From Streptomyces sp. NBC_01142 (GTDB lineage: Bacteria > Actinomycetota > Actinomycetes > Streptomycetales > Streptomycetaceae): a stretch of DNA of 64,000 nt. Below, in pieces: positions 1 to 64,000 of the stretch (position 1 is its first letter; each line of letters opens with the position of its first letter). The stretch is taken from positions 62,001-126,000 of the forward strand of contig NZ_JAPEOR010000003.1 in NCBI RefSeq assembly GCF_026341125.1. The letters are read 5' to 3'. A model generated the notes under the pieces. The model made no database searches. It had not been told where the DNA came from and saw nothing but the letters and a program-made list of their open reading frames with translations. Both the position numbers and the translations under genes were made by a program.

Positions 1-729
1 AACACGTTCTCGTCGCCGGCCTCCTGGCGGCGACGCTTCCTCGCGCGCGCCGTCCACCGCGGCTGGCGCTGGGTGCAGGAAGCGGGCTCCGTCACCGCCG
101 AGCACCCGGGACTGCTGCGCTTCCGGCTGCTCGGCTCCGGCACCCGGCTCGCCTTCCCGCAGGGCACGGTCTTCGGCGAGGCGTGGATCGAACTCGGCGA
201 CCACTGCATCATCGGCGAGCAGGTCACCCTCACCGCCGGGATGATGCCGGGCCTCGATCTCGGCCCCGACCCCATCCTGACCCTGGGCAACGGCGTGGTG
301 CTGGGCCGCGGCAGCCATGTCATCGCCGACACCAGGGTGACGATCGGCTCGGACACGTACTGCGGTCCGTACGTCTACATCACCTCGACCAACCACAGCT
401 ACGACGACCCGCACGAGCCGGTCGGCAAGCAGTGGCCGCGCGCCGAACCGGTGGAGATCGGGCCGGGCTGCTGGCTGGGGACCGGCGCGGTGATCCTGCC
501 CGGTGCCCGGCTCGGCCGCAATGTCGTGGTCGCGGCGGGCGCGGTCGTACGGGGCGACGTCCCCGACCACTCGGTGGTGGCAGGCGCCCCGGCCCGGGTC
601 GTACGGAGCTGGGATCCGGTACGGGGCTGGCAGCCCCCGCTGCGTACGCCCGCGCCCGTGCCGATCCCGGAAGGCGTCACACCCGAACAGCTGCTGGCGC
701 TGGCCGACCTGGAACCGGACACTCCCTAG
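1..729 (+). CDS. Hexapeptide-repeat acyltransferase, 5'-truncated by window edge
   Basis: Left-handed beta-helix acyltransferase of the maltose/galactoside O-acetyltransferase type. The imperfect hexapeptide repeats (IGSDTYCGPYVYI, LGTGAVILPGARLG, VVAAGAVVRGDVP) and the catalytic-type NHSYDDP histidine near position 391 are visible, and the usual end VVAGAPARVV is present. It probably transfers an acetyl group from acetyl-CoA to a sugar or similar acceptor; the substrate is unknown. The frame is open back to base 1 with plausible coding (arginine/tryptophan-rich), so the GTG at 73 is probably internal and the true start lies upstream of the window. Its stop codon shares CTAG with the stop of the convergent transporter gene. 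Confidence 0.85.
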   Translation, partial: NTFSSPASWRRRFLARAVHRGWRWVQEAGSVTAEHPGLLRFRLLGSGTRLAFPQGTVFGEAWIELGDHCIIGEQVTLTAGMMPGLDLGPDPILTLGNGVVLGRGSHVIADTRVTIGSDTYCGPYVYITSTNHSYDDPHEPVGKQWPRAEPVEIGPGCWLGTGAVILPGARLGRNVVVAAGAVVRGDVPDHSVVAGAPARVVRSWDPVRGWQPPLRTPAPVPIPEGVTPEQLLALADLEPDTP

Positions 730-1592
730 CCACTCGCGAGCAGGACCGTGCCCACCAGCGCGAGACCGGCACCGGTCGCCTGGAGACCGCGCATCCGCTG
801 CTTGAGGATCACGAGAGCGGCGAGCACCGTCACCACCGGATAGAGGTTGGCGAGGACGGCGGCAATGGTGACGGGCCCGATCTGCGCGGCGACGGCGTAC
901 GTGCCGTTGGCCGCGACATCGGCGAGACCGACGAAGGCGAGGGCGGGGAGTGCCCTCCACACGACACGTATCCCACCGTCTTCAGGGAGCGCCCGCCCGC
1001 CCCGCTTCACCGATACGTACAGTGCGGCGCCGCCGACCACGACATTGGCGACGCGCTGTACGAAGAGCGCGAGGAAGAGCCCGGTGAGGGTGGTCGAGGC
1101 CTCGGCGATCAGGGAGAGCACCGCGCCGAACCCGAACGCGGCGATCACGGTCAGCAGGATCGCCTGCCGCTGCACCGGCGCACCCCGCAGCTGAGGTCCG
1201 CCCGCCAGTACGATGCCGGCCACGGCGACCGCGATACCGGCGATCTGGAGCAGTCCGGGCCGCTCGCCGATGGCCAGCCCGACGCCGACGGGCACCAGGA
1301 CGCTGAGCGATCCCAGCGGCGAGACCACACCCATCGGGCCCAGGGCGAGCGCCTTGTAGAAGCACAGCAGTGCCACCGGGCCGACGGCGCCCGCCGCGAC
1401 GGCGTACCAGAGCTGCGGGCCGGCCTCGGCGAAGCCGCCGGTGGCGACGACGATGGCGCCCAGCACCACGACCGCGATGGACTGCGAGGCGACCACGACC
1501 GTGAGCGCCGGTGTACGTCGCGTCAGCAGTCCGCCGCCGAAGTCGGCCAGCCCCCACAGCAGGCTGGTGGCCAGGGCGAAGAGTGCGGTCAT
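726..1592 (-). CDS. EamA/DMT-family membrane transporter
   Basis: A 288-residue drug/metabolite-type permease with about ten hydrophobic helices arranged as two EamA repeats. The start MTALFALATSLLWGLADFGG is typical of the family. It should export or import a small metabolite or amino acid across the plasma membrane; the substrate cannot be read from sequence. I chose the ATG at 1592 because the first helix begins immediately; the longer open frame upstream runs antisense through the regulator gene. It is divergent from an XRE-cupin regulator across 93 bp that holds a strong palindrome, so that regulator probably controls it. Confidence 0.85.
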   Translation of the reverse strand: MTALFALATSLLWGLADFGGGLLTRRTPALTVVVASQSIAVVVLGAIVVATGGFAEAGPQLWYAVAAGAVGPVALLCFYKALALGPMGVVSPLGSLSVLVPVGVGLAIGERPGLLQIAGIAVAVAGIVLAGGPQLRGAPVQRQAILLTVIAAFGFGAVLSLIAEASTTLTGLFLALFVQRVANVVVGGAALYVSVKRGGRALPEDGGIRVVWRALPALAFVGLADVAANGTYAVAAQIGPVTIAAVLANLYPVVTVLAALVILKQRMRGLQATGAGLALVGTVLLASG

Positions 1593-1638
1593 GTCGTGCC
1601 TCGCAGTACAGTGCAGTGAACGTTCTGGTGCACCACAC

Positions 1639-1662
1639 CATAGTTCAGTCCATTGAACTATG
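1639..1662. promoter_or_regulatory. Palindromic operator between EamA transporter and XRE-cupin gene
   Basis: Perfect inverted repeat CATAGTTCA - 6 nt - TGAACTATG in the divergent intergenic region. A second small palindrome GAACGTTC lies at 1618-1625. The spacing suits a dimeric HTH protein, and the adjacent XRE-cupin regulator is the natural candidate. Binding is inferred, not shown. Confidence 0.6.
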
Positions 1663-1685
1663 CCATCTAAAATATTGGACGGAAT

Positions 1686-2258
1686 GTGTCGGATTTCGAC
1701 CAGCTCACGCAGTCGCTCGCCCGCAACCTCAAGCGCCGGCGCGGCGAACTGGGCCTCACGCTCGACGCCCTCGCCGCCCGCGCAGGGGTCAGCCGCGGCA
1801 TGATCATCCAGATCGAGCAGGCGCGTACGAACCCGAGCGTCGGGACCACGGTGAAGCTCGCCGACGCCCTCGGTGTCAGCATCACCACGCTCCTCGACGA
1901 GGAACAGGGGCCCCAGGTCCGCCTCGTGCCTCCGGAGCAGGCGGTGCGCATGTGGTCCACCTCGACCGGCAGCCACACCACCCTGCTGGTCGGCACCGAC
2001 AGCCGAGGCCCCCTGGAAATGTGGGCCTGGCATCTGATGCCCGGCGACAGCAGCGCCTCCGACCCGCACCCCGACGGGACGATGGAGCTCCTCCACGTCA
2101 CCGCGGGCGAGCTCACCCTCGTCGTCGACGGCGAGTCCCACCCCGTGCCTGCCGGGACGTCCGCCGCCTTCGAGGCGAACGTCCCGCACAGCTACCGCAA
2201 CGACGGCGAGGAAGCGGTGGACATGACGATGGCCGTCTCGGTCGTGCCCGCCCGATGA
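1686..2258 (+). CDS. XRE-family regulator with C-terminal cupin sensor domain
   Basis: 190 residues. An N-terminal XRE helix-turn-helix lies at about residues 10-65 (LGLTLDALAARAGVSRGMI). A cupin_2 domain lies at about 115-185 and contains the PHPDGTMELLHVTAGE core with metal-ligand-type His/Glu residues. Proteins of this layout sense a small molecule with the cupin and repress neighbouring transport or catabolic genes. The GTG start is 93 bp from the divergent EamA transporter, with a palindrome at 1639-1662 between them. The regulated substrate is not identifiable. Confidence 0.85.
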   Translation: MSDFDQLTQSLARNLKRRRGELGLTLDALAARAGVSRGMIIQIEQARTNPSVGTTVKLADALGVSITTLLDEEQGPQVRLVPPEQAVRMWSTSTGSHTTLLVGTDSRGPLEMWAWHLMPGDSSASDPHPDGTMELLHVTAGELTLVVDGESHPVPAGTSAAFEANVPHSYRNDGEEAVDMTMAVSVVPAR

Positions 2259-2301
2259 GACGGTCAACCGCACGCCCGGACACCGCTGTTAGCGTGGCCG
2301 T

Positions 2302-2856
2302 ATGCGCGCTCCCATCGGAAACTTCGACGACGCCAGGCCCGCGCCCGACTGCCTCGGCCTGCTGACACGGCCGGTCGCCGACGCCGTACGCGCGTGGCAC
2401 GGCGACGTCCCGGCCGAGCAGCTGATCTACGTCGACACCGACCCGGAGATCGCGGACACGGCCATCTTCGCGGAGCACCACGGACAGGAGCTGCTCGACG
2501 AGTCGGCGAACTGCGTGGTCGTATCGGGCAAGCGGGGCGGCGAATCGACGCTCGCCGCGTGCCTCGTCCTCTCCCGCACACGCGTCGACGTGAACGGGGC
2601 CGTACGCAAGCAACTGGGTGCCCGCAAGGCATCGTTCGCGCCCATGGACACGGCGACGGGCGAGAGCGGCATGGAGTACGGCGGTATCACGCCCATCGGG
2701 CTCCCCGCCCACTGGCCGCTGCTGGTGGACTCCGCCGTCCTCGACACGGAGTGGGTCCTCATCGGCAGCGGCCGCAGGCGGGGCAAGCTGATCGTGCCCG
2801 GCAAGGTCTTCGCCGGGCTGCCGGGCGCCGTCGTCCTCGACGGCCTCGGCATCTGA
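2302..2856 (+). CDS. YbaK/ProX-domain aminoacyl-tRNA deacylase-like protein
   Basis: 184 residues matching the YbaK/aminoacyl-tRNA-associated domain, with SGKRGGES and the C-terminal LIGSGRRRGKLIVPG motif typical of the actinobacterial branch. Family members hydrolyse mischarged aminoacyl-tRNAs in trans. A -10-like TAGCGT at 2290-2295 lies only 6 nt before the ATG, so the transcript may be leaderless. It stands alone between the regulator and a convergent CoA-binding gene. Substrate specificity is unknown. Confidence 0.75.
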   Translation: MRAPIGNFDDARPAPDCLGLLTRPVADAVRAWHGDVPAEQLIYVDTDPEIADTAIFAEHHGQELLDESANCVVVSGKRGGESTLAACLVLSRTRVDVNGAVRKQLGARKASFAPMDTATGESGMEYGGITPIGLPAHWPLLVDSAVLDTEWVLIGSGRRRGKLIVPGKVFAGLPGAVVLDGLGI

Positions 2857-2903
2857 GGTGGGCCGGCCCCCGGGAGTCAGCCGAGGTGGGCCGGCCCGGG
2901 GAG

Positions 2904-3311
2904 TCAGCCGAGCCGGGGGATCTCGATCGCCGGGCAGCGGTCCATGACCATGTCGAGACCGGCCGCGCGGGTACGCTCCCACGCCTCCTCGTCGATCACC
3001 CCCAGCTGGAACCAGACCGCCTTCGCGCCGACCGCGACGGCTTCCTCCGCGACAGATCCCGCGAGGCCGGAATTGACGAAGACGTCGACCACGTCGACCT
3101 CGAACGGGATGTCGGCGAGCGTGGCGTACCCCTGCTCGCCGTGGACCGTCTCCGCCTTGGGGTGCACCGGCACGATGCGCTTGCCGTAACGCTGGAGCAC
3201 ATCGGCGACGCCGTACGCCGCCCGCGCCTGATTGCCGGACAGGCCGACCACCGCCCAGGTGTCGCCCGTCGACGTCAGAATCCTGCGGATGGTTGCCGGG
3301 TCGCCGTACAT
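2904..3311 (-). CDS. CoA-binding Rossmann-fold protein (YccU type)
   Basis: 135 residues forming one CoA_binding_2 domain. The nucleotide-binding turn WAVVGLSGNQARAAYGVA is near the N-terminus, followed by VVDVFVNSG and the WFQLGV segment. Single-domain members of this family bind CoA in the cytosol but have no firmly assigned reaction. The ATG at 3311 fits the usual family length; the longer open frame upstream runs antisense through the IMPACT-protein gene. Confidence 0.8.
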   Translation of the reverse strand: MYGDPATIRRILTSTGDTWAVVGLSGNQARAAYGVADVLQRYGKRIVPVHPKAETVHGEQGYATLADIPFEVDVVDVFVNSGLAGSVAEEAVAVGAKAVWFQLGVIDEEAWERTRAAGLDMVMDRCPAIEIPRLG

Positions 3312-3405
3312 GGCCTGCTCCTCCTGCGGTCGACAGTCTCGCTCAGCGACAACAGGCGGGTGCTCCCGGTGATTCCGCCGCCGGGCGGCACATAGGGTGG
3401 GCGGA

Positions 3406-4032
3406 ATGCAGGACCAGTACCGGACGGTCGCCCGCGAGGGTGTCCACGAGACCGAGATCAACCGATCGCGCTTCATCTGCGCGCTCGCCCCCGCGGCGAC
3501 CGAGCAGGAGGCGCAGGCCTTCGTCGCACGCATCCGCAAGGAGCATCCGACCGCCACGCACAACTGCTTCGCGTATGTGATCGGCGCCGACGCCGCCGTA
3601 CAGAAGGCGAGCGACGACGGCGAGCCGGGCGGCACCGCCGGAGTGCCCATGCTGCAGATGCTCATGCGCCGCGAGATCCGGTACGCCGTGGCCGTCGTCA
3701 CCCGGTACTACGGGGGTGTGAAACTCGGCGCGGGCGGGCTGATCAGGGCCTACGGGGGAGCGGTGGGCGAAGCCCTGGACGCGCTCGGCACCCTCACCAG
3801 GCAGCGCTTCCGGCTGGCCACCGTCACCGTCGACCACCAGCGGGCGGGCAAGCTGGAGAACGATCTGCGGGCGACCGGACGGAACGTGCGCGAGGTGCAC
3901 TACGCGGAGGCGGTGACCATCGGGATCGGGCTGCCGGACACCGAGGTCGACGCCTTCCGGGCGTGGCTGGCCGACACCACGGCGGGCACCGCGGGACTGG
4001 AGCTCGGCGGTGAAGCGTATGGAGATGCCTGA
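3406..4032 (+). CDS. IMPACT/YigZ-family protein
   Basis: 208 residues with the UPF0029 domain (HNCFAYVIG, SDDGEPGGTAGVPML, VTRYYGGVKLGAGGLIRAYG) and a C-terminal DUF1949-like domain. Bacterial YigZ proteins are related to the eukaryotic translation regulator IMPACT and are thought to act in translation or proteolysis control; the function is not settled. I prefer the ATG at 3406, preceded by a GGGTGG-like site, over the in-frame GTG at 3397. It is 42 bp upstream of sbcD on the same strand. Confidence 0.85.
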   Translation: MQDQYRTVAREGVHETEINRSRFICALAPAATEQEAQAFVARIRKEHPTATHNCFAYVIGADAAVQKASDDGEPGGTAGVPMLQMLMRREIRYAVAVVTRYYGGVKLGAGGLIRAYGGAVGEALDALGTLTRQRFRLATVTVDHQRAGKLENDLRATGRNVREVHYAEAVTIGIGLPDTEVDAFRAWLADTTAGTAGLELGGEAYGDA

Positions 4033-4074
4033 AGCCGCCCGTGATGTCCGACCCCACCGATACTCTCGAGGATC

Positions 4075-5241
4075 ATGAGATTCCTGCATACGTCGGACTG
4101 GCACCTGGGACGGTCGTTCCACCGGGTGAGCCTGCTCGACGCCCAGGCCGCGTTCCTCGACCACCTGGTGGCCACGGTGCGCGAGCGCGACGTGGACGCG
4201 GTGCTGGTCGCAGGGGATGTCTACGACCGGGCCGTGCCACCGCTCGCGGCCGTGGAGCTCTTCGACGAGGCGCTGCACCGGCTCGCCGCCGCGGGCGTAC
4301 CGACCGTCATGATCTCCGGCAACCACGACTCGGCGCGCAGGCTCGGTGTCGCGGCGGGGCTCATCGAGCGCGCCGGGATACATCTGCGCACGGATCCGGC
4401 GGGGTGCGCCACCCCGGTGCTGCTCGGCGACGCCCACGGCGAGGTGGCCTGCTACGGACTGCCGTACCTGGAACCCGCCCTGGTGAAGGACGAGTTCAGA
4501 ACCGAGAAGGCCCGTCACGAGGCGGTCCTCGGCGCGGCCATGGAGCGCGTACGCGCCGATCTCGCCGGCCGTGAGCCGGGCACCAGGTCCGTCGTCCTCG
4601 CCCATGCCTTCGTCGCCGGCGGAGAGGAGAGCGACAGCGAGCGCGACATCACCGTCGGCGGTGTCTCCGCCGTACCCGCCGGCGTCTTCCACGGTGTCGA
4701 CTATGTCGCCCTCGGACATCTGCACGGCTGCCAGACGATCACTGAGCGCGTGCGCTACTCCGGATCACCCCTCGCCTACTCCTTCTCGGAGACCCACCAC
4801 CGCAAGACCATGTGGCTCCTCGACCTCGACGCGCAGGGCGACATCACGGCCGAGCGCATCGACTGTCCCGCGCCCCGCCCGCTCGCCCGGCTGCGCGGCA
4901 CGCTCGACGCGTTGCTCGACGACCCGGCGCTGGAGAGGCACGAGCAGTCGTTCGTGGAGGTGACCCTCACCGACCCGGTGCGCCCGGCGGAACCGATGGC
5001 GCGTCTCACCGAGCGGTTCCCGCACACGCTCAGCCTCCTCTTCGAGCCCGAACGCTCCGGCGAGGACAGCCTCGCGTCGTACGCACAGCGCCTGAAGGGG
5101 CGCAGCGACCAGCAGATCGCGGAGGACTTCGTGGCACATGTGCGCGGCGGCAGCGGACCCGACGACGGGGAACGCACGGTGCTGCGCGGCGCCTTCGACG
5201 ACGTACGGGTGGACGAGGGCGTGCGCGAGGTGGCCCGGTGA
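4075..5241 (+). CDS. sbcD: Exonuclease SbcCD, nuclease subunit D
   Basis: 388 residues. It is the Mre11-type metallophosphoesterase partner of SbcC and cuts hairpins and blocked double-strand ends during DNA repair. All phosphoesterase motifs are present in order: DWHLGRSFH near the N-terminus, GDVYDR, GNHDS, LAHAFVAGG and GHLHG. A capping domain follows after about residue 280. Its TGA overlaps the GTG of sbcC by 4 nt, so the two subunits should be translationally coupled. Confidence 0.97.
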   Translation: MRFLHTSDWHLGRSFHRVSLLDAQAAFLDHLVATVRERDVDAVLVAGDVYDRAVPPLAAVELFDEALHRLAAAGVPTVMISGNHDSARRLGVAAGLIERAGIHLRTDPAGCATPVLLGDAHGEVACYGLPYLEPALVKDEFRTEKARHEAVLGAAMERVRADLAGREPGTRSVVLAHAFVAGGEESDSERDITVGGVSAVPAGVFHGVDYVALGHLHGCQTITERVRYSGSPLAYSFSETHHRKTMWLLDLDAQGDITAERIDCPAPRPLARLRGTLDALLDDPALERHEQSFVEVTLTDPVRPAEPMARLTERFPHTLSLLFEPERSGEDSLASYAQRLKGRSDQQIAEDFVAHVRGGSGPDDGERTVLRGAFDDVRVDEGVREVAR

Positions 5242-8200
5242 GGCTGCACAGGCTGACCGTCACGGCGTTCGGCCCGTTCGGCTCCGGTCAGGAAGTCGAT
5301 TTCGACGCGCTCTCCACCGCCGGGATCTTCCTCCTCCACGGCCCGACCGGCGCGGGCAAGACGTCCGTCCTCGACGCCGTCTGCTTCGCGCTGTACGGGG
5401 CGGTGCCGGGCGCACGGCAGAGCCCGGGCGCCTCGCTGCGCAGCGGCCACGCCCCCGTCGGCACCTCCACCGAGGTCTGCCTCGAACTGACCGTCGGGGG
5501 ACGGCGGTTGGAGATCAGACGCCGTCCCGCCCAGCCGCGTCCCAAGGCCCGCGGGAAGGGGTTCACCACCGAACGCGCCCAGAGCTGGCTGCGCGAGTAC
5601 GACTCCGAGGGCGCCGAGTGGAAGGCGCTGAGCCGCTCCCACCAGGAGATCGGCGAGGAGATCACCCAGCTCGTCGGGATGAGCCGCGACCAGTTCTGCC
5701 AGGTGGTGCTGCTGCCGCAGGGCGACTTCGCGCGTTTTCTGCGCGCCGACGCCGAAGCGCGCGGCAAGCTGCTCGGCCGGCTCTTCGACACCCGCCGCTT
5801 CGCCGCGGTCGAGGAGCGCCTGGCGGAACAGCGGCGCGCCGCGGAGCAGCAGGTACGGGCGGGAGACGAGCGGCTCCTCGCGGTCGCCCACCGGATGGAA
5901 CAGGCAGCCGGCGCGGCGGCCGGCGGCTGGCCGGTTCCGCAGCAGCAGCCGGGCGACCCCGGACTCGCCGAGGCCGTCCTCGCCTGGGCCGCCGTCGCCC
6001 GTGCCGGAGCCCGGGAGACGCTGGACATCGCCGATTCCGCGCTGTCCGCCTCGGAGAGCAGGCAGGCAGCCGCCCGCCACGCCCTGGACGCCGAGCGTGA
6101 ACTGGCCCGGCTGCAACAGCGGTACGAGGACGCGCGGCAACGGGCCGATGCGCTCGCGACGCGCCGTCCCGAGCGGGAACAGCTGCAGGCCAGGCTGGAG
6201 CGGGCGCGCAAGGCGGAGCTCGTGGGCCCCGCGCTGCGGCTGCGCGACGACGCCGAACGGGAGCACCACAGCGCGAGCGCGGAGCACGAGCGGGTGCGGG
6301 CCCTGCTCCCGCCCGACCTGGCGGACGCGGGCGCGGAACAGCTGGCGGTACTGGAGCGCCGGCTGCGCCAGGACCTGGGCGGCCTCGACGCCGCCCGCCG
6401 GGCGGAGCGGCGCAGCGCGGAGATCACCGGCGAGCGGGCGGACCTGGACCGCCAGGCCCGGGCCGACGACGAGATCCTCCACGACGCGGCGGGCTGGATG
6501 GCCGGCTGGGAGACCGCACGGCGAAGCCACCAGGAGCGGATCGTGGCCGCCCAGGAGGCGGCCACGCGTGCCGAGAACCTTGCGGGACAGCTCGAACCGG
6601 CCCGCCGCAGACTGCAGGCCGCACGCGAAAGGGACCGGCTGGCGGCGCGCACCGAGGGCGCCGAAGACCTGCTCCGTACGGCCCGCGAGCACGCCGGCAC
6701 CGCCCGCGAGAGCTGGCTCGATCTCAAGGAACGCCGACTGCGGGGAATCGCCGCCGAGTTGGCGGCAGGCCTGGCGCCGGGCACACCGTGCGCGGTCTGC
6801 GGTTCGTCCGAACACCCCGCACCGGCCCGCGCCGGTGACGGGCACGTGGACCGTACGGCGGAGGACGCGGCGTACCAGGAGCATGCGGCGGCGGACGCCG
6901 CGAAAGCGGACGCGGAACGGGAACTGGCGGTGGTGCGCGAGGCGTTCACGGCGGCCCGGGAGCAGGCCCGTCCGATGCCGCCGGGACCTGCGGCCGGGGA
7001 CGTCGATCCCGACGCGGCCGAACTGCTCTCGGTCGTCCGGCGGTTGGAGCGTGAGCACGCAGACGTGCATGGCGTGGCCTCCGGGATGCACGCCGCCCGC
7101 GAGGCGCTCGACCGGGCCGAGCGGGAGCATGAGGGGCGGCTCGCCGCGCTGCAGCAGGCCGAGCGCCGCGCCGCCGCACGTACGTCCCGGCGTGAAGCCA
7201 TCGACCGTGAACAGGCGGCACTGGAGAGCGAGTTGACCCTGGCCAAGGGGGGTGCGGGCAGTGTCGCCGAGCATGCCGCCCTGCTGGAGCGGCGGGTGCG
7301 GATCCTTGCCGAGGCCGCAGAGGCCGTACGGTCCGTCGACATGACCGCGCAGCGTCTGAAGGACGCCGACGGCCGGCTGGCCGACGCGGCGTTCCGTACC
7401 GGGTTCGACACACCCGCGGCAGCCGCCGCCGCGCTGGTCGGCGACGCGGAACAGCGTGACCTCCAGCACCGCATCGACGCCTGGCAGACCGAGGCCGCCG
7501 CGGTCGCCGACCGGCTGGCCGAAGCGGACACCCGCAGCGCGGCCGAACACCCGGCCGCGGACCCCGAAGCGGCCCGGGCCTCCCATGACGCCGCCGAACG
7601 CGCCCTGCGCGACGCGGCGTCGGTGCTCGACGCCGCCCGCGAGCGGTGCGCCGCGCTCGCCCGGCTGTCGCGGCAGGCCGAGACGGAGGTACGGCGGCTC
7701 GGCCCGCTGCGTGCGGAGTACGACCGGGTGGCCCGGCTCGCCGGGCTCACCGCCGGCACCTCCGCCGACAACGAACGCAAGATGCGCCTCGAGTCGTACG
7801 TCCTGGCGGCCCGCCTCGAACAGGTTGCCGCGGCCGCCACCGTACGGCTCCAGCGCATGTCGTCCGGGCGGTACACCCTGGTGCACTCCGACGCCCGGGT
7901 GGGCGGCAGGCGATCCGGGCTCGGACTGCATGTCGTGGACGCCTGGACCGGCAGCGAGCGCGATACCTCGACCCTCTCCGGGGGCGAGACCTTCTTTGCC
8001 TCGCTCGCCCTGGCGCTGGGCCTCGCCGATGTGGTGACCGACGAGGCCGGCGGCGTACGACTGGACACCCTCTTCATCGACGAGGGCTTCGGCAGCCTGG
8101 ACGACCAGACGCTGGACGAGGTGCTGGACGTGCTCGACTCGCTGCGCGAGAGGGACCGCAGCGTGGGCATCGTCAGCCATGTCGCCGATCTGCGCCGCCG

Positions 8201-8279
8201 TATCCCCGCGCAGCTGGAGGTCGTCAAGGGCCGGCACGGCTCGGCGGTGCGCCACCGCACGGCAGGGGTCGCCGACTGA
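5238..8279 (+). CDS. sbcC: Exonuclease SbcCD, ATPase subunit C
   Basis: 1013 residues, Rad50-type SMC ATPase. Walker A GPTGAGKTS is at about residues 36-44, long coiled coils flank a zinc hook (CAVC, about residue 517), the ABC signature LSGGETFFAS is at about 913, and Walker B LDTLFIDEGFGSLD is at about 942-955. It powers DNA-end processing together with SbcD. The GTG start at 5238 overlaps the sbcD stop (GTGA) and begins the usual MRLHRLTVTAFGPF N-terminus; the open frame upstream is a shadow of sbcD. Confidence 0.97.
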   Translation: MRLHRLTVTAFGPFGSGQEVDFDALSTAGIFLLHGPTGAGKTSVLDAVCFALYGAVPGARQSPGASLRSGHAPVGTSTEVCLELTVGGRRLEIRRRPAQPRPKARGKGFTTERAQSWLREYDSEGAEWKALSRSHQEIGEEITQLVGMSRDQFCQVVLLPQGDFARFLRADAEARGKLLGRLFDTRRFAAVEERLAEQRRAAEQQVRAGDERLLAVAHRMEQAAGAAAGGWPVPQQQPGDPGLAEAVLAWAAVARAGARETLDIADSALSASESRQAAARHALDAERELARLQQRYEDARQRADALATRRPEREQLQARLERARKAELVGPALRLRDDAEREHHSASAEHERVRALLPPDLADAGAEQLAVLERRLRQDLGGLDAARRAERRSAEITGERADLDRQARADDEILHDAAGWMAGWETARRSHQERIVAAQEAATRAENLAGQLEPARRRLQAARERDRLAARTEGAEDLLRTAREHAGTARESWLDLKERRLRGIAAELAAGLAPGTPCAVCGSSEHPAPARAGDGHVDRTAEDAAYQEHAAADAAKADAERELAVVREAFTAAREQARPMPPGPAAGDVDPDAAELLSVVRRLEREHADVHGVASGMHAAREALDRAEREHEGRLAALQQAERRAAARTSRREAIDREQAALESELTLAKGGAGSVAEHAALLERRVRILAEAAEAVRSVDMTAQRLKDADGRLADAAFRTGFDTPAAAAAALVGDAEQRDLQHRIDAWQTEAAAVADRLAEADTRSAAEHPAADPEAARASHDAAERALRDAASVLDAARERCAALARLSRQAETEVRRLGPLRAEYDRVARLAGLTAGTSADNERKMRLESYVLAARLEQVAAAATVRLQRMSSGRYTLVHSDARVGGRRSGLGLHVVDAWTGSERDTSTLSGGETFFASLALALGLADVVTDEAGGVRLDTLFIDEGFGSLDDQTLDEVLDVLDSLRERDRSVGIVSHVADLRRRIPAQLEVVKGRHGSAVRHRTAGVAD

Positions 8280-8288
8280 TCCGGGCGA

Positions 8289-8735
8289 TCAGCCGCCGAC
8301 CGCGCGGCGCGGCAGCGGCGAGGAGTAGACGATGCTCGTCGTGACCGACCCCAGCGCGCCGATCTTCCCCGAGACCTCTTCGAGATGACTCATCGAGCGG
8401 GCGGCGACCTTGAGTACGAAGCAGTCGTCGCCCGTCACATGGTGGGCCTCGAGGATCTCGGTCGTCGTCTCCAGCAGGTCATGGAAGGGCTTGTAGTTGC
8501 CGTTGGGGTAGCGCAGCCGCACGAAGGCCAGGATGGGCAGCCCCAGCCGCTCCTGGTCGACGACCGCGGCGTAGCCCGTGATGACCCCGGCCTCCTCCAG
8601 CCGCCGCACGCGCTCGGTGACGGCGCTCGCGGACATGGAAACGGCCCTGGCCAGCTCGGCAAAAGTGGCCCGGCCCTGGTTCTGCAGGGCGTGAAGGATG
8701 CGCCAGTCGGTGGCGTCCGGTGAATATCCGGTCAT
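8289..8735 (-). CDS. Lrp/AsnC-family transcriptional regulator
   Basis: 148 residues. An N-terminal winged HTH (TDWRILHALQNQGRATFAELARAVSMSASAVTERV region, residues 8-50) is followed by an AsnC/RAM ligand-binding domain (LPILAFVRLRYP ... GDDCFVLKVAARSM). Such regulators sense amino acids. The ATG at 8735 fits family length; an upstream in-frame start at 8771 would add 12 residues across the intergenic palindrome. It is divergent from a rhodanese gene. Confidence 0.88.
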   Translation of the reverse strand: MTGYSPDATDWRILHALQNQGRATFAELARAVSMSASAVTERVRRLEEAGVITGYAAVVDQERLGLPILAFVRLRYPNGNYKPFHDLLETTTEILEAHHVTGDDCFVLKVAARSMSHLEEVSGKIGALGSVTTSIVYSSPLPRRAVGG

Positions 8736-8754
8736 GCTCGAGAGATAACAGGGA

Positions 8755-8788
8755 AATCCCCGGCGGATCAAGACAAGCCCCGGGGATT
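8755..8788. promoter_or_regulatory. Inverted repeat between Lrp gene and rhodanese gene
   Basis: AATCCCCGG at 8755-8763 and its exact complement CCGGGGATT at 8780-8788, separated by 16 nt, lie between two divergent genes. A smaller palindrome ACGATCGT is at 8810-8817. The position suits an Lrp-type operator, but assignment to the neighbouring Lrp protein is inference. Confidence 0.5.
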
Positions 8789-8829
8789 GTCACTTCATGG
8801 AAACGATCAACGATCGTAGATTTTCAGTC

Positions 8830-9333
8830 ATGACGACGACGCAGCTCACCGCTTCCCAGGCTCCCGCGACCGCCAACGCCGTGCTCCGTGTCCCGCCGGC
8901 CTCTCCCGCCGCTGCGGCCGCCTACTTCGGCGCCGGCCTGGCCTTTCACGCCGATGTCTCCGACGTCGCCTCGGCGTTGGCGGCCGGCGGTGACCCCGGA
9001 TTCGTCGTCCTCGACTCCCGCTCCACCGAGTCCTGGGACCAGGGGCACGTTCCCGGTGCCGTCCACCTGCCGACCGCGCTGATCCCGGAGCAGGCGGAGC
9101 AGCTGCTGGACAAGTCCGTGCCGGTCATCACGTACTGCTGGGGCCCGGGCTGCAACGGTGCGACGCGCGCCGCCCTCGCCCTCGCCGAACTCGGCTACCA
9201 GGTCAAGGAGATGCTCGGCGGCTTCGAGTACTGGGCCCGTGAGGGCTTCGCGTTCGAGACCTGGGAGGGCAGCGCCAAGCGCGCCGCCGACCCGCTCACG
9301 GCGCCCGTCGACTCCGACGACTGCGGCTGCTGA
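8830..9333 (+). CDS. Rhodanese-domain sulfurtransferase
   Basis: 167 residues with a single rhodanese fold: VVLDSRSTESWDQGHVPGAV and the active-site loop CWGPGCNGA (the cysteine in TYCWGPGC). It ends in DDCGC, an extra C-terminal cysteine motif. It probably moves sulfur between small thiols or proteins in the cytosol. The Lrp-divergent arrangement suggests control by an amino-acid signal. ATG 8830 is taken as the start; an in-frame ATG at 8797 would add 11 residues, and neither has a strong ribosome binding site. Confidence 0.85.
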   Translation: MTTTQLTASQAPATANAVLRVPPASPAAAAAYFGAGLAFHADVSDVASALAAGGDPGFVVLDSRSTESWDQGHVPGAVHLPTALIPEQAEQLLDKSVPVITYCWGPGCNGATRAALALAELGYQVKEMLGGFEYWAREGFAFETWEGSAKRAADPLTAPVDSDDCGC

Positions 9334-9412
9334 TCCCTCGCCCGCTACCGTATGACGGAGGGGGAGGCGCGAAGGAGCGGCGCGTCCGAGCAGCTGGTTT
9401 CGGCCAGTGGAC

Positions 9413-9438
9413 GACGAGCCCGCGCCCGCGGGCTCGTC
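9413..9438. terminator. Hairpin between convergent genes, likely terminator
   Basis: Perfect 12-bp inverted repeat (GACGAGCCCGCG ... CGCGGGCTCGTC) with a 2-nt centre and no T-run. It lies in the 259-bp gap between the rhodanese gene and the convergent DUF885 gene; the rest of this gap shows no gene. Confidence 0.5.
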
Positions 9439-9592
9439 CGGTACGCGGCCGACCGGGCGCGTAGCCGGTGGTGCGCAGTGGTTGCACGGGCGGCCACGAG
9501 CCGAACTGACGGCCCTGTCACGGTCGCTGCCGACCGACGGGCCGCCTGTACGGCGGGCGGCCCAGTCGGTTCGCCGGTCGGCCGGTCCGGTG

Positions 9593-11275
9593 TCAGAGCT
9601 TGGACAGTTCGTCGACCAGGTCGTCGAGCCCCAGCGAGCCCTGTGACAGCGCCGCCATGTGCCACGCCTTCGCGTCGAACGCGTCACCGTGCGCCTTGCG
9701 GGCGTTCTCCCGTCCCAGCAGCCACGCCCGCTCGCCCAGCTTGTAACCGATGGCCTGCGCCGGAACCGACAGATAGCGCGTCAGCTCGCTCTCCACGAAG
9801 TCCGCCGGCCGGCCGCTGTGGCTGCCGAAGAACTCCTGCCCCAGCTCAGGCGTCCAGCGCTCGCCGGGATGGAACGGCGAGTCCGCCGGGATCTCCAGTT
9901 CCAGATGCATGCCGATGTCCACGATCACCCGGCACGCCCGCATCATCTGCGCGTCCAGGTAGCCGAGCCTGCGCTCAGGGTCGGGCAGGAAGCCCAGCTC
10001 GTCCATCAGCCGCTCCGCGTACAGCGCCCAGCCCTCGGCATTGGCGCTGACCCCGCCGATCGTCGCCTGGTAGCGGGACAGCTGGTCCGCGACATGCACC
10101 CACTGCGCGATCTGCAGATGGTGACCGGGCACGCCCTCGTGGTACCAGGTCGACACCAGGTCATACACCGGGAAGCGGGTGGCGCCCATGGTCGGCAGCC
10201 AGGTGCGGCCGGGGCGGGTGAAGTCCTCGGACGGACCGGTGTAGTACGGCGCCGCCGCGCCGCCCGGCGGAGCGATTCGGGACTCCACCTTCCGTACCCG
10301 CTCGGCGAGTTCGAAGTGGGTGCCGTCCAGCGCCTCGATCGCCTCGTCCATCAGCTTCTGCAGCCAGGCCCGCACCTCCTCCTCCCCCTCGATGTGCTCA
10401 CCGTGCACGTCGAGATGGGCGAGCGCCTCCCAGGGCCCGGCGCCCGGAAGGATCTTGTCCGCCTCGGTCTTCATCTCGGCCAGCAGCCGGTGGTACTCGG
10501 ACCAGCCGTATGCATACGCCTCGTCGAGGTCGAGGTCGGTGCCGTTGAAGAAGCGCGACCAGCGGGCGTAGCGCTCACGGCCGACCGTGTCGGGCGCGTC
10601 CGCCACGGCCGGGGCGTAGACATCGCGCACCCAGTCCCGCAGTTCGACCAGTGCCCCGGTCGCGGAGCGAGCCGCCTCGTCGAGTTCGGCGCGGAGCGTG
10701 AGGGGGCCGCCCGCCGCGAAGTCCTCGAACCAGCTCCGGTCCGTACCGATCCACTCGGTCAGCTGACCGACAAACGTCTCCGTGGCGCGCGGGCCACCCA
10801 GTAGCTTCCGCTCAAGTCCCAGCGCCAGCGAGGACCGGTAGCCCTCCAGGGCACCCGGGACCGCCCGCAGCCGCTGGGCGACGGCCCCCCAGTCCTCATC
10901 GGTCTCCGTCGGCGTCACGGTGAAGACCTCGCGCACGGTGTGCGCGGGCGAGCGCATATTGCTCACCGTGCGCAGTCCCTCATCCGCCTCGTGCACGGCG
11001 AGTTCGGCCGTCAGACGCTCCCGCAACAGTCGGCCGCAGCGCCGTTCCGCATCGCTCTCGGCACCCGGCAGCTTTTCGGCATCGTCGAGCCTGGCGAGTG
11101 TCTCGCGGGTGAGTTCGGCAAAGGCCTCCTGACCGGCCGGTGAGTAGTCGGGAAGAAGACCCGAGCTCTCCCTGACCCCCAAGTAGGTGCCCACGGTGGG
11201 GTCGAGTTCGATGAGTGCGTCGACATAGGCGTCGGCGACCTGGCGGGGCAGCGCGCTGCTGGAAGTGTCTGGCAT
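9593..11275 (-). CDS. DUF885-family putative metallo-hydrolase
   Basis: 560 residues covering the DUF885 domain throughout. The HEGVPGHH motif at about residues 378-386 supplies the zinc-ligand/catalytic pattern, and NAEGWALYAERL further on supplies the downstream glutamate, so a gluzincin-type peptidase is likely. No signal peptide is visible, so it should be cytosolic. The ATG at 11275 has GAGG about 9 nt upstream and is preferred over a start at 11317. The natural substrate is unknown. Confidence 0.82.
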   Translation of the reverse strand: MPDTSSSALPRQVADAYVDALIELDPTVGTYLGVRESSGLLPDYSPAGQEAFAELTRETLARLDDAEKLPGAESDAERRCGRLLRERLTAELAVHEADEGLRTVSNMRSPAHTVREVFTVTPTETDEDWGAVAQRLRAVPGALEGYRSSLALGLERKLLGGPRATETFVGQLTEWIGTDRSWFEDFAAGGPLTLRAELDEAARSATGALVELRDWVRDVYAPAVADAPDTVGRERYARWSRFFNGTDLDLDEAYAYGWSEYHRLLAEMKTEADKILPGAGPWEALAHLDVHGEHIEGEEEVRAWLQKLMDEAIEALDGTHFELAERVRKVESRIAPPGGAAAPYYTGPSEDFTRPGRTWLPTMGATRFPVYDLVSTWYHEGVPGHHLQIAQWVHVADQLSRYQATIGGVSANAEGWALYAERLMDELGFLPDPERRLGYLDAQMMRACRVIVDIGMHLELEIPADSPFHPGERWTPELGQEFFGSHSGRPADFVESELTRYLSVPAQAIGYKLGERAWLLGRENARKAHGDAFDAKAWHMAALSQGSLGLDDLVDELSKL

Positions 11276-11323
11276 GCGCACATCCTCATACGAGTAAGGG
11301 GTCCGCGTCACCATCATTGGATC

Positions 11324-11806
11324 TCAGTCGCCTGTCGAGGGAGGGAGCAGCGGGCCGCAGTCCCACTGCTGGAAGATCAATCGGGTTTCGACACGGGCGA
11401 CTTCACGCCGCGAGGTGAACTCGTCGAGCACCAGCCGCTGCAGATCCGCTGTGTCCGTCACTGCGACATGAACCAGATAGTCGTCGGGGCCGGTGAGATG
11501 GAACAGCGCCCGGGACTCGGGCAGTGCGCGGATCCGCTCGACGAACGGTCCGATCAGTTCGCGTCGGTGCGGCCGCACCTGGACCAGCAGGAGAGCCTGC
11601 AGGCCACGCCCCAGCCGGGCGGGATCCAGGGCCAGCCGGTGCCCGAGGATCACGCCGGAGCGGCGCAGCCTCGCGACCCGGTCCAGACAGGTGGAAGGCG
11701 CCACTCCGACCTCGGCCGCCAGATCGCGGTAGGTGGTCCGGGCGTCGTTCTGCAGGAGGCGGAGTATCTCAAGATCAACCGCGTCCAGTGCGACACTTTC
11801 AGCCAT
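11324..11806 (-). CDS. Lrp/AsnC-family transcriptional regulator
   Basis: 160 residues: HTH at about residues 8-55 (LDAVDLEILRLLQNDART, VAPSTCLDRVARLRRSG) and a RAM domain (ALFHLTGPDDYLVHVAVTD). It is divergent from a PLP trans-sulfuration enzyme. Lrp proteins beside methionine/cysteine lyases commonly activate them in response to an amino acid, so control of sulfur amino-acid breakdown is likely here. The 59-bp spacer carries an inverted repeat. Confidence 0.88.
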   Translation of the reverse strand: MAESVALDAVDLEILRLLQNDARTTYRDLAAEVGVAPSTCLDRVARLRRSGVILGHRLALDPARLGRGLQALLLVQVRPHRRELIGPFVERIRALPESRALFHLTGPDDYLVHVAVTDTADLQRLVLDEFTSRREVARVETRLIFQQWDCGPLLPPSTGD

Positions 11807-11826
11807 TCGTCGAACGTAACACGGGC

Positions 11827-11849
11827 CTTGGCCAATACCTTCCGCCAAG
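11827..11849. promoter_or_regulatory. Inverted repeat in Lrp/trans-sulfuration intergenic region
   Basis: CTTGGC - 11 nt - GCCAAG lies in the 59-bp space between the divergent Lrp gene and the PLP lyase gene. It is a candidate Lrp-type operator by position and symmetry only. Confidence 0.4.
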
Positions 11850-11865
11850 TGTTCACAGTGCCGCC

Positions 11866-13065
11866 ATGGAGAACGCAGCTCTCGCCGCCCCCGCACCCCG
11901 GGCGCTGGCCACCGAAGCCGTGCACGCCGGACGCGACGATCTCGCGGAGCTCGGCGTGCACGCCCCGCCGATCGATCTGTCCACCACCTACCCGTCGCAC
12001 GATGCCGCCGGGGAGGCCGCGCGGATCGACGCCTTCGCGGCCACCGGTGAGCGGCCGGAGGGCCCGCCCGTCTACGCCCGGCTGGACAATCCGACCACGG
12101 CCCGTTTCGAGACGGCGCTCGCCCGGCTGGAAGGGGCCGAGAGCGCGGTGGCCTTCGCCAGCGGGATGGCGGCCCTCACCGCCGTACTGCTGGTGCGGGC
12201 GAGCATGGGGCTGCGCCATGTGGTCGCCGTGCGGCCCCTGTATGGATGTAGTGACCATCTTCTCAATGCCGGCCTGCTCGGGACCGAGGTGACCTGGACC
12301 GACCCCGCGGGCATCGCCGACGCGATCCGGCCCGAGACCGGTCTGGTGATGGTGGAGACGCCCGCCAACCCCACCCTTGCGGAGATCGACCTGCGCGCCG
12401 TCCGGCACGCCTGCGGCTCGGTGCCGCTGCTCGTCGACAGCACCTTTGCCACGCCCGTCCTTCAGCGGCCTCTCGAGGAGGGCGCGCGGATCGTGCTGCA
12501 CAGCGCGACCAAGTATCTGGGCGGGCACGGCGATGTGATGGGCGGGGTGGTGGCCTGTGACGAGGAGTTCGCCCGCAAGCTGCGCCAGGTGCGGTTCGCG
12601 ACCGGCGGCGTCCTGCATCCGATGGCCGGATATCTGCTCCTTCGCGGTCTCTCCACCCTGCCGGTACGGGTCCGGGCCGCCTCCGTCACCGCGGCCGACC
12701 TGGCCCGACGGCTGGGCGCCGACCCGCGGATCGCCCGGGTCCACTATCCGAGCATCGGCGGGGCGATGGTCTCCTTCGAGGTGTACGGGGACCCGCACCA
12801 GGTGATTTCGGGCGTACGGCTGATCACGCCGGCCGTCAGTCTCGGCAGCGTCGACACCCTGATCCAGCACCCGGCCTCCATCAGCCACCGCATCGTGGCG
12901 GAGGGAGACCGGCGCTCGGCGGGCGTCAGCGACCGGCTGCTGCGGCTGTCGGTCGGTCTTGAGGACGTTGAGGACCTGTGGCGGGATCTGACCGAGGCGC
13001 TCAGCGCTCAGCCTGTTCGTAGCGGGGGAGTGGACGCACGGGAGTCGCGTCGAGTCGCGCGGTGA
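11866..13065 (+). CDS. PLP-dependent trans-sulfuration enzyme (Cys/Met metabolism)
   Basis: 399 residues of the Cys/Met metabolism PLP family (cystathionine gamma-lyase, gamma-synthase, methionine gamma-lyase). Visible are YARLDNPTTARFETALARLEG, the cofactor-aspartate segment VPLLVDSTFATP, and the Schiff-base lysine in SATKYLGG at about residue 216. The exact reaction cannot be fixed from sequence; the divergent Lrp regulator favours a catabolic gamma-lyase. The ATG at 11866 begins the family N-terminus. The last 65 bp overlap the end of the convergent GNAT gene. Confidence 0.85.
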   Translation: MENAALAAPAPRALATEAVHAGRDDLAELGVHAPPIDLSTTYPSHDAAGEAARIDAFAATGERPEGPPVYARLDNPTTARFETALARLEGAESAVAFASGMAALTAVLLVRASMGLRHVVAVRPLYGCSDHLLNAGLLGTEVTWTDPAGIADAIRPETGLVMVETPANPTLAEIDLRAVRHACGSVPLLVDSTFATPVLQRPLEEGARIVLHSATKYLGGHGDVMGGVVACDEEFARKLRQVRFATGGVLHPMAGYLLLRGLSTLPVRVRAASVTAADLARRLGADPRIARVHYPSIGGAMVSFEVYGDPHQVISGVRLITPAVSLGSVDTLIQHPASISHRIVAEGDRRSAGVSDRLLRLSVGLEDVEDLWRDLTEALSAQPVRSGGVDARESRRVAR

Positions 13066-14368
13066 CCACCAGCGTGCCCTCCTCGATCTGGTAGTCGAGC
13101 GGCAGGCCGAGACCGCGCATGGCCGCGACCATGCCGGTGTTCGAGGACTGGGTGACGGCATAGACACTGCCGCAGCCGGCCTCGGTCGCGAGTGCGACCA
13201 GGCGGCCGAGCAGCTCCGAGCCGATGCCCCTGCGCTGCCAGTCGTCCTCGACGAGCAGCGCGACCTCGGTCTCGTCGCCGTCCCAGAGGAGATGCCCGAG
13301 GGCGACGAGCCGGCCGGAGGCCGTCTGGACGGCGAGAGTACGGCCGAAGCGCGGACTGAGCAGGTGGTTGAGATAGCGGTCGGCGTCGCCGACCGGGCCG
13401 TGGTAGCGCAGGCCCAGAGTGCGCTCGGAGCACCGGTCGTGCATGGCGCGGGCGGCTGCGAGATCACTCTGGTCCACGCGCCGTACGGTGATCTCGTTGC
13501 CCTCGGGGAGGGTGAGGACGTCCTCGCTGCGGGGGATGCGCGAGCCGAGCCGGGCGTCGAGCTCGACCAGGGCCCGGGCCCTGGCGAACTCGGTCGGTGT
13601 GAAGGGGAGATAGGGCCGCTCGACGGTGATGGCGCCGCCGTTCGGGTCGCGCAGGCGCATTACCGTCTCTTCCAGTACACCCTCCACGGGCGGGGTGTCC
13701 CCGGTGGGCCTGCCGGTCAGCGAGACGGCAGGCAGGGAGTGGATCGTGCAGCGGCCGAGCAACTGGCGCAGTGCGAGCGGCAGTTCGGCCGCGTCCAGCG
13801 CCGTACGGGTGGCAAGGCCGAGGACCCGGGTCGGGGTGTCGACGAGATCGTGGGCGTCGGCGCGCTCGATCCAGGTGCTGGTGCCGCCCGCCGCCGAGAC
13901 CTCCCGGGTGAGGTGCTGGGCCTGGAGGGACGCGGGGGCACGCAGCAGGAACTCGTCGACCGTACCGTCGGCCAGCGGGTGGGTCTGCAGGGTGAGGATG
14001 TCCACCCGGTGCCGGGCGAGGGTCGTGCAGAGCGCCGCCAGGCTGCCGGGCGTGTCCTGCACGGTGGTGCGCATCCTCCACAACGCGGTCTCGCGCCCCT
14101 CTTCCTGGGTGGCGGGGCCCGTCGCGGCGGGCCCCGCCGTCGGAGGGGCATGACTGTGGTGTCGTGCCCACCATGTGTGGAAGGCGGCCGTGGCGACGAG
14201 GGCCACGGCCGAGGCGATGAGCAGGAACGGACCGTCCGGTGTGTGCCCGATCATGTTCGCGACGGCGTCGGCGACCGCGACGGCGGTGAACAAGGCTGCC
14301 AGCTCGATGAGATCCCGCCGCCAGTGGTGTGGACGGCGGGCACTCTTCGCAGAAGTCACATCTGTCAT
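13001..14368 (-). CDS. Membrane-anchored ACT-GNAT protein
   Basis: 455 residues in three parts. Two hydrophobic helices (about residues 20-70: LIELAALFTAVAVADAVANM, FLLIASAVALVATAAF) are followed by an ACT-like domain (about 100-170: RTTVQDTPGSLAALCTTLARHRVDILTLQT) and a C-terminal GNAT acetyltransferase (about 310-440) with the acetyl-CoA loop WQRRGIGSELLGRL. The layout suggests an acetyltransferase regulated by a small amino-acid ligand at the membrane; the substrate is unknown. Its 3' end overlaps the convergent lyase gene by 65 bp. Confidence 0.8.
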   Translation of the reverse strand: MTDVTSAKSARRPHHWRRDLIELAALFTAVAVADAVANMIGHTPDGPFLLIASAVALVATAAFHTWWARHHSHAPPTAGPAATGPATQEEGRETALWRMRTTVQDTPGSLAALCTTLARHRVDILTLQTHPLADGTVDEFLLRAPASLQAQHLTREVSAAGGTSTWIERADAHDLVDTPTRVLGLATRTALDAAELPLALRQLLGRCTIHSLPAVSLTGRPTGDTPPVEGVLEETVMRLRDPNGGAITVERPYLPFTPTEFARARALVELDARLGSRIPRSEDVLTLPEGNEITVRRVDQSDLAAARAMHDRCSERTLGLRYHGPVGDADRYLNHLLSPRFGRTLAVQTASGRLVALGHLLWDGDETEVALLVEDDWQRRGIGSELLGRLVALATEAGCGSVYAVTQSSNTGMVAAMRGLGLPLDYQIEEGTLVVTARLDATPVRPLPRYEQAER

Positions 14369-14444
14369 GGCAACACTGTGACCGAGTCGTGTTGCGTGAT
14401 CACCAACGCTTTGTGACTGACAGGTTAAGTGCGGATCTGGATGG

Positions 14445-17183
14445 CTATCGGCTGCTTTTCGCCGTTTCTGGCGTGGAGTGTTCGCCTCCGTGATGCAACG
14501 CGGCCACCAACCGGGACGCCTGGGCAACCAGCTGGGACGACCCCCCGCGTCCGGCGAGAGCGGCGAGGGCGGAGAACCCCGGTATCTCCGCCGTGTCACT
14601 GACCGGGTCCGCGTCTGTGTCCACGTCCGTAGCCGAGGGGACCGCGCCCGCTGAGCCCCACCCTGACAGGCCTGCACCACATCGCTCCACGCAGTCGGCG
14701 GCCACCGCCAGTATCTCTCCCAGCCCACGGGCAGGAACATCACCGGTCAGCAGGCCCGGCAGTGCGGCGGCGAGCACGGACCAGGTCGTCGCATACGCAC
14801 CGGTGGCAGCAGCCGTGCGGGCGGACTCGGCCAGCCGGTTGGGCTTCACCGTGCCGGGCACGACCAGCCCGGACAGAAGCCGGCCGAGCCGCCCGCCGTC
14901 CAGCTGTCCGCGGGCGGCCAGCACCAGCAGCCCGTCCACCGCCGCCAGCCTGTCCTCGGCGCGACGGGCTCCGAGACCGGTGGCCAGGGCCAGGTGCAGG
15001 GCCGGTCCCGCCGGTCCGCCGGCCTCGGCGAGCAGCGGCAGACACCAGGTACCACCGGTCTGATCGTCCTCCGCGCAGGCTCTCACCCCCGGCAGCAGCC
15101 AGGTGGCGAGCGTCTCGCGGTCGTGCGGAAGCACGGCAGTCCAGTGCTGACGGCCCGTCGAGTGATAACAGCAGCCGTGCGAGACGGAGTGCGGGCGGCC
15201 CAGCCAGCGAAGGGGCCGGGGGAACGCCCGCTGAATCGCCAGCCGTTCCCTGGTCTCGGTCAAGAGGCGCCGCGTGGTCCCGGTCGTGGCCGCCTCTGCC
15301 GGCTCGGTCGTGGTCCGAAGCGCCGGTATGGCGGGCTCCCCCTTGCGGATCCACGCGGCAAGGCGGTCGCCCTCGTCGGTACCCAGCCGCGCCGCAGCCT
15401 CCGCCGCGGCGGCATCCCCGCCCCGTCGTACCCGCAGCAGGGCCTGCCCGAAGTCCACCGGCGCCGGAGTGGCCCCGAGCCGCTGGTAGTCACGCAACCG
15501 CTCGACCAGGTCGAAGGGGTCCAGCGCGCCGGTGTGCCAGGTGGGTGTGGCAAGCAGAAACGGCAGGGGCTCGGTCCGTACGAAGTAGGCGGCCTCCCAC
15601 AGGCGGGCATGGACGACGCTCACGAGCCCCGCGTGTGCGCAGTCCCCCAGCGGCGACCGCGCACGACAGCGGTCGAGGGCCTGGACGCTGACCCTGCCCA
15701 GCAGCGCGGCCGCAACCACCTCCACCCCATGCGGATGCGCCGAGAAACGGTCGTCCGGGTCCCACGGCGCATCTCCGTCGAGCCACCAGCGACCGGCCAG
15801 CGCGCCGCGCAGCGCTTCGGTCAGCGCCTCCGGCTCCCGGTGGGCGAGCCGGACCAGACCGTCCAGTGTGCGCTCGAAGTCACTCGGCCCGTTGCCGGGC
15901 CGCGTCAGAACCAGCACGTCCTCCACGAGTTCCGCGACGGAACCGGGAGCCGGGGCCGGCCTCCGGAGTTCCGGGGCGGGCGGCAGGGTCTCCTCGTACG
16001 CCCCCGAGTCCTCCTCCGGCAGCGCGCCGAAGATCTCGACAGCAGCGGGCCGGTGCACCGGGCTCAACAGCACTGCCGACGCGGCCAGTTCCTCGCGCAG
16101 TGCGGCGTCGGCGACGGGCAGATACCGGCCTACCAGCTTCAGCGCCCGCTCCTGCACACCCACGTCCTCGTGGCCGAACGCCTCGGCGGCCACCGGCAGC
16201 AGCTCGCGCGCCGCCTCCGCATCCCGCAGCCGCAACACCTTCCCGATCAGCACCAGTTGAGCCCGCACCAGCTTCTTCTCACTACGGAAGAGAACGGAAC
16301 CCGACGCCTCGGCCAGGGACCGGGAGGAGAGCTCGCCACTCTCCGCAAGCCGGGCGAGCACGCTCTGCGCGTGAGCGGCCACCGTCGACGCCCCGTCGGC
16401 CGCCATGCCGATCCAGTCGGAGACACGGGCTCGCTCCTCCTCCGCCGTCAGAGCGAGACGGCGCAGCAGTATCAGGAAGAACCGCATGTCACCGGGCTGT
16501 CCGCCGCGCAGCAGCCGGGAAACACACGAGTCCACCAGCATCGACCTGTCCAGCACCCCCTCAGCGGCCAGGTCGCTGAGCGCCGACGGCCAGTGCCCCG
16601 GCGCGTCGGGGTCGTCGTACCAGCTGAGCGTGGGGGCGAGTTCGGGAGTCTCGAACAGCCGCGGTGCCAGGATCCGCACCTGTGGGTCCTTGCCCAGCGA
16701 ACGCAGCCCCGGGCCGCGCGCCGAGGCGACCGCTTCCGCCCAGCCGTATACGTAACCGTCCGTCGTGGGCACCGCGCACTTCGCCAGCCGGACCAGCTCA
16801 TGAATCAGCGGGTAGTCCTCCTGCACGGTCGAGGCCCGCCCGGCAAGCCGGTGCGCAACATCGCCGAGCCAGCCGGGGGACCGGTCCGACAGCACCTCGA
16901 GCAGTACGGTGTACACCGGCCGGTCCCCCATGCGCAGATCCCGGGCGCCGATCCAGGCGGCCGCGGCCGCGGCGCCCGTGTGGCAGCCGGCGCCCGCCGG
17001 CAGCAGTGCCCGAAGGATCTTGAAGCGCTCCTGCCACCGCTCCCAGCCGAAGCCGCGCAGCTCGGTACGCAGAGCTTTCAACTCGGCCAGACAAGCCCTG
17101 CGTTCAGCCGGCGTCAGCGGCTTGAGCAGCCCCGGGACATCCCTGAACCGTCCTTCACGAACGGCGTCGAGCAGTTGCTTCAT
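14445..17183 (-). CDS. DUF6493-family protein
   Basis: 912 residues without recognisable catalytic motifs. The sequence is rich in alpha-helical, HEAT-like segments (for example VLFRSEKKLVRAQLVLIGKVLRLRDAEAARELL), consistent with the DUF6493 family that accompanies SWIM zinc-finger proteins in Streptomyces. The ATG overlaps the stop of the SWIM gene (ATGA), so the two are translationally coupled and probably form one complex or pathway. The function is unknown. The open frame upstream of 17183 is a shadow of the SWIM gene. Confidence 0.8.
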   Translation of the reverse strand: MKQLLDAVREGRFRDVPGLLKPLTPAERRACLAELKALRTELRGFGWERWQERFKILRALLPAGAGCHTGAAAAAAWIGARDLRMGDRPVYTVLLEVLSDRSPGWLGDVAHRLAGRASTVQEDYPLIHELVRLAKCAVPTTDGYVYGWAEAVASARGPGLRSLGKDPQVRILAPRLFETPELAPTLSWYDDPDAPGHWPSALSDLAAEGVLDRSMLVDSCVSRLLRGGQPGDMRFFLILLRRLALTAEEERARVSDWIGMAADGASTVAAHAQSVLARLAESGELSSRSLAEASGSVLFRSEKKLVRAQLVLIGKVLRLRDAEAARELLPVAAEAFGHEDVGVQERALKLVGRYLPVADAALREELAASAVLLSPVHRPAAVEIFGALPEEDSGAYEETLPPAPELRRPAPAPGSVAELVEDVLVLTRPGNGPSDFERTLDGLVRLAHREPEALTEALRGALAGRWWLDGDAPWDPDDRFSAHPHGVEVVAAALLGRVSVQALDRCRARSPLGDCAHAGLVSVVHARLWEAAYFVRTEPLPFLLATPTWHTGALDPFDLVERLRDYQRLGATPAPVDFGQALLRVRRGGDAAAAEAAARLGTDEGDRLAAWIRKGEPAIPALRTTTEPAEAATTGTTRRLLTETRERLAIQRAFPRPLRWLGRPHSVSHGCCYHSTGRQHWTAVLPHDRETLATWLLPGVRACAEDDQTGGTWCLPLLAEAGGPAGPALHLALATGLGARRAEDRLAAVDGLLVLAARGQLDGGRLGRLLSGLVVPGTVKPNRLAESARTAAATGAYATTWSVLAAALPGLLTGDVPARGLGEILAVAADCVERCGAGLSGWGSAGAVPSATDVDTDADPVSDTAEIPGFSALAALAGRGGSSQLVAQASRLVAALHHGGEHSTPETAKSSR

Positions 17184-18664
17184 CGCGCACCTCCGGCGCG
17201 CCGGACGGCGGTGAGGGCACTCTCCCCGGTCCCGGTCCCGGCGGTGGTCCCGGTCCCGGCGGTGGTCCCGGTCCTGGTCGTGTTCGCGCTGTCGGCCGCG
17301 GCGCCGGCGGTGGCTCGGCGCCGGGCCATGCGCACGGCCAGCGCGTGTTTGCACGGGCCGCGCCTGCCCTGGAAGCCGACCCACCACGGGCAGGTGCAGC
17401 TGAGCACCCCGTCCTCCTCTCTCACCCGGTACCGCCGCTCGCCCGAGACGACGGAGGCCGGCTCCCCGGTGAGTTCCACGGCCCCCGAGGAGACCAGCGT
17501 GCGAGCGGCGACCAGCCGCGGGTTGTGTCGTTCCGCGCGATCGGAGTCGTACGGCAGCTCCCGATGGAAGTACGCGGCTTCGGCGATGTCGTAGCCCACC
17601 CGGCCCGCAGTGCCGAGCCGGGTCAGCGCGGCCCGTACCCGCTCGACGGTCAGACCGGACTGCGCGGCCAGGTCGGCCGGGTCGATCCTCGGCTCCCACG
17701 CCAGCAGCACCGAGACCAGCTCGGCGTCCGCAGCCGCCTCCTCGGTGGCCAGCGCCTCCAGCACCCCGCCCTCGCCGGAGAATCCGCGCGAGACCTCGGG
17801 CGACAGGGTGAGGGTGAGCCGCATCCCCGGCAGCACCACTTCCCAGGCACTCGCGGTCGTCGCCGCGCCGTCGGCCGCGGGGCCGTACACCCGCAGCGCC
17901 GTCGCCTGCCGCAGCACCCGCTGCAGCGCCGCCAGCCGCTCCGGACCGGGCAGGCACACGGCCCCCGCCACCGGCCGGGTGGTTGGCCGCAACGTCTTCC
18001 CGGCCGGTACGACCCACATCGCGCCCCGTGAGGCGTTGCCGGACGCGCGCGGCAGCGCGCGCAGGAAACGCACCGCCTCGGCGGCGGGCAGCTCGGCCCG
18101 CAGATCGAAACCGACGGTGGCCACCTGTGCCTCGGCGAACCCCCGCAGCCAGCGGTCCGGCAGCGGAACCTTCTTCTCCACCACCGCGCCGTCGAGCGTG
18201 GTGACCGCCAACTCCTGGGGCCCCACCCGCAGATGGAGCGGGTCGTCGCCGGTCATGCGTGAAAGCGCCTCGCGCAGCGGATTGTTGACGTCCACATTGG
18301 TCGTGCCGTGACCGGTCTCCGCGCTGTCCAGCCCCTCCGGCAGTACGTCGAGCCGGGCATAGACCCCGCAGCAGCCGGAGAAGGACTCGAAGCGCAGCCG
18401 GTCGCCGTTCCCCGTCACCACCGGGTCGAGCACGGGGCGAAGGCTGCGGTCGAAGTAGCGGGCGCCCGCCACATCCGCGACCGCGAGGAGCCCCCGCGCG
18501 GCCGACTGCGGCGACGCCAGGAAGCCCGAGAAGAAGTGAGGATGGGCCTCGGCACCTCTCGGTGTGAGGCCACCCGACGTCTCCAGGCCGAGCAGCCGTC
18601 CGCCCTGTGAGGACTCAAGAGCGGACGGTCGGTGGTAGGCAATCGCCTGCAGTGATCGCGTCAT
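17180..18664 (-). CDS. SWIM zinc-finger protein
   Basis: 494 residues with a SWIM zinc finger near the C-terminus (CTCPWWVGFQGRRGPCKH, CxCx(n)CxH). Such fingers bind DNA or protein. The C-terminal tail carries a low-complexity Thr-Gly repeat encoded at about 17220-17280. It is the first gene of a two-gene operon with the DUF6493 gene and overlaps it by 4 nt. The ATG at 18664 is used. No enzymatic domain is recognised. Confidence 0.85.
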   Translation of the reverse strand: MTRSLQAIAYHRPSALESSQGGRLLGLETSGGLTPRGAEAHPHFFSGFLASPQSAARGLLAVADVAGARYFDRSLRPVLDPVVTGNGDRLRFESFSGCCGVYARLDVLPEGLDSAETGHGTTNVDVNNPLREALSRMTGDDPLHLRVGPQELAVTTLDGAVVEKKVPLPDRWLRGFAEAQVATVGFDLRAELPAAEAVRFLRALPRASGNASRGAMWVVPAGKTLRPTTRPVAGAVCLPGPERLAALQRVLRQATALRVYGPAADGAATTASAWEVVLPGMRLTLTLSPEVSRGFSGEGGVLEALATEEAAADAELVSVLLAWEPRIDPADLAAQSGLTVERVRAALTRLGTAGRVGYDIAEAAYFHRELPYDSDRAERHNPRLVAARTLVSSGAVELTGEPASVVSGERRYRVREEDGVLSCTCPWWVGFQGRRGPCKHALAVRMARRRATAGAAADSANTTRTGTTAGTGTTAGTGTGESALTAVRRAGGAR

Positions 18665-18727
18665 GGAAAAGACGGTAGGACCCGCCACTGACAATCGAGC
18701 CCGGCCGGGGAACGGTCACGGGTCCCG

Positions 18728-19138
18728 TCAGGTGCCTGCGATGGCGCGCAGTGCCTCCAGATGCCGCCGGTAGACCGCCCGCCCCTCACGGGTGAGGGCC
18801 AGCCAGGTCCGCGCCCGCCGCCCCACCCGGCCCTTGGCCACCGTGACCCAGCCGGCTTCCTCCAGCGAGGCGACCTGTTTGGACAGAGCCGAGTCGGTGA
18901 CCTCGACCAGATCGCGTACGAATGCGAACTCGGCCTTGTCCAGCGGCGCCAGGGCCGCCACGATCGACAGCCGGACGGGCGAGGTGAGCAGCGGGGCGAG
19001 TGCGTGGCGAGGATGAGTGCCCGCCTCCTTCGCCTCCCTCTCCGACTTCGCCTCGTGCTCCGGCCTCTCCGGCCTCTCCGGCCTCTCCGGCCTCTCCGGC
19101 TTCTCCGGTGTGCCGGTCTTCTCGGTCTTCTCCGTCAT
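18728..19138 (-). CDS. Winged-helix regulator with Pro-Glu-Arg repeat N-terminus
   Basis: 136 residues. The C-terminal half is a winged helix of the MarR/ArsR-like transcriptional-regulator type (SPVRLSIVAALAPLDKAEFAFVRDLVEVTDSALSKQVASLEEAG). The N-terminus is unusual: a charged Glu-Arg-Pro repeat region encoded by tandem 9-bp units at 19061-19105. The start codon overlaps the stop of the upstream membrane-protein gene (ATGA), so the pair is co-expressed and the regulator probably controls this operon. Confidence 0.8.
   Translation of the reverse strand: MTEKTEKTGTPEKPERPERPERPERPEHEAKSEREAKEAGTHPRHALAPLLTSPVRLSIVAALAPLDKAEFAFVRDLVEVTDSALSKQVASLEEAGWVTVAKGRVGRRARTWLALTREGRAVYRRHLEALRAIAGT
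19061..19105. repeat. Tandem 9-bp repeat inside winged-helix gene
   Basis: Four perfect copies of CGGCCTCTC followed by one variant (CGGCTTCTC), in frame on the minus strand and encoding repeated Pro-Glu-Arg. Copy number is likely to vary between strains by slippage. Confidence 0.85.
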
Positions 19139-19554
19139 GCCGACCGCCGCGTCTCCAGCCATGCTCCGATCGCAGGAGGCAGCGCGCAGGCAAGGGCACC
19201 GGCCACGGCGAGGAATGCGCTGTCCTCGAAGGCCGTACCGCCCAGCGCGACAGTGACGCCGAACGCCACCCCCCAGGACCCGATCACCGAGCCGTGCCGT
19301 GCGCCGAACCCCCTGCGAATGACGCGCTGCCGGGAGGCGTACAGGCTGAGACCACCGATCAGCACGCCATTGGTGAGGGAGAAGACGATCGCCGCGGCCG
19401 GCCCGCGCCAGAGCACCGCCATCGGCACCAGCACCAATTGGCCGACGGCGAAGACCACGAGATACCGCGCGTACCACCCGCTGTCGCGGCGGGTGGCGCC
19501 CTCCACCTGGTTCGCGTGCTTCAACGCCGCTGCGGCGTCCATCTGTTCGGTCAT
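19135..19554 (-). CDS. Small integral membrane protein
   Basis: 139 residues with about four hydrophobic helices (YLVVFAVGQLVLVPMAVLW, AAIVFSLTNGVLIGGLSLY, VIGSWGVAFGVTVALGGTAF, AFLAVAGALACALPPAIGAW). No family-defining motif was recognised. The stop overlaps the start of the winged-helix gene, so it is likely the regulated partner. Upstream in-frame starts up to about position 19600 cannot be excluded. Confidence 0.7.
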   Translation of the reverse strand: MTEQMDAAAALKHANQVEGATRRDSGWYARYLVVFAVGQLVLVPMAVLWRGPAAAIVFSLTNGVLIGGLSLYASRQRVIRRGFGARHGSVIGSWGVAFGVTVALGGTAFEDSAFLAVAGALACALPPAIGAWLETRRSA

Positions 19555-19610
19555 ACTTGCGACAATGGCAGTTACTTTCCAATCTGGCAAATAGGGAGAG
19601 ATCCGTACGC

Positions 19611-21188
19611 CTACTGCCCCACCCGCCCGGGCTGAAGCACCTTGCTGAACAGGACCGTTCCGCCTTCCGCGCGCAGCCGTACCGTCAACTCGCCACTGCC
19701 GCCGTCGATGTCGACCTCCCCGAAGTACTGCGGGGACTCCAGCGGTGAGAGGTTCGCGCGCTCCGGTGCCCGGACGAAGACGCGATCGGGGCCGAAGGTG
19801 CCGTCCAGGGCGTTGGCCGGGAAGCCGCCGGCGGCCAGCGGCCCCGAGACGAACTCCCAGAACGGGGCGAAGTCCTTGAAGGCCGCCCGCTCCGGGGCGT
19901 AGTGCTGGGCCGAGGTGTAGTGCACATCCGCCGTGAGCCACACCGTGCCCGTGATCCGGCGGTGCTTGATGCAGCGCAGCAGCTCGGCGATCTGCAGCTC
20001 GCGGCCGAGCGGAGCGCCCGGGTCGCCCTGCGCGACGGCCTCGAAGTTCGCGGAGCCGTCCGGCACGACCAGGCCGAGCGGCATGTCCGAGGCGATCACC
20101 TTCCACGTCGCGCGCGATCGCGACAGCTCACGCTTCAGCCAGGCGAGCTGCTCGGTACCGAGGATGCCGTGCTCGTCGGCGGGCTGCCGGCCGGGGGAGT
20201 TGGCGTTGCGGTACGTACGCATGTCGAGGACGAACACGTCCAGCAGCGGACCGTAGCGCACCACCCGGTGGACGCGGCCCTCGCGCCGGTGCGCGGGGAG
20301 TGTCGAGACCGGGAAGTACTCTCCGAAGGCCTGCATCGAGCGCTCGGCGAGGACGTCGACGCTCTTCTCGGCGTAGCGGGGGTCGTCGAGAATCTGTCCC
20401 GGGTACCAGTTGTTGCGCACCTCGTGGTCGTCCCACTGCACGACCGTCGGCACCTGGGCGTTGAAGCGGCGGACGTTCTCGTCGAGCAGGTTGTAGCGGA
20501 AGTTCCCGCGGAAATCGGCCAGTGTCTGGGCCACCTTGGACTTCTCCTCGGTGGTGATGTTGCGCCAGATCCGGCCGTCCGGCAGCGTCACACTCGGTTC
20601 GATCACACCGTCCGCGTAGATCGTGTCCCCGCTGCACAGGAAGAAGTCCGGGTCGAGAGCGCGCATTTCCTCGTACGCGCGAAAACCGCCGATGTCCGGG
20701 TTGATGCCCCAGCCCTGCCCCGCGATATCGCCCGACCAGAGAAAACGGACGCCCTCGCGGCGCTTCGCGGGCGCGGTACGGAACGTCCCGTACACCGGCT
20801 CGCCGGTGCGGCGCGGGTCGTCGGGGTCGGCGAGCGTGACGCGGTAGTGCACCTGCTCACCCGCGGGCAGACCGCGCAGCGACGTCGTTCCGGTGAAGTC
20901 GGTGCCCGCGCCGAGCAGCGGGCCGTGCCACCGGTGTGCGCGCCGGAAGGACTCCGTCGCGGAGGTCTCCACGATCATCCGGGCGGGCCGGTCGGAGCGC
21001 ACCCACACCAGGCCGGACGAGGAGGTGACACCGCCCGTCTGCACACCCCACGCGGCGCGCGGGCGGCCGGAACGCGCGAGCGCGGGCGCCGCGCTCACCG
21101 CGGGCAGTGCCAGCGCCGCAGAGGCGGCGAGCGTGCCGCGCAGAACAGAACGGCGGTCGGGGGACGAAATCCGCGGGCTGTGGGACAT
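19611..21188 (-). CDS. PhoD-family alkaline phosphatase/phosphodiesterase, Tat-exported
   Basis: 525 residues. A twin-arginine signal (DRRSVLRGTLAASAALALP) with an AxA cleavage site near residue 40 directs export in folded form. A PhoD N-terminal domain and a metallophosphatase core follow, with SGDTIYADG, WDDHEVRNNW and LTADVHYTSAQHY supplying metal ligands. PhoD enzymes hydrolyse phosphodiesters and monoesters outside the cell for phosphate supply. No clear PHO box was identified in the 202-bp upstream gap. Confidence 0.9.
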   Translation of the reverse strand: MSHSPRISSPDRRSVLRGTLAASAALALPAVSAAPALARSGRPRAAWGVQTGGVTSSSGLVWVRSDRPARMIVETSATESFRRAHRWHGPLLGAGTDFTGTTSLRGLPAGEQVHYRVTLADPDDPRRTGEPVYGTFRTAPAKRREGVRFLWSGDIAGQGWGINPDIGGFRAYEEMRALDPDFFLCSGDTIYADGVIEPSVTLPDGRIWRNITTEEKSKVAQTLADFRGNFRYNLLDENVRRFNAQVPTVVQWDDHEVRNNWYPGQILDDPRYAEKSVDVLAERSMQAFGEYFPVSTLPAHRREGRVHRVVRYGPLLDVFVLDMRTYRNANSPGRQPADEHGILGTEQLAWLKRELSRSRATWKVIASDMPLGLVVPDGSANFEAVAQGDPGAPLGRELQIAELLRCIKHRRITGTVWLTADVHYTSAQHYAPERAAFKDFAPFWEFVSGPLAAGGFPANALDGTFGPDRVFVRAPERANLSPLESPQYFGEVDIDGGSGELTVRLRAEGGTVLFSKVLQPGRVGQ

Positions 21189-21390
21189 CGCTGCGCCTCC
21201 TGGGCAGGTCGGGCCGGTGTGCCGTGCCATGCCTAGTGCCCGGCCGAGGCGGGCACGCGAACCCCGAGTGAACAACGGACCCACGACCCCCACGGGACAA
21301 CTGGCCCTACGCCGTGCGATGCAGGACCAATGACCGATCGATCTCTTGATCACGGGCTGTGTACGGTGCGGGGGACGAAGGGGGACCTCG

Positions 21391-21810
21391 ATGCCGTTCG
21401 ACGGTCAGTCGCACATCCGCATTGCCCGCCCGTCCCGCGATCTGGGGGCGGCGGAGCGCTTCTGGTCCGGAGGGCTCGGCCTCGGCGTCGTCTACCGGGA
21501 CGAGGGTGGCGAGGCACCCGGTGAGCACGCGCTGCTGATGCTCGCCCGCCCTGACGCCTCCTGGCACCTCGAACTGGTCCATGAGGCCGGCCGCCCCGTC
21601 CAGCCGCGCCCCACCGAGGAGGATCTGCTGGTGATCTATCTCGAGGAGCCGGTGCCGGACGAGTTGGTGGCCCGGCTGGAAGAGCACGGCGGAAAGCGGG
21701 TCACCTCACCCAATCCGTACTGGAACGAGTGGGGTGTCACCATCGAGGACCCCGACGGCTACCGACTGGTCCTGTGCCGACGTGGCTGGTCCAACGACCC
21801 GTTGGCCTGA
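21391..21810 (+). CDS. VOC/glyoxalase-fold protein
   Basis: 139 residues with two beta-alpha-beta-beta-beta repeats of the vicinal-oxygen-chelate fold (HIRIARPSRDLGAAERFWSGGLG ... VTIEDPDGYRLVLCRRGW). Family members bind a divalent metal and act as lyases, dioxygenases or resistance proteins; no specific reaction can be named. The ATG at 21391 has GGGGA 6 nt upstream and fits better than the in-frame start at 21346. The following 220 bp (21811-22030) hold only loosely repeated CAGGTCGGCG-like sequence and no convincing gene. Confidence 0.82.
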   Translation: MPFDGQSHIRIARPSRDLGAAERFWSGGLGLGVVYRDEGGEAPGEHALLMLARPDASWHLELVHEAGRPVQPRPTEEDLLVIYLEEPVPDELVARLEEHGGKRVTSPNPYWNEWGVTIEDPDGYRLVLCRRGWSNDPLA

Positions 21811-22030
21811 GACCTTTCACCGGGGCGGGGCCGGATGCGTGTGACCCTTCTCCGGTCCGGTCCGGTTCCCGCCCCGGGCGCGCTGGCCGCGCCCGCCGCG
21901 AGCACAAGGACGTACGGCGTGGCACAGGCGGCGGGCAGCGCGCCGGTCGCCGCGGGAGTGACGCTCGCCCCGGGGGCCTTCGCGCTCAGGTCGGCGACCC
22001 GCCCTCAGGTCGGCGGCTCCCGCGCTCAGG

Positions 22031-22861
22031 TCAGCGGCTCCCGTCCAGGATGACGCGCGCGACGAGCGCGGGGTCGTCGTTCATGGGGACATGGCCGCAG
22101 CCCGGCAGCCGGACGAGCCGCGCACCGGGGATGGCGTGCTTGGCCCTGATGCCCTGGCGGCGCAGCAACAGCCGGTCCTGGGTGCCCCAGGCGATGGTGA
22201 CCGGCACATCCGGCACATCGTCGGTGAACAGGACGTCGAGACCGGCGGCGAGCGTCTCGTGAAATCCGGTGGCATCCCGCAGGGCAAGGGTCTCGGCGAC
22301 GGTCGCCTCGGCTGAACGCCGCCCCGGCCGGGCGTAGATGGTGCTGATCATCGCCGCCCGCCCGGCGGCTGTGCGGGACAGCCGCTCGATCATCGGCAGC
22401 GGCATCGCCCGGGCCCCCAGTCGCATCGCGCGCAGTGTGCCGAAGGCATAGCGGCGCTCGCCCGCCGACCAGAAACCGGCGGGGGACAGCGCCGTCACCG
22501 ACCGTACGAGCTTCGCGCGGCCCAGCTCCAGGGCGAACAGTCCGCCGAGGGAGTTCCCCGCGACATGGGGGCGCTCGACCTCCAGTGCCTCGCAGAGCGA
22601 GCCGAGCATCGAGGACACGGTGCCGAGGTCGTACGGCACGCCGTGGGGCAGTGCGGGGGAGGTGCCGAAGCCGGGCAGATCGACGGCGATGACGTCGCGC
22701 TCGGCGGCCAGGATTCCCATCACCGGTTCCCAGGCCTGCCAGTGGTGCCCGATGCCGTGGAGGAGCAGCAGGGGTTCACCGGCGCCGGCGCGCTCATAGG
22801 TGACGGACAGCGCGTGGCTGCCCCGGGGTGACGCGATGGAGAACGAGATTTTCTCGGCCAT
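22031..22861 (-). CDS. Alpha/beta-hydrolase
   Basis: 276 residues with the alpha/beta-hydrolase fold: oxyanion motif LLLHGIGHHWQAW, nucleophile elbow GNSLGG, and a late catalytic histidine in GCGHVPMNDDP. It should hydrolyse an ester or similar bond in the cytosol; the substrate is unknown. It is divergent from the ECF41 sigma-factor gene. The intergenic region carries a TACCG-TT-CGGTA palindrome at 22922-22933. Confidence 0.85.
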   Translation of the reverse strand: MAEKISFSIASPRGSHALSVTYERAGAGEPLLLLHGIGHHWQAWEPVMGILAAERDVIAVDLPGFGTSPALPHGVPYDLGTVSSMLGSLCEALEVERPHVAGNSLGGLFALELGRAKLVRSVTALSPAGFWSAGERRYAFGTLRAMRLGARAMPLPMIERLSRTAAGRAAMISTIYARPGRRSAEATVAETLALRDATGFHETLAAGLDVLFTDDVPDVPVTIAWGTQDRLLLRRQGIRAKHAIPGARLVRLPGCGHVPMNDDPALVARVILDGSR

Positions 22862-22921
22862 GCTTGCTGCTCCCTGTTTTCGCCCGCGTACGTACGTTGT
22901 AGACAGCCTGTCAGTAACAAT

Positions 22922-22933
22922 TACCGTTCGGTA
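22922..22933. promoter_or_regulatory. Small palindrome between hydrolase and sigma-factor genes
   Basis: TACCG-TT-CGGTA is a perfect 12-bp palindrome in the divergent intergenic space. A second symmetric segment (GACAG/CTGTC) is near 22903-22913. Either could be an operator; no regulator is identified. Confidence 0.35.
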
Positions 22934-23034
22934 GCTTTCAGTTCAAGGGGCCGCACGGATGCCGTCGCTCAGTGTGCTGAGTGACGCACCCATGTCGCCT
23001 GGACAGCCGATGCGCGGTCGGCTGGGATGGAGGG

Positions 23035-23919
23035 GTGGCTACAGATTCCGTGACCGACGTTTTTGAAGAGAACCGGCCCGTCCTGACCGGTGTGGCCTAC
23101 CGCATGCTCGGTCGCGTGGCCGATGCCGAGGACGTGGTGCAGGACGCCTGGCTGCGCTGGTCGGCCGAGGAGCGGACCGACGTCCTCGAGCCGCGGGGCT
23201 ATCTCGTACGGATCACCACCCGCCTGGCCATCGACCGGCTGCGGCACGTTCAGTCGCGGCGCGAGGCATACGTGGGCCCCTGGCTGCCCGAGCCGATCGC
23301 CACGGACTTCGGGCACACCGTCCCCGATGCGGCGGAACGCGCCGTTCTCGTCGACTCCGTATCGCTCGCCGTCCTGGTCGTTCTGGAGGCGCTGTCGCCA
23401 CTGGAGCGCGCGGTGTTCGTCCTGCGCGAGGCCTTCGGATTCCCGTACGGAGAGATCGCCACCACGCTCGACCGGTCCGAGGCGGCCGTGCGGCAGCTCG
23501 CGGGCCGAGCGCGCCGGCACGTCGAGGAGCGCAAGCCCCGCTACGACGTGGACCCGGCCGAATGCCGCGATCTGACCGAGCGCTTCCTGGCCGCCGCGTC
23601 CGGCGGTGACCTGGAGGAACTTCTGTCCCTGCTGGCACCCGATGTCCGCCTCGTGGGCGACAGCGGCGGCAAGTCCAAGGCGCCGCTGCGTGTCTTGGAG
23701 AGCGCCGACAAGGTGGGGCGGTTCCTCTGCGCGGTGGCGCAGCAGCCGATCCAGGAGATGGAACTCCGCTTCGTGGAGCTCAATGGTTCCCCCGCACTGC
23801 TCGTCCTCTCCGCGGGAAAGCCGGACAGCGTCTTCCAGTTGGAGGTTCTGGACGGACGCATCCAGTGCGTCTACGTCGTACGCAACCCCGACAAACTCAC
23901 CTCGCTGGCTTCGGTGTAG
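23035..23919 (+). CDS. SigJ/ECF41-type RNA polymerase sigma factor
   Basis: 294 residues. Sigma-2 (VAYRMLGRVADAEDVVQDAWLRW) and sigma-4 (LSPLERAVFVLREAFGFPYGEIA) regions are followed by a C-terminal SnoaL-like domain after about residue 185. The SnoaL part carries DSGGKSKAPL, the position of the DGGGK motif by which ECF41 factors control their own activity without an anti-sigma factor. The GTG at 23035 is preferred; starts at 22981 and 23050 are possible. The divergent hydrolase may be a target. Confidence 0.85.
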   Translation: MATDSVTDVFEENRPVLTGVAYRMLGRVADAEDVVQDAWLRWSAEERTDVLEPRGYLVRITTRLAIDRLRHVQSRREAYVGPWLPEPIATDFGHTVPDAAERAVLVDSVSLAVLVVLEALSPLERAVFVLREAFGFPYGEIATTLDRSEAAVRQLAGRARRHVEERKPRYDVDPAECRDLTERFLAAASGGDLEELLSLLAPDVRLVGDSGGKSKAPLRVLESADKVGRFLCAVAQQPIQEMELRFVELNGSPALLVLSAGKPDSVFQLEVLDGRIQCVYVVRNPDKLTSLASV

Positions 23920-23938
23920 GACGCTTCCGTCGCACGTC

Positions 23939-23970
23939 AGACCCCGTGTCCAGATTCGGCCACGGGGTCT
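23939..23970 (+). terminator. Rho-independent terminator after sigma-factor gene
   Basis: 10-bp stem AGACCCCGTG / CACGGGGTCT with a 12-nt loop, followed by TTTG, 20 bp after the stop codon. Confidence 0.8.
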
Positions 23971-24053
23971 TTGCCGTGTGCGCCCCACAGGGTACGAACG
24001 TCGTGTGAACGCTCTGCGAATCCAGTCCGTTCCGCTGCGTGACCGGCACAGCA

Positions 24054-24088
24054 TTGGTCTTGACCAAAGGAGTGGGCCGTCCTATGGT
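24054..24088 (+). promoter_or_regulatory. Promoter with DasR-like palindrome upstream of GntR gene
   Basis: Sigma-70-like elements TTGACC (24060-24065) and TATGGT (24083-24088) are spaced 17 bp. The palindrome TTGGTC-TT-GACCAA (24054-24067) overlaps the -35 box. It differs by one base from the DasR consensus core TGGTCTAGACCA known from Streptomyces, and it equally suits autoregulation by the GntR protein encoded downstream. Confidence 0.65.
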
Positions 24089-24169
24089 CGGCAGAGTTAG
24101 TGCAAGAACCTTTAATAAACAAGGGCGCGGAAATAGCCGCCGCTGACACGGCGATTGCGGAGGATCAGG

Positions 24170-24934
24170 GTGGGGACCACGCAGCTGGAAACAGTGCCGG
24201 AGCCTAAGTACTGGCACCTCAAGACCGTGATCGGCCAAGCACTCGACTCGGACTTCGCGGTCGGGGAGATCCTGCCGAACGAGCGCGATCTCGCCGCTCG
24301 TTTCGGAGTCGCCCGCGCCACCCTCCGGCAGGCACTCGAGCAGCTCGAGCTCGAGGGCCGGCTGCAGCGCCGCCGCGGCGTCGGCACGACCGTCGCCCCG
24401 CCGCGCATGGGCGTCGATGTCTCGACCACGCAGCACGGCTGGCCCGGAGCCGGCCAGGAGGTCTGGCAGTCCGTCGACTGCACGACAGTGGTGCCGCCGC
24501 TGTCGGTGGCCCGTCTGCTCGACACGGACGTCGACGAAGAGACGCACACCGTGCGCAGGCTGCGCGTCACCCATGGACAGCCGGTCGCGGCAGAGCTGCT
24601 GTATGTGCCGGCCTCGTCCGTGCCCGAGCTCTCGGCCATCGACGCGCCGTCGGGGCCCACTCGCGCCCGCGCCGTACTGCGTGAGCTCCAGCGGCTCGAC
24701 CTCGAGGGCCAGGACCGCGCCGTGGAGCTGGGGTCGGCGCGCGCCGACGACGCCAAGGAGCTGGACCGGCTGCCGGGCGCGCCCGTCCTGGTCGTCACCA
24801 CCCGCTACCTCTCGGCGGGCAGGACCGCTGCCGTCTCGGTCGCCACCTACCGCGCCGACACCTGCCGGCTCACCTTCGGGGACTCGGGCGACGTGGAGAT
24901 CAGCCACCACGACCAGGAGCGCCGCGCGTCCTGA
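24170..24934 (+). CDS. GntR-family transcriptional regulator (HutC/DasR-like)
   Basis: 254 residues. The N-terminal winged HTH (ILPNERDLAARFGVARATLRQALEQLELEGRLQRRRGVGT, about residues 35-80) is diagnostic of GntR, and the C-terminal UTRA-like domain resembles the HutC subfamily. The GTG at 24170 has a perfect GGAGGA 5 nt upstream. A promoter with a palindromic site lies 80-115 bp upstream, suggesting autoregulation. The ligand is unknown; a developmental role as in other Streptomyces GntR proteins is possible but not shown. Confidence 0.87.
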   Translation: MGTTQLETVPEPKYWHLKTVIGQALDSDFAVGEILPNERDLAARFGVARATLRQALEQLELEGRLQRRRGVGTTVAPPRMGVDVSTTQHGWPGAGQEVWQSVDCTTVVPPLSVARLLDTDVDEETHTVRRLRVTHGQPVAAELLYVPASSVPELSAIDAPSGPTRARAVLRELQRLDLEGQDRAVELGSARADDAKELDRLPGAPVLVVTTRYLSAGRTAAVSVATYRADTCRLTFGDSGDVEISHHDQERRAS

Positions 24935-25009
24935 GCAGCGCACTCGCCCGGGCCTGCCCGCTCCTCTTCCTACGGCCCGTCGCACGTGAGCTCGCACGTG
25001 AGCTCATGC

Positions 25010-26167
25010 TCAGCGGCGGGCCGTCACCGTTCTCTCCACGGCGAAGAGCTGCTCCTCGACATGATCGAGGGCAAGGCGCAGTGCGCCGGTCGCCACAACC
25101 GCCTCGCCGAGCAAAGAGAGGGCCACCCGAGGGGGGCGCAGACAGTAGCGGGCCAGCTCGTCGCGCAGCGGATCGAGTACGCCGTCCAGGCCCGCGGCCC
25201 AGCCGCCGATCACCACCAGCTCCGGATCGAGGGCCAGCACCAGCGCCGCCACATCGTGCACAAGACGCTGAATGAACCGTTCGACCGCCGCCTGTGCCCG
25301 GAAGTCGCCCTGCTTGGCGAGGGCGAAGACATCGGCCACCGCCTGCTCGTCGAGTGGGTGCAGCGGTTCGTCGGTCGTCGACAGCAGCTTCTCCGGGGTC
25401 ACTTCGCGGCCCAGCAGATGCAGCGCACCGATCTCACCGGCTGCGCCGCCGAAGCCGCGGTGCAACCGCCCGCCGATCAGCGACCCCGCACCGGGGCTGA
25501 GGCCCGCGAGCACGAAGACGATGTCGTCCGACTCGGTTGCCGCACCCTTCCAGTGTTCGGCGACCGCGGCGGCATTGGCATCGTTCTCCACCAGCACCGG
25601 GCACCGGAACGATCTGCGCAGCCGCTCGCCGAGCGCCAGTCCGGTCCAGCCGGGCAGCGCGGTCCCCAGCCGTACGGTCCCGTCGGCCTCGACGATCCCC
25701 GGGGAGCCGGCCCCGACCGCCCGCAGGCTGCTGCGCGCGACACCGGCCCGCCGCAGTACTTCGGCGACGACCACGCGTACCCGCTCCAGCCGCTCGTCCG
25801 CGGGCGCCGTCTCCGGCACTTCGCGGGAACCGGCGCCGATGATGCGCCCGTCCAGGCCCGACAGGAGCACGGCGACCCGGTGCGGTCCGATCTCGATCCC
25901 CAGCAGATGACCGGCCTCGGCCCGGAACCTGAACCGCCGGGCCGGACGTCCCTGACGGCGGGTCCCGCCCTCATCGGGAACGCTCTCGACCACCAGACCG
26001 GCCTCGATGAGCCCCTCGACCACGCCCTCCACCGTCGGCCGGGACAGCCCGGTGATCCGGGTCAGATCGGTGAGCGTGGGGGAGTCAGCGCCCCGCAGTG
26101 CATGGAGTACCACCGCGGAATTGATACGCCGCAGCAGCGACGGGTCCCCGCCGGTCAGCCGCCCCAC
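25010..26167 (-). CDS. ROK-family transcriptional regulator/sugar kinase homologue
   Basis: 385 residues. An N-terminal MarR-like winged helix (LTDLTRITGLSRPTVEGVVEGLIEAGLV) precedes a ROK domain with LGIEIGPHRVAVLL, VENDANAAAVAEHW and the FGGAAGEIGAL stretch. The cysteine zinc-binding cluster (CxCGxxGCxE) of canonical ROK proteins is absent, which points to a regulator rather than a kinase. The GTG start at 26167 has GGGAGGA about 9 nt upstream. It is convergent with the GntR gene. Confidence 0.85.
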   Translation of the reverse strand: MGRLTGGDPSLLRRINSAVVLHALRGADSPTLTDLTRITGLSRPTVEGVVEGLIEAGLVVESVPDEGGTRRQGRPARRFRFRAEAGHLLGIEIGPHRVAVLLSGLDGRIIGAGSREVPETAPADERLERVRVVVAEVLRRAGVARSSLRAVGAGSPGIVEADGTVRLGTALPGWTGLALGERLRRSFRCPVLVENDANAAAVAEHWKGAATESDDIVFVLAGLSPGAGSLIGGRLHRGFGGAAGEIGALHLLGREVTPEKLLSTTDEPLHPLDEQAVADVFALAKQGDFRAQAAVERFIQRLVHDVAALVLALDPELVVIGGWAAGLDGVLDPLRDELARYCLRPPRVALSLLGEAVVATGALRLALDHVEEQLFAVERTVTARR

Positions 26168-26254
26168 CGTGTGTCCTCCCAGCTCGCGCGCATGTCAAGC
26201 GGATCGTACTCGCTGGCAACTGGCGCGGCGAGCGGTGTCCGGGGCGTGCGGAAT

Positions 26255-26567
26255 TCATGCCGGGGCCACGAATCCGGACTCGTATGCGGCGATGACCTCC
26301 CGCGGTCCCGGGCGCCCAACTCTGCCGGCACGCTGCTGACATGCGTTCTCACCGTCTCGGTGCCGACGACGAGCTGGGCCCCAACCTCCCGCGTCGGAAA
26401 GCCCCTTGGCCATCAGCCGCAGGACCACTCCCGCACCGAAGCGGGGAACAGCAGTGACTCGCCCTCGCCACCAGTCGCACAGCGTGGACGAGCTCGGCCG
26501 GCCGGGCGGCGTGAGCAGAAATCCGTCGGCCCCGGCGCGCAGCGCCTCGTACACGTACGCGTCGCCA
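26255..26567 (-). pseudogene. Decayed LuxR/NarL-type response regulator gene
   Basis: Fragments of a response regulator can be read in order on the minus strand but in different frames: YVYEALRAGADGFLL (end of receiver) near 26567-26520, PAELVHAVRLVAR near 26500-26460, LMAKGLSDAG near 26425-26390, RTHVSSVPAELGARDRG near 26350-26310, and VIAAYESGFVAPA ending at 26257. The HTH core and the first part of the receiver are missing. Frameshifts and internal deletion make it non-functional. This remnant fills most of the 430-bp gene-free gap between the ROK gene and the next ORF. Confidence 0.75.
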
Positions 26568-26597
26568 ATTGTCAGTGGTGGCAGGTTTACTGACTGC

Positions 26598-27035
26598 ATG
26601 ACCATCGCACGGCATCTCGACATCATCGACCTGCTGCGCGTCCGCGCCTTCCCTGCGGAGCGCGGCAGATCGGGCGTGGTCACCAGCGGCCCGGGCTACC
26701 ACCTCGCCGAGCTCCGTACCAGCGAGGACTTCCTGGACGACGGCGGCAGCCGACGGACCGAGGTGGCGGAGCAGTACGAAGCGGAGTGCGAGGCACTGGC
26801 GGTGCTGCTCGGCGAGCGCTGGGGCGTGGCGGACATGTTCAGCCTCGCCGGCGTGCTGATCCGGGGCATGGAGGGGGAAGAGATACCGGAGCCCTGGTAC
26901 GAACTGAGCAACAGCATCCCGTATCTCCGCATCTGGAGGAGAGAGGGCCGCTGGATCGCCGTAGGTGTCGCGCAGTGGGACACGGAGCTCGCGTTCCGGC
27001 TGGTGACCGTGGTGACAGAGGTCGACCCGCCCTAG
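26598..27035 (+). CDS. Hypothetical protein
   Basis: 145 residues, acidic, without signal peptide or membrane segment. No family is recognised; the composition and codon use look genuinely coding (RTSEDFLDDGGSRRTEVAEQYEAECEAL, GVAQWDTELAFRLVTVVTEVD). The ATG at 26598 has only a weak ribosome binding site; the open frame extends upstream through the response-regulator relic. It stands alone. Confidence 0.6.
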   Translation: MTIARHLDIIDLLRVRAFPAERGRSGVVTSGPGYHLAELRTSEDFLDDGGSRRTEVAEQYEAECEALAVLLGERWGVADMFSLAGVLIRGMEGEEIPEPWYELSNSIPYLRIWRREGRWIAVGVAQWDTELAFRLVTVVTEVDPP

Positions 27036-27146
27036 CGCGGGGATCTCGCTGAGCCCCCGGCCGGGGGGACCAGCGAGAACACCCGGCCCGGCCCGAACCC
27101 CGAGCGGTGATCGGCCCGGGGACCGGCCACCGGGCGGGCCGGTGAC

Positions 27147-27698
27147 CTACACGGGGTCTGCGTCGGCCTCCGCCGCCGCGCGGAGCCTGCCGTACTCCTC
27201 GGCCATCGTCTGCGCCGTCCAATGCGCGTTGAGTCCGCTGGGATTGGGAAGCGCCCAGATCCTGGTGTCGCCGATCGTGCGCTCCTGCGGCCCGATCCGC
27301 GCCGCGCGGTCGCCGAAGGCCGTGCGGTACGCCGTCACCCCGGCGACCGCCAGCCATCGGGGCCGTAGCCGCTCCACCTTGGCCCGCAGAAGCTCTCCGC
27401 CCGCGCGGAACTCCTCGTCGCCGAGCTCGTCGGCGCGGGCGGTCGCCCGCGCCACCACGTTCGTGATGCCGAGACCGTAGGTGAGCAGCTCGTCCTGCTC
27501 CGCGGGCGCCAGGCGGCGCGGAGTGAAGCCCGACAGATGCAGCACCGGCCAGAACCGGTTGCCGGGGCGGGCGAAGTGATGCCCCGTCGCCGCCGACATC
27601 AGCCCGGGGTTGATACCGCAGAAGAGCACGGACAGGCCGCCCGCGACGACATCGGGGACGAGGCGGTCGCGGGCGGCTTCGAGCTCGTCGGGGGTCAG
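27147..27698 (-). CDS. mug: Mismatch-specific (G:U/T) DNA glycosylase, Mug type
   Basis: About 183 residues of the Mug/UDG superfamily, with the FCGINPGLMSA motif I and the ALPNPSGLNAHWT motif II. It removes uracil or thymine mispaired with guanine. The family's N-terminal segment (here VPDVVAGGLSV) continues upstream of the GTG at 27629, and the only in-frame start-like codon before purB is CTG 27698, overlapping the purB stop as CTGA. A CTG start coupled to purB is therefore proposed; a truncated product from 27629 is the alternative. Confidence 0.8.
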   Translation of the reverse strand: MTPDELEAARDRLVPDVVAGGLSVLFCGINPGLMSAATGHHFARPGNRFWPVLHLSGFTPRRLAPAEQDELLTYGLGITNVVARATARADELGDEEFRAGGELLRAKVERLRPRWLAVAGVTAYRTAFGDRAARIGPQERTIGDTRIWALPNPSGLNAHWTAQTMAEEYGRLRAAAEADADPV

Positions 27699-29137
27699 AG
27701 GATCGACCCCGGGGTGTAGCCCGCAGCCTCCGGGTGCTGCTTGGCGATCTCCTCGATCCGGGAGACCACCGCCGCCACCTGGTCGCCCGCCGCGCCGGTG
27801 AACGACAGCTTGTCGGCCATCAGCGCGTCCAGCTGCGCCCGGTCCAGCGGGATCCGCTCGTCCGCGGCGAGCTTGTCGAGCAGCTCATTGCGCTCGGCGC
27901 CCTGCTCACGCATCGCCAGCGCCGAGGCGACCGCGTTCTCCTTGATGGCCTCGTGCGCCACCTCGCGGCCGACGCCCGCGCGCACCGCACCCATCAGGAC
28001 CTTGGTCGTGGCGAGGAAGGGGAGGTAGCGGTCCAGCTCACGGGCGACGACGGCGGGGAACGCGCCGAACTCGTCGAGCACCGTCAAGAACGTCTCCAGC
28101 AGGCCGTCGAAGGCGAAGAACGCATCGGGCAGCGCCACCCGGCGGACCACCGAGCAGGAGACATCGCCCTCGTTCCACTGGTCGCCCGCCAGCTCGCCCG
28201 TCATCGAGGCGTAGCCGCGCAGGATGACCATCAGGCCGTTGACACGCTCGCAGGAGCGGGTGTTCATCTTGTGCGGCATCGCGGAGGAGCCGACCTGACC
28301 GGGCTTGAAGCCCTCGGTCACGAGCTCGTGCCCGGCCATCAGCCGGATCGTCTTGGCGACGGAGGAGGGCGCGGCGGCCAGCTGCACCAGCGCGGACACC
28401 ACGTCGTAGTCGAGCGATCGCGGGTAGACCTGGCCGACCGAGGTGAAGGCGTGCGCGAAGCCCAGATGCCCGGCGATGCGCTTCTCCAGCTCCGCGAGCT
28501 TCGCCGCGTCCCCGCCCAGCAGGTCGAGCATGTCCTGTGCGGTGCCGACCGGGCCCTTGATGCCGCGCAGCGGGTAGCGGGCCAGCAGGTCCTCGAGCCG
28601 TCCGTACGCCACCAGCAGCTCGTCGGCCGCGGTCGCGAAACGCTTGCCGAGCGTGGTGGCCTGCGCGGCCACATTGTGCGACCGCCCTGCCATGACCAGC
28701 TCGGCGTACTCGGCGGAGAGCTTGCCAAGACGGGCGAGCACGGCGACCGTGCGGTCGCGCATCAGCTCCAGCGAGAGGCGGATCTGGAGCTGTTCGACGT
28801 TTTCGGTCAGATCGCGCGAGGTCATGCCCTTGTGGACGTGCTCATGGCCCGCCAGCGCGTTGAACTCCTCGATGCGGGCCTTCACATCGTGGCGGGTGAC
28901 CTTCTCGCGCTCGGCGATCGAGGCCAGGTCGACCTGGTCGAGGACCCGCTCGTAGTCGGCGAGGGCGGCCTCGGGCACGTCGATGCCGAGGTCCTTCTGG
29001 GCGCGCAGTACCGCGAGCCAGAGCTGACGCTCCAGCTTGACCTTCTGCTCGGGGGACCACAGGACGGCGAGCTCCGCAGAGGCGTAGCGGCCGGCCAGGA
29101 CATTGGGGATGCGAGGCTTCGCAGACACAGCAGTCAC
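27695..29137 (-). CDS. purB: Adenylosuccinate lyase
   Basis: 480 residues. It cleaves SAICAR and adenylosuccinate, releasing fumarate, in purine biosynthesis. The lyase signature GSSAMPHKMNTRSCE and the TSRDLTENVEQLQ and AGRSHNVAAQATTLGKR segments are intact. The GTG at 29137 gives the usual actinobacterial start (TAVSAKPRIPNVLAGRYAS); a second GTG at 29128 is possible. It is the left chromosomal neighbour of the integrated element, whose DNA begins immediately upstream, so its native promoter may have been displaced. Confidence 0.95.
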   Translation of the reverse strand: MTAVSAKPRIPNVLAGRYASAELAVLWSPEQKVKLERQLWLAVLRAQKDLGIDVPEAALADYERVLDQVDLASIAEREKVTRHDVKARIEEFNALAGHEHVHKGMTSRDLTENVEQLQIRLSLELMRDRTVAVLARLGKLSAEYAELVMAGRSHNVAAQATTLGKRFATAADELLVAYGRLEDLLARYPLRGIKGPVGTAQDMLDLLGGDAAKLAELEKRIAGHLGFAHAFTSVGQVYPRSLDYDVVSALVQLAAAPSSVAKTIRLMAGHELVTEGFKPGQVGSSAMPHKMNTRSCERVNGLMVILRGYASMTGELAGDQWNEGDVSCSVVRRVALPDAFFAFDGLLETFLTVLDEFGAFPAVVARELDRYLPFLATTKVLMGAVRAGVGREVAHEAIKENAVASALAMREQGAERNELLDKLAADERIPLDRAQLDALMADKLSFTGAAGDQVAAVVSRIEEIAKQHPEAAGYTPGSIL

Positions 29138-29146
29138 GTGAGTAGA
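29138..29146 (+). other. Candidate left attachment-site core
   Basis: GTGAGTAGA, repeated in the same orientation at 51253-51261 just after the integrase gene. It abuts the purB start codon. Nine bases can match by chance between two windows of this size, so confidence is low. Confidence 0.25.
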
Positions 29147-29281
29147 GCTTACCCGCCGCCCAGGGCGGCCACTGAACGTCCATATAGTCCAGGGAGGCCA
29201 GTTCAGGGGCTCTCCGGACAGCTCATCACGCGCAGTCTGTGAGACAGGTGTGAGACGCGTCAGCGCCCGCCGCATACAGCT

Positions 29282-29306
29282 GAAGCCCGCCACGATGGCG
29301 GGCTTC
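29282..29306. terminator. Hairpin terminator at left end of element
   Basis: Perfect 10-bp stem GAAGCCCGCC / GGCGGGCTTC with a 5-nt loop, followed on the plus strand by TTCG. It lies just after the stop of the leftward HTH gene (29333) and upstream of purB, insulating the two. The rest of 29147-29332 shows no gene. Confidence 0.7.
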
Positions 29307-29332
29307 TTCGCGTTCCGGGGCCTGGCCGGCGG

Positions 29333-29563
29333 TTACTCGGCGGTCTCGTCCTCCGCCTGAACGATCCGGCGGACCTGCTGGCGCGTGTACCCGGTTGCCT
29401 CACAGATGTCCTTCTGCAGGACACCGTCCGCGTCCGCCTGTCGGATCGCTGCGGCCAGCTCGAGCCTGAGAATCCTGGTCCGGGTCTCGGCCTCTCTGAA
29501 GCGGCCTGCCAGGTGTTCCAGTGATCGCTTATCCATGGCACTTAGTGTTCCATTCGCATCCAT
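29333..29563 (-). CDS. Small helix-turn-helix protein, candidate element repressor
   Basis: 76 residues: helical, charged, ending in a compact HTH (VLQKDICEATGYTRQQVRRIVQAEDE). This size and type occur at the ends of actinobacterial plasmids and phages. Its 5' region carries two copies of a GGAAC-N5-GTTCC-like palindrome, and a third copy fills the spacer of the divergent promoter at 29612. I infer that it represses both directions. An internal ATG at 29536 is an alternative start and would place one operator upstream of the coding region. Confidence 0.65.
   Translation of the reverse strand: MDANGTLSAMDKRSLEHLAGRFREAETRTRILRLELAAAIRQADADGVLQKDICEATGYTRQQVRRIVQAEDETAE
29537..29551. promoter_or_regulatory. 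Operator copy 1 (GGCAC-N5-GTTCC)
   Basis: Imperfect palindrome GGCAC TTAGT GTTCC overlapping the start region of the small HTH gene. It shares the layout of copies 2 and 3. Confidence 0.5.
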
Positions 29564-29578
29564 GGAACTTGATGTTAC
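29564..29578. promoter_or_regulatory. Operator copy 2 (GGAAC-N5-GTTAC)
   Basis: GGAAC TTGAT GTTAC directly upstream of the ATG at 29563. One mismatch from the symmetric form. Confidence 0.5.
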
Positions 29579-29611
29579 CTATCTGAGGCGTAATTGCCTA
29601 GGTCGGACGCG

Positions 29612-29641
29612 TTGACAAGGGAACACGATGTTCCCTAGAGT
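29612..29641 (+). promoter_or_regulatory. Promoter with operator copy 3 in its spacer
   Basis: TTGACA (29612-29617) and TAGAGT (29636-29641) are spaced 18 bp. The perfect palindrome GGGAAC ACGAT GTTCCC (29619-29635) fills the spacer, so repressor binding would block RNA polymerase. It drives the rightward transfer-side genes starting at 29744. Confidence 0.75.
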
Positions 29642-29660
29642 TGAGGTGTCGGCAGGGAAA

Positions 29661-29743
29661 CCAGCTGGCGCAAGCTGGCCCCGGCGGTGCTACGAACACC
29701 GACTGCGGGTCTCACGGAACACCTGAGCAACCAGGAGCTCGCT
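29661..29743 (+). ncRNA. Structured 5' leader, copy 1
   Basis: Hairpin CCAGCT/AGCTGG (29661-29678) is followed by a second hairpin with CCCG/CGGG lower stem, CGGTG/CACCG upper stem and CTACGAA loop (29680-29709), then AGCAACCAGGAG with the Shine-Dalgarno (29726-29737). The 19-nt segment GGCGGTGCTACGAACACCG (29683-29701) recurs exactly at 30244-30262 before the next gene, while the flanking stems differ in sequence but keep pairing. This suggests a cis-regulatory RNA. Confidence 0.55.
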
Positions 29744-30193
29744 GTGATCAAGTCCCTCATCCGCCAGGCCGGCCGCCTCGCCTCCGCCGCATTCGACATT
29801 GCCAGCAACGTCCTCGCGTCGGACGCCCCCGCCGAGGCCATCGCTGCCGAGCAGGCCGGCCTGTACGAGGCCGACGAGATGCCCGCCATCGAGGACATCG
29901 AGGCCGCAGCCGGGCAGTACAGCAAGGCCGCCGAGCTGGCCCGTGCGGGTGACCGCGGCAAGCGCGCCGCGAAGAAGCTGCTGGACCGTCTGCCCGCCGG
30001 CCGCTACGGCGCGTGGCTCGTGTCCCGGGTGATCTCGAACCGTCAGACCGCCGACCTCGACGAGATCCGCGCCACGTACAAGCGCCTCGGTCTGGGCCCG
30101 GTGCCGATGAAGTCGGCCGCCCCGTCCCTCAAGGTCGAGCGCCTGGCCGCCGCCGACGAGGACGAGACCGCGGCCGAGCTGGTCGCCGCCTAG
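29744..30193 (+). CDS. Element-encoded hypothetical protein
   Basis: 149 residues, largely helical, with an acidic first half and a basic segment (RGKRAAKKLLDRLPAGRYGAWL). No family is recognised. The GTG at 29744 has AGGAG 6 nt upstream and is preferred; an earlier in-frame GTG at 29687 would translate the conserved leader hairpin. It is the first gene behind the repressed left-end promoter, so it is probably an early function of the element. Confidence 0.65.
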   Translation: MIKSLIRQAGRLASAAFDIASNVLASDAPAEAIAAEQAGLYEADEMPAIEDIEAAAGQYSKAAELARAGDRGKRAAKKLLDRLPAGRYGAWLVSRVISNRQTADLDEIRATYKRLGLGPVPMKSAAPSLKVERLAAADEDETAAELVAA

Positions 30194-30216
30194 TCATCAA
30201 GTCCCATCCCTGACCT

Positions 30217-30305
30217 GTCCCGTACAGAAACGGGACGACCCCGGGCGGTGCTACGAACACCGGCCCGGGGCCTGGGTCAGACCCTTCAGCAACAAGGAGT
30301 CGACC
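30217..30305 (+). ncRNA. Structured 5' leader, copy 2
   Basis: Hairpin GTCCCGT/ACGGGAC (30217-30236) precedes a larger hairpin (30239-30270) with CCCCGGG/CCCGGGG lower stem, CGGTG/CACCG upper stem and CTACGAA loop. AGCAACAAGGAG (30288-30299) carries the Shine-Dalgarno for the gene at 30306. Architecture and loop match copy 1 at 29661-29743. Confidence 0.55.
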
Positions 30306-31052
30306 ATGTACGAAACCGTACCGTCCTACGTCAAGCCGTCCGGCTCGATCGTCACGCCGTACCCGGTCGAGGGAACCCTCCCCGGCATCCCGAAGCAGCC
30401 GACCGCCACCGAGCGGACCGCGAGCAGCAAGCTGGAGGCCCTCCTCACCGCGCACGGCATCAAGCTGGCGATCCGCGACCGCGGCGAGGGCGACACCACG
30501 ACCGACTTCGGGCGCGACGAGGCCGGCGGCTACGTCTTCCACGTCGGCCCGGACAGCGACCTGGCGGAGGCGCTGGAGTTCGCGCACACCGTCATCAGGC
30601 GGCACCACATCCTGCCGGAGTCGCTCGACCCGGAGTACCTCGCCGACCGCAAGCTGACCCGCCTGGTGCCCGCGAAGGTCGGCCCGTCCGGCCGCGCCCA
30701 GGTCGTCTACATCGAGTGCCCCGAGTGGTGCGTCGTCGACCACAGCGACCGCGAGGGCTGCCTCGAGGACGTCATGCACTACTCGGACGCGGACGTCTTG
30801 CAGGTGCTGACCCTCACCGACGACGACACCGCTCACTCCGAGATTTACGCCACCATCGCCTCGGACCCGGCGGCGAGTGACCGGCGTCTGAGGGCCGCGC
30901 ACATCGTCATCAACGACGGCGCGTCGACGGACGCCTACGTGACGCCGGACATGGCCGAGGAACTGGCGGACGACCTGGTGGCGTTCGCCGCGCGGCTGCG
31001 TCACAAGGCCCGCACGGTGCGCCTCTTCAACCGCGCCGGCGGTGCGGCGTGA
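30306..31052 (+). CDS. DUF6907-type protein
   Basis: 248 residues. The central motif ECPEWCVVDHSDREGC (C-P-x-W-C-x3-H) is typical of DUF6907, a domain common in actinobacterial plasmids and phages and likely to bind zinc. The N-terminal 100 residues are of unknown type. AGGAG 6 nt upstream supports the ATG. Its stop overlaps the next start (GTGA), the first of a run of coupled genes. The function is unknown. Confidence 0.7.
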   Translation: MYETVPSYVKPSGSIVTPYPVEGTLPGIPKQPTATERTASSKLEALLTAHGIKLAIRDRGEGDTTTDFGRDEAGGYVFHVGPDSDLAEALEFAHTVIRRHHILPESLDPEYLADRKLTRLVPAKVGPSGRAQVVYIECPEWCVVDHSDREGCLEDVMHYSDADVLQVLTLTDDDTAHSEIYATIASDPAASDRRLRAAHIVINDGASTDAYVTPDMAEELADDLVAFAARLRHKARTVRLFNRAGGAA

Positions 31053-31222
31053 ACGAGTCCGAGGCTCTGGCCCTGGTGCAGCGACTCCTCGTCGATGCGC
31101 TACAGGAGAGGCTCCAGTCGACGACCTACGTCCGTGACCTGGCCGGCCACATCGGCGACCTGCGCAGCACGATGCGCGCCGCTCTGACCGTCATCGAGCT
31201 GACGACCGAGGAGACCCCGTGA
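31049..31222 (+). CDS. Small hypothetical protein
   Basis: 57 residues, helical and acidic (LALVQRLLVDALQERLQS, DLRSTMRAALTVIELTTEE). The GTG overlaps the preceding stop by 4 nt and its TGA overlaps the next GTG by 4 nt, so it is embedded in a translationally coupled chain, which supports it as a real gene despite its size. No family recognised. Confidence 0.6.
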   Translation: MNESEALALVQRLLVDALQERLQSTTYVRDLAGHIGDLRSTMRAALTVIELTTEETP

Positions 31223-31581
31223 GCCCCGGCCGCACCGTCACGGTGCAGACGAGCGACCACGGCCCGGTGACGCTGCCTGAGTCGTCCTGGTGCACGGGCG
31301 TGCACCCGGCGGGCGGGGCCCGCTCGGACATCAGCCACAACGGCCAGCCGCTCGAGGTGTTCCTCGAGGGCGAGGTGCTGGCGTCGGGCCAGTTGTGCCA
31401 GTGGCCGTACAGCATTCTCGGCCGAGTGCCGTTCGTGGCGGTCGAGTTCGCCGGCGGTGAGCACGAGTACGACCAGGACGACCTGCAGCAGCTGGCGGCC
31501 CGGCTGGCGACGTTCGCCGCGGTGACGATTCCCGAGCTGCGGGCGCGCCTGGCCGCGGCCATCGAGGAGGCAGGCCAGTGA
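31219..31581 (+). CDS. DUF6907-family protein
   Basis: 120 residues. SSWCTGVHPAGGARSDISHNG near residue 22 is the DUF6907 Cys/His pattern (WCxGxHx(n)DxxHxG), followed by a beta-rich segment and a C-terminal helix. It is the second DUF6907 gene in this operon. Start and stop both overlap neighbours by 4 nt. The role is unknown. Confidence 0.7.
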   Translation: MSPGRTVTVQTSDHGPVTLPESSWCTGVHPAGGARSDISHNGQPLEVFLEGEVLASGQLCQWPYSILGRVPFVAVEFAGGEHEYDQDDLQQLAARLATFAAVTIPELRARLAAAIEEAGQ

Positions 31582-31772
31582 GCAGCATGTGGCCGATCCG
31601 TCGCCCGACCGAGCACGCAGCCTTACGCGCTGTGGACCGGTCGGAGCGGCGGCTCCCCCCGGTACCCGCCCTCTTCTCTCACCTGGTCGTGGCAACGGCC
31701 ATCGACGACCAGCACGGCATGAACCTGTTCGCCCACGCCATCGCCCGCCTCGGCGGGGAGGTGGGCGAGTGA
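31578..31772 (+). CDS. Small hypothetical protein
   Basis: 64 residues with no recognised domain. The GTG overlaps the preceding stop (GTGA) and the TGA shares one base with the ATG of the HNH gene. An ATG at 31587 is an alternative start. Coupled position in the operon is the main support. Confidence 0.55.
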   Translation: MSSMWPIRRPTEHAALRAVDRSERRLPPVPALFSHLVVATAIDDQHGMNLFAHAIARLGGEVGE

Positions 31773-32086
31773 TGGCGCGCATCAACTCGAAGAATCGTGC
31801 TCGCCTGGCCGAGCGGCTGGCGTCGCGGAAGGGCTGCGGCTGGTGGTGCTTCTACTGCCGGGCCCCGTTCACCGAGAACCGCCGGCCGACGTTCGACCAC
31901 TACATCCCGTACAGCGCGTGGAAGACCGGGCGTCAGTGGAATCTTGTGCTGGCCTGCTCGTCCTGCAACACGGCGAAGGCCGACCGGCTGCCGTACACGG
32001 TGGCCGTGGTCCTGCTCTGCAAGGTGCGCACCAGTCCCGTATGGCGGGCTGCCTGCCAGGGCGGGGGCCGTCATGGGACTGCGTGA
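31772..32086 (+). CDS. HNH endonuclease
   Basis: 104 residues. CFYC and CSSC provide a zinc-binding pair, and FDHYIPYS with NLVLACSSCNTAKAD forms the beta-beta-alpha metal finger of HNH nucleases. Its role in an AICE could be DNA nicking, homing or packaging-like processing; this is not resolved. The ATG at 31772 overlaps the preceding stop by one base, and the gene end overlaps the next start by 14 nt. Confidence 0.85.
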   Translation: MARINSKNRARLAERLASRKGCGWWCFYCRAPFTENRRPTFDHYIPYSAWKTGRQWNLVLACSSCNTAKADRLPYTVAVVLLCKVRTSPVWRAACQGGGRHGTA

Positions 32087-32333
32087 CCGGGCGCGCGACG
32101 CCCTGTACAGCGCCATGACGAACGGGGACGGGTCGCCCGCCTCGGCTCGCCGGGCCTCCCAGGGCGCGGCGATGCTCGCCGACACCCTCGCCGACAACGG
32201 GCACTCCGGCGCCGCTCTCGCCGCATCGCTAGCAGGGGCCGCGGTCGTGGCTGCCGAAGGCGCCCTCTCCAACTACGTCTATCCGCCCGGCGACTACTCC
32301 GGATTCGATGATCAGAAAGGGGGCCGACGATGA
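32073..32333 (+). CDS. Small hypothetical protein with Ala-rich helix
   Basis: 86 residues with an Ala-rich, weakly hydrophobic stretch (SGAALAASLAGAAVVAAEGAL). It could associate with the membrane. It overlaps the HNH gene by 14 nt and the following Spd-like gene by 4 nt (ATGA). No family recognised. Confidence 0.6.
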   Translation: MGLRDRARDALYSAMTNGDGSPASARRASQGAAMLADTLADNGHSGAALAASLAGAAVVAAEGALSNYVYPPGDYSGFDDQKGGRR

Positions 32334-32860
32334 GCGCCAGCGAACCGCAGGCCCGTTTGACCCGAGGGCAGAAGGTCGTCCTGGTCGCCGCCACCGCCCC
32401 CATGATCGGGGCTGGTGTCGCCGGCGGGTGGGGCACGTACACCAACATCGTGACCGAGTTTGGCCGGGCGGCTACCGCGCTCGGTGTGGTCGCGGCCGGC
32501 GAGGGCGTGACTCTGGTCCTGGCGCTGGTCATGGTCGGGCTGACGATGCTGGGCCAGTCGGCCCCGACGCCGGTGCGGGCCGGTCTGTGGCTGGCTCCGA
32601 TCGCCGCTGCGCTGACCGGCATCGTGGTCGCCGACAGCGGTACCGAGGCTGTTGTCTACGGCATGACGCCGATGGCAATGTCTGCCTCGGCTGAAGGTAT
32701 CGGCCTGCTGGCCCGCCGGATCGTGGTGCACCGCACGGGGATGGACATGGAGGTGCAGCGGCGGAATGCCGATACGGTGCAGCGGCTGGCGTATCACCGT
32801 GCCCGTGCGGCGAACCATCCGAGCGAGCGGGCCCGTAAGCGGTCGCTGCGCGCGTCGTGA
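32330..32860 (+). CDS. Spd-like conjugal transfer membrane protein, 5' part of interrupted gene
   Basis: 176 residues up to a TGA. About four hydrophobic helices lie in residues 15-130 (VVLVAATAPMIGAGVAGGW, ALGVVAAGEGVTLVLALVMV, LWLAPIAAALTGIVVAD), followed by a basic cytosolic tail. This matches the conjugal-transfer/spread proteins found beside traB in Streptomyces elements, which help DNA move between hyphal compartments. Related proteins continue through the position of the stop, where Trp (TGG) is expected; the reading frame resumes directly after it. Confidence 0.7.
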   Translation: MSASEPQARLTRGQKVVLVAATAPMIGAGVAGGWGTYTNIVTEFGRAATALGVVAAGEGVTLVLALVMVGLTMLGQSAPTPVRAGLWLAPIAAALTGIVVADSGTEAVVYGMTPMAMSASAEGIGLLARRIVVHRTGMDMEVQRRNADTVQRLAYHRARAANHPSERARKRSLRAS

Positions 32861-33391
32861 CGGCTGGCCGCACGCGTCGGTGAGGGTGATGCGGAGCTGG
32901 GCGCGCACCTGGTGCAGGTGCAGCGCGAGCGGCTCCGTGAGGGCGCTGACGCAGCTCTGGCGGACATGCTCAGCGTCGGCACCCCGCAGCCTGCCGTCGA
33001 GACGGTCATCGAGCGTGTCGAGGTGTCCGTGGACACCCTGCCCGAGGTGACCGACACCGCGCTCGAGGAGCCGGTGCCCGCGATTGCTGCGGCGCCCGTG
33101 AAGCGGCTGGTCATCTGCGGTGACCGCAAGGTGTGGCCCGCCGTGGTCCCCGCGCTCGACGACGACGAGGAGGTGTCCGACGAACCAGCGGATCGGTTGC
33201 CGACCGAAGCGGCGGCGAATGTCATCCGGGCGTGCTGGGTGATGGGCACCTCAGTTGCCGACACGGCCCGTCAGTCCACCCGCAGCACCTCGTATGTGAA
33301 GAAGGTGTTCGCCCGCCTCGACGAGCAGCGCGAGGCGGAGCCTCCCAAGCAGCAGTGGCCGGCGCTCGTGTGGCCGGAGGTGGCGTCATGA
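32861..33391 (+). pseudogene. 3' part of interrupted Spd-like gene
   Basis: Same frame as the preceding ORF, directly after the TGA at 32858-32860. The continuation RLAARVGEGDAELGAHLVQV then QRERLREGADAALADM is the conserved cytosolic region of these proteins, and the C-terminus carries an HTH-like segment (VADTARQSTRSTSYVKKVF). It could be expressed separately from GTG 32912 or 32918, or by readthrough. Otherwise the gene is inactivated by one G-to-A change. Confidence 0.65.
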
Positions 33392-33690
33392 GCGATCTGG
33401 AGAAGGCTGCCAAGGATGCGGTCGAAGCGGCCAGCAACTCGGAGCACCTGGCGTTCATCAAGGCGGTACTGCAGGCACAGCAGCTCACCCAGCAGCAGGC
33501 AGCCCCGCCGGCGCCCGTACAGCAGTCGTCGGGCAGTGCCGGGAAGTGGATCGGCATCGGGGTGGGCGGATCCGTCTTCCTGCTCACCGTCGCCGTGTCC
33601 GCCGTAGCCGTCGCGATCTCCGCGGTGGCTCTGACCATCTGTGTCCTCGTCCTGCGCTCCATGTGGCGCGACTTCCAGAAGGGCCGCTGA
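33388..33690 (+). CDS. Small Spd-like membrane protein
   Basis: 100 residues. A soluble helical N-terminus is followed by a Gln/Pro/Ser linker and one long hydrophobic region (about residues 52-88: WIGIGVGGSVFLLTVAVSA, VAISAVALTICVLVL) that could form two helices. The ATG overlaps the preceding stop (ATGA). Size, topology and position beside traB fit plasmid spread proteins; specific function unknown. Confidence 0.65.
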   Translation: MSDLEKAAKDAVEAASNSEHLAFIKAVLQAQQLTQQQAAPPAPVQQSSGSAGKWIGIGVGGSVFLLTVAVSAVAVAISAVALTICVLVLRSMWRDFQKGR

Positions 33691-33771
33691 CGGTCCCTCC
33701 GTCCTCCACGGCCTGCCCGTGGGGGTGCGGAGGGGCCGGACAGCCCAGCCCCACAACGACAGGAGACCGTC

Positions 33772-34089
33772 ATGTCCAAGAAGAGCCAGCAGGACGCCGC
33801 CGCCTGGGTCGTCGACGCCACAGCGAAGCTGAAGGCCAGCCCGGCCCCGGACGCGTGGACCGTCGCCAATGCCGACCTGGCCAAGACCGCCGCGCGGACC
33901 GCCGGCACGACCCCCGCCCAGATCGCCGACGCCGCACGCAACGAGCAGGACCTCACCCTCGACGACTACTACGCAGAGGCCGTCCGCAACCTCCGGCACA
34001 TCGAGGCGCTGCTCCGGGACATCGACGAGCACGCCCCCGCCGGCACCCCGAGCCGCCTCGACCAGGTCCGCGGCGGCTCCAATGGCTGA
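33772..34089 (+). CDS. Element-encoded hypothetical protein
   Basis: 105 residues, helical and soluble (DAAAWVVDATAKLKASPAPD, LTLDDYYAEAVRNLRHIEALLRDID). GGAG lies 8 nt upstream of the ATG. An 81-bp leader separates it from the spread-protein gene. The end overlaps the next gene by 8 nt. No family recognised. Confidence 0.65.
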   Translation: MSKKSQQDAAAWVVDATAKLKASPAPDAWTVANADLAKTAARTAGTTPAQIADAARNEQDLTLDDYYAEAVRNLRHIEALLRDIDEHAPAGTPSRLDQVRGGSNG

Positions 34090-34276
34090 GCCGAAGCTCA
34101 CCGCCGGCGAGAAGACCAAGGTTGCCTGGCTCGTCGCACGGATGGCCAAGCGCGGGCTCGCCGCGAGCAACTCCCCCACCGGCGACGTCTACCAGGGCGA
34201 CCTACAGCGCAAGGTCGAACGCGTCCTCGAGGGCGCCCGCAAGCGCGAGGAACGCGAAGCCAAAGCCAGGAAGTAG
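34082..34276 (+). CDS. Small basic hypothetical protein
   Basis: 64 residues, highly basic at the C-terminus (KREEREAKARK), predicted helical. It overlaps the preceding gene by 8 nt and lies 87 bp before traB. Possibly nucleic-acid binding by charge alone. Confidence 0.6.
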   Translation: MAEPKLTAGEKTKVAWLVARMAKRGLAASNSPTGDVYQGDLQRKVERVLEGARKREEREAKARK

Positions 34277-34282
34277 CTACGC

Positions 34283-34327
34283 CCCGGGGCGGCCGTACAC
34301 CGGCCAAGGAAGTCCGGCCGCCCCGGG
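34283..34327 (+). promoter_or_regulatory. Large hairpin in the traB leader
   Basis: Perfect 13-bp inverted repeat CCCGGGGCGGCCG / CGGCCGCCCCGGG with a 19-nt loop, ending 37 bp before the traB ATG. There is no T-run. It may attenuate or stabilise the transcript and so control TraB dose. Confidence 0.6.
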
Positions 34328-34363
34328 CCACCCGCCACTCAGCAGAGAGCAGGAGAGACCAGC

Positions 34364-36532
34364 ATGACGGAAACCCTGGCGGGCCCGGTCAACGGGCACG
34401 CAGTGACGAAGCTGAACCTGTTGAAGCCTGCCGAGGAAGCCCCCGCGGCCCCGGCACCGGTCGTGCCCGAGGTTGTCGAGGCGGTCGACCGCCCTGACAA
34501 CCCGTTGGCGGACTGGCTGACCGTGCCGGACGCGCCCGTTCTCCCCGCATGGGCCCGCTCGAAGGCATCCATCCTGGCGAACGTCCAGGCGTTCGGCCGG
34601 CTTACCTGGTGGCACACCCGCTACCACGGGCTCCGTGCCCCCAAGTACCTGGTGAAGACGGTCCTTTTGGCTGCACGCGGGTTCTACCGGGCGACGGTTG
34701 GCATGTGGCCCACCCTGTCCGCGCAGGACCACACGGCGGCCATCCGGGCGCTGCGGGCACAGTGCAAGGCCCGACCCGAGGACGTAGAGCTGGGAGTGCG
34801 GCTGCAGCTGGCGCACGCCGCCCGTACCGAGACCCGCCGTTGGCGGTTCGGGGCCGCGGCCGTGGGTGTCGCCGCGGCTGCGACCGGCCTCATGCTGGCC
34901 GACCCGCTGCTGCAGACCGGTATGACAACGGCCATGGTGACCCCGCTGGCGTACCTGGGGCGCGGCAAGGAGACGCACCTGCTCGACCATGGCGTGCCGC
35001 CGATCAAGGTGGACATGTCTGCGCAGCAGCTCAACGACGCGTTGCGCGCCGCCGGCCTCCTGAAAAGCGGCAAGGGCGACGAGGACGGTCCGCGGGTGTC
35101 TTGCGTCATGGGCCCGGTACGTGACGGCCGCGGCTGGGCGGTGATCTTCGACATGCCCCGAGGAGGCGGTAAGACCGCATCCGACGTGCTCGCGAAGCGG
35201 GAAGTCATCGCGCAGGAGCTCGGCGTAGACGAGATCCAGGTCATCGCGTCCCGCGTGCGTGCGGCCAAGGGTGGCAACGCCGGCCGCGTGTCGATGTGGG
35301 TTGCGGACGATGACCCCTACCTGGCGGAGCCGACCCCGTCGCCGCTGGCCAAGCTGGAGCGGTTCTCCATCTGGGAGCCGGTGCCGTTCGGGCAGGATGC
35401 GCGCGGCAACCGCATCGCCGTACCGGTCGTGTGGCAGTCGATGTTTTTCGGTGGCCTGCCCCGCAGGGGCAAGACGTTCACACAGCGACTGATGACGGCG
35501 GCGGGCCTGCTCGACCCGTGGGTGCGGCACTACGTGGCCGACTTCAAGGGCGGGCAGGACTGGATGGGGATGCGGCACGTCGCGCACCGCCTGGTCCTCG
35601 GTGCCGAGGATGACGCGATCGCCGCGTTCATCGCGATGCTGAAGGAACTGCTGGCCGAGATGGAGCGCCGGTTCACCCTGCTCCGGGGCCTGCCGACGTC
35701 CATCTGCCCCGAGGGGAAGCTCACCCCGGCCATCATCGAGAAGTACAAGCTGCCGTTCATCTTCATCACGGTCGACGAGCTGCAGGAATGCTTCCTCGCC
35801 GTCGACGACAAGGTGCGCGAGGAGATCGTCGACGACCTCGGGCGCCTCGCTCGCCGCGGGCCGGCCGCCGGGTTCATCAGCAACTATGCGAGCCAGCGCC
35901 CGGACGCCAAGAGCGTGCCGACCAAGCTGCGGGAGATCATCACCATCCGCTGCTGCACCCAGGTCACGGACAAGACGAGCAGCGACATGGTCCTCGGCTC
36001 GGGCAAGGCCGCCATGGGCGCCGACGCCTCGCTGCTGTCCGAGGACCACAAGGGCGTGACCGTGCTGGTGACCGGGCCGGCGTCGCACGCCACGGTGAAG
36101 AACGACCTGCTCACCACGGCCGAGTTCAACGCCCTGTGCCTCAAGGGGCGGGCCCTGCGCGAGCCTCTGGGACAGATCACCGGGGATGCGTCCGGGGACG
36201 TCGCGGCAGCTGCCGGACTGGCCGGCCTCACCATCGACCCCGTGCTGTCCGACGCGCTCGACGTGATGCGGCACTCGGACCGGATGCACTCCGTCGACCT
36301 GCTCGCCCGCCTGGTCAACGCCGACGAGGACCGGTACGGGGACTGGGATCTCGACAAGCTTGCCGCGGAGCTGGACAGCGCCGGGGTCAAGCGGACCACG
36401 AAGCAGATCAACATCAAGGGCAAGAATCTTGCCGGGTACCGGCGGGCCGATCTGGAGGCGGCCGTGCCCGAGGAACTGCTCCTCGCCGCGCGGGCGGTAG
36501 AGCCCCCTCCCTCTACCGAGACCCCCAACTAG
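34364..36532 (+). CDS. traB: TraB-type FtsK/SpoIIIE DNA translocase for conjugation
   Basis: 722 residues. Hydrophobic helices at about residues 165-205 anchor it in the membrane. The motor domain carries Walker A FGGLPRRGKT at about 362-370 and Walker B PFIFITVDELQ at about 464-474. The C-terminus (about 610-700) resembles the winged helix by which TraB proteins recognise repeats in the clt locus. A hexamer moves double-stranded element DNA into the recipient. AGGAGAG lies upstream of the ATG. Repeats clustered at its 3' end are candidate recognition sites. Confidence 0.92.
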   Translation: MTETLAGPVNGHAVTKLNLLKPAEEAPAAPAPVVPEVVEAVDRPDNPLADWLTVPDAPVLPAWARSKASILANVQAFGRLTWWHTRYHGLRAPKYLVKTVLLAARGFYRATVGMWPTLSAQDHTAAIRALRAQCKARPEDVELGVRLQLAHAARTETRRWRFGAAAVGVAAAATGLMLADPLLQTGMTTAMVTPLAYLGRGKETHLLDHGVPPIKVDMSAQQLNDALRAAGLLKSGKGDEDGPRVSCVMGPVRDGRGWAVIFDMPRGGGKTASDVLAKREVIAQELGVDEIQVIASRVRAAKGGNAGRVSMWVADDDPYLAEPTPSPLAKLERFSIWEPVPFGQDARGNRIAVPVVWQSMFFGGLPRRGKTFTQRLMTAAGLLDPWVRHYVADFKGGQDWMGMRHVAHRLVLGAEDDAIAAFIAMLKELLAEMERRFTLLRGLPTSICPEGKLTPAIIEKYKLPFIFITVDELQECFLAVDDKVREEIVDDLGRLARRGPAAGFISNYASQRPDAKSVPTKLREIITIRCCTQVTDKTSSDMVLGSGKAAMGADASLLSEDHKGVTVLVTGPASHATVKNDLLTTAEFNALCLKGRALREPLGQITGDASGDVAAAAGLAGLTIDPVLSDALDVMRHSDRMHSVDLLARLVNADEDRYGDWDLDKLAAELDSAGVKRTTKQINIKGKNLAGYRRADLEAAVPEELLLAARAVEPPPSTETPN

Positions 36533-36756
36533 GCCCGCACGGACGGGTCCGATGGGGGCCCGGAAGTAGCGGGAGCCCTCTACGGCGGTAGATCCCCCCT
36601 GTAGAGGGGCCTGACCTGCGAAGTAGAGGCCCGTAGAGGGGTCTGAGCCCTACGCCCGGATCCCTCCCGTGGGCCCGATCCTGTAGCCCCCGCCCATTCC
36701 GGCGTGGGCATCACCACGCATGGATAAGCACCCGCGACGCCGGCGCCCGGTAGAGG
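36497..36756. repeat. GTAGAGG repeat cluster, candidate clt transfer locus
   Basis: GTAGAG(G) occurs directly at 36497, 36601, 36623, 36633 and 36750 and inverted at 36511-36516 and 36578-36583, with near-matches at 36566 and 36588. The cluster starts in the last codons of traB and fills the 281-bp gap before the convergent XRE gene, which holds no gene. In Streptomyces plasmids, TraB-recognised octamer repeats lie in the same place. Confidence 0.55.
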
Positions 36757-36813
36757 CGGCCGGACAGCAGCGCCCCCTCTCACCTTCGGGTGGCAGGGGG
36801 CGCATTCGTGCGT

Positions 36814-37554
36814 TCAGGACCAGACGGGGCGCCCGGTCTCCCACAGTGCCGTCACGTGGGACGCGAACCGGTCGTACAGGCCATCCTCGCCGAGGCGCCG
36901 CAGGTGCAGCATCGGCGACTCGTGCCCGAGCAGGTTCGAGATATGGGGCGTCACCAGCATCTGATCGTCGAACGCGAAGACGCTGAGGGCAATGTGCTCG
37001 TCGCTATACCGGGCCTGCAGGCCGGGCGCCTCCCGGATCTTCTCCAGTGCATCCAGGGTGATGCGGATACGGGTGCTCACCGTGAGCGGCACGCCCTCGA
37101 TCTCCTCGCGGCGCCGCGTCACTTCCGACTCGGGATCGCCGACGATAAAACGCACCTGGCAGCCGTCCTCGCCCTTACGCCGCAGGCGGTCGCCGAGACG
37201 CGAGTGTTCCTGCCAAATGAAGTAGTTGGTGTAGCCGGCGAAGGTGATGGACTGCGATGCGCCGTCTATCAGGGAGGCCCACACCGAGGTTGGGCAGGCG
37301 TTGCGGTAGGGGTACGCCGCCACGATCTCGCGGTCCGGCCCCGTTTTCACGGCCGACCGCACGGCCTTCGGCCACAGCACCTCTGCGCTCACTCCCAACG
37401 CGACCTGTACGTCAGCGCGGGTCCGTGGATGGGGGACCCGTGACGGATCGGATAACCACCGTTCGGCCGTCTTAACCGTCACGCCGACTGTACGAGCGAG
37501 TCGGCCGACAGTCATGTTTGCACCGGCCATAGCATCGCGCAGGACTGTGTTCAA
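36814..37554 (-). CDS. XRE-family regulator with PLD-like C-terminal domain
   Basis: 246 residues. The N-terminal HTH (MTVGRLARTVGVTVKTAERW, about residues 14-33) is followed from about residue 75 by a domain resembling phospholipase-D-like regulators (TFAGYTNYFIWQE, CQVRFIVGDPESEVTRRR). Such proteins are widespread in Streptomyces, often next to peptide or methyltransferase genes. It is divergent from the peptide/PIMT cassette across 108 bp containing symmetric half-sites, so it probably controls that cassette. Confidence 0.75.
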   Translation of the reverse strand: MNTVLRDAMAGANMTVGRLARTVGVTVKTAERWLSDPSRVPHPRTRADVQVALGVSAEVLWPKAVRSAVKTGPDREIVAAYPYRNACPTSVWASLIDGASQSITFAGYTNYFIWQEHSRLGDRLRRKGEDGCQVRFIVGDPESEVTRRREEIEGVPLTVSTRIRITLDALEKIREAPGLQARYSDEHIALSVFAFDDQMLVTPHISNLLGHESPMLHLRRLGEDGLYDRFASHVTALWETGRPVWS

Positions 37555-37566
37555 GGAGTCCCCCGA

Positions 37567-37638
37567 GGACGTTTCGGCTTTCTAGGACGATAGCGCCGAA
37601 GCGGCCCAGCCGTCTGTGCCGCGTCCGTAGAAACGTCC
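37567..37638. promoter_or_regulatory. Separated inverted half-sites between XRE gene and peptide cassette
   Basis: GGACGTTTC at 37567-37575 and its exact complement GAAACGTCC at 37630-37638 flank the divergent promoters. A second pair TTCGGC/GCCGAA lies at 37573-37578 and 37595-37600. Looping or paired binding by the XRE-PLD protein is possible. Confidence 0.4.
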
Positions 37639-37662
37639 CAACGGGTGCACCACCTTTGGGGT

Positions 37663-37851
37663 ATGACGGACAGGCAGGCAGTCGAGAAGTCACCCGCCAG
37701 GGAGACGCTCAGAGATCTGATGGCATCGCGCGACGGCATCGCGCTCGGTGAACCGGAGAGCGCAGCGATCGAGCTCCCCGAAGGGGGGAGCATCCCTCCC
37801 GGCTCGATGATGTACCCGCCGTGCCGGTGCCCGCGCTGCCGCCAGTCGTGA
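37663..37851 (+). CDS. Small peptide, Cys-containing C-terminus
   Basis: 62 residues. A charged leader-like N-terminal part (ARETLRDLMASRDGIALGEP) is followed by a Gly/Pro/Met-rich tail ending PPCRCPRCRQS, with three cysteines in CxCxxC. The tail could be a zinc-binding or modified core region. It opens a compact rightward operon with a second small peptide and a PIMT-type methyltransferase, which makes a precursor or accessory-peptide role plausible. The in-frame start at 37645 is less likely. No family recognised. Confidence 0.55.
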   Translation: MTDRQAVEKSPARETLRDLMASRDGIALGEPESAAIELPEGGSIPPGSMMYPPCRCPRCRQS

Positions 37852-37904
37852 GACGGCAGTACCGCCTGATCGTCGTCAGCTCGCCCGACATCGAATTGGA
37901 GTGA
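37848..37904 (+). other. Micro-ORF bridging two peptide genes
   Basis: An 18-codon ORF whose GTG overlaps the stop of the 62-residue gene (GTGA) and which ends 5 nt before the ATG at 37910. It may serve translational coupling rather than encode a functional product. Confidence 0.3.
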
Positions 37905-37909
37905 GGCTC

Positions 37910-38056
37910 ATGACCACGGCCCAGCCCAACCACACCCCGGCCGAAGCGGCCGACGACGGCAAGCACGGCGGCAAGCCCGCGCCGATCAAGCCGTGGACCC
38001 CTCCGCCCACGCCGCCCTCCCCGGACGGCAGCGGCGGCCGATACATCGGCGGCTGA
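37910..38056 (+). CDS. Candidate RiPP precursor peptide
   Basis: 48 residues, too short for routine gene calling. It is rich in Pro, Gly and Lys and contains two Asp-Gly pairs (ADDGKHGG and SPDGSGGRYIGG). Asp-Gly is the classical site at which PIMT-type methyltransferases trigger aspartimide formation. GGAGTGAGG precedes the ATG, and the stop lies 1 nt before the GTG of the methyltransferase gene, so the two are made together. The precursor role is inferred from context. Confidence 0.55.
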   Translation: MTTAQPNHTPAEAADDGKHGGKPAPIKPWTPPPTPPSPDGSGGRYIGG

Positions 38057-38057
38057 C

Positions 38058-39158
38058 GTGGACACCGCACAGATGCAGGGATACGCCGACCTCGTCCAAG
38101 GCTTGGCAGGCCGCGGGCTCCTCGACGACCGGTGGCGCCAGGTGTTCACCGCCGTGCCCCGCGACCTGTTCATCCCCGAGCACATCTGGCGCCAGGCCCC
38201 CGAGGCGTGCGAGCCCATCACCTCGCACGCCGCCTGGCTAGAGCTGGTGCACAGTGACGAGCCGGTCGTCATCCAGATCGACGACGGCGCCGAGGGGGGG
38301 CCCGGTGTGGCCACCTCGTCCAACAGCCAGCCGTCCATGGTGGCGAAGATGCTCGGCCACCTGCAGATCGAGGACGGGCATCGCGTCCTCGAGATCGGCA
38401 CAGCATCCGGGTATGTCGCTGCGCTGCTGACTGAGCGGCTCGGCGAGCAGAACGTGTACAGCGTCGAACTGGACCCCGCCCTGGCAGAGCTTGCGGCGAG
38501 CAACCTGCACGCCGCCGGCTACATGCCGCAGCTGCGGTGCGGGGACGGCGAGGAAGGGTGGCCAGGCGTGCCGCCCTTCGACCGACTCATCGCTACGTGC
38601 GCTCTGCGGCACATCCCGCGGGGCTTCGTCGAGCAGGTCCGGCCGGGTGGCGTCATCGTCTCGCCGATCGCCCGCGACTTCTGGAGCGGCGCCCTGGTCC
38701 AGCTCACTGTCCAGGGGGACGGCATTGCGTCGGGCCCGTTCCGTGGCGGAGCGTCGTACATGCCGATGCGCTCGCACCGTCTGGGCGCCGGGGCGCCGGT
38801 CGACTCGTCGACTGCCCGCTCTCGGAAGGGTGGGCCGGATCCGGCGGGGATGCTGACCCTCGGGTTCGCGCTGTACGCCGGGGCCCGCCTGCCCGGTGTG
38901 TCGATGTGGCACAGCGAGAAGCCCGGTCACGTTCAGGTGTGGGCCAGCCGCCGGGACGGTTCGGCAGCGACCGCAGCCACGGGCGAGGACGTCTGGCAGT
39001 ACGGCGCCGGGAACCTGTGGGAGGAGATCGAGCAGGTGTTCTTGGAGTACGCCGCGCTCGACTCGCCCGACGCCGAAGAGTTCGGCCTGACCGTGGACGC
39101 GGACGGTCAGCACGTGTGGCTGCGTGAGCCACGCACCAGGGTCCAGCCCGCCGCATAG
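38058..39158 (+). CDS. PIMT-type (L-isoaspartyl) O-methyltransferase, RiPP-associated type
   Basis: 366 residues. The PIMT fold spans about residues 25-220: the TSSNSQPSMVAKML segment corresponds to the family's substrate-recognition S/T loop, and VLEIGTASGYVAALL is the SAM-binding motif I. A C-terminal extension of about 140 residues goes beyond the roughly 210-residue housekeeping enzyme, as in PIMT homologues of RiPP clusters that methylate Asp and yield aspartimide. The GTG is 1 nt after the 48-residue peptide stop. A repair role cannot be ruled out. Confidence 0.75.
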   Translation: MDTAQMQGYADLVQGLAGRGLLDDRWRQVFTAVPRDLFIPEHIWRQAPEACEPITSHAAWLELVHSDEPVVIQIDDGAEGGPGVATSSNSQPSMVAKMLGHLQIEDGHRVLEIGTASGYVAALLTERLGEQNVYSVELDPALAELAASNLHAAGYMPQLRCGDGEEGWPGVPPFDRLIATCALRHIPRGFVEQVRPGGVIVSPIARDFWSGALVQLTVQGDGIASGPFRGGASYMPMRSHRLGAGAPVDSSTARSRKGGPDPAGMLTLGFALYAGARLPGVSMWHSEKPGHVQVWASRRDGSAATAATGEDVWQYGAGNLWEEIEQVFLEYAALDSPDAEEFGLTVDADGQHVWLREPRTRVQPAA

Positions 39159-39166
39159 AGAAAGCC

Positions 39167-39210
39167 AGCCCCGGTCTGTCTGCGTCCCCCGTCGCGGACA
39201 GGCCGGGGCT
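39167..39210 (+). terminator. Terminator after PIMT gene
   Basis: Long hairpin with AGCCCCGG / CCGGGGCT base and CTGTC / GACAG upper pairs, followed by TCGTC. It closes the peptide-PIMT operon. The remaining bases to 39356 show no gene. Confidence 0.7.
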
Positions 39211-39356
39211 TCGTCAGTCCCAGATGCCGTCTGGTCGACGTTCTCGGGCCCGGGGTGGAGCACACGCGCCGCCTGTGCGCCTGGGCATGACACTTCACTC
39301 CGTCACGAACTGGTTACAGCGGCACCCACGTTGTGTGCCTCTGTCACCATCCATGA

Positions 39357-39866
39357 ATGTCTGCCAACGAGGCCCCTGTGCCCGCAATGCCTGACCACAC
39401 CCCTGACCAGAAGCCGCAGCATCGGCGGCCTGCTTGGCTGTTGAGCGGCCTTGCTGGCGTCGCTGTCGGTGCGGGGATTGTGGGCGGCGTCTGGGCCGTC
39501 TCCGCGTCCACTTGGGGCGCAACCGATGCGTTCGAGCTGAAGGGCACCATGACCCTGGTCGGCGGCGGTAGCGAGATCGGTCGCCCCAGCACCGGGGGCT
39601 GCCGCGGCCTGGGCGGCTATTCGGACATCATTCCCGGGGCTGCGGTCACGGTCTACGACGCGGCCGGCAAGGTCGTGGCTACTGGCTCGCTGGGGGAGCC
39701 GAAGTACTCCGGCTCGGGATTCACCCTGGCGTGCGCGTTCCCTGTGTCGGTTCCGGATGTCCCGAAGGGGAGCAAGATCTACCAGGTCGAGGTGTCTCAC
39801 CGTGGCAAGATCTCCATCGGTTCCGATGAAGCGGAGCAGGGGAAGTTCGCCGCCTCGTTGAGTTGA
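39357..39866 (+). CDS. Membrane-anchored hypothetical protein
   Basis: 169 residues. One transmembrane helix near residues 26-48 (AWLLSGLAGVAVGAGIVGGVW) places the rest outside the cell. The exported part is beta-rich with two cysteines (GGCRGLGGY, LACAFPV) that could form a disulfide. Similar unannotated surface proteins are common in Streptomyces. Function unknown. The 284 bp after it hold a weak 58-codon ORF (39894-40070) and the promoter of the next gene. Confidence 0.65.
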   Translation: MSANEAPVPAMPDHTPDQKPQHRRPAWLLSGLAGVAVGAGIVGGVWAVSASTWGATDAFELKGTMTLVGGGSEIGRPSTGGCRGLGGYSDIIPGAAVTVYDAAGKVVATGSLGEPKYSGSGFTLACAFPVSVPDVPKGSKIYQVEVSHRGKISIGSDEAEQGKFAASLS

Positions 39867-40093
39867 GCTCATGGAGCCGCCGACGGCTACTACATGGTCG
39901 GCCGCCTGCCGGGTGTCCAGGTCGACCGTGACCTTGACGCTCTGCTTCTTGGTCTTGAGGCAAGCTATTGCCCGGTCGTAGGCAGCTTCGTCTGCGGTGA
40001 CCGGTGGGTCCGTTGTGCCCTGCCTGGGCTACCTGTGCGCCGACCCGCGCTAATCCTGGTTGGAGTGTAGATCCAAGGGCCCACCGCGACCAT

Positions 40094-40127
40094 TGATTCA
40101 AAGGTGATACTTGACTATGACCTTTGA
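40094..40127 (+). promoter_or_regulatory. Promoter/operator upstream of small XRE gene
   Basis: TTGATT (40094-40099) and TATGAC (40116-40121) with a 16-bp spacer form a plausible promoter. TCAAAGGT (40098-40105) and ACCTTTGA (40120-40127) are exact inverted arms bracketing it, suggesting autoregulation by the XRE protein encoded next. Confidence 0.5.
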
Positions 40128-40150
40128 TTCGTCACCCTTGGGGGGTTGTG

Positions 40151-40435
40151 GTGGTTGAGATCCGAGTGAGGCGCATGCCGTCGCCAGAGCTCGGCCCGAT
40201 GCTGCGGCAAGCGCGGGAGCTGGCGGGGCTAGGCCTGCGGGAGCTCGCCCGGCAGGCTGGCCTATCCCCTGGCTACCTGGCGCATCTCGAGGCCGGGGAG
40301 CGGTGCCCGTCCGTATCGGTAGCTCATTGCCTCGCGGGGCTGCTAGAGGTCGACGAAGTCGAAAGGGTCGTGCTGCTGGCTGCCGCGGTCAACGATGCGG
40401 GCCGCGACCACCCGCGCCGCACCGAGGCCGCCTGA
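40151..40435 (+). CDS. Small XRE-family regulator
   Basis: 94 residues consisting of one HTH_3 domain (LGPMLRQARELAGLGLRELARQAGLSPGYLAHLEAGERCPS) and a short helical tail. The start is uncertain: GTG 40148/40151 after a G-rich site, or TTG 40124. A promoter with symmetric arms lies just upstream. It may act as the immunity or control protein of this part of the element. Confidence 0.75.
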   Translation: MVEIRVRRMPSPELGPMLRQARELAGLGLRELARQAGLSPGYLAHLEAGERCPSVSVAHCLAGLLEVDEVERVVLLAAAVNDAGRDHPRRTEAA

Positions 40436-40542
40436 ATGCCATAGCAGGGGCCGGCAGTCCTGCGGCGAGGTTCACCCAAAGACTCCTCGCACCTGAGGCC
40501 AGCGCGTCACGCTGTCTCCCCACGAATCCTGAGGGGGACTTC

Positions 40543-40860
40543 ATGGCCAACCCGTACATCAATGCGCCGATCCGAGCCCGCATGTATGAGAGCAGCGCCC
40601 ACAAGGTGAAATGGGTGGTGGCCGTCGTGCTGTCGGCCGGACTGCTTGCACCGGCACTGTTCTTCATCGCGGCAAAGAAGGGCGTGATCAGCTTCGCTCC
40701 GGCAGCGATCTACGCGGGAATCATCTATCCCGTGGGCATGCTCGGGCAGCCACTGACTGGAAATCCCGGGAACTGGGTTGGCGGAGTCCTCGCCATCACA
40801 ATGATCGTCGCTGCCGTGCACGCCGCCATCCTCGACACCGACTGGAAGCCAGGCCGATAG
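40543..40860 (+). CDS. Small integral membrane protein
   Basis: 105 residues with about three hydrophobic helices (VVAVVLSAGLLAPALFFIAA, FAPAAIYAGIIYPVGML, WVGGVLAITMIVAAVHAAIL). GAGGGGG precedes the ATG by 8 nt. It follows the small XRE gene and is closed by a terminator. No family recognised. Confidence 0.65.
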   Translation: MANPYINAPIRARMYESSAHKVKWVVAVVLSAGLLAPALFFIAAKKGVISFAPAAIYAGIIYPVGMLGQPLTGNPGNWVGGVLAITMIVAAVHAAILDTDWKPGR

Positions 40861-40876
40861 TCGGCGCGCATGACGA

Positions 40877-40902
40877 AAGGGTCCGCATCAGTGCGGACCC
40901 TT
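40877..40902. terminator. Terminator between convergent genes
   Basis: Perfect 11-bp stem AAGGGTCCGCA / TGCGGACCCTT with a TCAG loop, between the membrane-protein gene and the leftward recombinase gene. Confidence 0.8.
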
Positions 40903-40938
40903 CGGCGACATACTTCCTTCAGGGAAGCCAGTTGAGGC

Positions 40939-41976
40939 TCACAGTCCCGTGACGGGGTTGTCCTCCCAAGGGTCGCCGGCCTCGTAGTACCGGGCGAGGG
41001 AAGTGGAGTTGTCCGCCCAGCCGCCTTGCCGCGCCGTGCGGAGCATCGTCGCCCCTCCCTGTACCGCCGCGGTCGCGAAACCCCGGCGCAGGGAGTGGCC
41101 GCGCCAACGCCCTTGCATGCCAGCCGCATCAGCCAGCCGCTCGATGACATCGGACGCTGCGTCGGGGGTGAGTCGGCCGGACGGGTCACCGATCGGCTTG
41201 CCGTGGCGCATCATCGGCGGGGCGATGCGGCCGTGTCGGTCGATGCGAACGAACAGCGGTCCGTCGGCACGGCCCGACTTGCGCAAGGCCGCGATCAGCG
41301 CGCGCACCGCGCGTACCGGGCAGGTCCCTGGGTTCTTGCCGTAGGGCACGGCCGTGTCCGTGAAGGCCTTCATCTTCACCCGGTAGATCTGGACCATGAA
41401 ACCTTCCTCGCACTCGACGAGGTCGCCAATGTCGAGGCCGACCAGCTCCGAGGACCGGGTCGCTCCCGCGTAGCCGAGGAGCATCATGGCGGCGTCTCGC
41501 TTCCCGATGAGCGTGTCCCGGTCGAGGGTGGCGAGCATCTGCCGTAGCGCGGTCGGCACGGCGGCCTTCGCCTGGCGCTGCCTGGCCCCGGGGCCTTTGT
41601 TCTCGGCGAGCCGGTGCTTGTAGCCGGCGAGGACGGTACGGGCGCCCTTCGTCTCAGGTCGGGGCTGGGCGAGTTCGGCATGCATGGTCGTGATGGCGGA
41701 CAGGGCCCGCTCGATGGAGCTCGGCGAGGCGGGCCGGCCGGTGCGGGGGCGCGGCGTCAGGGTCAGGTGCGTGGCGTACTCGACGAGGAGATCCTGCGTC
41801 GCGGGTACCGGCCGCTCTCCGCGGGCTGCGCACCAGGCGACAAACGCCTCGCGGTCCTGCCGGTAGGCGCGGCGCGTGGAGTCAGCGCGGCCAGCGGCGA
41901 GGGCGGCCTGCGCTTCCGGCGACAGCTGGCGTCGAACTGGCGCGGGTGCCGCTTCGTAGCGCTCGATGTCGGTCAT
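40939..41976 (-). CDS. Second tyrosine recombinase (XerC/D-like)
   Basis: 345 residues. A SAM-like core-binding domain occupies about residues 25-130 and the catalytic domain carries R (GYAGATRSSELVGL), K (VKMKAF), HxxR (HSLRRGF), a W in place of the second His (GGWADNSTSLARYY) and the Tyr in ARYYEAGDPW. The residues needed for activity appear present. It lies in the middle of the element, away from its borders, so it may belong to nested cargo or resolve multimers. GAGGGGGAG precedes the ATG; a 16-bp palindrome lies upstream. Confidence 0.85.
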   Translation of the reverse strand: MTDIERYEAAPAPVRRQLSPEAQAALAAGRADSTRRAYRQDREAFVAWCAARGERPVPATQDLLVEYATHLTLTPRPRTGRPASPSSIERALSAITTMHAELAQPRPETKGARTVLAGYKHRLAENKGPGARQRQAKAAVPTALRQMLATLDRDTLIGKRDAAMMLLGYAGATRSSELVGLDIGDLVECEEGFMVQIYRVKMKAFTDTAVPYGKNPGTCPVRAVRALIAALRKSGRADGPLFVRIDRHGRIAPPMMRHGKPIGDPSGRLTPDAASDVIERLADAAGMQGRWRGHSLRRGFATAAVQGGATMLRTARQGGWADNSTSLARYYEAGDPWEDNPVTGL

Positions 41977-42039
41977 GAACTCCCCCTCGATACAGTCGCG
42001 TTCTAACTCCAGAGAATAAAGATTATCAGGAGCCAGAGT

Positions 42040-42055
42040 GTTGCCCTAGGGCAAC
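42040..42055. promoter_or_regulatory. 16-bp palindrome upstream of second recombinase
   Basis: GTTGCCC-TA-GGGCAAC is a perfect palindrome about 65 bp upstream of the recombinase start, next to an AT-rich stretch containing GATAATC. It could be an operator or a recombinase site. Confidence 0.45.
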
Positions 42056-42132
42056 GGCCGGAATCCGGGCTGTCGGTGCCCGCGCGTACCGCTGAGGCGT
42101 CTTATCCGTGCTCACTGGCTGCTTGCACTGGT

Positions 42133-42180
42133 GCGCCGACGCCCCGCCCCCGAACAGCGCCAAGGGCGGGGCATCGGCGC
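42133..42180. terminator. Terminator after AlbA_2 gene
   Basis: Two-part stem GCGCCGA/TCGGCGC and GCCCCGCCC/GGGCGGGGC with one mismatch between, starting 6 bp past the stop of the leftward AlbA_2 gene. Confidence 0.65.
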
Positions 42181-42186
42181 GCAAGG

Positions 42187-43503
42187 TCAGATGAAGATGG
42201 ACTCGATGCCGAGCTGATTCAGAACGCCGGCGGAGAGCGACTGAGCACAGTCGCGAAGGGCCGCCGAATCCGGTGCCGGAGGCAGCTCGGAACCTGCGGG
42301 AAGGAGCTTTGTCGGGCACCGGGCGCCCGAGGGCACGTCCATGAACCCGTTTCTCTCGAGGACTGGCGCGAACCCGGCGAAGGGCTGACTGCCGCGTCTA
42401 TGAGCTTCCGGATTGCAGGTGACCACAGCGGTGAGGTCGGTACTGCTGTCGATGCGGCGGGCCATCCTGAACTCGTGCGCCAGGGCCACCGCTTCGCACA
42501 CGCCGACCTGCACAACCAGGGATTCCACCGGAAGATATGGCGCGACATTCGGAGTATTCGGTCCGGCGTTCTTAGCGAGCACGAAACTGGATACGTCAAC
42601 GGCGTACACGACCGTCCCGTCGTGGTGCAGCTCCACCATCAGCAACCGACCCTTTGGGAGCGGCCCCTTGAACGGATGCAGGAAGTTGCCCTCAACCCAC
42701 CGTTGTAGACCGACCTGAGGGTTTCCGACGAGGGTGCTACGCATCAGCCCCGGAGTACGGAATTCCCCCTGTATGTCGGCTGCGGTTCTGAGCGCGGCAC
42801 TCAAGACGTCATTTGCTTCGTGCCGGGCAGGGGACGGCACGAGCGGGGGGATGGGCCGTGCAGGCCGCGATACGACGATCAGCCATGCGACCGACGGGTC
42901 GCCGGTCAGGACCACCTCGCGGGCGTGCTCAAGATGCCGCTCCAGGGCCTCGTCGGCTGCGGCCTGCCGGGCGTAGCGGTCCCGGTAGGCCCGGTCGATC
43001 TCGTGTTCGGCGAGCCACCCCGTGTGGTCTGAGTACCGGAAGGGAACAGCGAAGGCCTGCAGTTGCCTGTCCCGCTGCGAGCTCCCCAGCACAAAGTGGG
43101 GCGCCATGGCGCTCGCGGGCACGTCGACCACAAGGACGGTCTTGCTGCCGTCAGCCGACGATTGCGTGTACGCGTCGACGCCGGCCACGTAGGGCTGGGT
43201 GTTGGCTCGCAGCCACTTGTGCAGGTGTTCGGTGTTGACCGCCTGGGGGTCAACACCTGTGATGGTGCGGTCGTTGCGAACGCCATAGATCAGCAGGCCG
43301 CCGCGGGCGTTTGCCATCGCGGCGACGTCTTTCGCAAACTCGTTCCATTCGCCGGGTTCAGCCTTCTTCGGAAGGTCGCGCTTCCAGTCGAGATCATCCC
43401 GCTCCCCGTCGATGTCGGCTGCGGCTTGCGCGACCAGTTCGTAGGTGAGAGGGCCGGGCGGAACGCCGAGTTCCTGGTGAATGCGGGTCCATGTGCTGGC
43501 CAT
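42187..43503 (-). CDS. AlbA_2 (Schlafen-like) domain protein
   Basis: 438 residues. The N-terminal region (about 30-170) matches the AlbA_2 domain: DLDWKRDLPK, then FAKDVAAMANARGGLLIYGV, a putative nucleic-acid- or ATP-binding fold related to Schlafen proteins. The C-terminal 250 residues are not recognised. AlbA_2 proteins occur as regulators and in phage-defence loci, so an accessory or defence role in this element is possible. The ATG at 43503 is chosen; starts at 43568 or 43620 would add N-terminal residues of doubtful coding character. Confidence 0.75.
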   Translation of the reverse strand: MASTWTRIHQELGVPPGPLTYELVAQAAADIDGERDDLDWKRDLPKKAEPGEWNEFAKDVAAMANARGGLLIYGVRNDRTITGVDPQAVNTEHLHKWLRANTQPYVAGVDAYTQSSADGSKTVLVVDVPASAMAPHFVLGSSQRDRQLQAFAVPFRYSDHTGWLAEHEIDRAYRDRYARQAAADEALERHLEHAREVVLTGDPSVAWLIVVSRPARPIPPLVPSPARHEANDVLSAALRTAADIQGEFRTPGLMRSTLVGNPQVGLQRWVEGNFLHPFKGPLPKGRLLMVELHHDGTVVYAVDVSSFVLAKNAGPNTPNVAPYLPVESLVVQVGVCEAVALAHEFRMARRIDSSTDLTAVVTCNPEAHRRGSQPFAGFAPVLERNGFMDVPSGARCPTKLLPAGSELPPAPDSAALRDCAQSLSAGVLNQLGIESIFI

Positions 43504-43667
43504 CGCGCCAGCATAGGAGCGCACCTCTGGCCGCGTCTCGGCATTTCCCTGTCCGCCAAATCGTGCCATACGGGTGCCATCAGGCCACCTAACCCGCAGG
43601 TCAGGGGCAGGAAAACGCATCCCCTATGCGGTTAGACCCCTTGGGTTGCGGACGGCGATCAATGCCC

Positions 43668-43907
43668 CTAGCGCTTGACCGCGGTGCCGTAGGCCAGGAA
43701 CGTCCATCCGAAGCCCCTGTCGCTCTCCGACTGCGACATGGCGATCCGAAGGCCAACGATGGCGTCGGCCCCTTCCGAGGCCGCCCGCTCCTCGAGTGCC
43801 GACACGGCGTGTTCGTCACTGACTTGGTCCCGTGCGGAAACGAGCCACGCCTTACGGATAGGGGGACTGCTGGAGACGGGGATCGCATCGGTTGTGTACA
43901 GGTCCAT
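43668..43907 (-). CDS. YbjQ/DUF74-like small protein
   Basis: 79 residues. SALEERAASEGADAIVGLRI followed by a beta strand and FLAYGTAVKR resembles the heavy-metal-binding YbjQ (DUF74) fold, although the N-terminal half is shorter than usual. GAGG lies just before the ATG. Its role is unknown. The 143 bp upstream of it hold no convincing gene. Confidence 0.5.
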   Translation of the reverse strand: MDLYTTDAIPVSSSPPIRKAWLVSARDQVSDEHAVSALEERAASEGADAIVGLRIAMSQSESDRGFGWTFLAYGTAVKR

Positions 43908-44050
43908 AGCCTCAGCTTCGAGCAGGGCCCGAGGTGCAGCGAGTGCAGTTGGGCCGTATGAGCAGCCCCGGCAGATGGGGTATCCATTCGGTACACCCGT
44001 ACATGGCTGCGCCCGGCCGTCGTGGTGACCAGCCGGGCGCTCGAGATGGT

Positions 44051-44296
44051 TCAGGCCGCGTCGTCCGGCCCCTCGTCTTCGTCCTGCGGCTGATAGTGCC
44101 GTGCGAACCAATCCGCGGTACTCACCCCCGGCGGCCTGCGCTCCGGCTCCGCACGGCGCTCCCGCATACGGGCCAGGTGCTGCTCACTCGAGGACACGCT
44201 CGGCAGCACGATCAGCTCAGGGATCTCCTCGCCCCGGGCGCGTGCCGCCAACTTCTCCGCGGCTGTAGCCGGCCGGGTCTTCTGCTCGCTGCTCAT
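44051..44296 (-). CDS. Hypothetical protein, acidic C-terminus
   Basis: 81 residues, hydrophilic, ending in an Asp/Glu tail (QPQDEDEGPDDAA). The start overlaps the stop of the upstream gene (ATGA). Part of a leftward operon of phage-like small genes. Confidence 0.6.
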   Translation of the reverse strand: MSSEQKTRPATAAEKLAARARGEEIPELIVLPSVSSSEQHLARMRERRAEPERRPPGVSTADWFARHYQPQDEDEGPDDAA

Positions 44297-44652
44297 ACGA
44301 TTCCTCCGTTGATGATCTCGGCCTCTTCGACTGCGACTCGGGCCTTGGCTTCGGCGAGCAGCTGCTGAGCCTCGCGCCGCCGCTCCTGCCGCTCCTCGGG
44401 CGACAGCGCTTCGTGGATGTCGGTGGTGAGCGGGTCGGCCAGCTCGGGAAAGTCAACGGGCTTGCGAGCCTTGATCCGTGCGGCGCGAATCATCTGCTGC
44501 AGTTCCCTGTCCTGGTCGAGCAGCGGCAGCGGCCAGGCTGCGCCCAGTTGGCAGGCCTGGCCGTGGTACCGGCACTCGGGCTGCTCCGGCCCGAGGATGG
44601 TGACCTGCTCGGCGAGCCGGTCGAGGCGGGCTCGGATGCTGCGTCCCTTCAT
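44293..44652 (-). CDS. Hypothetical protein with long charged helix
   Basis: 119 residues. A cysteine pair (ECRYHGQAC) lies near residue 27, and a charged C-terminal helix (SPEERQERRREAQQLLAEAK) suggests a coiled coil. Start and stop overlap both neighbours by 4 nt. No family recognised. Confidence 0.6.
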   Translation of the reverse strand: MKGRSIRARLDRLAEQVTILGPEQPECRYHGQACQLGAAWPLPLLDQDRELQQMIRAARIKARKPVDFPELADPLTTDIHEALSPEERQERRREAQQLLAEAKARVAVEEAEIINGGIV

Positions 44653-45023
44653 GCGGCTTGTCCCTTCTCGAGAGCCGTCTCAATGGCCGTGAGGCGGGCG
44701 TCTAGTTCGGCGTGCTCGCTGAAGCTGGGCAGCGCGCCGATGAGCACCGTGGCGGCGCGGATGCGGACGTTGACGGAGTCGTCGGTGAGAGCGGAACGGA
44801 GTACGACGATGGCGTCGCCGGCTGCCGCTCCCAATGCTGCGACGGCTTCGCCGAGGAGGGCGGTACGCGCGCTGCGGACGTCGGCCTCGAAGTCGGGGTC
44901 TTCGCGCCACCGGCGGACCGTGCGCCCGGTCACGCCGACCTGTTCGCCGACCTTGTCGGAGGTCATGCCGCGGGCGAGGAGCAGCGCGGCCTCATCTTTT
45001 TTCTGCAGGTCATTTGTGGACAT
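44649..45023 (-). CDS. Phage-type helix-turn-helix protein
   Basis: 124 residues. The N-terminal HTH (LLARGMTSDKVGEQVGVTGRTVRRWREDPDF) is of the type seen in phage terminase-small-subunit-like DNA-binding proteins. The C-terminal helical repeats (VRIRAATVLIGALPSFSEHAEL) may mediate oligomerisation. It could bind element DNA. It is coupled to the downstream gene (ATGA). Confidence 0.7.
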   Translation of the reverse strand: MSTNDLQKKDEAALLLARGMTSDKVGEQVGVTGRTVRRWREDPDFEADVRSARTALLGEAVAALGAAAGDAIVVLRSALTDDSVNVRIRAATVLIGALPSFSEHAELDARLTAIETALEKGQAA

Positions 45024-45053
45024 CGGCGGTCGTCCCCTCGTGGTCGCGGCGAG

Positions 45054-45080
45054 GGCCGGGCCCCGTCTCGAGGCCCGGCC
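45054..45080. terminator. Intergenic hairpin
   Basis: 9-bp stem GGCCGGGCC / GGCCCGGCC with a 9-nt loop between the leftward genes at 45088 and 45023. It is likely a terminator or processing site. Confidence 0.5.
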
Positions 45081-45087
45081 GGGGTGG

Positions 45088-45591
45088 CTAGTCGTCGATG
45101 CCGGGGGCGTTGAACTCGCGGAGCTGCCCGGCCATGAAGCTGAGGGTGGGTACGGCCTTGCCGTTCAGGCGGCGGTCGACGGCGAGGGCGTAGGGCTTGC
45201 TGGTCGCGATGGGCTTGACCCGGGCGAAGCCGGCGGCCTTCTCAAGCGCGGCTGCTGCGGTCTCGCGGGCCTTCTCGAACTCGATCATCGCGGCCCGGTA
45301 TCCGTCGTCGCAGTAGGTGACCCACTCGCCTGCGGTGGCGTTGGCGGTGTCGGCGGCGGCGGTGAAGGCGGCTTCGGCCTTTTCGCGCGCCTCGGTGACG
45401 GCGGTCTCGTACTTGGCGCGCTTGGGGCCGGTGCCGTGGCCGCACGTCTCTTCGGCCTTGCGGGCGGTGTCGATGGCTTCGCGGGCTTCGAGGGCCTTCT
45501 CGAGGGAGGTGCGGAGCTTCGGGGGGACGTGCTCGAGGGAGGGGAGTTCGACGCGACGTCCGCCGACGGTGAAGCTGAATGCGTTGTGCAT
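45088..45591 (-). CDS. Hypothetical protein, coiled-coil rich
   Basis: 167 residues, alanine- and glutamate-rich helices over most of the length (ALEAREAIDTARKAEE, AVTEAREKAEAAFTAAADTA). The N-terminal start NAFSFTVGGRRVELPSL is reminiscent of phage structural or tail-assembly proteins, but no family is assigned. GGAG precedes the ATG. Confidence 0.6.
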   Translation of the reverse strand: MHNAFSFTVGGRRVELPSLEHVPPKLRTSLEKALEAREAIDTARKAEETCGHGTGPKRAKYETAVTEAREKAEAAFTAAADTANATAGEWVTYCDDGYRAAMIEFEKARETAAAALEKAAGFARVKPIATSKPYALAVDRRLNGKAVPTLSFMAGQLREFNAPGIDD

Positions 45592-45602
45592 GGGGATCTC
45601 CT

Positions 45603-45791
45603 TCAGTGGGCGCCGGATGCGGCGAGGGTTTGGTTGTTGAGGCTGTTGGCGAGGTTGCGGAGCTTCTGGGCGTGCCGGTAGGCGAGGCCGCGCTTGCGGG
45701 CTGCGGCGAGTTCTTCGCGGCGGCGCTTGTCGTTCTCGGCCTTCCGGCGGGCGGCGGCTATGCGTTCCTGTACGACGTCGTTGACGTCCAT
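45603..45791 (-). CDS. Small basic hypothetical protein
   Basis: 62 residues, strongly basic helix (RRKAENDKRRREELAAARKR). The ATG shares one base with the stop of the upstream gene. Possibly nucleic-acid binding by charge. Confidence 0.55.
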   Translation of the reverse strand: MDVNDVVQERIAAARRKAENDKRRREELAAARKRGLAYRHAQKLRNLANSLNNQTLAASGAH

Positions 45792-45988
45792 CACGGGACC
45801 TCCGCGGGTACGAGGGTGAGGCCGGCGGTGGGCTGGTCGGTCTCGGTCCAGCCGTCCGGGTTGATGGCCTCGAGCAGCTGGCGGGCGGCTTCGGCGCGGG
45901 TGATGGGCGTCTGGTCGTCGGCCCACTGTTCGGCGAGGGCGTGGGCTCTGGCGAGGGGACGCTGGTACAGCCGGCGGGTGTCGGTCAC
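45791..45988 (-). CDS. Small hypothetical protein
   Basis: 65 residues, helical in the middle (RAHALAEQWADDQTPITRAE). It is coupled to the downstream small basic gene by a one-base overlap; the start codon is GTG. No family recognised. Confidence 0.55.
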   Translation of the reverse strand: MTDTRRLYQRPLARAHALAEQWADDQTPITRAEAARQLLEAINPDGWTETDQPTAGLTLVPAEVP

Positions 45989-46042
45989 GGGCTTCTCCTT
46001 GATGGATGCTGGGTGGTGCCGGGCTCGGCGCTTGCGTGCGGA

Positions 46043-46351
46043 TCAGTCGGTCACCCCGGCGCTGGCGAGGAACTCGGCGTTCTTGACGGGGTCCTGCAGT
46101 TCGCGGGCGCTGGCCACCCAGACCGCGTGCATATGGGCGGCGCCGTCCTGGTGCTCGGCGCACACAGTGACCCGATAGGTGCTGACCTCGGTCGGGTGCT
46201 GCTGGTCGATGGTGTTGCGGACGGCGATGACACCGGGCTTGCCGCAACTGCCGTGCCCGTGGCTGCACTTGCCGGTACTGACGGGGATGGTCTGCACGAT
46301 GTACTTGGTGTCGCGGTCGTCGCCCAGGGCGATGACGGTGGATGTGGTCAC
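46043..46351 (-). CDS. Hypothetical protein with Cys/His cluster
   Basis: 102 residues. CSHGHGSCGKPG and CAEHQDGAAHMH suggest a small zinc- or metal-binding domain. The GTG has AGGAG about 7 nt upstream. It is the first gene after the repeat region at 46379-46561. Function unknown. Confidence 0.6.
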   Translation of the reverse strand: MTTSTVIALGDDRDTKYIVQTIPVSTGKCSHGHGSCGKPGVIAVRNTIDQQHPTEVSTYRVTVCAEHQDGAAHMHAVWVASARELQDPVKNAEFLASAGVTD

Positions 46352-46378
46352 GGTGTCTCCTACGTAAAGGGGAATTGT

Positions 46379-46561
46379 TGAGATTGTTGGGACTATTGGC
46401 TCCGACCTGCTGTTTTGCCTTGAGACGATTGGTGGGACGCTTGAGCTGGGGTGAGACGACTGCATGTCATGCGTTCCATCAGTCGTCCCATTCGTCTCAT
46501 CTCCCCTTGTTGGCATAGATGCAGGTCAGGTCCATGTTTCTCAGTCGTCCCATTCGTCTCA
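46379..46561. repeat. Iteron-like repeat cluster, candidate replication origin
   Basis: A 21-bp sequence containing GTCGTCCCATTCGTCTC occurs exactly twice (46479-46499 and 46541-46561). Degenerate inverted copies lie at 46421-46440 (TGAGACGATTGGTGGGACGC), 46379-46395 (TGAGATTGTTGGGAC) and 46452-46462 (TGAGACGACTG). The 207-bp gap is AT-richer than its surroundings and lies directly beside the replication-ATPase gene, whose stop overlaps the last copy. Confidence 0.6.
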
Positions 46562-47866
46562 GCGTGTGTCGGATGACTCCTCGTCCTGGTCCGAAGGCGC
46601 AGCTTCCGGCAGGTACCAGTCCGAGGTCTTGCCCTTGCCGAATCCGCGGGGCCGGGTGACGAGACGCAGCTTGGTCTTTGCCCGGTAGACGGAAGACCTG
46701 CTGTACCCGAGCTTCTGCGAGTCCTTCATGACGTCGGCCTGCTCCGCAGATCCGCCGAGGTCGGTCAGGTAGTCGCGAAGCCAGACGCGGATCTCGTCAC
46801 TTTCGGCACGGTCGCCACTGGGTACGGACTCGTCTCGCATGACCTCACGTACCGAGGTGGTCGTCTCGTCGCCGAGGACGAACCTCGAGACGTAGGACGG
46901 CCCTTCCTCTGTGGGCACCGTGACCGGCTGAATCACGTACTCGTATGACGGGAGCCCGAGACGGCCGAGGTTGTTCTTCTCGAGCGACATGACGAACCGG
47001 CTGTCGGCCCCGTCCTCGCCCTCTTCCTTGGCGAACGCGATGAGGCAGCGGATGAGCTGACCGAACGCGCCGGATCCGGCGATACGGGAGAGCGGATCCG
47101 CTCCGCCAGCCTTGGTGAAGTGGGCCAGGCCGAGGATGGTGAAGTGGTGCCTGTCCGCGGCAGCCACCAGCGGCTCGAGGGCTTGCCGGACCTCCGCCGC
47201 CCGGTAGTCGTTGATGCCCTTGTCGATGTACGAGAGCAGCGGATCCATGACGAGGAGCGCCACGCTGTACCGCTCCGCCTCCTGGCCGAGGAGCGAGGTA
47301 TCCAGAGGCAGCGTGAGGCGCGCATATGCCTGCTCGTCATCCCGTACCGAGACGTGCCATACGAGATTCATGTCGGCGCCGGCTGCAATGAGCCGCGGCG
47401 CAATCGTCATTGCCCAGGAGTCCTCGGCCGCGGCGTAGATGACTCCCCGCGGCTTACCCCATAGTTCGCCGGGCAAGGTGCCGGTCGTGATGCGCGCGAC
47501 CATCCACACGGCGTACTGCGACTTCCCGATGCCGGGCCCGCCGGCCGCGATGGCGAGCGAGTACATGGGGATGCGGCCGTGCGAGGTGGGCGGCGCGCCT
47601 TCCGGCGTGGTGTCCCATAGCCAGCGGACGGGCCGGATCTTGATGGCCGATGCGGGCCTGAACAGCAGCGACCTGCGGGGCCCTTCTTCCTCGGGCGGGT
47701 GCGCGCCATTGCTGGCGAACGGCCCGAGCATGGGGCCCGGTCGGGGCAGCTCGCCCCGAAAGGGGTGGCCGAGCTGCCCGCCGTCGTGTGTGGCAGCCAT
47801 GTTGTCGCAGGGCCTGCCGTCCACCAGGTGGGCGCAGAACCGTGAGGCTTCCTCTTGGGTGGTCAA
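46559..47866 (-). CDS. RecA-fold replication ATPase (RepA/AAA_25 type)
   Basis: 435 residues. Walker A GGPGIGKSQYA at about residues 107-117 and Walker B ALLVMDPLLSYID belong to the AAA_25/RepA-helicase family. A C-terminal winged-helix-like segment (QADVMKDSQKLGYSRSSVYRAKTKL) is typical of element replication proteins with primase/helicase-loading roles. The TTG start overlaps the upstream stop (TTGA), so synthesis is coupled. The iteron-like repeats at its 3' end are candidate origin sites. Confidence 0.78.
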   Translation of the reverse strand: MTTQEEASRFCAHLVDGRPCDNMAATHDGGQLGHPFRGELPRPGPMLGPFASNGAHPPEEEGPRRSLLFRPASAIKIRPVRWLWDTTPEGAPPTSHGRIPMYSLAIAAGGPGIGKSQYAVWMVARITTGTLPGELWGKPRGVIYAAAEDSWAMTIAPRLIAAGADMNLVWHVSVRDDEQAYARLTLPLDTSLLGQEAERYSVALLVMDPLLSYIDKGINDYRAAEVRQALEPLVAAADRHHFTILGLAHFTKAGGADPLSRIAGSGAFGQLIRCLIAFAKEEGEDGADSRFVMSLEKNNLGRLGLPSYEYVIQPVTVPTEEGPSYVSRFVLGDETTTSVREVMRDESVPSGDRAESDEIRVWLRDYLTDLGGSAEQADVMKDSQKLGYSRSSVYRAKTKLRLVTRPRGFGKGKTSDWYLPEAAPSDQDEESSDTR

Positions 47867-48405
47867 GCCGCCATCTCCTGACGTGCGTAGAGGTAGCGGC
47901 CGGGCTGTCCGGGGATGGCGATGGGTGGCCATCCGGGTGTGGCGCGCAGCTGGTGGGGCGGCTTTGGCTTGCGGGCTTCGGCAAGCTCGGCGGCCGTCTT
48001 GAGGCTGGCAAGTGAGGGCGTGGCACTGCTCGCTTCCCGCAGCCAATCGACGACGGGGTCGCCGTACTTGCGCCAGCATTCGGCGGCTTCGAGTACCGCG
48101 GCCAGGCGGCGCGGATCGTCGGGGTGGAGGTCGCACCATGCGGCCGAGGCGTACTCGGGGAAGTCCTTCGCGAGGAACATCGATTTGGCGTCGGCCCACA
48201 GGCCGGCGATGTCGCCCGGGTCGAACTCTGCCTGTACGCCAGGGGTGTCCGCGGCTGTGGGTACGGTCTCGTCGTCGACGCAGTCGTCGCGGCAGTCGAG
48301 CGGATCGCGGTGGCCGCAGCCGAACGGCTCGAGGCGGTACGACGCTTCACGTCGCCGCTGCAGCTGCTCCGAGGTGGTGTCCGCCGGGCGGGTGTCGTCG
48401 TTCAT
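47863..48405 (-). CDS. DUF2742-domain protein
   Basis: 180 residues. WCDLHPDDPRRLAAVLEAAECW is the DUF2742 pattern known from actinobacterial phages and integrated elements; the N-terminus has a small Cys/His cluster (FGCGHRDPLDCRDDC). It lies directly upstream of, and coupled to, the replication ATPase. Function unknown. The ATG overlaps the upstream stop. Confidence 0.7.
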   Translation of the reverse strand: MNDDTRPADTTSEQLQRRREASYRLEPFGCGHRDPLDCRDDCVDDETVPTAADTPGVQAEFDPGDIAGLWADAKSMFLAKDFPEYASAAWCDLHPDDPRRLAAVLEAAECWRKYGDPVVDWLREASSATPSLASLKTAAELAEARKPKPPHQLRATPGWPPIAIPGQPGRYLYARQEMAA

Positions 48406-48659
48406 GATGCCCCCTTGATGACGGCTTCGGCGAGGGCGCCGATGTCGGTGCACCAGCGGCGGGCACATGAGCGCACGGCCTGGGGGCTGGGCTGCTCTTC
48501 GAGGTGGCTTCTGATCGCGCTGAGGGCGGTCTCGCGGCGGTCCTGTTCACGCTGCCGCTGGGCTCGCAGCCGGTCGACGTCGGCGGATACACTCGGAGTT
48601 GGCGATGCTGGTGTGTGGAGGGGCCCGGGTGATGTCCGGGCCCTTTCGCTTGTGCTCAC
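48402..48659 (-). CDS. Small helical hypothetical protein
   Basis: 85 residues from GTG 48659. The C-terminal two thirds are helical (DRLRAQRQREQDRRETALS) with a Cys pair (SCARRWC). The first 22 codons cross a perfect 8-bp hairpin (48621-48643), so the true start may be later; no better start codon was found in frame. Coupled to the DUF2742 gene by a 4-nt overlap. Confidence 0.5.
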   Translation of the reverse strand: MSTSERARTSPGPLHTPASPTPSVSADVDRLRAQRQREQDRRETALSAIRSHLEEQPSPQAVRSCARRWCTDIGALAEAVIKGAS

Positions 48660-48749
48660 GCTGGTGGTCCTGTCACGCGGGGCGAGGCGATGCGGGTGCC
48701 CGGTGGGTCGTCCTCGCGTGGGCGGATGGGGTGTGTTGCTCGCCGTGGC

Positions 48750-48953
48750 TCAGGCGGCTTCGAGCAGCTGGATCAGGCTCGCGGTCACGACACGATGTCG
48801 GCTGCTGCCCAGGGCGAGCGTCCGGACCGGGGCTTCGCCCTTGCGGATCAGCTCGTACAGGTGCGACTTCGAAACGCCGATGGCCCTGGCTGCGTCGGGT
48901 ACGCCGACGGTGGCGGGCCAACTGCGGATCTCGGCGAGCGTCGGGGCGCCCAT
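48750..48953 (-). CDS. Helix-turn-helix protein, excisionase-like
   Basis: 67 residues with a MerR-type HTH_17 fold (GVPDAARAIGVSKSHLYELIRKGEAPV, then a basic wing). Small proteins of this type are excisionases or replication regulators in AICEs. The ATG shares one base with the stop of the upstream HTH gene. Confidence 0.75.
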   Translation of the reverse strand: MGAPTLAEIRSWPATVGVPDAARAIGVSKSHLYELIRKGEAPVRTLALGSSRHRVVTASLIQLLEAA

Positions 48954-49183
48954 CAGGCGGCGCTCTCGATCCGCTCGCCGTTCAGCCAGGCGATGACGTC
49001 GCCGCGCCGGTACCGGATGCGTCCGCCGCGGCCGGCGCTGAGCTTCTTGTACGGCGGCCCGACACCTCGGGAGCGCCAGTTGGCGAGCGTCTTCTCCGCG
49101 ACCCGCGCCACCCCGCTAGCCTCACGCGCGGTCAGCCAGTCGTCATCGACGTGCGAGTGCGCGGAGATCAAGCTTGCAGGCAT
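48953..49183 (-). CDS. Excisionase/AlpA-type HTH protein
   Basis: 76 residues with an HTH_17 domain (WLTAREASGVARVAEKTLANWRSRGVGPP) and the YRRGDVIAWLNGERI end typical of Xis proteins, which bend DNA to steer the integrase towards excision. The ATG at 49183 follows AAAGGG; a TTG at 49189 is the alternative. It opens the leftward xis-rep operon, divergent from the XRE regulator. Confidence 0.8.
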   Translation of the reverse strand: MPASLISAHSHVDDDWLTAREASGVARVAEKTLANWRSRGVGPPYKKLSAGRGGRIRYRRGDVIAWLNGERIESAA

Positions 49184-49206
49184 GATCAACCCTTTCGATG
49201 GTCATG

Positions 49207-49223
49207 CACATCATTTTGATGTG
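49207..49223. promoter_or_regulatory. Operator 1 of the xis/XRE intergenic region
   Basis: CACATC ATTTT GATGTG is a perfect palindrome. It matches operator 2 in layout (CRCATC-N5-GATGYG) and directly precedes a TTGACA box at 49224-49229. Confidence 0.65.
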
Positions 49224-49277
49224 TTGACACATCGAAGAGTAATGCGGGAATGTCCGGGAAGCAAGAGCGATTGTCCG

Positions 49278-49294
49278 CGCATCATTTCGATGCG
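49278..49294. promoter_or_regulatory. Operator 2 of the xis/XRE intergenic region
   Basis: CGCATC ATTTC GATGCG, a perfect palindrome 6 bp before the XRE start codon. A half-site CACATC is at 49228-49233. Autorepression by the XRE protein is likely. Confidence 0.65.
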
Positions 49295-49299
49295 AACCT

Positions 49300-49959
49300 G
49301 TGCGTGTGGCAGACGACAAGAAGAACCCACTCGGACCGACCGGCGAGCAGGTCAAAGGCAATGTCGAGCGGATCCGTACCGCCCGCGGCATGACCAAGAA
49401 GGATCTATCCGACCGGGCCGGCGAGTTCGGGCGACCGATCCCTCCTCTGGGGGTTTCCCGCATCGAAAGCGGAACCCGCCGGGTGGACGCTGACGACCTG
49501 GTCGCCCTGGCGCTGGCGCTCAATGTCTCCCCGCTCGCCCTTCTCCTGCCGCCGGAATGGAGCGACGTCAGGATTCCGCTGACTCCAGATTTCGACCTTG
49601 AGGCGCGGACGGCGTGGCTCTGGGCCGAAGGCCGCGCGCCAGCTAGCAACTACGGAGTGAGCCCCTCAGCCATTGCCGTCGAGCCCGATAGCGATGACGA
49701 CACGGACGAGGCGTCCGACGCCTACTGGCGGATGCGCCAGGAGTACGAGGCTCTCTCGCATCCTGCGGGCCGCCGTCGGGCCGCCCAGCACCCCGCGAAC
49801 AACGCAGCTGACTCGGTCAGCGCCATGGTGGGCCGACTCGTCCGCGCCATTCAGGGCGGCAAGAAGGACGCCATGGAGCGCCAGCTAGCCATCACAAAGA
49901 ACCGGCTCGCTCAGCTACAGAACGAGGTCGAGCAGATCGAGCTCGAGCTGGACGATTGA
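49300..49959 (+). CDS. XRE-family regulator of excision/integration
   Basis: 219 residues. The N-terminal HTH (VERIRTARGMTKKDLSDRAG, ISRIESGTRRV-type recognition region) spans about residues 20-85. The C-terminus is a long charged helix ending QNEVEQIELELDD, a likely coiled-coil dimerisation segment. The GTG start is followed by a second in-frame GTG at 49306. It is divergent from the xis-rep operon and 28 bp upstream of the integrase. Two palindromes in the intergenic region are its probable binding sites. Confidence 0.82.
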   Translation: MRVADDKKNPLGPTGEQVKGNVERIRTARGMTKKDLSDRAGEFGRPIPPLGVSRIESGTRRVDADDLVALALALNVSPLALLLPPEWSDVRIPLTPDFDLEARTAWLWAEGRAPASNYGVSPSAIAVEPDSDDDTDEASDAYWRMRQEYEALSHPAGRRRAAQHPANNAADSVSAMVGRLVRAIQGGKKDAMERQLAITKNRLAQLQNEVEQIELELDD

Positions 49960-49987
49960 CACGCAGCACCGGAAGAGGGGCGGGGAA

Positions 49988-51175
49988 GTGGCTGATCCGA
50001 TCAGGAAGATCACGCTACGGAACGGCACGGTGAGATACCGGACGGTCGTCGACGCCGGCCGCGACGAGAACGGCAAGCGGATCCAGCTCACCATCACGAA
50101 AGACACGAAGACGGAGGTGAAGGCGGAGCGCGACCGCATCTTGCATCAGCGCTCGGCCGGCACTTTCATCGCCCCCAGCAAGATGACGCTGGGGGAGTGG
50201 CTGGAGCAGTGGCTGGAGTACAAGCGGCGCGACGTCGAGGAGACGACGATCCGCACCTATCGCCTGGCCCTGGTGCACGTCGTCGACCGGCTCGGCCACC
50301 TGCGGCTGCAGGAGTTGACTGAGGACCACATCCAAGAGTTCGTGGACGAGGTGGTGACCAACGGTCGGCGCCGCGGCGGAGAGCCGGGAACACGACTTGC
50401 CGTCTCGACGGTCGAGGGCATCCTTACGCGGCTGCGGGAAGCGCTGGGGAGGGCGGTCGCCCGCAAGCTGATCGCAACGAGTCCAGCTCAGTACGTGCGG
50501 GTGGCGCTCGTTGACAAGAAGACCGACAAGCGGGACCGCGACAAGGTCAAGCCCTGGACGGTCGCCGAGGTACAGACGTTCGTCCGCGGCATGGAGCAGG
50601 ATCGATTGTTCGCCCCGCTGCTTCTGTCCCTGATGGGCCTTCGGCCGGCTGAGGTCTGCGGGCAGCGATGGACTGACGTCGACCTGAGTGTGGGCATTCT
50701 CGAGATCACGACCACGCGGACGATGATCGGCAATCACAGGGTGCTGGAGAAGGATACGAAGACAGCATCCGGTGAGCGCGCCCTACCGCTGCCGCAGGGC
50801 CCATGGGAGGCGCTACGTCGATTCCGGGACCAGCAGGCCGCGGAGCGGGTGGCAGCAGGCGATGCGTACACGGAGACGGGTTACATCGTCGTCAACGAAC
50901 TCGGCATCCCGCTCAACACTCGGCAGCTACGGGAGTACGCCTACCGCCTCATGCGCGAGCTGGGCTTGCGTCAGGTGCGGCTGTACGACGCGCGGCACTC
51001 CGTGCTGAAGGCGCTGGCGGTGAGCGGCGTCCCGGACGTCATCCTCGCGGCGTGGGCTGGCCACACGAACGCAGCCTTCACCAAGCGGAAGTACGTCTCC
51101 ATTGAGGCCGAGGACATGCGGGCGGCAGCCCTTGCTCTGGACGTCTTCCACGGTGCCCCCAGAGAGCTCACGTGA
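49988..51175 (+). CDS. int: Tyrosine integrase of the element
   Basis: 395 residues in three parts: an arm-type DNA-binding N-terminus (about 1-60), a core-binding SAM-like domain (about 65-170) and the catalytic domain. Catalytic Arg is in GLRPAEVCG, the box-II motif reads YDARHS with Tyr in place of the usual first His, and GH (AWAGHTN) and Tyr (KRKYVSI) follow. It integrates and excises the element. It sits at the right border, as int does in pSAM2-type elements. GTG start after a G-rich site. Confidence 0.92.
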   Translation: MADPIRKITLRNGTVRYRTVVDAGRDENGKRIQLTITKDTKTEVKAERDRILHQRSAGTFIAPSKMTLGEWLEQWLEYKRRDVEETTIRTYRLALVHVVDRLGHLRLQELTEDHIQEFVDEVVTNGRRRGGEPGTRLAVSTVEGILTRLREALGRAVARKLIATSPAQYVRVALVDKKTDKRDRDKVKPWTVAEVQTFVRGMEQDRLFAPLLLSLMGLRPAEVCGQRWTDVDLSVGILEITTTRTMIGNHRVLEKDTKTASGERALPLPQGPWEALRRFRDQQAAERVAAGDAYTETGYIVVNELGIPLNTRQLREYAYRLMRELGLRQVRLYDARHSVLKALAVSGVPDVILAAWAGHTNAAFTKRKYVSIEAEDMRAAALALDVFHGAPRELT

Positions 51176-51234
51176 GAAATTGTGAGATTTCATCGTCCGG
51201 TTGACGGGCTAAGTGCCCACTGACCTGCGTGTTC

Positions 51235-51285
51235 GGCCTGCACCGTAGAACAGTGAGTAGATTCTACTGGCGGTTTCTGCAGGCC
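51235..51285. other. Candidate right attachment region
   Basis: Nested symmetry 60 bp after the integrase stop: outer arms GGCCTGCA (51235-51242) and TGCAGGCC (51278-51285), middle GTAGAA/TTCTAC (51245-51250, 51262-51267), inner AGTAGA-T-TCTACT (51256-51268). It contains GTGAGTAGA (51253-51261), shared with the left border. This is a typical place for attR, but the crossover point is not proven; it could also be the terminator of int. Confidence 0.35.
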
Positions 51286-51311
51286 AGCGCCGCGCCCTCG
51301 GTTGTACGTTG

Positions 51312-52091
51312 CTACGAGAGCGGCGGCTCGTACGGCAGCAGCTCGGGCCGCTTCGCCGGCCGGCCGTCCCCGGACGAGCGCCCCGTCAGCCGTCGCCCGA
51401 TCCATGGCCCCAAGTGCCGCCGCGCGAACCGCAGATCGTTGACGCGCCGTGTGGCCCACGCGGGCTGCACGGCGGGCGGCAGCAGCGCCTGCCAGTCGTC
51501 CTGCGTCTGCAGGCCCAGCACCTGCCACACGGCCTCGGCGACCCTCCGGTGTCCCTCGGCCGTCAGATGCAGCCGGTCCAGGTCCCACATCCGCTGATCG
51601 GCGAGGGTCTTCGCGCCGTACAGATCCACCACCAGCGCGCCGTGCCGGGCTGCCAGCTCGTCGACGTACGTGAACAGCTCCTCCATGCGGGGGCGGAATC
51701 GTTCCATCACCGGTCCGTTGCGGCCGGGGCTGCGCATCAGCACCAGCTGCCCGCAGGACGGCGCCAGCCGCTCCACCGCTTCCTCCAGGAGCCCGCGCAC
51801 ACGCACCATGTCGCACTTGGGCCGCAGCGTGTCATTGAGCCCGCCGACCAGAGTGATCACATCCGGCTTCATGGCGGCCGCGACATCGACCTGCTCGTCC
51901 ACGATCTGTCCGATGAGCTTTCCGCGTACGGCGAGATTCGCGTACCGGAATCCCGGTGTACGGGCGGCCAGCCGGCCGGCGAGCAGATCGGCCCAGCCGC
52001 GGTACGAGCCGTCCGGAAGAAGATCGGACATGCCCTCGGTAAAGGAATCGCCTACCGCGACAAAACTGGTGTAGTTGGCATTCATCTCCAT
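51312..52091 (-). CDS. SGNH/GDSL-family hydrolase
   Basis: 259 residues with SGNH blocks in order: FVAVGDSFTEG (catalytic Ser), the Gly block region, GGLNDTL (Asn) and DRLHL near residue 188 (Asp/His). No signal peptide, so it is probably an intracellular esterase or acyl hydrolase. It is the right chromosomal neighbour of the element and probably lay beside purB before integration. The ATG at 52091 or 52085 could be the start. Confidence 0.88.
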   Translation of the reverse strand: MEMNANYTSFVAVGDSFTEGMSDLLPDGSYRGWADLLAGRLAARTPGFRYANLAVRGKLIGQIVDEQVDVAAAMKPDVITLVGGLNDTLRPKCDMVRVRGLLEEAVERLAPSCGQLVLMRSPGRNGPVMERFRPRMEELFTYVDELAARHGALVVDLYGAKTLADQRMWDLDRLHLTAEGHRRVAEAVWQVLGLQTQDDWQALLPPAVQPAWATRRVNDLRFARRHLGPWIGRRLTGRSSGDGRPAKRPELLPYEPPLS

Positions 52092-52150
52092 GGCGCAGAG
52101 ATCGTACCGCGCGGTAAGGTCCCCCGGTTCCGTACCGGGAGGGGAGCTCT

Positions 52151-53155
52151 GTGAGTGACGCGCTGCTGAACGCACTGGCCGAGGCGCTGGCCGATGTGGT
52201 GACCTTGATCGACACCTGCGACGACGATGTGCTCGACCCGGACATCGCGGTGAAGTGGATGGAGACCACCGGGCATCTGCTCGACCGGCTCTCGCCCGCC
52301 GACCGCCGTGACCTCGCCGGACTCTTCCGGAAAGCTGCCGATCGCGAGCCAGACGGAGCCTGGCGGGACGATCTGCTGCGGATCCCCGAGGGCTTCGGCC
52401 TCGACGACGACCAGCACGAGCTGTACTGCGACGCGGTCGAGCACCTGGCGCGGCAGTTCGTCGAGACCGTACGGGACGTGGACCCGGCCACGCCCGTGCC
52501 GACCTGCCCCGGCTGGACCTTCGCCGACCTCGTCAAGCACCACGGCACCACCCACCGCTGGATCGAACATCTCGTACGGATACGAGCAGCCGAGCGCGTC
52601 TGGTCCCGGGACGTTCCGCTCGACCTCCCCGACGATCCGCGGGCCTACCCGGGCTGGCTGGCCGAAAGCGCCGCCGCCACGCTGCGCACCCTGCGCGGCG
52701 TCGACCCCGAGACGCCGATGTGGTCCCACGGCGCCGACCAGCGCGTACGGTTCTTCCCCCGCCGGCTGCTCTTCGAGTCCGTCGTCCATCTCGCCGACGC
52801 CGAACTCGCCCTCGGTATCGAGCCCCGCATCACGGCCGGCACGGGCGCCGACGGGATCGAGGAATTCCTCGAGAACCTGCCGCACCACTCCTGGATCGCC
52901 GAGTCCGTCGGCGGACTGCAGGACGGCTCGGTCCGGCTGCGGGCCACGGACACCGGCGCCGCCTGGACGATCACCTTCGGGGAGTCCGGTTTCACCTGGA
53001 CGAAGAGCGCGGCGGCGGCCGCCGCGCGCGTCGAGGCCACGAGCGGTGATCTGCTGCTGCTCGTCCACGGCCGCCTCCGGCCGGGCGACGAGCGCGTGCG
53101 CCTTTCGGGGGACGGCGCGGTCCTGGACGCCTGGCTGGCGGCGACCGCGCTGTAG
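52151..53155 (+). CDS. Mycothiol-dependent maleylpyruvate isomerase-family protein, fused N-terminal domain
   Basis: 334 residues. Residues from about 95 form a DinB-like/MDMPI_N mycothiol-dependent isomerase domain (TCPGWTFADLVKHHGTTHRWIEHL) and an MDMPI_C domain. The first 90 residues (DTCDDDVLDPDIAVKWMETT, LSPADRRDLAGLF) resemble a separate small Streptomyces protein, so this appears to be a fusion. Mycothiol-linked isomerisation or detoxification is likely; the substrate is unknown. GGGGAG precedes the GTG. Confidence 0.82.
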   Translation: MSDALLNALAEALADVVTLIDTCDDDVLDPDIAVKWMETTGHLLDRLSPADRRDLAGLFRKAADREPDGAWRDDLLRIPEGFGLDDDQHELYCDAVEHLARQFVETVRDVDPATPVPTCPGWTFADLVKHHGTTHRWIEHLVRIRAAERVWSRDVPLDLPDDPRAYPGWLAESAAATLRTLRGVDPETPMWSHGADQRVRFFPRRLLFESVVHLADAELALGIEPRITAGTGADGIEEFLENLPHHSWIAESVGGLQDGSVRLRATDTGAAWTITFGESGFTWTKSAAAAAARVEATSGDLLLLVHGRLRPGDERVRLSGDGAVLDAWLAATAL

Positions 53156-53231
53156 GACCAGAGGATCCCGTCCGCACCTCGCCCAGGCCCTCGGCGCCGT
53201 ACTCATCGCGATCGCCGCGGCAGGAGCCGGA

Positions 53232-53272
53232 CGGCCCGGCCCGGGTCTCACCGAGACCACGGGGCCGGGCCG
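53232..53272. terminator. Bidirectional terminator
   Basis: Outer 11-bp stem CGGCCCGGCCC / GGGCCGGGCCG and inner GGTCTC / GAGACC, between two convergent genes. Confidence 0.7.
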
Positions 53273-53338
53273 CCACCGCCGAGGGGAGCCCGCCCCGGAA
53301 CCTGTCGGGGTCAGGCGGGTCAGGCGGGCCGGTTCGAG

Positions 53339-54352
53339 CTAGTCGGGCCGGCCGACCAGCTGGCGCAGTACGTCCTCCATCGTCACCAGTCCCTCGGGTG
53401 TGCCGTCCTCCTCGAGGACCACCGCCAGGTGTGTACGGCTGCGCCGCATCGCGGTCAGTACGTCGTCGAGCGGTGTCGCGGCCCGTACCCGTGCGATCGG
53501 ACGCATCGCCGTGACCGGGAACGGCTGATCGCGTGGAGTGGCGTCCAGCGCGTCCTTCACATGGAGATAGCCCAGGATGTGGAGGCCGGCATCCACCACC
53601 GGGAAACGAGAGAACCCGGACTCGGCCGCCAGCCGCTCCAGCTGCTCGGGGGTGGTTCCGGCCTCTGCGTACACCACCTGTTCCACCGGCCTCACCACCT
53701 CGCGCACGGGTCGGCGCCCCAGCTCCAGCGCGTCGCGCAGCCGCTCGGCCGCCCGGTCGTCGAGCAGCCCGGCATCCCCGGCGTCGCGCACCATCCGCGC
53801 CAGCTCGTCGTCCGAGTAGGTCGCGGCGACCTCGTCCTTGGCCTCGACCCGCAGCAGCTTCAGCAGGCCGTTGGCGCAGGCGTTGATGGTGAAGATCACC
53901 GGGCGCAGCGCCCGGGCCAGCGCGACCAGCGGCGGGCCGAGCAGCAGCGCGGTCCGCGAGGGCTCGGCCAGTGCGATGTTCTTCGGCACCATCTCGCCGA
54001 GCAGCATGTGCAGATACGTCGCCACGGCCAGCGCGATCACGAACGAGATCGGGTGAACCAGGCCGTGCGGCACACCGACCGCGTCGAAGACGGGCTCCAG
54101 CAGGTGCGCGATGGCCGGCTCGGCGACGATGCCGAGCACCAGGGTGCACAGCGTGATGCCCAGCTGGGCCGCCGCCAGCAGCGCCGAGACATGCTCCAGG
54201 CCCCAGATGACGCTGCGCGCCCGCCGGTTCCCGGCCTCCGCCTCGGGCTCGATCTGGCTGCGGCGTACGGAGATCAGCGCGAACTCCGCGCCGACGAAGA
54301 AGGCGTTGACGACCAGCGTCAGCAGGCCCACGGTGAGCTGAATCGCGATCAT
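53339..54352 (-). CDS. CNNM/HlyC-CorC-family membrane protein with CBS pair
   Basis: 337 residues. An N-terminal CNNM (DUF21) transmembrane domain (about 1-190; TYLHMLLGEMVPKNIALAEP is the conserved segment) is followed by two CBS domains (about 205-335). Members move or sense divalent cations such as Mg2+. It lacks the C-terminal CorC_HlyC domain of its neighbour. Its start overlaps the stop of the paralogue (ATGA), so the two are co-expressed and may form a heteromer. Confidence 0.9.
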   Translation of the reverse strand: MIAIQLTVGLLTLVVNAFFVGAEFALISVRRSQIEPEAEAGNRRARSVIWGLEHVSALLAAAQLGITLCTLVLGIVAEPAIAHLLEPVFDAVGVPHGLVHPISFVIALAVATYLHMLLGEMVPKNIALAEPSRTALLLGPPLVALARALRPVIFTINACANGLLKLLRVEAKDEVAATYSDDELARMVRDAGDAGLLDDRAAERLRDALELGRRPVREVVRPVEQVVYAEAGTTPEQLERLAAESGFSRFPVVDAGLHILGYLHVKDALDATPRDQPFPVTAMRPIARVRAATPLDDVLTAMRRSRTHLAVVLEEDGTPEGLVTMEDVLRQLVGRPD

Positions 54353-55686
54353 CGTCGGGCCTCTTCGGTCTCGTCGTCCTGCTCAAGAGGCGCATGCATC
54401 AGCACCCGTGCCGCGCGGCGCCCCGAGGCGTCCACCACATCGAGCCGCCAGCCCGCCATCTCGATCCGGTCGCCCTCGGCCGGGATACGCCCCAGCTCGT
54501 GGGCGATCAGCCCGGCGAGCGTCTCGTACGGTCCCTCCGGCACCCGCAGCCCGACCCGCTCCAGTTGGTCGGTCCGTGCCGCACCGTCCGCCGACCACAG
54601 GGCACGGCCGTCCGCGTCGGTGCCCGCCGGAGCCAGGTCCGGCGTCTCGTGCGGATCGTGCTCGTCGCGCACCTCGCCGACGACCTCTTCGACGATGTCC
54701 TCCATCGTCACCACTCCGGCCGTGCCGCCGTACTCGTCGATGACGACGGCCATCGTGGACTTGCCGGACAGCCGGTCGAGGAGACGGTCCACGGTCAGCG
54801 TCTCGGGGACGAGCAGCGGCTCGCGCAGCAGCTCGGAGACCCGATGGCGGGCGCGACGTTCGGCCGGGACCGCGAGCACGTCCTTGATGTGTGCGATGCC
54901 GACGATGGAGTCGAGGCTGCCCCGGTAGACGGGGAAGCGGGACAGGCCGGTCGCGCGCGTGGCGTTGGCGACGTCCTCGGCAGTGGCCTGCACTTCGAGG
55001 GCCGTGACCTGGACCCGGGGGGTCATGACGTTCTCAGCGGTCAGCTCGGCCAGATGCAGGGTGCGTACGAACAGCTCGGCGGTGTCCGCCTCCAGCGCGC
55101 CCGCCTTCGCGGAGTGGCGGGCCAGCGCGACCAGTTCCTGCGGGCTGCGGGCCGAGGCCAGCTCCTCGGTCGGCTCCATGCCGATCCGGCGCAGGATGCG
55201 GTTGGCGGCGTTGTTGAGATGGCTGATCAGTGGCTTGAAGGCGGCGGTGAAGACCCGCTGCGGGGTGGCCACCACCTTCGCCACGGCCAGCGGGGACGAG
55301 ATGGCCCAGTTCTTCGGGACCAGCTCGCCGACGACCATCAGCACGACGGTGGACAGCGCGGTACCGATGACCAGGGCCGCCGAGGAGGCCACGGAGGAGG
55401 AGAGGCCGAGTGCCTCGAGCGGTCCGCGGATCAGCTTGGCGATCGAGGGCTCGGCCAGCATGCCGACGACGAGGTTGGTGACGGTGATGCCGAGCTGGGC
55501 GCCGGAGAGCTGGAAGGTGAGGCTCCGTACGGCCTTGAGTGCGCCCGCCGCCCCGCGCTCGCCACGCTCGACGGCCCGCTCGAGATCGCTGCGCTCGACC
55601 GTGGTGAGGGAGAACTCCGCCGCGACGAAGGCACCGCAGGCGATCGACAGCAGCACTGCCACAAGGAGCAGGAGCACTTCGGTCAT
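54349..55686 (-). CDS. CNNM/HlyC-CorC-family membrane protein, full-length
   Basis: 445 residues: CNNM transmembrane domain (about 1-195, with VVLMVVGELVPKNWAISSP), CBS pair (about 215-345, TMAVVIDEYGGTAGVVTMED) and C-terminal CorC_HlyC transporter-associated domain (about 360-440). Probable divalent-cation exporter or sensor. A strong GGAGGTG lies 6 nt before the ATG. First gene of the two-gene operon. Confidence 0.92.
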   Translation of the reverse strand: MTEVLLLLVAVLLSIACGAFVAAEFSLTTVERSDLERAVERGERGAAGALKAVRSLTFQLSGAQLGITVTNLVVGMLAEPSIAKLIRGPLEALGLSSSVASSAALVIGTALSTVVLMVVGELVPKNWAISSPLAVAKVVATPQRVFTAAFKPLISHLNNAANRILRRIGMEPTEELASARSPQELVALARHSAKAGALEADTAELFVRTLHLAELTAENVMTPRVQVTALEVQATAEDVANATRATGLSRFPVYRGSLDSIVGIAHIKDVLAVPAERRARHRVSELLREPLLVPETLTVDRLLDRLSGKSTMAVVIDEYGGTAGVVTMEDIVEEVVGEVRDEHDPHETPDLAPAGTDADGRALWSADGAARTDQLERVGLRVPEGPYETLAGLIAHELGRIPAEGDRIEMAGWRLDVVDASGRRAARVLMHAPLEQDDETEEARR

Positions 55687-55871
55687 CGGTTCACCTCCGT
55701 CCCATGATCGGGCAGGGGGAGGAGGATTGCGCGATGTCTGCTACTGGGAGGCTCGCCCATGGGCGGACGCTCACACCTTTCGTACGGGGGGCGAATGATG
55801 CACCCATGGTAAAGGACGGGCAAAGTGGCTCGGTGTGCGGTGGCATCCGCAGCCGATTGCCGGGTGGCAGC

Positions 55872-56294
55872 CTAGGCGAACGGCTTCACCCAGCGGCGCC
55901 AGTGGTCCTCGCGGTGGTAGCCGGCGGCGGCCCACGCCTGCTGAGCCCGCCCGTTGGCCTCCAGCACCATCGCGTCGCCGCGCCTGCCGCCCACGGCCCG
56001 GAACCGCTTCTCGGCCGCTTCGAGAAGCGCTGCTCCGATCCCCTGGCGGCGATGGGAGGGGAGCACGGCGAGCCGGTACAGGGAGCATCGCCAGCCGTCG
56101 TATCCGGCGATCACGGTGCCCACCACCCGGCCGTCGGACTCGGCCAGAATCAGCGCGTCGGGGTCGCGCGCGATGAGCCGGGTCACCCCGTCCACGTCGT
56201 CCGTGATGCTCGTGCCCTCGGCGGCTTCCTGCCAGAAGCGGAGGACGGTCTCCGCCTCGGCCGTCCCGGCGGTGCGTATGTGCAGGTCGATCAT
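55872..56294 (-). CDS. GNAT-family N-acetyltransferase
   Basis: 140 residues, a complete GNAT fold with the acetyl-CoA loop LPSHRRQGIGAALLEAAEKRF and the C-terminal WAAAGYHREDHWRRWVKPF strand. Close in type to small acetyltransferases acting on amino groups of metabolites or antibiotics; the substrate is unknown. It stands alone upstream of the CNNM operon. Confidence 0.87.
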   Translation of the reverse strand: MIDLHIRTAGTAEAETVLRFWQEAAEGTSITDDVDGVTRLIARDPDALILAESDGRVVGTVIAGYDGWRCSLYRLAVLPSHRRQGIGAALLEAAEKRFRAVGGRRGDAMVLEANGRAQQAWAAAGYHREDHWRRWVKPFA

Positions 56295-56414
56295 GGGCGC
56301 GAGCCAAGCATGCCCGGCTGCCGGTCCGCCACCGGCTTCCAGCGTGCGGGACGGACCTTGTGGCGCACCGCGTTCAGCTGCCGCGCGGAGCCGGAACTCT
56401 CCTCGGGCAGGCGC

Positions 56415-58979
56415 CTATTCGTGTGCGATGGCGGCCAGCACGTTCATCCGTGAGGCGCGCAGCGCCGGAAGCACCGCAGCGCCGAGCCCCACGACCACCG
56501 AGCCCACCACGACCGCGACGAGCGTGCCCCACGGCACGGCGAACGCCGTCAGCCCCTCCAGCGCCAGCACCTGTTGCACCGCCACTCCCCACACCACGCC
56601 CAGGGCCAGCCCCAGCAGTGCGCCGAAGACCGCGATCACAACGGATTCCAGCCGGATCATGCGCCGCAGCTGGACCCGGGAGAGACCGATGGCCCGCAGC
56701 AGCCCGATCTCCCGGGTCCGCTCCACCACCGACAGCGCAAGGGTGTTGACCACACCCAGCACGGCAATGACGATCGCCAGCCCCAGCAGCGCGTACACCA
56801 GATACAGCATCACGGCTATCTGCTGGCGGATCAGCTCCTTGTAGTCGGCCTGATCCCTCACCTGCACCTGCGGGTAGGGGTCGAGTGCCCTCTCCAGGCC
56901 CCGGCGCAGCTCCTGCGCATCGCTACCGCTCGCGGCGTTGACGTACAGCGCGGCCTCCTGCCCGCCCGGCAGATACTTCTCCACGGTGGCGAGCCCCAGG
57001 AACATCCCGCCCTCCATCCCGGGGCCGCCGCTCTGGTCCATGTCGGTGAGCGCCCCCACCGTCAGCCGGGCCCGCTGCCCGCCCGCGAACTCGGCCGACA
57101 GCACCGACCCGATCCGTACCTTGTGCTCGGCGGCGTACTTCCGGTCCATCGCGATGCTGTCCGGCGCAAGGGCCGCCCCGGTGTCCCCGCCCGCATAGGT
57201 GATCCGCGCGGCCTCGTCCAGCTGGGGGTCGTAGCCCGAAGCCGTCGACTCCACCCGTTTCCCGTCCGGCAACGTCAGCGCGAGCGGCGCGAAGCGCTGT
57301 CGTACGACCGTCCCGGCGCTCTCGACCCCCTTCACCTTCTCGGTGATCTCCTGCGGGAACGGCATGAAGTTGCTGTTCTGTACGACGAAGTCGGCGCCCA
57401 GCGTGCGGTCGATCTGGTCGTCGAAGGACTTGGTCATCGAGGCGCTGGCGATCGAGAGCCCGCCCACCAGCGCCAGGCCCACCATCAGGGCGGCCGCGGT
57501 GGCGCCCGTACGCCGCGGATTGCGCAGCGCGTTGCGCTGGCTCATCCGCCCGACCGGGCCGAATATCGGGGGGAACGCCCCGCCCAGCACCCGGATCACC
57601 GGCCGTACCAGCAGCGGCCCGGCCACCACCGTGGCGATCAGCGAGAGCACCACGCCCAGACCCAGCAAAGACGAGGCGGTGCCGGTCTGCTCGCTCACCA
57701 TGCAGCCGGCCAGCGCCGCGGCACCCGCCGCACCGACCACCGCCCCCACGATCGCCCGGATCCTCAACGGCCGTCCCACACCAGCGACTTCGGCGTCGGA
57801 GAGCGCGGCCATGGGGGAGACCCGGGCTGCCCGCCGGGCCGGCAGATACGCGGCCACGAAGGTGACGCCCACGCCGACCGCGTACGCGGATACCGGCGTC
57901 GCCACCCCCACCACCATCTCGGCGGCGCTCAGATTCATCCCCAGCAGACCCATCAGCTCGATCAGCCCGGCCGCGAGAGCGACACCGGCGGCGAGTCCGA
58001 GCGTCGAGCCGACAAGGCCCAGCAGCAGCGCCTCGGTGAGAACGGACCGGCGCACCTGGCGCCGGTCCGCGCCGAGTGCCCGCAGCAGCCCCAACTCCCG
58101 GGTGCGCTGGGCGATGAGCATCGAGAAGGTGTTGACGATCAGGAAGATGCCGACCAGAACGGCGACCCCGGCGAAGCCGAGCATCACCCACTTGATGACA
58201 TCGAGGAATCCGCCCAGCTGGGCGGCGGCCGACTCGGCCTGCTCGTCGGCGGTCCTGAGCTCGTACGCATCACCCAGCTCGGCCGCGATCCGCTGCTTGA
58301 GCGTGGCGTCGGAGACCCCGTCCGCGGCGTCCACCGAGACCGAGGTGGCGACCCCGGGTCTGCCCAGCAGCCTGGTCTGGGCGGTCGGGGTGTCCAGGAA
58401 GACCAGTGCGGCACCGGGGTTGGTGGTGGTGAACGTCGCGATGCCGACGATCTCGACCTTGAACGAGCCGGGCTGAGCGAGAACGGTGAGGGTGTCCCCG
58501 ATGCGTACCTTCCTGTTGTCGGCGGTGTCCTTGTCGAGCAGCGCCTCACCCGGGCCGTTCGGCTCGCGCCCACTGGTCAGCTTCACCGGACTGCGTTCGG
58601 TGACATACCAGTTGGTGGCGATGGTGGGGGCGCCGGTCGTCGGCCCGACCGGCTCGTTCGCGTCGTCGACGACGGTGATGTTCTCCACGGCGGCTTCGAT
58701 GTGTGTGGCTGCCACCCCGTCGACCGAGCCCACCCGGTCGGCGAGCCCGGCGGGCACCGTACGCACGACACCCGTCGGCAGGCTCTCGCCGATGCCCTCC
58801 TTCGGCCCGACCGTCACATCCGCCGAGGTGGAGGCGAAGAGCCGGTCGAAGGTACGTGACACGGTGTCCGAGAAGATCAGGCTGCCGCTGACGAAGGCCA
58901 CGGACAGCAGCACCGCGAGCGCCGACAGCAGCAGCCGTCCCTTGTGTGCGAAGAAGCTTCGCAGGGTCGCTTTGAGCAC
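56415..58979 (-). CDS. ABC transporter permease, duplicated FtsX type
   Basis: 854 residues. An N-terminal helix, a MacB-like periplasmic core domain, three FtsX helices (about 250-400), a second large extracellular domain and a second FtsX set at the C-terminus ([21 protein letters not shown] ... WGVAVQQVL) are visible. This layout is typical of actinobacterial lipoprotein/antimicrobial-peptide exporters. The GTG at 58979 follows the ATPase stop by 7 nt. It works with the ATPase encoded upstream. Confidence 0.9.
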
Positions 58980-58986
58980 CGGGGCC

Positions 58987-59835
58987 TCAGCTCTCGCTCG
59001 GGGCGTCGGAGCCGGGTGTCCGGGGTGGCATCCCCGACGGTGCTGCGGACGGTGCTGCGGATGGTCCTGCGGAGAAGAGGCGCATACGCTCCAGAACCGC
59101 CTCCGCCGTCGGGTCCGGCATGACATCGACGATCCGTCCGTCCGCGAGGAACAGCACCAGGTCGGCGTGGCCGGCCGCGCCCGGATCGTGCGTCACCATC
59201 ACCACCGTCTGTTCCAGCCGGTCGACGGCTTCGCGCAGGAACGCGAGCACCTCCGCGCCCGCGCGTGAGTCGAGGTTGCCGGTCGGCTCGTCGGCGAAGA
59301 TCAGCTCGGGGCGGGAGGCCAGCGCCCGGGCGCAGGCCACGCGCTGCTGCTGCCCGCCGGAGAGCTGTGCGGGCCGGTGTGTGAGCCGGTCGCGCAGCCC
59401 GAGGGTGTCGATGACCTGCTCCACCCACTGCTGGTCGGGTTTGCGCCCGGCGATGTCCATCGGCAGCGTGATGTTCTCTGCGGCGCTCAGCGTCGGCAGC
59501 AGATTGAAGGCCTGGAACATGAAGCCGATCCGGTCCCGGCGCAGCCGAGTGAGTTCACGCTCCTTCAGGCCGGTGATCTCCGTGTCGCCCAGCCAGATCT
59601 GCCCGGCGGAGACCGTGTCCAGGCCCGCGAGGCAGTGCATCAGGGTGGACTTGCCCGAGCCGGAAGGGCCCATGACCGCGGTGAACCGGCCGCGCGCGAT
59701 GTCGACATCGACGGCGTCCAGGGCGCGTACGGTCGTCTCGCCGGTGCCGTATGCCTTGGTCAGGGCCCGTGCCCGGGCGGCGAGCGGCACATCCGGAGCC
59801 CGGTCGTGGCTGAATGCAGTGGCAGGTGTGGACAA
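58987..59835 (-). CDS. ABC transporter ATP-binding protein, MacB/LolD type
   Basis: 282 residues with Walker [10 protein letters not shown], signature LSGGQQQR, Walker [14 protein letters not shown] and the H-loop VTHDP. It energises the FtsX-type permease encoded 7 bp downstream. A TTG at 59835 with GGGAGG about 6 nt upstream is chosen as start; an open frame continues to 60012 but overlaps the divergent antitoxin promoter. The C-terminal tail is Ser/Pro/Ala-rich. Confidence 0.9.
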
Positions 59836-59963
59836 GGCCGCCTCCCGGGTCGTGGCCGCTCCAACTCCCTTACAGGAGGCGAGAGTAGAGCGGGTACGTA
59901 CGCGCCGGTATCCCTCGTGGGGTTGGTCCTCGGTGTGGATGTAAGGGGCACTCGACGCAGCGC

Positions 59964-59994
59964 TTGTCGGTGCTAGCGTATTCGCGCTAGCGTA
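59964..59994 (+). promoter_or_regulatory. Leaderless promoter with direct repeats for the toxin-antitoxin pair
   Basis: TTGTCG (59964-59969) and TAGCGT (59988-59993), spaced 18 bp, end 6 nt before the GTG at 60000. GCTAGCGTA occurs twice with 14-bp period (59972-59980, 59986-59994), and CGCTAGCG is palindromic. This suits autoregulation by the RHH antitoxin. Confidence 0.6.
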
Positions 59995-59999
59995 GTGGG

Positions 60000-60230
60000 G
60001 TGGCGAAGACACAGTTGAACGTGAGGGTGGACGAGACCACCGCCGAGGCCGCGCGCCAGCGGGCCCTGCAGCGCGGGATGAGCGTGAACCGCTATATCGA
60101 GGAACTCGTCAAACAGGACGCGGGCGAGGTGGGACGCACCTTCGTGGACGCGGCGGCCGACTTCATGAAGCAGTACGAGTCCGTGTTCGCGGAGGAGTTC
60201 GGCGCGGAACACGGCACGGCCGAGCGTTGA
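60000..60230 (+). CDS. Ribbon-helix-helix antitoxin
   Basis: 76 residues. LNVRVDETTAEAARQRALQRGMSVNRYIEELV is an Arc/MetJ-type ribbon-helix-helix, and the acidic C-terminus should bind the toxin. The transcript is probably leaderless. The stop overlaps the toxin start (TTGA), the usual antitoxin-first operon order. Confidence 0.8.
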   Translation: MAKTQLNVRVDETTAEAARQRALQRGMSVNRYIEELVKQDAGEVGRTFVDAAADFMKQYESVFAEEFGAEHGTAER

Positions 60231-60598
60231 ATCTTCAGATCGATCTTGCCTGGCTCCTCATGGTCGCCGAGCACAAGACGCCCGGAGATCCACAGGTCAC
60301 CGACTGGGGCGCGCTCGTCGCCGCCGTCAGCCGCCATGAGGCGGAGATATTCGGCATCCCCGTCTACAGCGATCCGCATGCCCGGGCCGCGGCCCTGCTC
60401 CAGCTGCTGCTCCATGTGCCCGCGCTCGAACACTCCAACGCCATGTTCGCCTCCGCCGTCGCATACGGCTATCTCGTCGCCTGCGGACTGAAGGTGGTCA
60501 CCTCGCCCGAGCAGGTACGGGACCTGGCGCGGCTGGTCAAGGAGGGCAAGGCGGACGTCAGGACCATCGCCGGCGAGCTGCGCCAGTGGAGCCGGTGA
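60227..60598 (+). CDS. Fic/Doc-like toxin component
   Basis: 123 residues resembling the actinobacterial 'Fic family toxin component' group: YSDPHARAAALLQLLLHVPALEHSNAMFASAVAYGYLVACG matches the helical Fic core, but the catalytic HPFxxGN loop is altered (HVPALEHSN), so AMP-transfer activity is doubtful. The TTG start overlaps the antitoxin stop. Confidence 0.72.
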   Translation: MNLQIDLAWLLMVAEHKTPGDPQVTDWGALVAAVSRHEAEIFGIPVYSDPHARAAALLQLLLHVPALEHSNAMFASAVAYGYLVACGLKVVTSPEQVRDLARLVKEGKADVRTIAGELRQWSR

Positions 60599-60618
60599 GC
60601 CCCTGACCGGCAGCCGGC

Positions 60619-61305
60619 TCAGTCTGATGCGTCGGTACCGAAGGGGCGGCGTGCCACACCCAGGACGCAGGGGGAGCTCGGGAACTGCATCCCGCGCTCC
60701 GGCACCCGCAGCCTGCGGTACACCCCCAGCTCGAAGCCCGCGGCCTCGATCGCGGCGATGGTGTCCCGCGCGGTGTGGCAGCCGCCGAAGAGCAGCGGCC
60801 ACACCGTACGGTCCACGGCGCGCTGGGTCCTTGCCAGGCCCTTGCCCTCGGCCAGCCCGTGCTCGAAGAACCGCAGCTCACCGCCGGGCCGCAGTACGCG
60901 TCTGATCTCGGAGAGCGCCCGCGGCAGATCCCGTACGGAACAGAGCACCAGGGACGCCACGGCCGCGTCGAAGGCCTCGCTCTTGACCGGCAGCGCCTCG
61001 GCCGCGCCCGGCACCACATCCACCGGAACGTCGGTGCGCCGCGCCGCCTGTGCCGCCAAGTGCCGCAGCCTGCGCTCCGGTTCCAGCGCCACGACTTCGG
61101 AGACGGCGGCGGGATAGTGCGGGAAGTTCAGGCCGTTGCCCGCGCCGACCTCGATCACCCGGCCGGAGAGACCGGCCAGCAGCTCCTCGCGGTGGGCGGC
61201 CACACCCCCCTTGAGGTCGGCCAGCACGCTCATCCGGGCGTAGAAGCGCGCGAACAGCGGATGGTGGACGGCGTCCCGGGGCATCTTCGTGCTGCGCAGC
61301 GGCAT
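60619..61305 (-). CDS. Class I SAM-dependent methyltransferase
   Basis: 228 residues with motif I VIEVGAGNGLNFPHYP, motif II VALEPE and FDAAVASLVLCSVRD of the Methyltransf_11 family. The C-terminus has the small-molecule type CHTARDTIAAIEAAGF segment. A perfect AAGGAGGT precedes the ATG at 61305. The substrate is unknown. Confidence 0.87.
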   Translation of the reverse strand: MPLRSTKMPRDAVHHPLFARFYARMSVLADLKGGVAAHREELLAGLSGRVIEVGAGNGLNFPHYPAAVSEVVALEPERRLRHLAAQAARRTDVPVDVVPGAAEALPVKSEAFDAAVASLVLCSVRDLPRALSEIRRVLRPGGELRFFEHGLAEGKGLARTQRAVDRTVWPLLFGGCHTARDTIAAIEAAGFELGVYRRLRVPERGMQFPSSPCVLGVARRPFGTDASD

Positions 61306-61334
61306 CGCGGACCTCCTTGGGAGGGCGGGTGCGG

Positions 61335-61694
61335 TCACCGCCATTGTCCCCCTGGACCGACGAAGCAGAACTCGTTCCCCTCGGGATCCGTCATGACCTG
61401 GAACCGGCCGTGCTCGTCGGTGACGACCGCACCCACGCGTACGGCACCGAGCCGTACCGCCTCGGCGGCCGCCGTGTCGACGTCGCCCGCGTCGAGATCC
61501 AGATGGAGGCGGTTCTTGGCGGACTTGCCCTCGGGCACGCGCTGGAAGGCGACCCGTACGAAACCGGGCGGATCGATGTACGACCAGTCGGCGCTGCGGT
61601 CCACCGGGTCGCCGCCCAGCAGATCGGCCCAGAACCGCACCAGGCGGGCGGGATCGTGGCAGTCGAAGACGATCTCGTCGATGCGTGCGCGCAT
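61335..61694 (-). CDS. VOC-family protein
   Basis: 119 residues, glyoxalase-like domain of the actinobacterial type (VFDCHDPARLVRFWADLLGG ... VMTDPEGNEFCFVGPGG). The reaction is unknown. It lies between the methyltransferase gene and bioD on the same strand but has no evident link to biotin synthesis. Confidence 0.85.
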   Translation of the reverse strand: MRARIDEIVFDCHDPARLVRFWADLLGGDPVDRSADWSYIDPPGFVRVAFQRVPEGKSAKNRLHLDLDAGDVDTAAAEAVRLGAVRVGAVVTDEHGRFQVMTDPEGNEFCFVGPGGQWR

Positions 61695-61699
61695 GATGA

Positions 61700-62413
61700 T
61701 CAGCTTACGGCGGCGGTGAAGGCCTCCGCGTCCCAGGAGCCACCGAGGCGTGGCGCGAGCCAACTCCCGGCCCGCGCACGGAACCGGCCGGGCTCCAGGG
61801 TGCCCACACGCTCCGGTACGACACCGAGCAGCGGCGCGCCCGCGGACTCGGGCAGGTCCGCGAGATTGCACCGCGCCGCCAGATCCGGTTCATCGGGCCA
61901 GCTCCCGACGACCACACCGAGCATCTCCAACTCCCGCGCGCGCAGAGCCTCCGCGGTCAGCGCGGTCGTATTGAGCGTCCCGAGCCCGGCGGGCGTGACC
62001 ACCAGCACCGGCGCGCCCAGCAGCACGGCGACATCGGCGAGCGTCGCCCCCGCGTCGTCGAACCGCACGAGCAGCCCACCCGCGCCCTCGACCAGCACGA
62101 GGTCGTGAGAGGCGGTCAGCTTCTCGACCGCGTCGGCCACCTGCCGGGGCCGCACCGGGTCCATCCCGGCCCGCTGCGCAGCGGTCGCGGGTGACAACGG
62201 CTCGGGAAACCGGGCGAGTTCCACCCCGGTGACCGCCCCCGCCAACCGGGCGACCTCGTCCACGTCCCCCGGCTCCCGGGGAGCAACCCCGGTCTGCGCG
62301 GGTTTCACGACGGCGACGGACTGCCCCTTCGCCCGAAATGCCGAGGCGACGGCGGCGGTGACGACGGTCTTCCCGATCTCGGTCCCGGTCCCGCTGACGA
62401 TGATCACTGCCAT
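61700..62413 (-). CDS. bioD: Dethiobiotin synthetase
   Basis: 237 residues. It forms the ureido ring of dethiobiotin from DAPA, CO2 and ATP. The P-loop GTGTEIGKTVV near the N-terminus, KPAQTG, and VEGAGGLLV are diagnostic. It follows bioA with a 104-bp gap, and with bioB upstream the order is bioB-bioA-bioD. Confidence 0.95.
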   Translation of the reverse strand: MAVIIVSGTGTEIGKTVVTAAVASAFRAKGQSVAVVKPAQTGVAPREPGDVDEVARLAGAVTGVELARFPEPLSPATAAQRAGMDPVRPRQVADAVEKLTASHDLVLVEGAGGLLVRFDDAGATLADVAVLLGAPVLVVTPAGLGTLNTTALTAEALRARELEMLGVVVGSWPDEPDLAARCNLADLPESAGAPLLGVVPERVGTLEPGRFRARAGSWLAPRLGGSWDAEAFTAAVS

Positions 62414-62517
62414 GGCTGTTCACTGCCCTTTCTGCTTACGTGCGGCTGCGCGGCTGCGTGGCCGTGCAGCCGCGCCCGCGGCGCGAAGCGGACGCGCCCG
62501 TGTTGGAGGTGTGCCCC

Positions 62518-63813
62518 TCAGCCCGCAGCCGCCGCCGCGCACACCGCACGGCACACCCGCGCCACATCCTCCTCGTTCGTCACATACGGCGGCATCACGT
62601 ACACGAGGTCGCGGAACGGCCGCAGCCACACACCCTCCCGCACCGCCGCCTCCGTCGCCGCCGCCATGTCCACCTGGTGGTCCAGCTGTACGACGCCGAT
62701 CGCTCCCAGCACCCGTACGTCCTTCACTCCCGGCAGACTCTCCGCACCCGCGAGCCCCTCCCGCAGACCCGTCTCGAGCCGTTTGACCTCTTGCTTCCAG
62801 TCCTGGCCGAGCAGCAGATCGAGGGAGGCGCATGCCACCGCCGAGGCCAGCGGATTGCCCATGAACGTCGGACCGTGCGCCAGCACCGGGACCTCGCCGC
62901 GCGAGATGCCCTCCGCGACCCGCGAGGTGCACAGCGTCGCGGCCATCGAGAGATAGCCGCCGGTCATCGCCTTGCCCACGCACATCACATCCGGCGAGAC
63001 GCCGGCGTGCTCCGCCGCGAACAGTGCGCCCGTACGCCCGAACCCCGTGGCGATCTCGTCGAAGATCAGCAGCACCCCGTGCTCGTCGCAGGCCTCGCGC
63101 AGCACCCGCAGATACGCGGGGGAGTGGAACCGCATCCCGCCCGCGCCCTGCACCACCGGCTCCACGATCACCGCGGCCAGTTCGTCCGCGTGCCGCGCGA
63201 CAAGATCGCGAAGGCCCGCCGCGTACGACTCCTCGAACTCGGCCGGCGGCGCCTCCGCGAAGATCTGGCGCGGCAGCGCTCCCGACCACAGCCCGTGCAT
63301 CCCGCCCTCGGGGTCGCACACGGACATCGGCTGCCAGGTGTCCCCGTGGTAGCCGCCGCGCCAGGTCAGCAGCCGCTGCTTGGCCGGGCGGCCCACCGAG
63401 CGCCAGTGCTGCAGGCACATCTTCACCGCGACCTCGACGGACACCGAGCCCGAGTCGGTGAGGAAGACATGCTGCAGTGGTTCCGGCGTGATCTCGACCA
63501 GCCGGGTGGCGAGGCGCACGGCGGGCTCATGGGTGAGCCCGCCGAACATCACATGGCTCATCCGCCCGAGCTGGCTGTGTACCGCCGCATTGAGGACCGG
63601 GTGGTTGTGGCCGTGGATGACGGACCACCACGACGACATGCCGTCGATCAACTCGCGCCGGCCGTGGACGGGTTCGGCGAGCCGCAGCCGTACACCGGAC
63701 GCGGACTCCACAACCAGCGGGTCCGTACGGCCCGGCATGGGGCTGTACGGGTGCCAGACGTGGGCCCGGTCCAGGGCGAGCAGCTCGGCGGAGGTGTACG
63801 CGGGCTCAGGCAT
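62518..63813 (-). CDS. bioA: Adenosylmethionine-8-amino-7-oxononanoate aminotransferase
   Basis: 431 residues, class-III PLP aminotransferase making DAPA from KAPA with SAM as amino donor. HVWHPYSPM near the N-terminus, [27 protein letters not shown] and the Schiff-base lysine in [12 protein letters not shown] are present. The ATG overlaps the end of bioB by 8 nt, so the two are coupled. Confidence 0.96.
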
Positions 63814-64000
63814 TGGGCGCGAGATCCGTGCCTGCACCACGACGGCGTACGGCGACCAGGTCCGTACGGGCCGCCGGAGCTCCGGCGACGGGTGTTTTCC
63901 GGGCAACGTCGTCGACGGCCTCGTCGGCTGGGACGGCGGCTTCCTCGCCGTCACCGCACGGCGCGCACCCGCCGGAGTGCGAACCGCAGCCGCCCCCGGC
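63806..64000 (-). CDS. bioB: Biotin synthase, C-terminal end only
   Basis: The last 64 codons, read to the window edge. The Cys/Gly-rich stretch ([15 protein letters not shown]) and the end [13 protein letters not shown] match the variable tail of Streptomyces BioB, and the gene overlaps bioA by 8 nt in the usual bioB-bioA order. The radical-SAM core lies outside the window, so the assignment rests on the tail and synteny. Confidence 0.75.

What the first reader, a model, noticed from the sequence alone, without database searches (positions are those of the whole stretch)
37663..39158. Possible imiditide-type RiPP cassette carried by the AICE
Two small peptides (62 and 48 residues) precede a 366-residue PIMT homologue with a C-terminal extension. 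The 48-residue peptide has two Asp-Gly pairs, the preferred site of PIMT-driven aspartimide formation, and its stop is 1 nt from the methyltransferase start. Imiditides are known RiPPs made from only a precursor and a PIMT homologue. No ATP-grasp, lanthipeptide or graspetide enzyme is nearby. A divergent XRE-PLD regulator completes a compact cassette.
Basis: partly seen in the sequence, partly recalled or inferred. Interest (0 to 1): 0.82.

Follow-up and report, generated by a model that had tools for sequence, protein, structure and literature searches.

The report
Mobile pamtide (imiditide) peptide cassette
A Streptomyces mobile element carries a tiny gene pair, a short peptide and the enzyme expected to turn one of its aspartates into a reactive ring, which belongs to a known peptide class, and related pairs ride on Streptomyces phages and plasmids behind interchangeable regulators.

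Summary
In detail: a 48-aa peptide (37910-38056) lies 1 nt before a 366-aa PIMT homologue with a C-terminal extension (38058-39158). By sequence it is a type I pamtide (= imiditide). In 53 of 54 unique loci with the same core (GKHxGxP..KPW..PPSPDG) the methyltransferase starts -4 to +12 nt from the peptide stop. Only the second Asp-Gly, D39-G40, is conserved, so D39 is the predicted site; the core is under strong purifying selection. Corrections: the 62-aa ORF belongs to another small-protein family, not a second precursor; the enzyme lacks the published WxxxGxP motif; the precursor is near neutral. The cassette sits in a 22-kb integrated element (about 29129-51252), uninterrupted in four relatives checked. 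In four related phages three different XRE regulators occupy the same place before a nearly constant peptide-enzyme pair; each type has its match among regulators at the bacterial loci, and the window's XRE-PLD regulator has one homologue in the phage collection, beside such a cassette. No modification or biological function was tested and no structure could be run; whether this precursor family is already in the published pamtide list is not known.

The parts
37910..38056 (+). 48-aa type I pamtide/imiditide precursor (MTTAQPNHTPAEAADDGKHGGKPAPIKPWTPPPTPPSPDGSGGRYIGG)
   Evidence: core found in 54 unique loci, alignment A3 of 46 rows, dN/dS 0.10-0.14
38024..38026 (+). codon of D39 of the precursor, predicted site of methylation / aspartimide / isoAsp formation (followed by G40)
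   Evidence: D39-G40 in all 46 rows of A3 (partly by selection) and in 3 variants not selected by that pattern, L074, L159, L161; the modification itself is inferred
38058..39158 (+). 366-aa PAMT-type PIMT homologue with C-terminal extension, predicted to act on the precursor
37663..37851 (+). 62-aa Cys-containing small protein (C-term YPPCRCPRCRQS); member of a small-protein family often near XRE-like regulators, not a second precursor
36814..37554 (-). divergent XRE-type regulator with DUF5919/PLD-like domain
   Evidence: homologue divergent to a pamtide-like cassette in phage Alderaan
37567..37638 (.). inverted repeat GGACGTTTC (37567-37575) / GAAACGTCC (37630-37638) in the divergent promoter region: possible operator
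   Evidence: 49 of 2000 shuffles reach 9 bp, 14 of 500; no such pair at 29 fetched XRE-PLD homologue loci nor in the Alderaan and G004 intergenic regions; weak
29129..51252 (.). integrated element (about 22.1 kb, ends good to some 25 nt) between purB and a GDSL gene, carrying the cassette
   Evidence: homologous site uninterrupted in 4 of 4 relatives compared
34364..36532 (+). FtsK/SpoIIIE (TraB-like) translocase of the element
46559..47866 (-). replication protein of the element (AAA_25; primase/polymerase family match)
49988..51175 (+). tyrosine integrase at the element's right end

Best explanation
A compact type I pamtide (imiditide) cassette carried as cargo by an AICE-like element. Shown by sequence: one conserved precursor, directly followed by a PAMT-type methyltransferase, next to an XRE-family regulator, on an integrated element. 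Inferred mechanism: the divergent XRE-PLD regulator controls the operon; precursor and enzyme are made by coupled translation; the PAMT recognises the conserved GKHxGxP..KPW..PP region, transfers a methyl group from SAM to the side chain of D39, and the ester closes on the backbone nitrogen of G40 to an aspartimide (-18 Da), which hydrolyses largely to isoAsp. No cyclase was seen, and no downstream gene recurs in more than 5 of 54 loci, so there is no dedicated exporter, protease or immunity gene that I can point to; the product probably acts inside the cell or leaves by host machinery. Because cassettes of this kind ride on phages, plasmids and an AICE behind exchangeable regulators while the core hardly changes, the product most likely acts on a conserved cellular target for the benefit of the carrier; which target is not known.
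For: Adjacency: PIMT start -4 to +12 nt from the precursor stop in 53 of 54 unique loci; all 29 other loci fetched by the peptide alone have a PIMT homologue downstream. Core invariant at H19, G21, P28, W29, P31, P36, P38, D39, G40 in 46 rows; dN/dS 0.100 for the core against 0.224 for the PAMT over 13 independent pairs. Composition and length fit the published type I description (about 45 aa, rich in Gly, Pro, Asp; PMC10787088 section 2.3): 24.1% P, 13.3% G, 9.0% D, median 41.5 aa over 52 precursors; acidic residue within 4 before KH in 50 of 54, basic residue after PDG in 47 of 54. C-terminal extension: whole-length matches to TIGR04188 and phrog_13505 (306 bits, residues 5-364). XRE: HTH_31 in 34 of 53 nearest upstream genes of >=200 aa against 3 of 52 downstream, Fisher p 1.2e-10; one of four regulator clusters lies upstream at 40 of 54 loci. 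Element. Mobile carriage: phages, plasmid, predicted proviruses.
Against: No mass or activity data. The PAMT scores below the TIGR04188 cut-off. It lacks the WxxxGxP motif reported for lasso, graspetide and imiditide PIMTs (window YAALDSP; motif in 5 of 49 peptide-linked PAMTs; the Trp place is Tyr in 41, Trp in 7, Phe in 1 of 49; W->A abolished TceM but not LihM). The precursor is near neutral (pI 6.7; family median 6.1), while the review speaks of strong positive charge in imiditides. The reactivity of D39 and the order of events rest on analogy. A direct link between regulator and operon is untested, and the possible operator is weak. The conservation figures are biased upwards: many loci were found with the peptide as query, and my pattern demanded [KR]PW, a following DG and [KR]HxG; 5 of 66 loci examined did not fit it.
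Confidence: 0.78

Rival explanations
1. The PIMT homologue is a protein-repair enzyme (isoAsp repair) recruited by the element, and the 48-aa ORF is a neighbouring gene of another role.
For: PCMT domain with a glycine-rich SAM-type motif VLEIGTASGY (motif known from recall; letters); solved housekeeping PIMTs align over the catalytic domain; the tree does not place E. coli Pcm outside.
Against: The peptide is directly joined to the enzyme at 53 of 54 loci and its core evolves more slowly than the enzyme; the enzyme has the extra C-terminal part and scores far higher on TIGR04188 than on housekeeping models.
Confidence: 0.07
2. The peptide is a substrate but not a secreted natural product: the modified peptide is an intracellular ligand or partner of the adjacent XRE regulator, i.e. 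a signalling switch rather than a toxin or antibiotic.
For: XRE regulators are enriched upstream (34 of 53 against 3 of 52); no downstream gene recurs in more than 5 of 54 loci; the core is almost invariant.
Against: Three unrelated sensor types (long C-terminal TPR-like, DUF5753, DUF5919/PLD) would all have to bind the same peptide; exchange of regulators beside a constant peptide is more natural if the regulator only controls transcription. No binding data.
Confidence: 0.2
3. The cassette gives the carrier a competitive or exclusion trait (inhibiting or excluding rival phages, plasmids or strains), with the aspartimide as electrophilic warhead.
For: Carried beside lysis genes in phages and in the provirus L225, on a plasmid and on this element, places usual for accessory genes.
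Against: Strong purifying selection on the peptide is not what an arms race predicts; no candidate immunity gene recurs; PADLOC found for the PAMT only a partial match, mad2 over residues 90-204, and none for the XRE-PLD.
Confidence: 0.25
4. The real substrate is the 62-aa peptide, or both peptides.
For: It lies in the same apparent operon and ends in a Cys-rich motif.
Against: Its family has matches in 43 of 199 genomes, and of 14 fetched homologue loci (1.5 kb on each side) only L208 has a PIMT homologue alongside; it has one Asp-Gly, which is not in the shared C-terminal part.
Confidence: 0.03

Closest known systems
Type I pamtides / imiditides (SpaA-SpaM of Streptomyces sparsogenes; NmaA-NmaM of Nonomuraea maritima)
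   Same: Two-gene unit of a short Gly/Pro/Asp-rich precursor and a PAMT with C-terminal domain; conserved Asp next to Pro/Gly; acidic residues towards the N- and basic towards the C-terminus; no other class-defining enzyme recognised (PMC10787088 sections 2.2, 2.3, 2.5 and PMC13001092 passages and two sections).
   Different: WxxxGxP motif absent in 44 of 49 peptide-linked PAMTs including the window's; near-neutral precursor; Gly after the site where NmaA has His; recurring XRE partner and carriage on mobile elements, which neither main text mentions (0 hits for XRE, phage, plasmid in either). The SpaA and NmaA sequences were not in the text I could read, so sequence identity to them is untested.
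Group 13 graspetide methyltransferases (TIGR04188 'ATP-grasp peptide maturase system methyltransferase'; SsfM, AmdM)
   Same: Whole-length homology of the methyltransferase.
   Different: No ATP-grasp gene recognised here; the enzyme must act on a linear peptide.
Type II pamtides / cysimiditides
   Same: Two-gene PAMT unit.
   Different: Their precursors carry a CxxCxGxG zinc ribbon; this precursor has no cysteine.
Pamtide-like cassette of Austintatiousvirus phages (PapayaSalad, Austintatious, Alderaan, Ididsumtinwong)
   Same: Divergent XRE regulator, small ORFs, GKHGG...SSDGSGP precursor, whole-length PAMT (36-37% identical); Alderaan has a homologue of the window's own XRE-PLD regulator.
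   Different: Gly-rich precursor without KPW; on a phage rather than an AICE; annotated in the records only as hypothetical protein and (O-)methyltransferase.

Membership tests
Type I pamtide / imiditide | Short precursor (about 45 aa) rich in Gly, Pro, Asp, directly beside a PAMT gene | tested here: met
   48 aa, 22.9% P, 16.7% G, 6.2% D; 1 nt from the PAMT; 52 precursors together 24.1% P, 13.3% G, 9.0% D
[quoted passage not shown]
   P38-D39-G40 in 46 of 46 rows (partly by selection), and PDG in variants L074, L159, L161 and L003, L014, L019
Type I pamtide / imiditide | PIMT homologue with C-terminal domain like that of RiPP-associated PIMTs | tested here: met
   match to TIGR04188 over profile 1-363 of 363, though below its cut-off.
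Type I pamtide / imiditide | No other class-defining RiPP enzyme in the cluster | tested here: met
   nine neighbours from 34364 to 43620 scanned
Type I pamtide / imiditide | Conserved WxxxGxP motif near the C-terminus of the PIMT | tested here: not met
   window YAALDSP; motif in 5 of 49 peptide-linked PAMTs. The review reports it as shared by lasso, graspetide and imiditide PIMTs, not as class-defining
Type I pamtide / imiditide | Asp converted to methyl ester, aspartimide, isoAsp on a linear peptide | not testable with these tools
   needs co-expression and mass spectrometry
Type II pamtide / cysimiditide | Zinc-ribbon CxxCxGxG...CxxCxGxG precursor | tested here: not met
   no Cys in the 48-aa peptide
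Graspetide group 13 | ATP-grasp ligase beside the PIMT | tested here: not met
   none among the nine neighbours scanned
AICE | Integrase, FtsK/TraB-type translocase and replication protein on an integrated element | tested here: met
   integrase, FtsK, AAA/primase family matches; site uninterrupted in 4 of 4 relatives compared. Transfer untested; ARAGORN found no tRNA in the window

The most novel reading that the evidence does not exclude
Pamtides of this kind are not mainly chromosomal secondary metabolites but a shared accessory module of Streptomyces mobile elements: a nearly invariant modified peptide plus PAMT, placed behind exchangeable XRE regulators (with TPR-like, DUF5753 or DUF5919/PLD sensor parts) much as phage immunity regions are exchanged, so that phages, AICEs and plasmids deliver the same peptide effect on a conserved host target under different triggers.
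Probability: 0.3. Interest if true: 0.75.

Novelty: new member of a known kind. Interest (0 to 1): 0.52.

Why it matters
The 2026 review of aspartimide RiPPs calls connecting them to biological function the bigger challenge (PMC13001092, conclusion). This cassette gives a handle: the peptide core is under stronger selection than its enzyme, an XRE regulator recurs beside it, and a natural series of closely related phages of the laboratory host S. venezuelae differs far more in the regulator in front of the cassette than in the cassette itself. Function can be tested in lysogens and in deletion strains without knowing a target beforehand.

Tried and rejected
Considered and dropped: housekeeping repair enzyme; the 62-aa ORF as second precursor; both Asp-Gly pairs as sites (D is present at position 16 in 20 of 45); a spread of the KPW precursor beyond the genus. 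On the last: in the class scan of 394 genomes the matches at E<1e-6 are in 5 genomes, all of the window's genus; the best match outside it (L160, E 1.9e-5) has no PIMT beside it. A looser relative without KPW (GKHGAPP...NPDG before a PIMT, L003) does occur in another family.

Led nowhere: predicted structure of the PAMT (not completed); long direct repeats at the element's ends (of 27 families the 20 largest shown); an operator shared by XRE-PLD homologues; text search for the peptide motif (0 papers). The imiditide discovery paper is not held and supplementary files could not be read, so whether this precursor family is already in the published list of 1,414 type I pamtides is not known.

Results against the reading: E. 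coli Pcm is placed inside the peptide-linked rows by a 2.84-long branch, so the tree cannot root the family. The KPW rows are not one clade there: 5 of 49 lie apart (one side of a branch in 2% of 200 bootstrap trees; one origin not strictly excluded), so peptide and enzyme do not simply share one history. 5 of 54 loci have PAMT frames under 340 aa (L069, L091, L102, L111, L123) and were dropped from tree, pairwise and dN/dS work. For A3 I gave 46 of the 52 precursors with an assigned start, leaving out L114, L116, L119, L121, L123 and L124. The XRE link is not universal: 19 of 53 upstream neighbours do not match HTH_31, and single members are a P450, a glycosyl hydrolase and a transposition protein. 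For that count I put the window's regulator in by hand, because my gene caller had shortened it below 200 aa and the next gene was FtsK. The cluster counts are single-linkage within 6.5 kb, and 3 of the DUF5753-cluster loci have a member downstream. purB and the GDSL gene lie within 400 bp of each other in 16 of the 24 other genomes of the genus searched; in 7 there are 0.9 to 10 kb between them and in 1 they are on different contigs.
Full report
WHAT IS THERE. The coordinates of the finding are right. On the + strand lie a 62-aa ORF (37663-37851), a 48-aa ORF (37910-38056) and a 366-aa ORF starting with GTG (38058-39158), one nucleotide after the stop of the 48-aa ORF. A regulator gene is divergent at 36814-37554. 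The 366-aa protein has the PCMT domain and matches TIGR04188, the methyltransferase of ATP-grasp peptide systems, over the whole profile, but with 301 bits against a cut-off of 380; the best housekeeping model has 125.6 bits. It also matches the phage family phrog_13505 over residues 5-364 with 306 bits.

THE PEPTIDE IS REAL AND BELONGS TO THE ENZYME. A search of 392 genomes of the window's genus (named relatives are Streptomyces) with the 48-aa peptide alone gave 31 genomes, our own included, with a match at E <= 1e-4 (my count from the listing). Thirty loci were fetched; each of the 29 besides our own has a PIMT homologue just downstream. Together with 25 loci found by the enzyme in named genomes and wider stretches, 66 loci were examined; 61 fit the motif pattern and 5 did not; 54 remained after removing duplicates. 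In 53 of these 54 the methyltransferase starts between -4 and +12 nt from the peptide stop; at L111 the distance is 229 nt. One of the five misses, L074, has a variant precursor (GKHGSGPSDTPWEPPPEPPSPDG) in the same place; L081 and L084 have incomplete enzyme matches and no such precursor; L122 and L085 were not resolved.

THE SITE. In an alignment of 46 precursors H19, G21, P28, W29, P31, P36, P38, D39 and G40 never vary. Some of this is by selection, since the pattern asked for [KR]HxG, [KR]PW and a DG. But variants found without it keep PDG: L074, L159 and L161 and the more distant precursors of L003, L014 and L019. The first Asp-Gly of the window peptide is not conserved: D is at that place in 20 of 45. 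So D39 is the predicted site. Over 13 independent pairs of close relatives dN/dS is 0.100 for the core and 0.224 for the PAMT; over all 87 non-independent pairs 0.136 and 0.209. The core stays at a median of 72.7% identity even among pairs whose PAMTs are 25-35% identical (141 pairs; biased, because those loci were found by the peptide).

WHAT CLASS. Lee et al. (PMC10787088; outline, text up to part of section 2.1, and sections 2.2, 2.3 and 2.5 read) describe type I pamtides as a two-gene unit of a roughly 45-aa precursor rich in Gly, Pro and Asp and a PIMT homologue with C-terminal domain, 'PAMT'. Zhu and Link (PMC13001092; passages, imiditide section and conclusion read) state that imiditides and type I pamtides are the same class. 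The window unit fits in length, composition, acid/base ends, enzyme type and absence of another recognised class enzyme. It differs in three ways: the WxxxGxP motif is YAALDSP here and present in only 5 of 49 peptide-linked PAMTs, against 5 of 9 graspetide-linked, 5 of 6 GNKHG-type and 4 of 8 others (the Trp place is Tyr in 41, Trp in 7 and Phe in 1 of the 49, and Trp in 19 of the 23 others); the precursor is near neutral (pI 6.7); and the residue after the site is Gly, not His as in NmaA. I could not read the sequences of SpaA or NmaA, nor the supplementary list of 1,414 clusters, so I cannot say that this family is unpublished.

THE 62-aa ORF. It has matches in 43 of 199 genomes (E <= 0.01). 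Among 14 fetched loci (1.5 kb on each side) a PIMT homologue is present at one, L208; at the nine loci whose ORFs I listed, proteins that look like XRE regulators by eye stand beside L206, L207, L208, L210 and L211. Small ORFs with a similar C-terminus (PPCxCPxC, often beginning MTIKVY) lie upstream of a number of the peptide cassettes. It is therefore better read as a companion of the regulator than as a second precursor.

THE REGULATOR. Taking the nearest upstream gene of at least 200 aa within 4 kb at 53 loci (for the window the regulator itself put in by hand), 34 match HTH_31 and 32 HTH_3; for the nearest downstream gene the figures are 3 and 4 of 52 (Fisher p 1.2e-10 and 7.6e-9). The window's own member matched only DUF5919 in that scan. 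By clustering within 6.5 kb the regulators fall into a family of about 400 aa with a long C-terminal part (upstream at 19 loci; Pfam TPR matches weak and below cut-off), an XRE-DUF5753 family (upstream at 10), and two more (7 and 6); 40 of 54 loci have one of the four upstream. The commonest downstream cluster occurs at 5 of 54 loci. A 2026 graspetide paper notes DUF397-DUF5753 pairs beside group 11 and 13 graspetide clusters (PMC13097080, passages), so the XRE link has a published parallel.

MOBILE CARRIAGE. The window cassette lies in an insertion from about 29129 to 51252 between purB and a GDSL gene. The two genes are within 400 bp of each other in 16 of 24 other genomes of the genus searched, and four of four junctions compared in detail are uninterrupted. 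The element has an integrase at its right end, an FtsK-type protein and a replication protein, as expected of an AICE. None of its other proteins matches within 6.5 kb of the other 53 cassettes, so those are not copies of this element. A linear plasmid of S. anulatus carries an XRE-DUF5753 regulator, DUF6879, an MTIKVY ORF, the KPW precursor and the PAMT close together. Among 50,697 phage records 10 match the PAMT; 8 are Streptomyces phage records with whole-length matches at 36-37% identity, of one genus in the four whose taxonomy I saw. Each of these four has a 47- to 70-aa ORF ending in GKHGGG...SSDGSGP(S/A)K(K), 8 nt before the PAMT. In IMG/VR 120 stretches encode relatives and the best 80 were kept; of the 55 best loci inspected, four (L225, L227 with TPW, L228, L229) have this precursor type, and many others have Gly-rich precursors or an ATP-grasp ORF before the PAMT. 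L225 lies in a predicted provirus after an endolysin, a minor-tail match and a regulator of phage family phrog_5823; L227 and L228 have an integrase nearby and a regulator with XRE-type HTH upstream. IMG/VR proviruses are predictions.

EXCHANGE OF REGULATORS. Among PapayaSalad, Austintatious, Alderaan and Ididsumtinwong the PAMTs are 88-98% and the precursor ends 94-100% identical, and two further small ORFs 79-93%, while the divergent regulator at the same place is of three kinds without significant similarity to each other (best E 0.2): a 407-aa XRE protein with a long C-terminal part (PapayaSalad), an XRE-DUF5753 protein (Austintatious and Ididsumtinwong, 98% identical to each other) and an XRE-DUF5919/PLD protein (Alderaan). 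Searched against all proteins called around the 54 bacterial cassettes, the first hits only the 400-aa family (15 hits), the second only the DUF5753 family (13 and 11 hits) and the third only the window's own regulator. So the same three kinds recur in both settings. The window XRE-PLD has one match in the phage collection, and it is the Alderaan gene (53.8-55% identical). Of 29 fetched XRE-PLD homologue loci (1.5 kb flanks) that is the only one beside a PIMT homologue, and XRE-PLD homologues occur in 129 of 199 genomes, so the regulator has other uses too.

IN PRINT OR NOT. Searches for 'imiditide' (5 papers, 4 listed) and 'pamtide' (2 papers) and word searches inside the two main papers gave no mention of phage, plasmid, mobile elements or XRE regulators; the other papers that hold 'imiditide' were not opened. 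The Alderaan genome paper (passages) and two further Streptomyces phage papers (word search) do not hold the word methyltransferase. A wider search on prophage, RiPP and Streptomyces phage listed 10 of 68 papers, none of which looked relevant from the listing beyond those two. The main imiditide paper is not held, so this is a limited statement.

VERDICT. Biochemical class: very likely a type I pamtide/imiditide (0.78). Function: open. What lifts the interest above that of one more member is the mobile setting and the exchange of regulators around a constant peptide, seen in sequences of named phages.

Noticed in passing
L220 3810-5149, L221 2744-4149, L222 2747-4149, L223 2813-4149: Austintatiousvirus phages carry a type I pamtide-like precursor (annotated as hypothetical protein) and a whole-length PAMT between the lysis genes and the regulator.
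   Followed up: partly
L240 and L271 (IMG/VR): ORFs 17 nt before a PAMT resemble the zinc-ribbon precursor of type II pamtides (two CxxCxGxG-like motifs) in predicted viral contigs.
   Followed up: no
L237, L245-L252, L254 and others (IMG/VR): Predicted viral contigs have an ORF that looks ATP-grasp-like by eye directly before the PAMT, i.e. graspetide-type pairs.
   Followed up: no
window 40939-41976 (-): A second tyrosine recombinase inside the element, shortly after the cassette; the element may be composite.
   Followed up: no
window 42187-43620 (-): Schlafen AlbA_2-domain protein next to the second recombinase; no PADLOC match.
   Followed up: partly
L063, L065, L069, L071, L076, L080, L091, L096 (and L081): In these loci the cassette or its remnant lies within the same stretch as a tRNA-His gene, in several of them beside an oligoribonuclease-like gene: an apparent integration hotspot.
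   Followed up: partly
window 37567-37638: Inverted repeat GGACGTTTC/GAAACGTCC in the divergent promoter region of regulator and cassette.
   Followed up: partly
G324:C1 103937-104047 and 8808332-8808442: Two precursor matches with the same score on opposite strands near the two ends of a chromosome, probably terminal inverted repeats.
   Followed up: no
G234, G371, G090, G202: Some genomes carry two or more separate copies of the peptide-PAMT pair.
   Followed up: no
L193 and L016 (G004:C3, 37,780 bp): Contig of phage-genome size with XRE-PLD and a GKHGG-type cassette; possibly a related prophage or phage-plasmid.
   Followed up: partly
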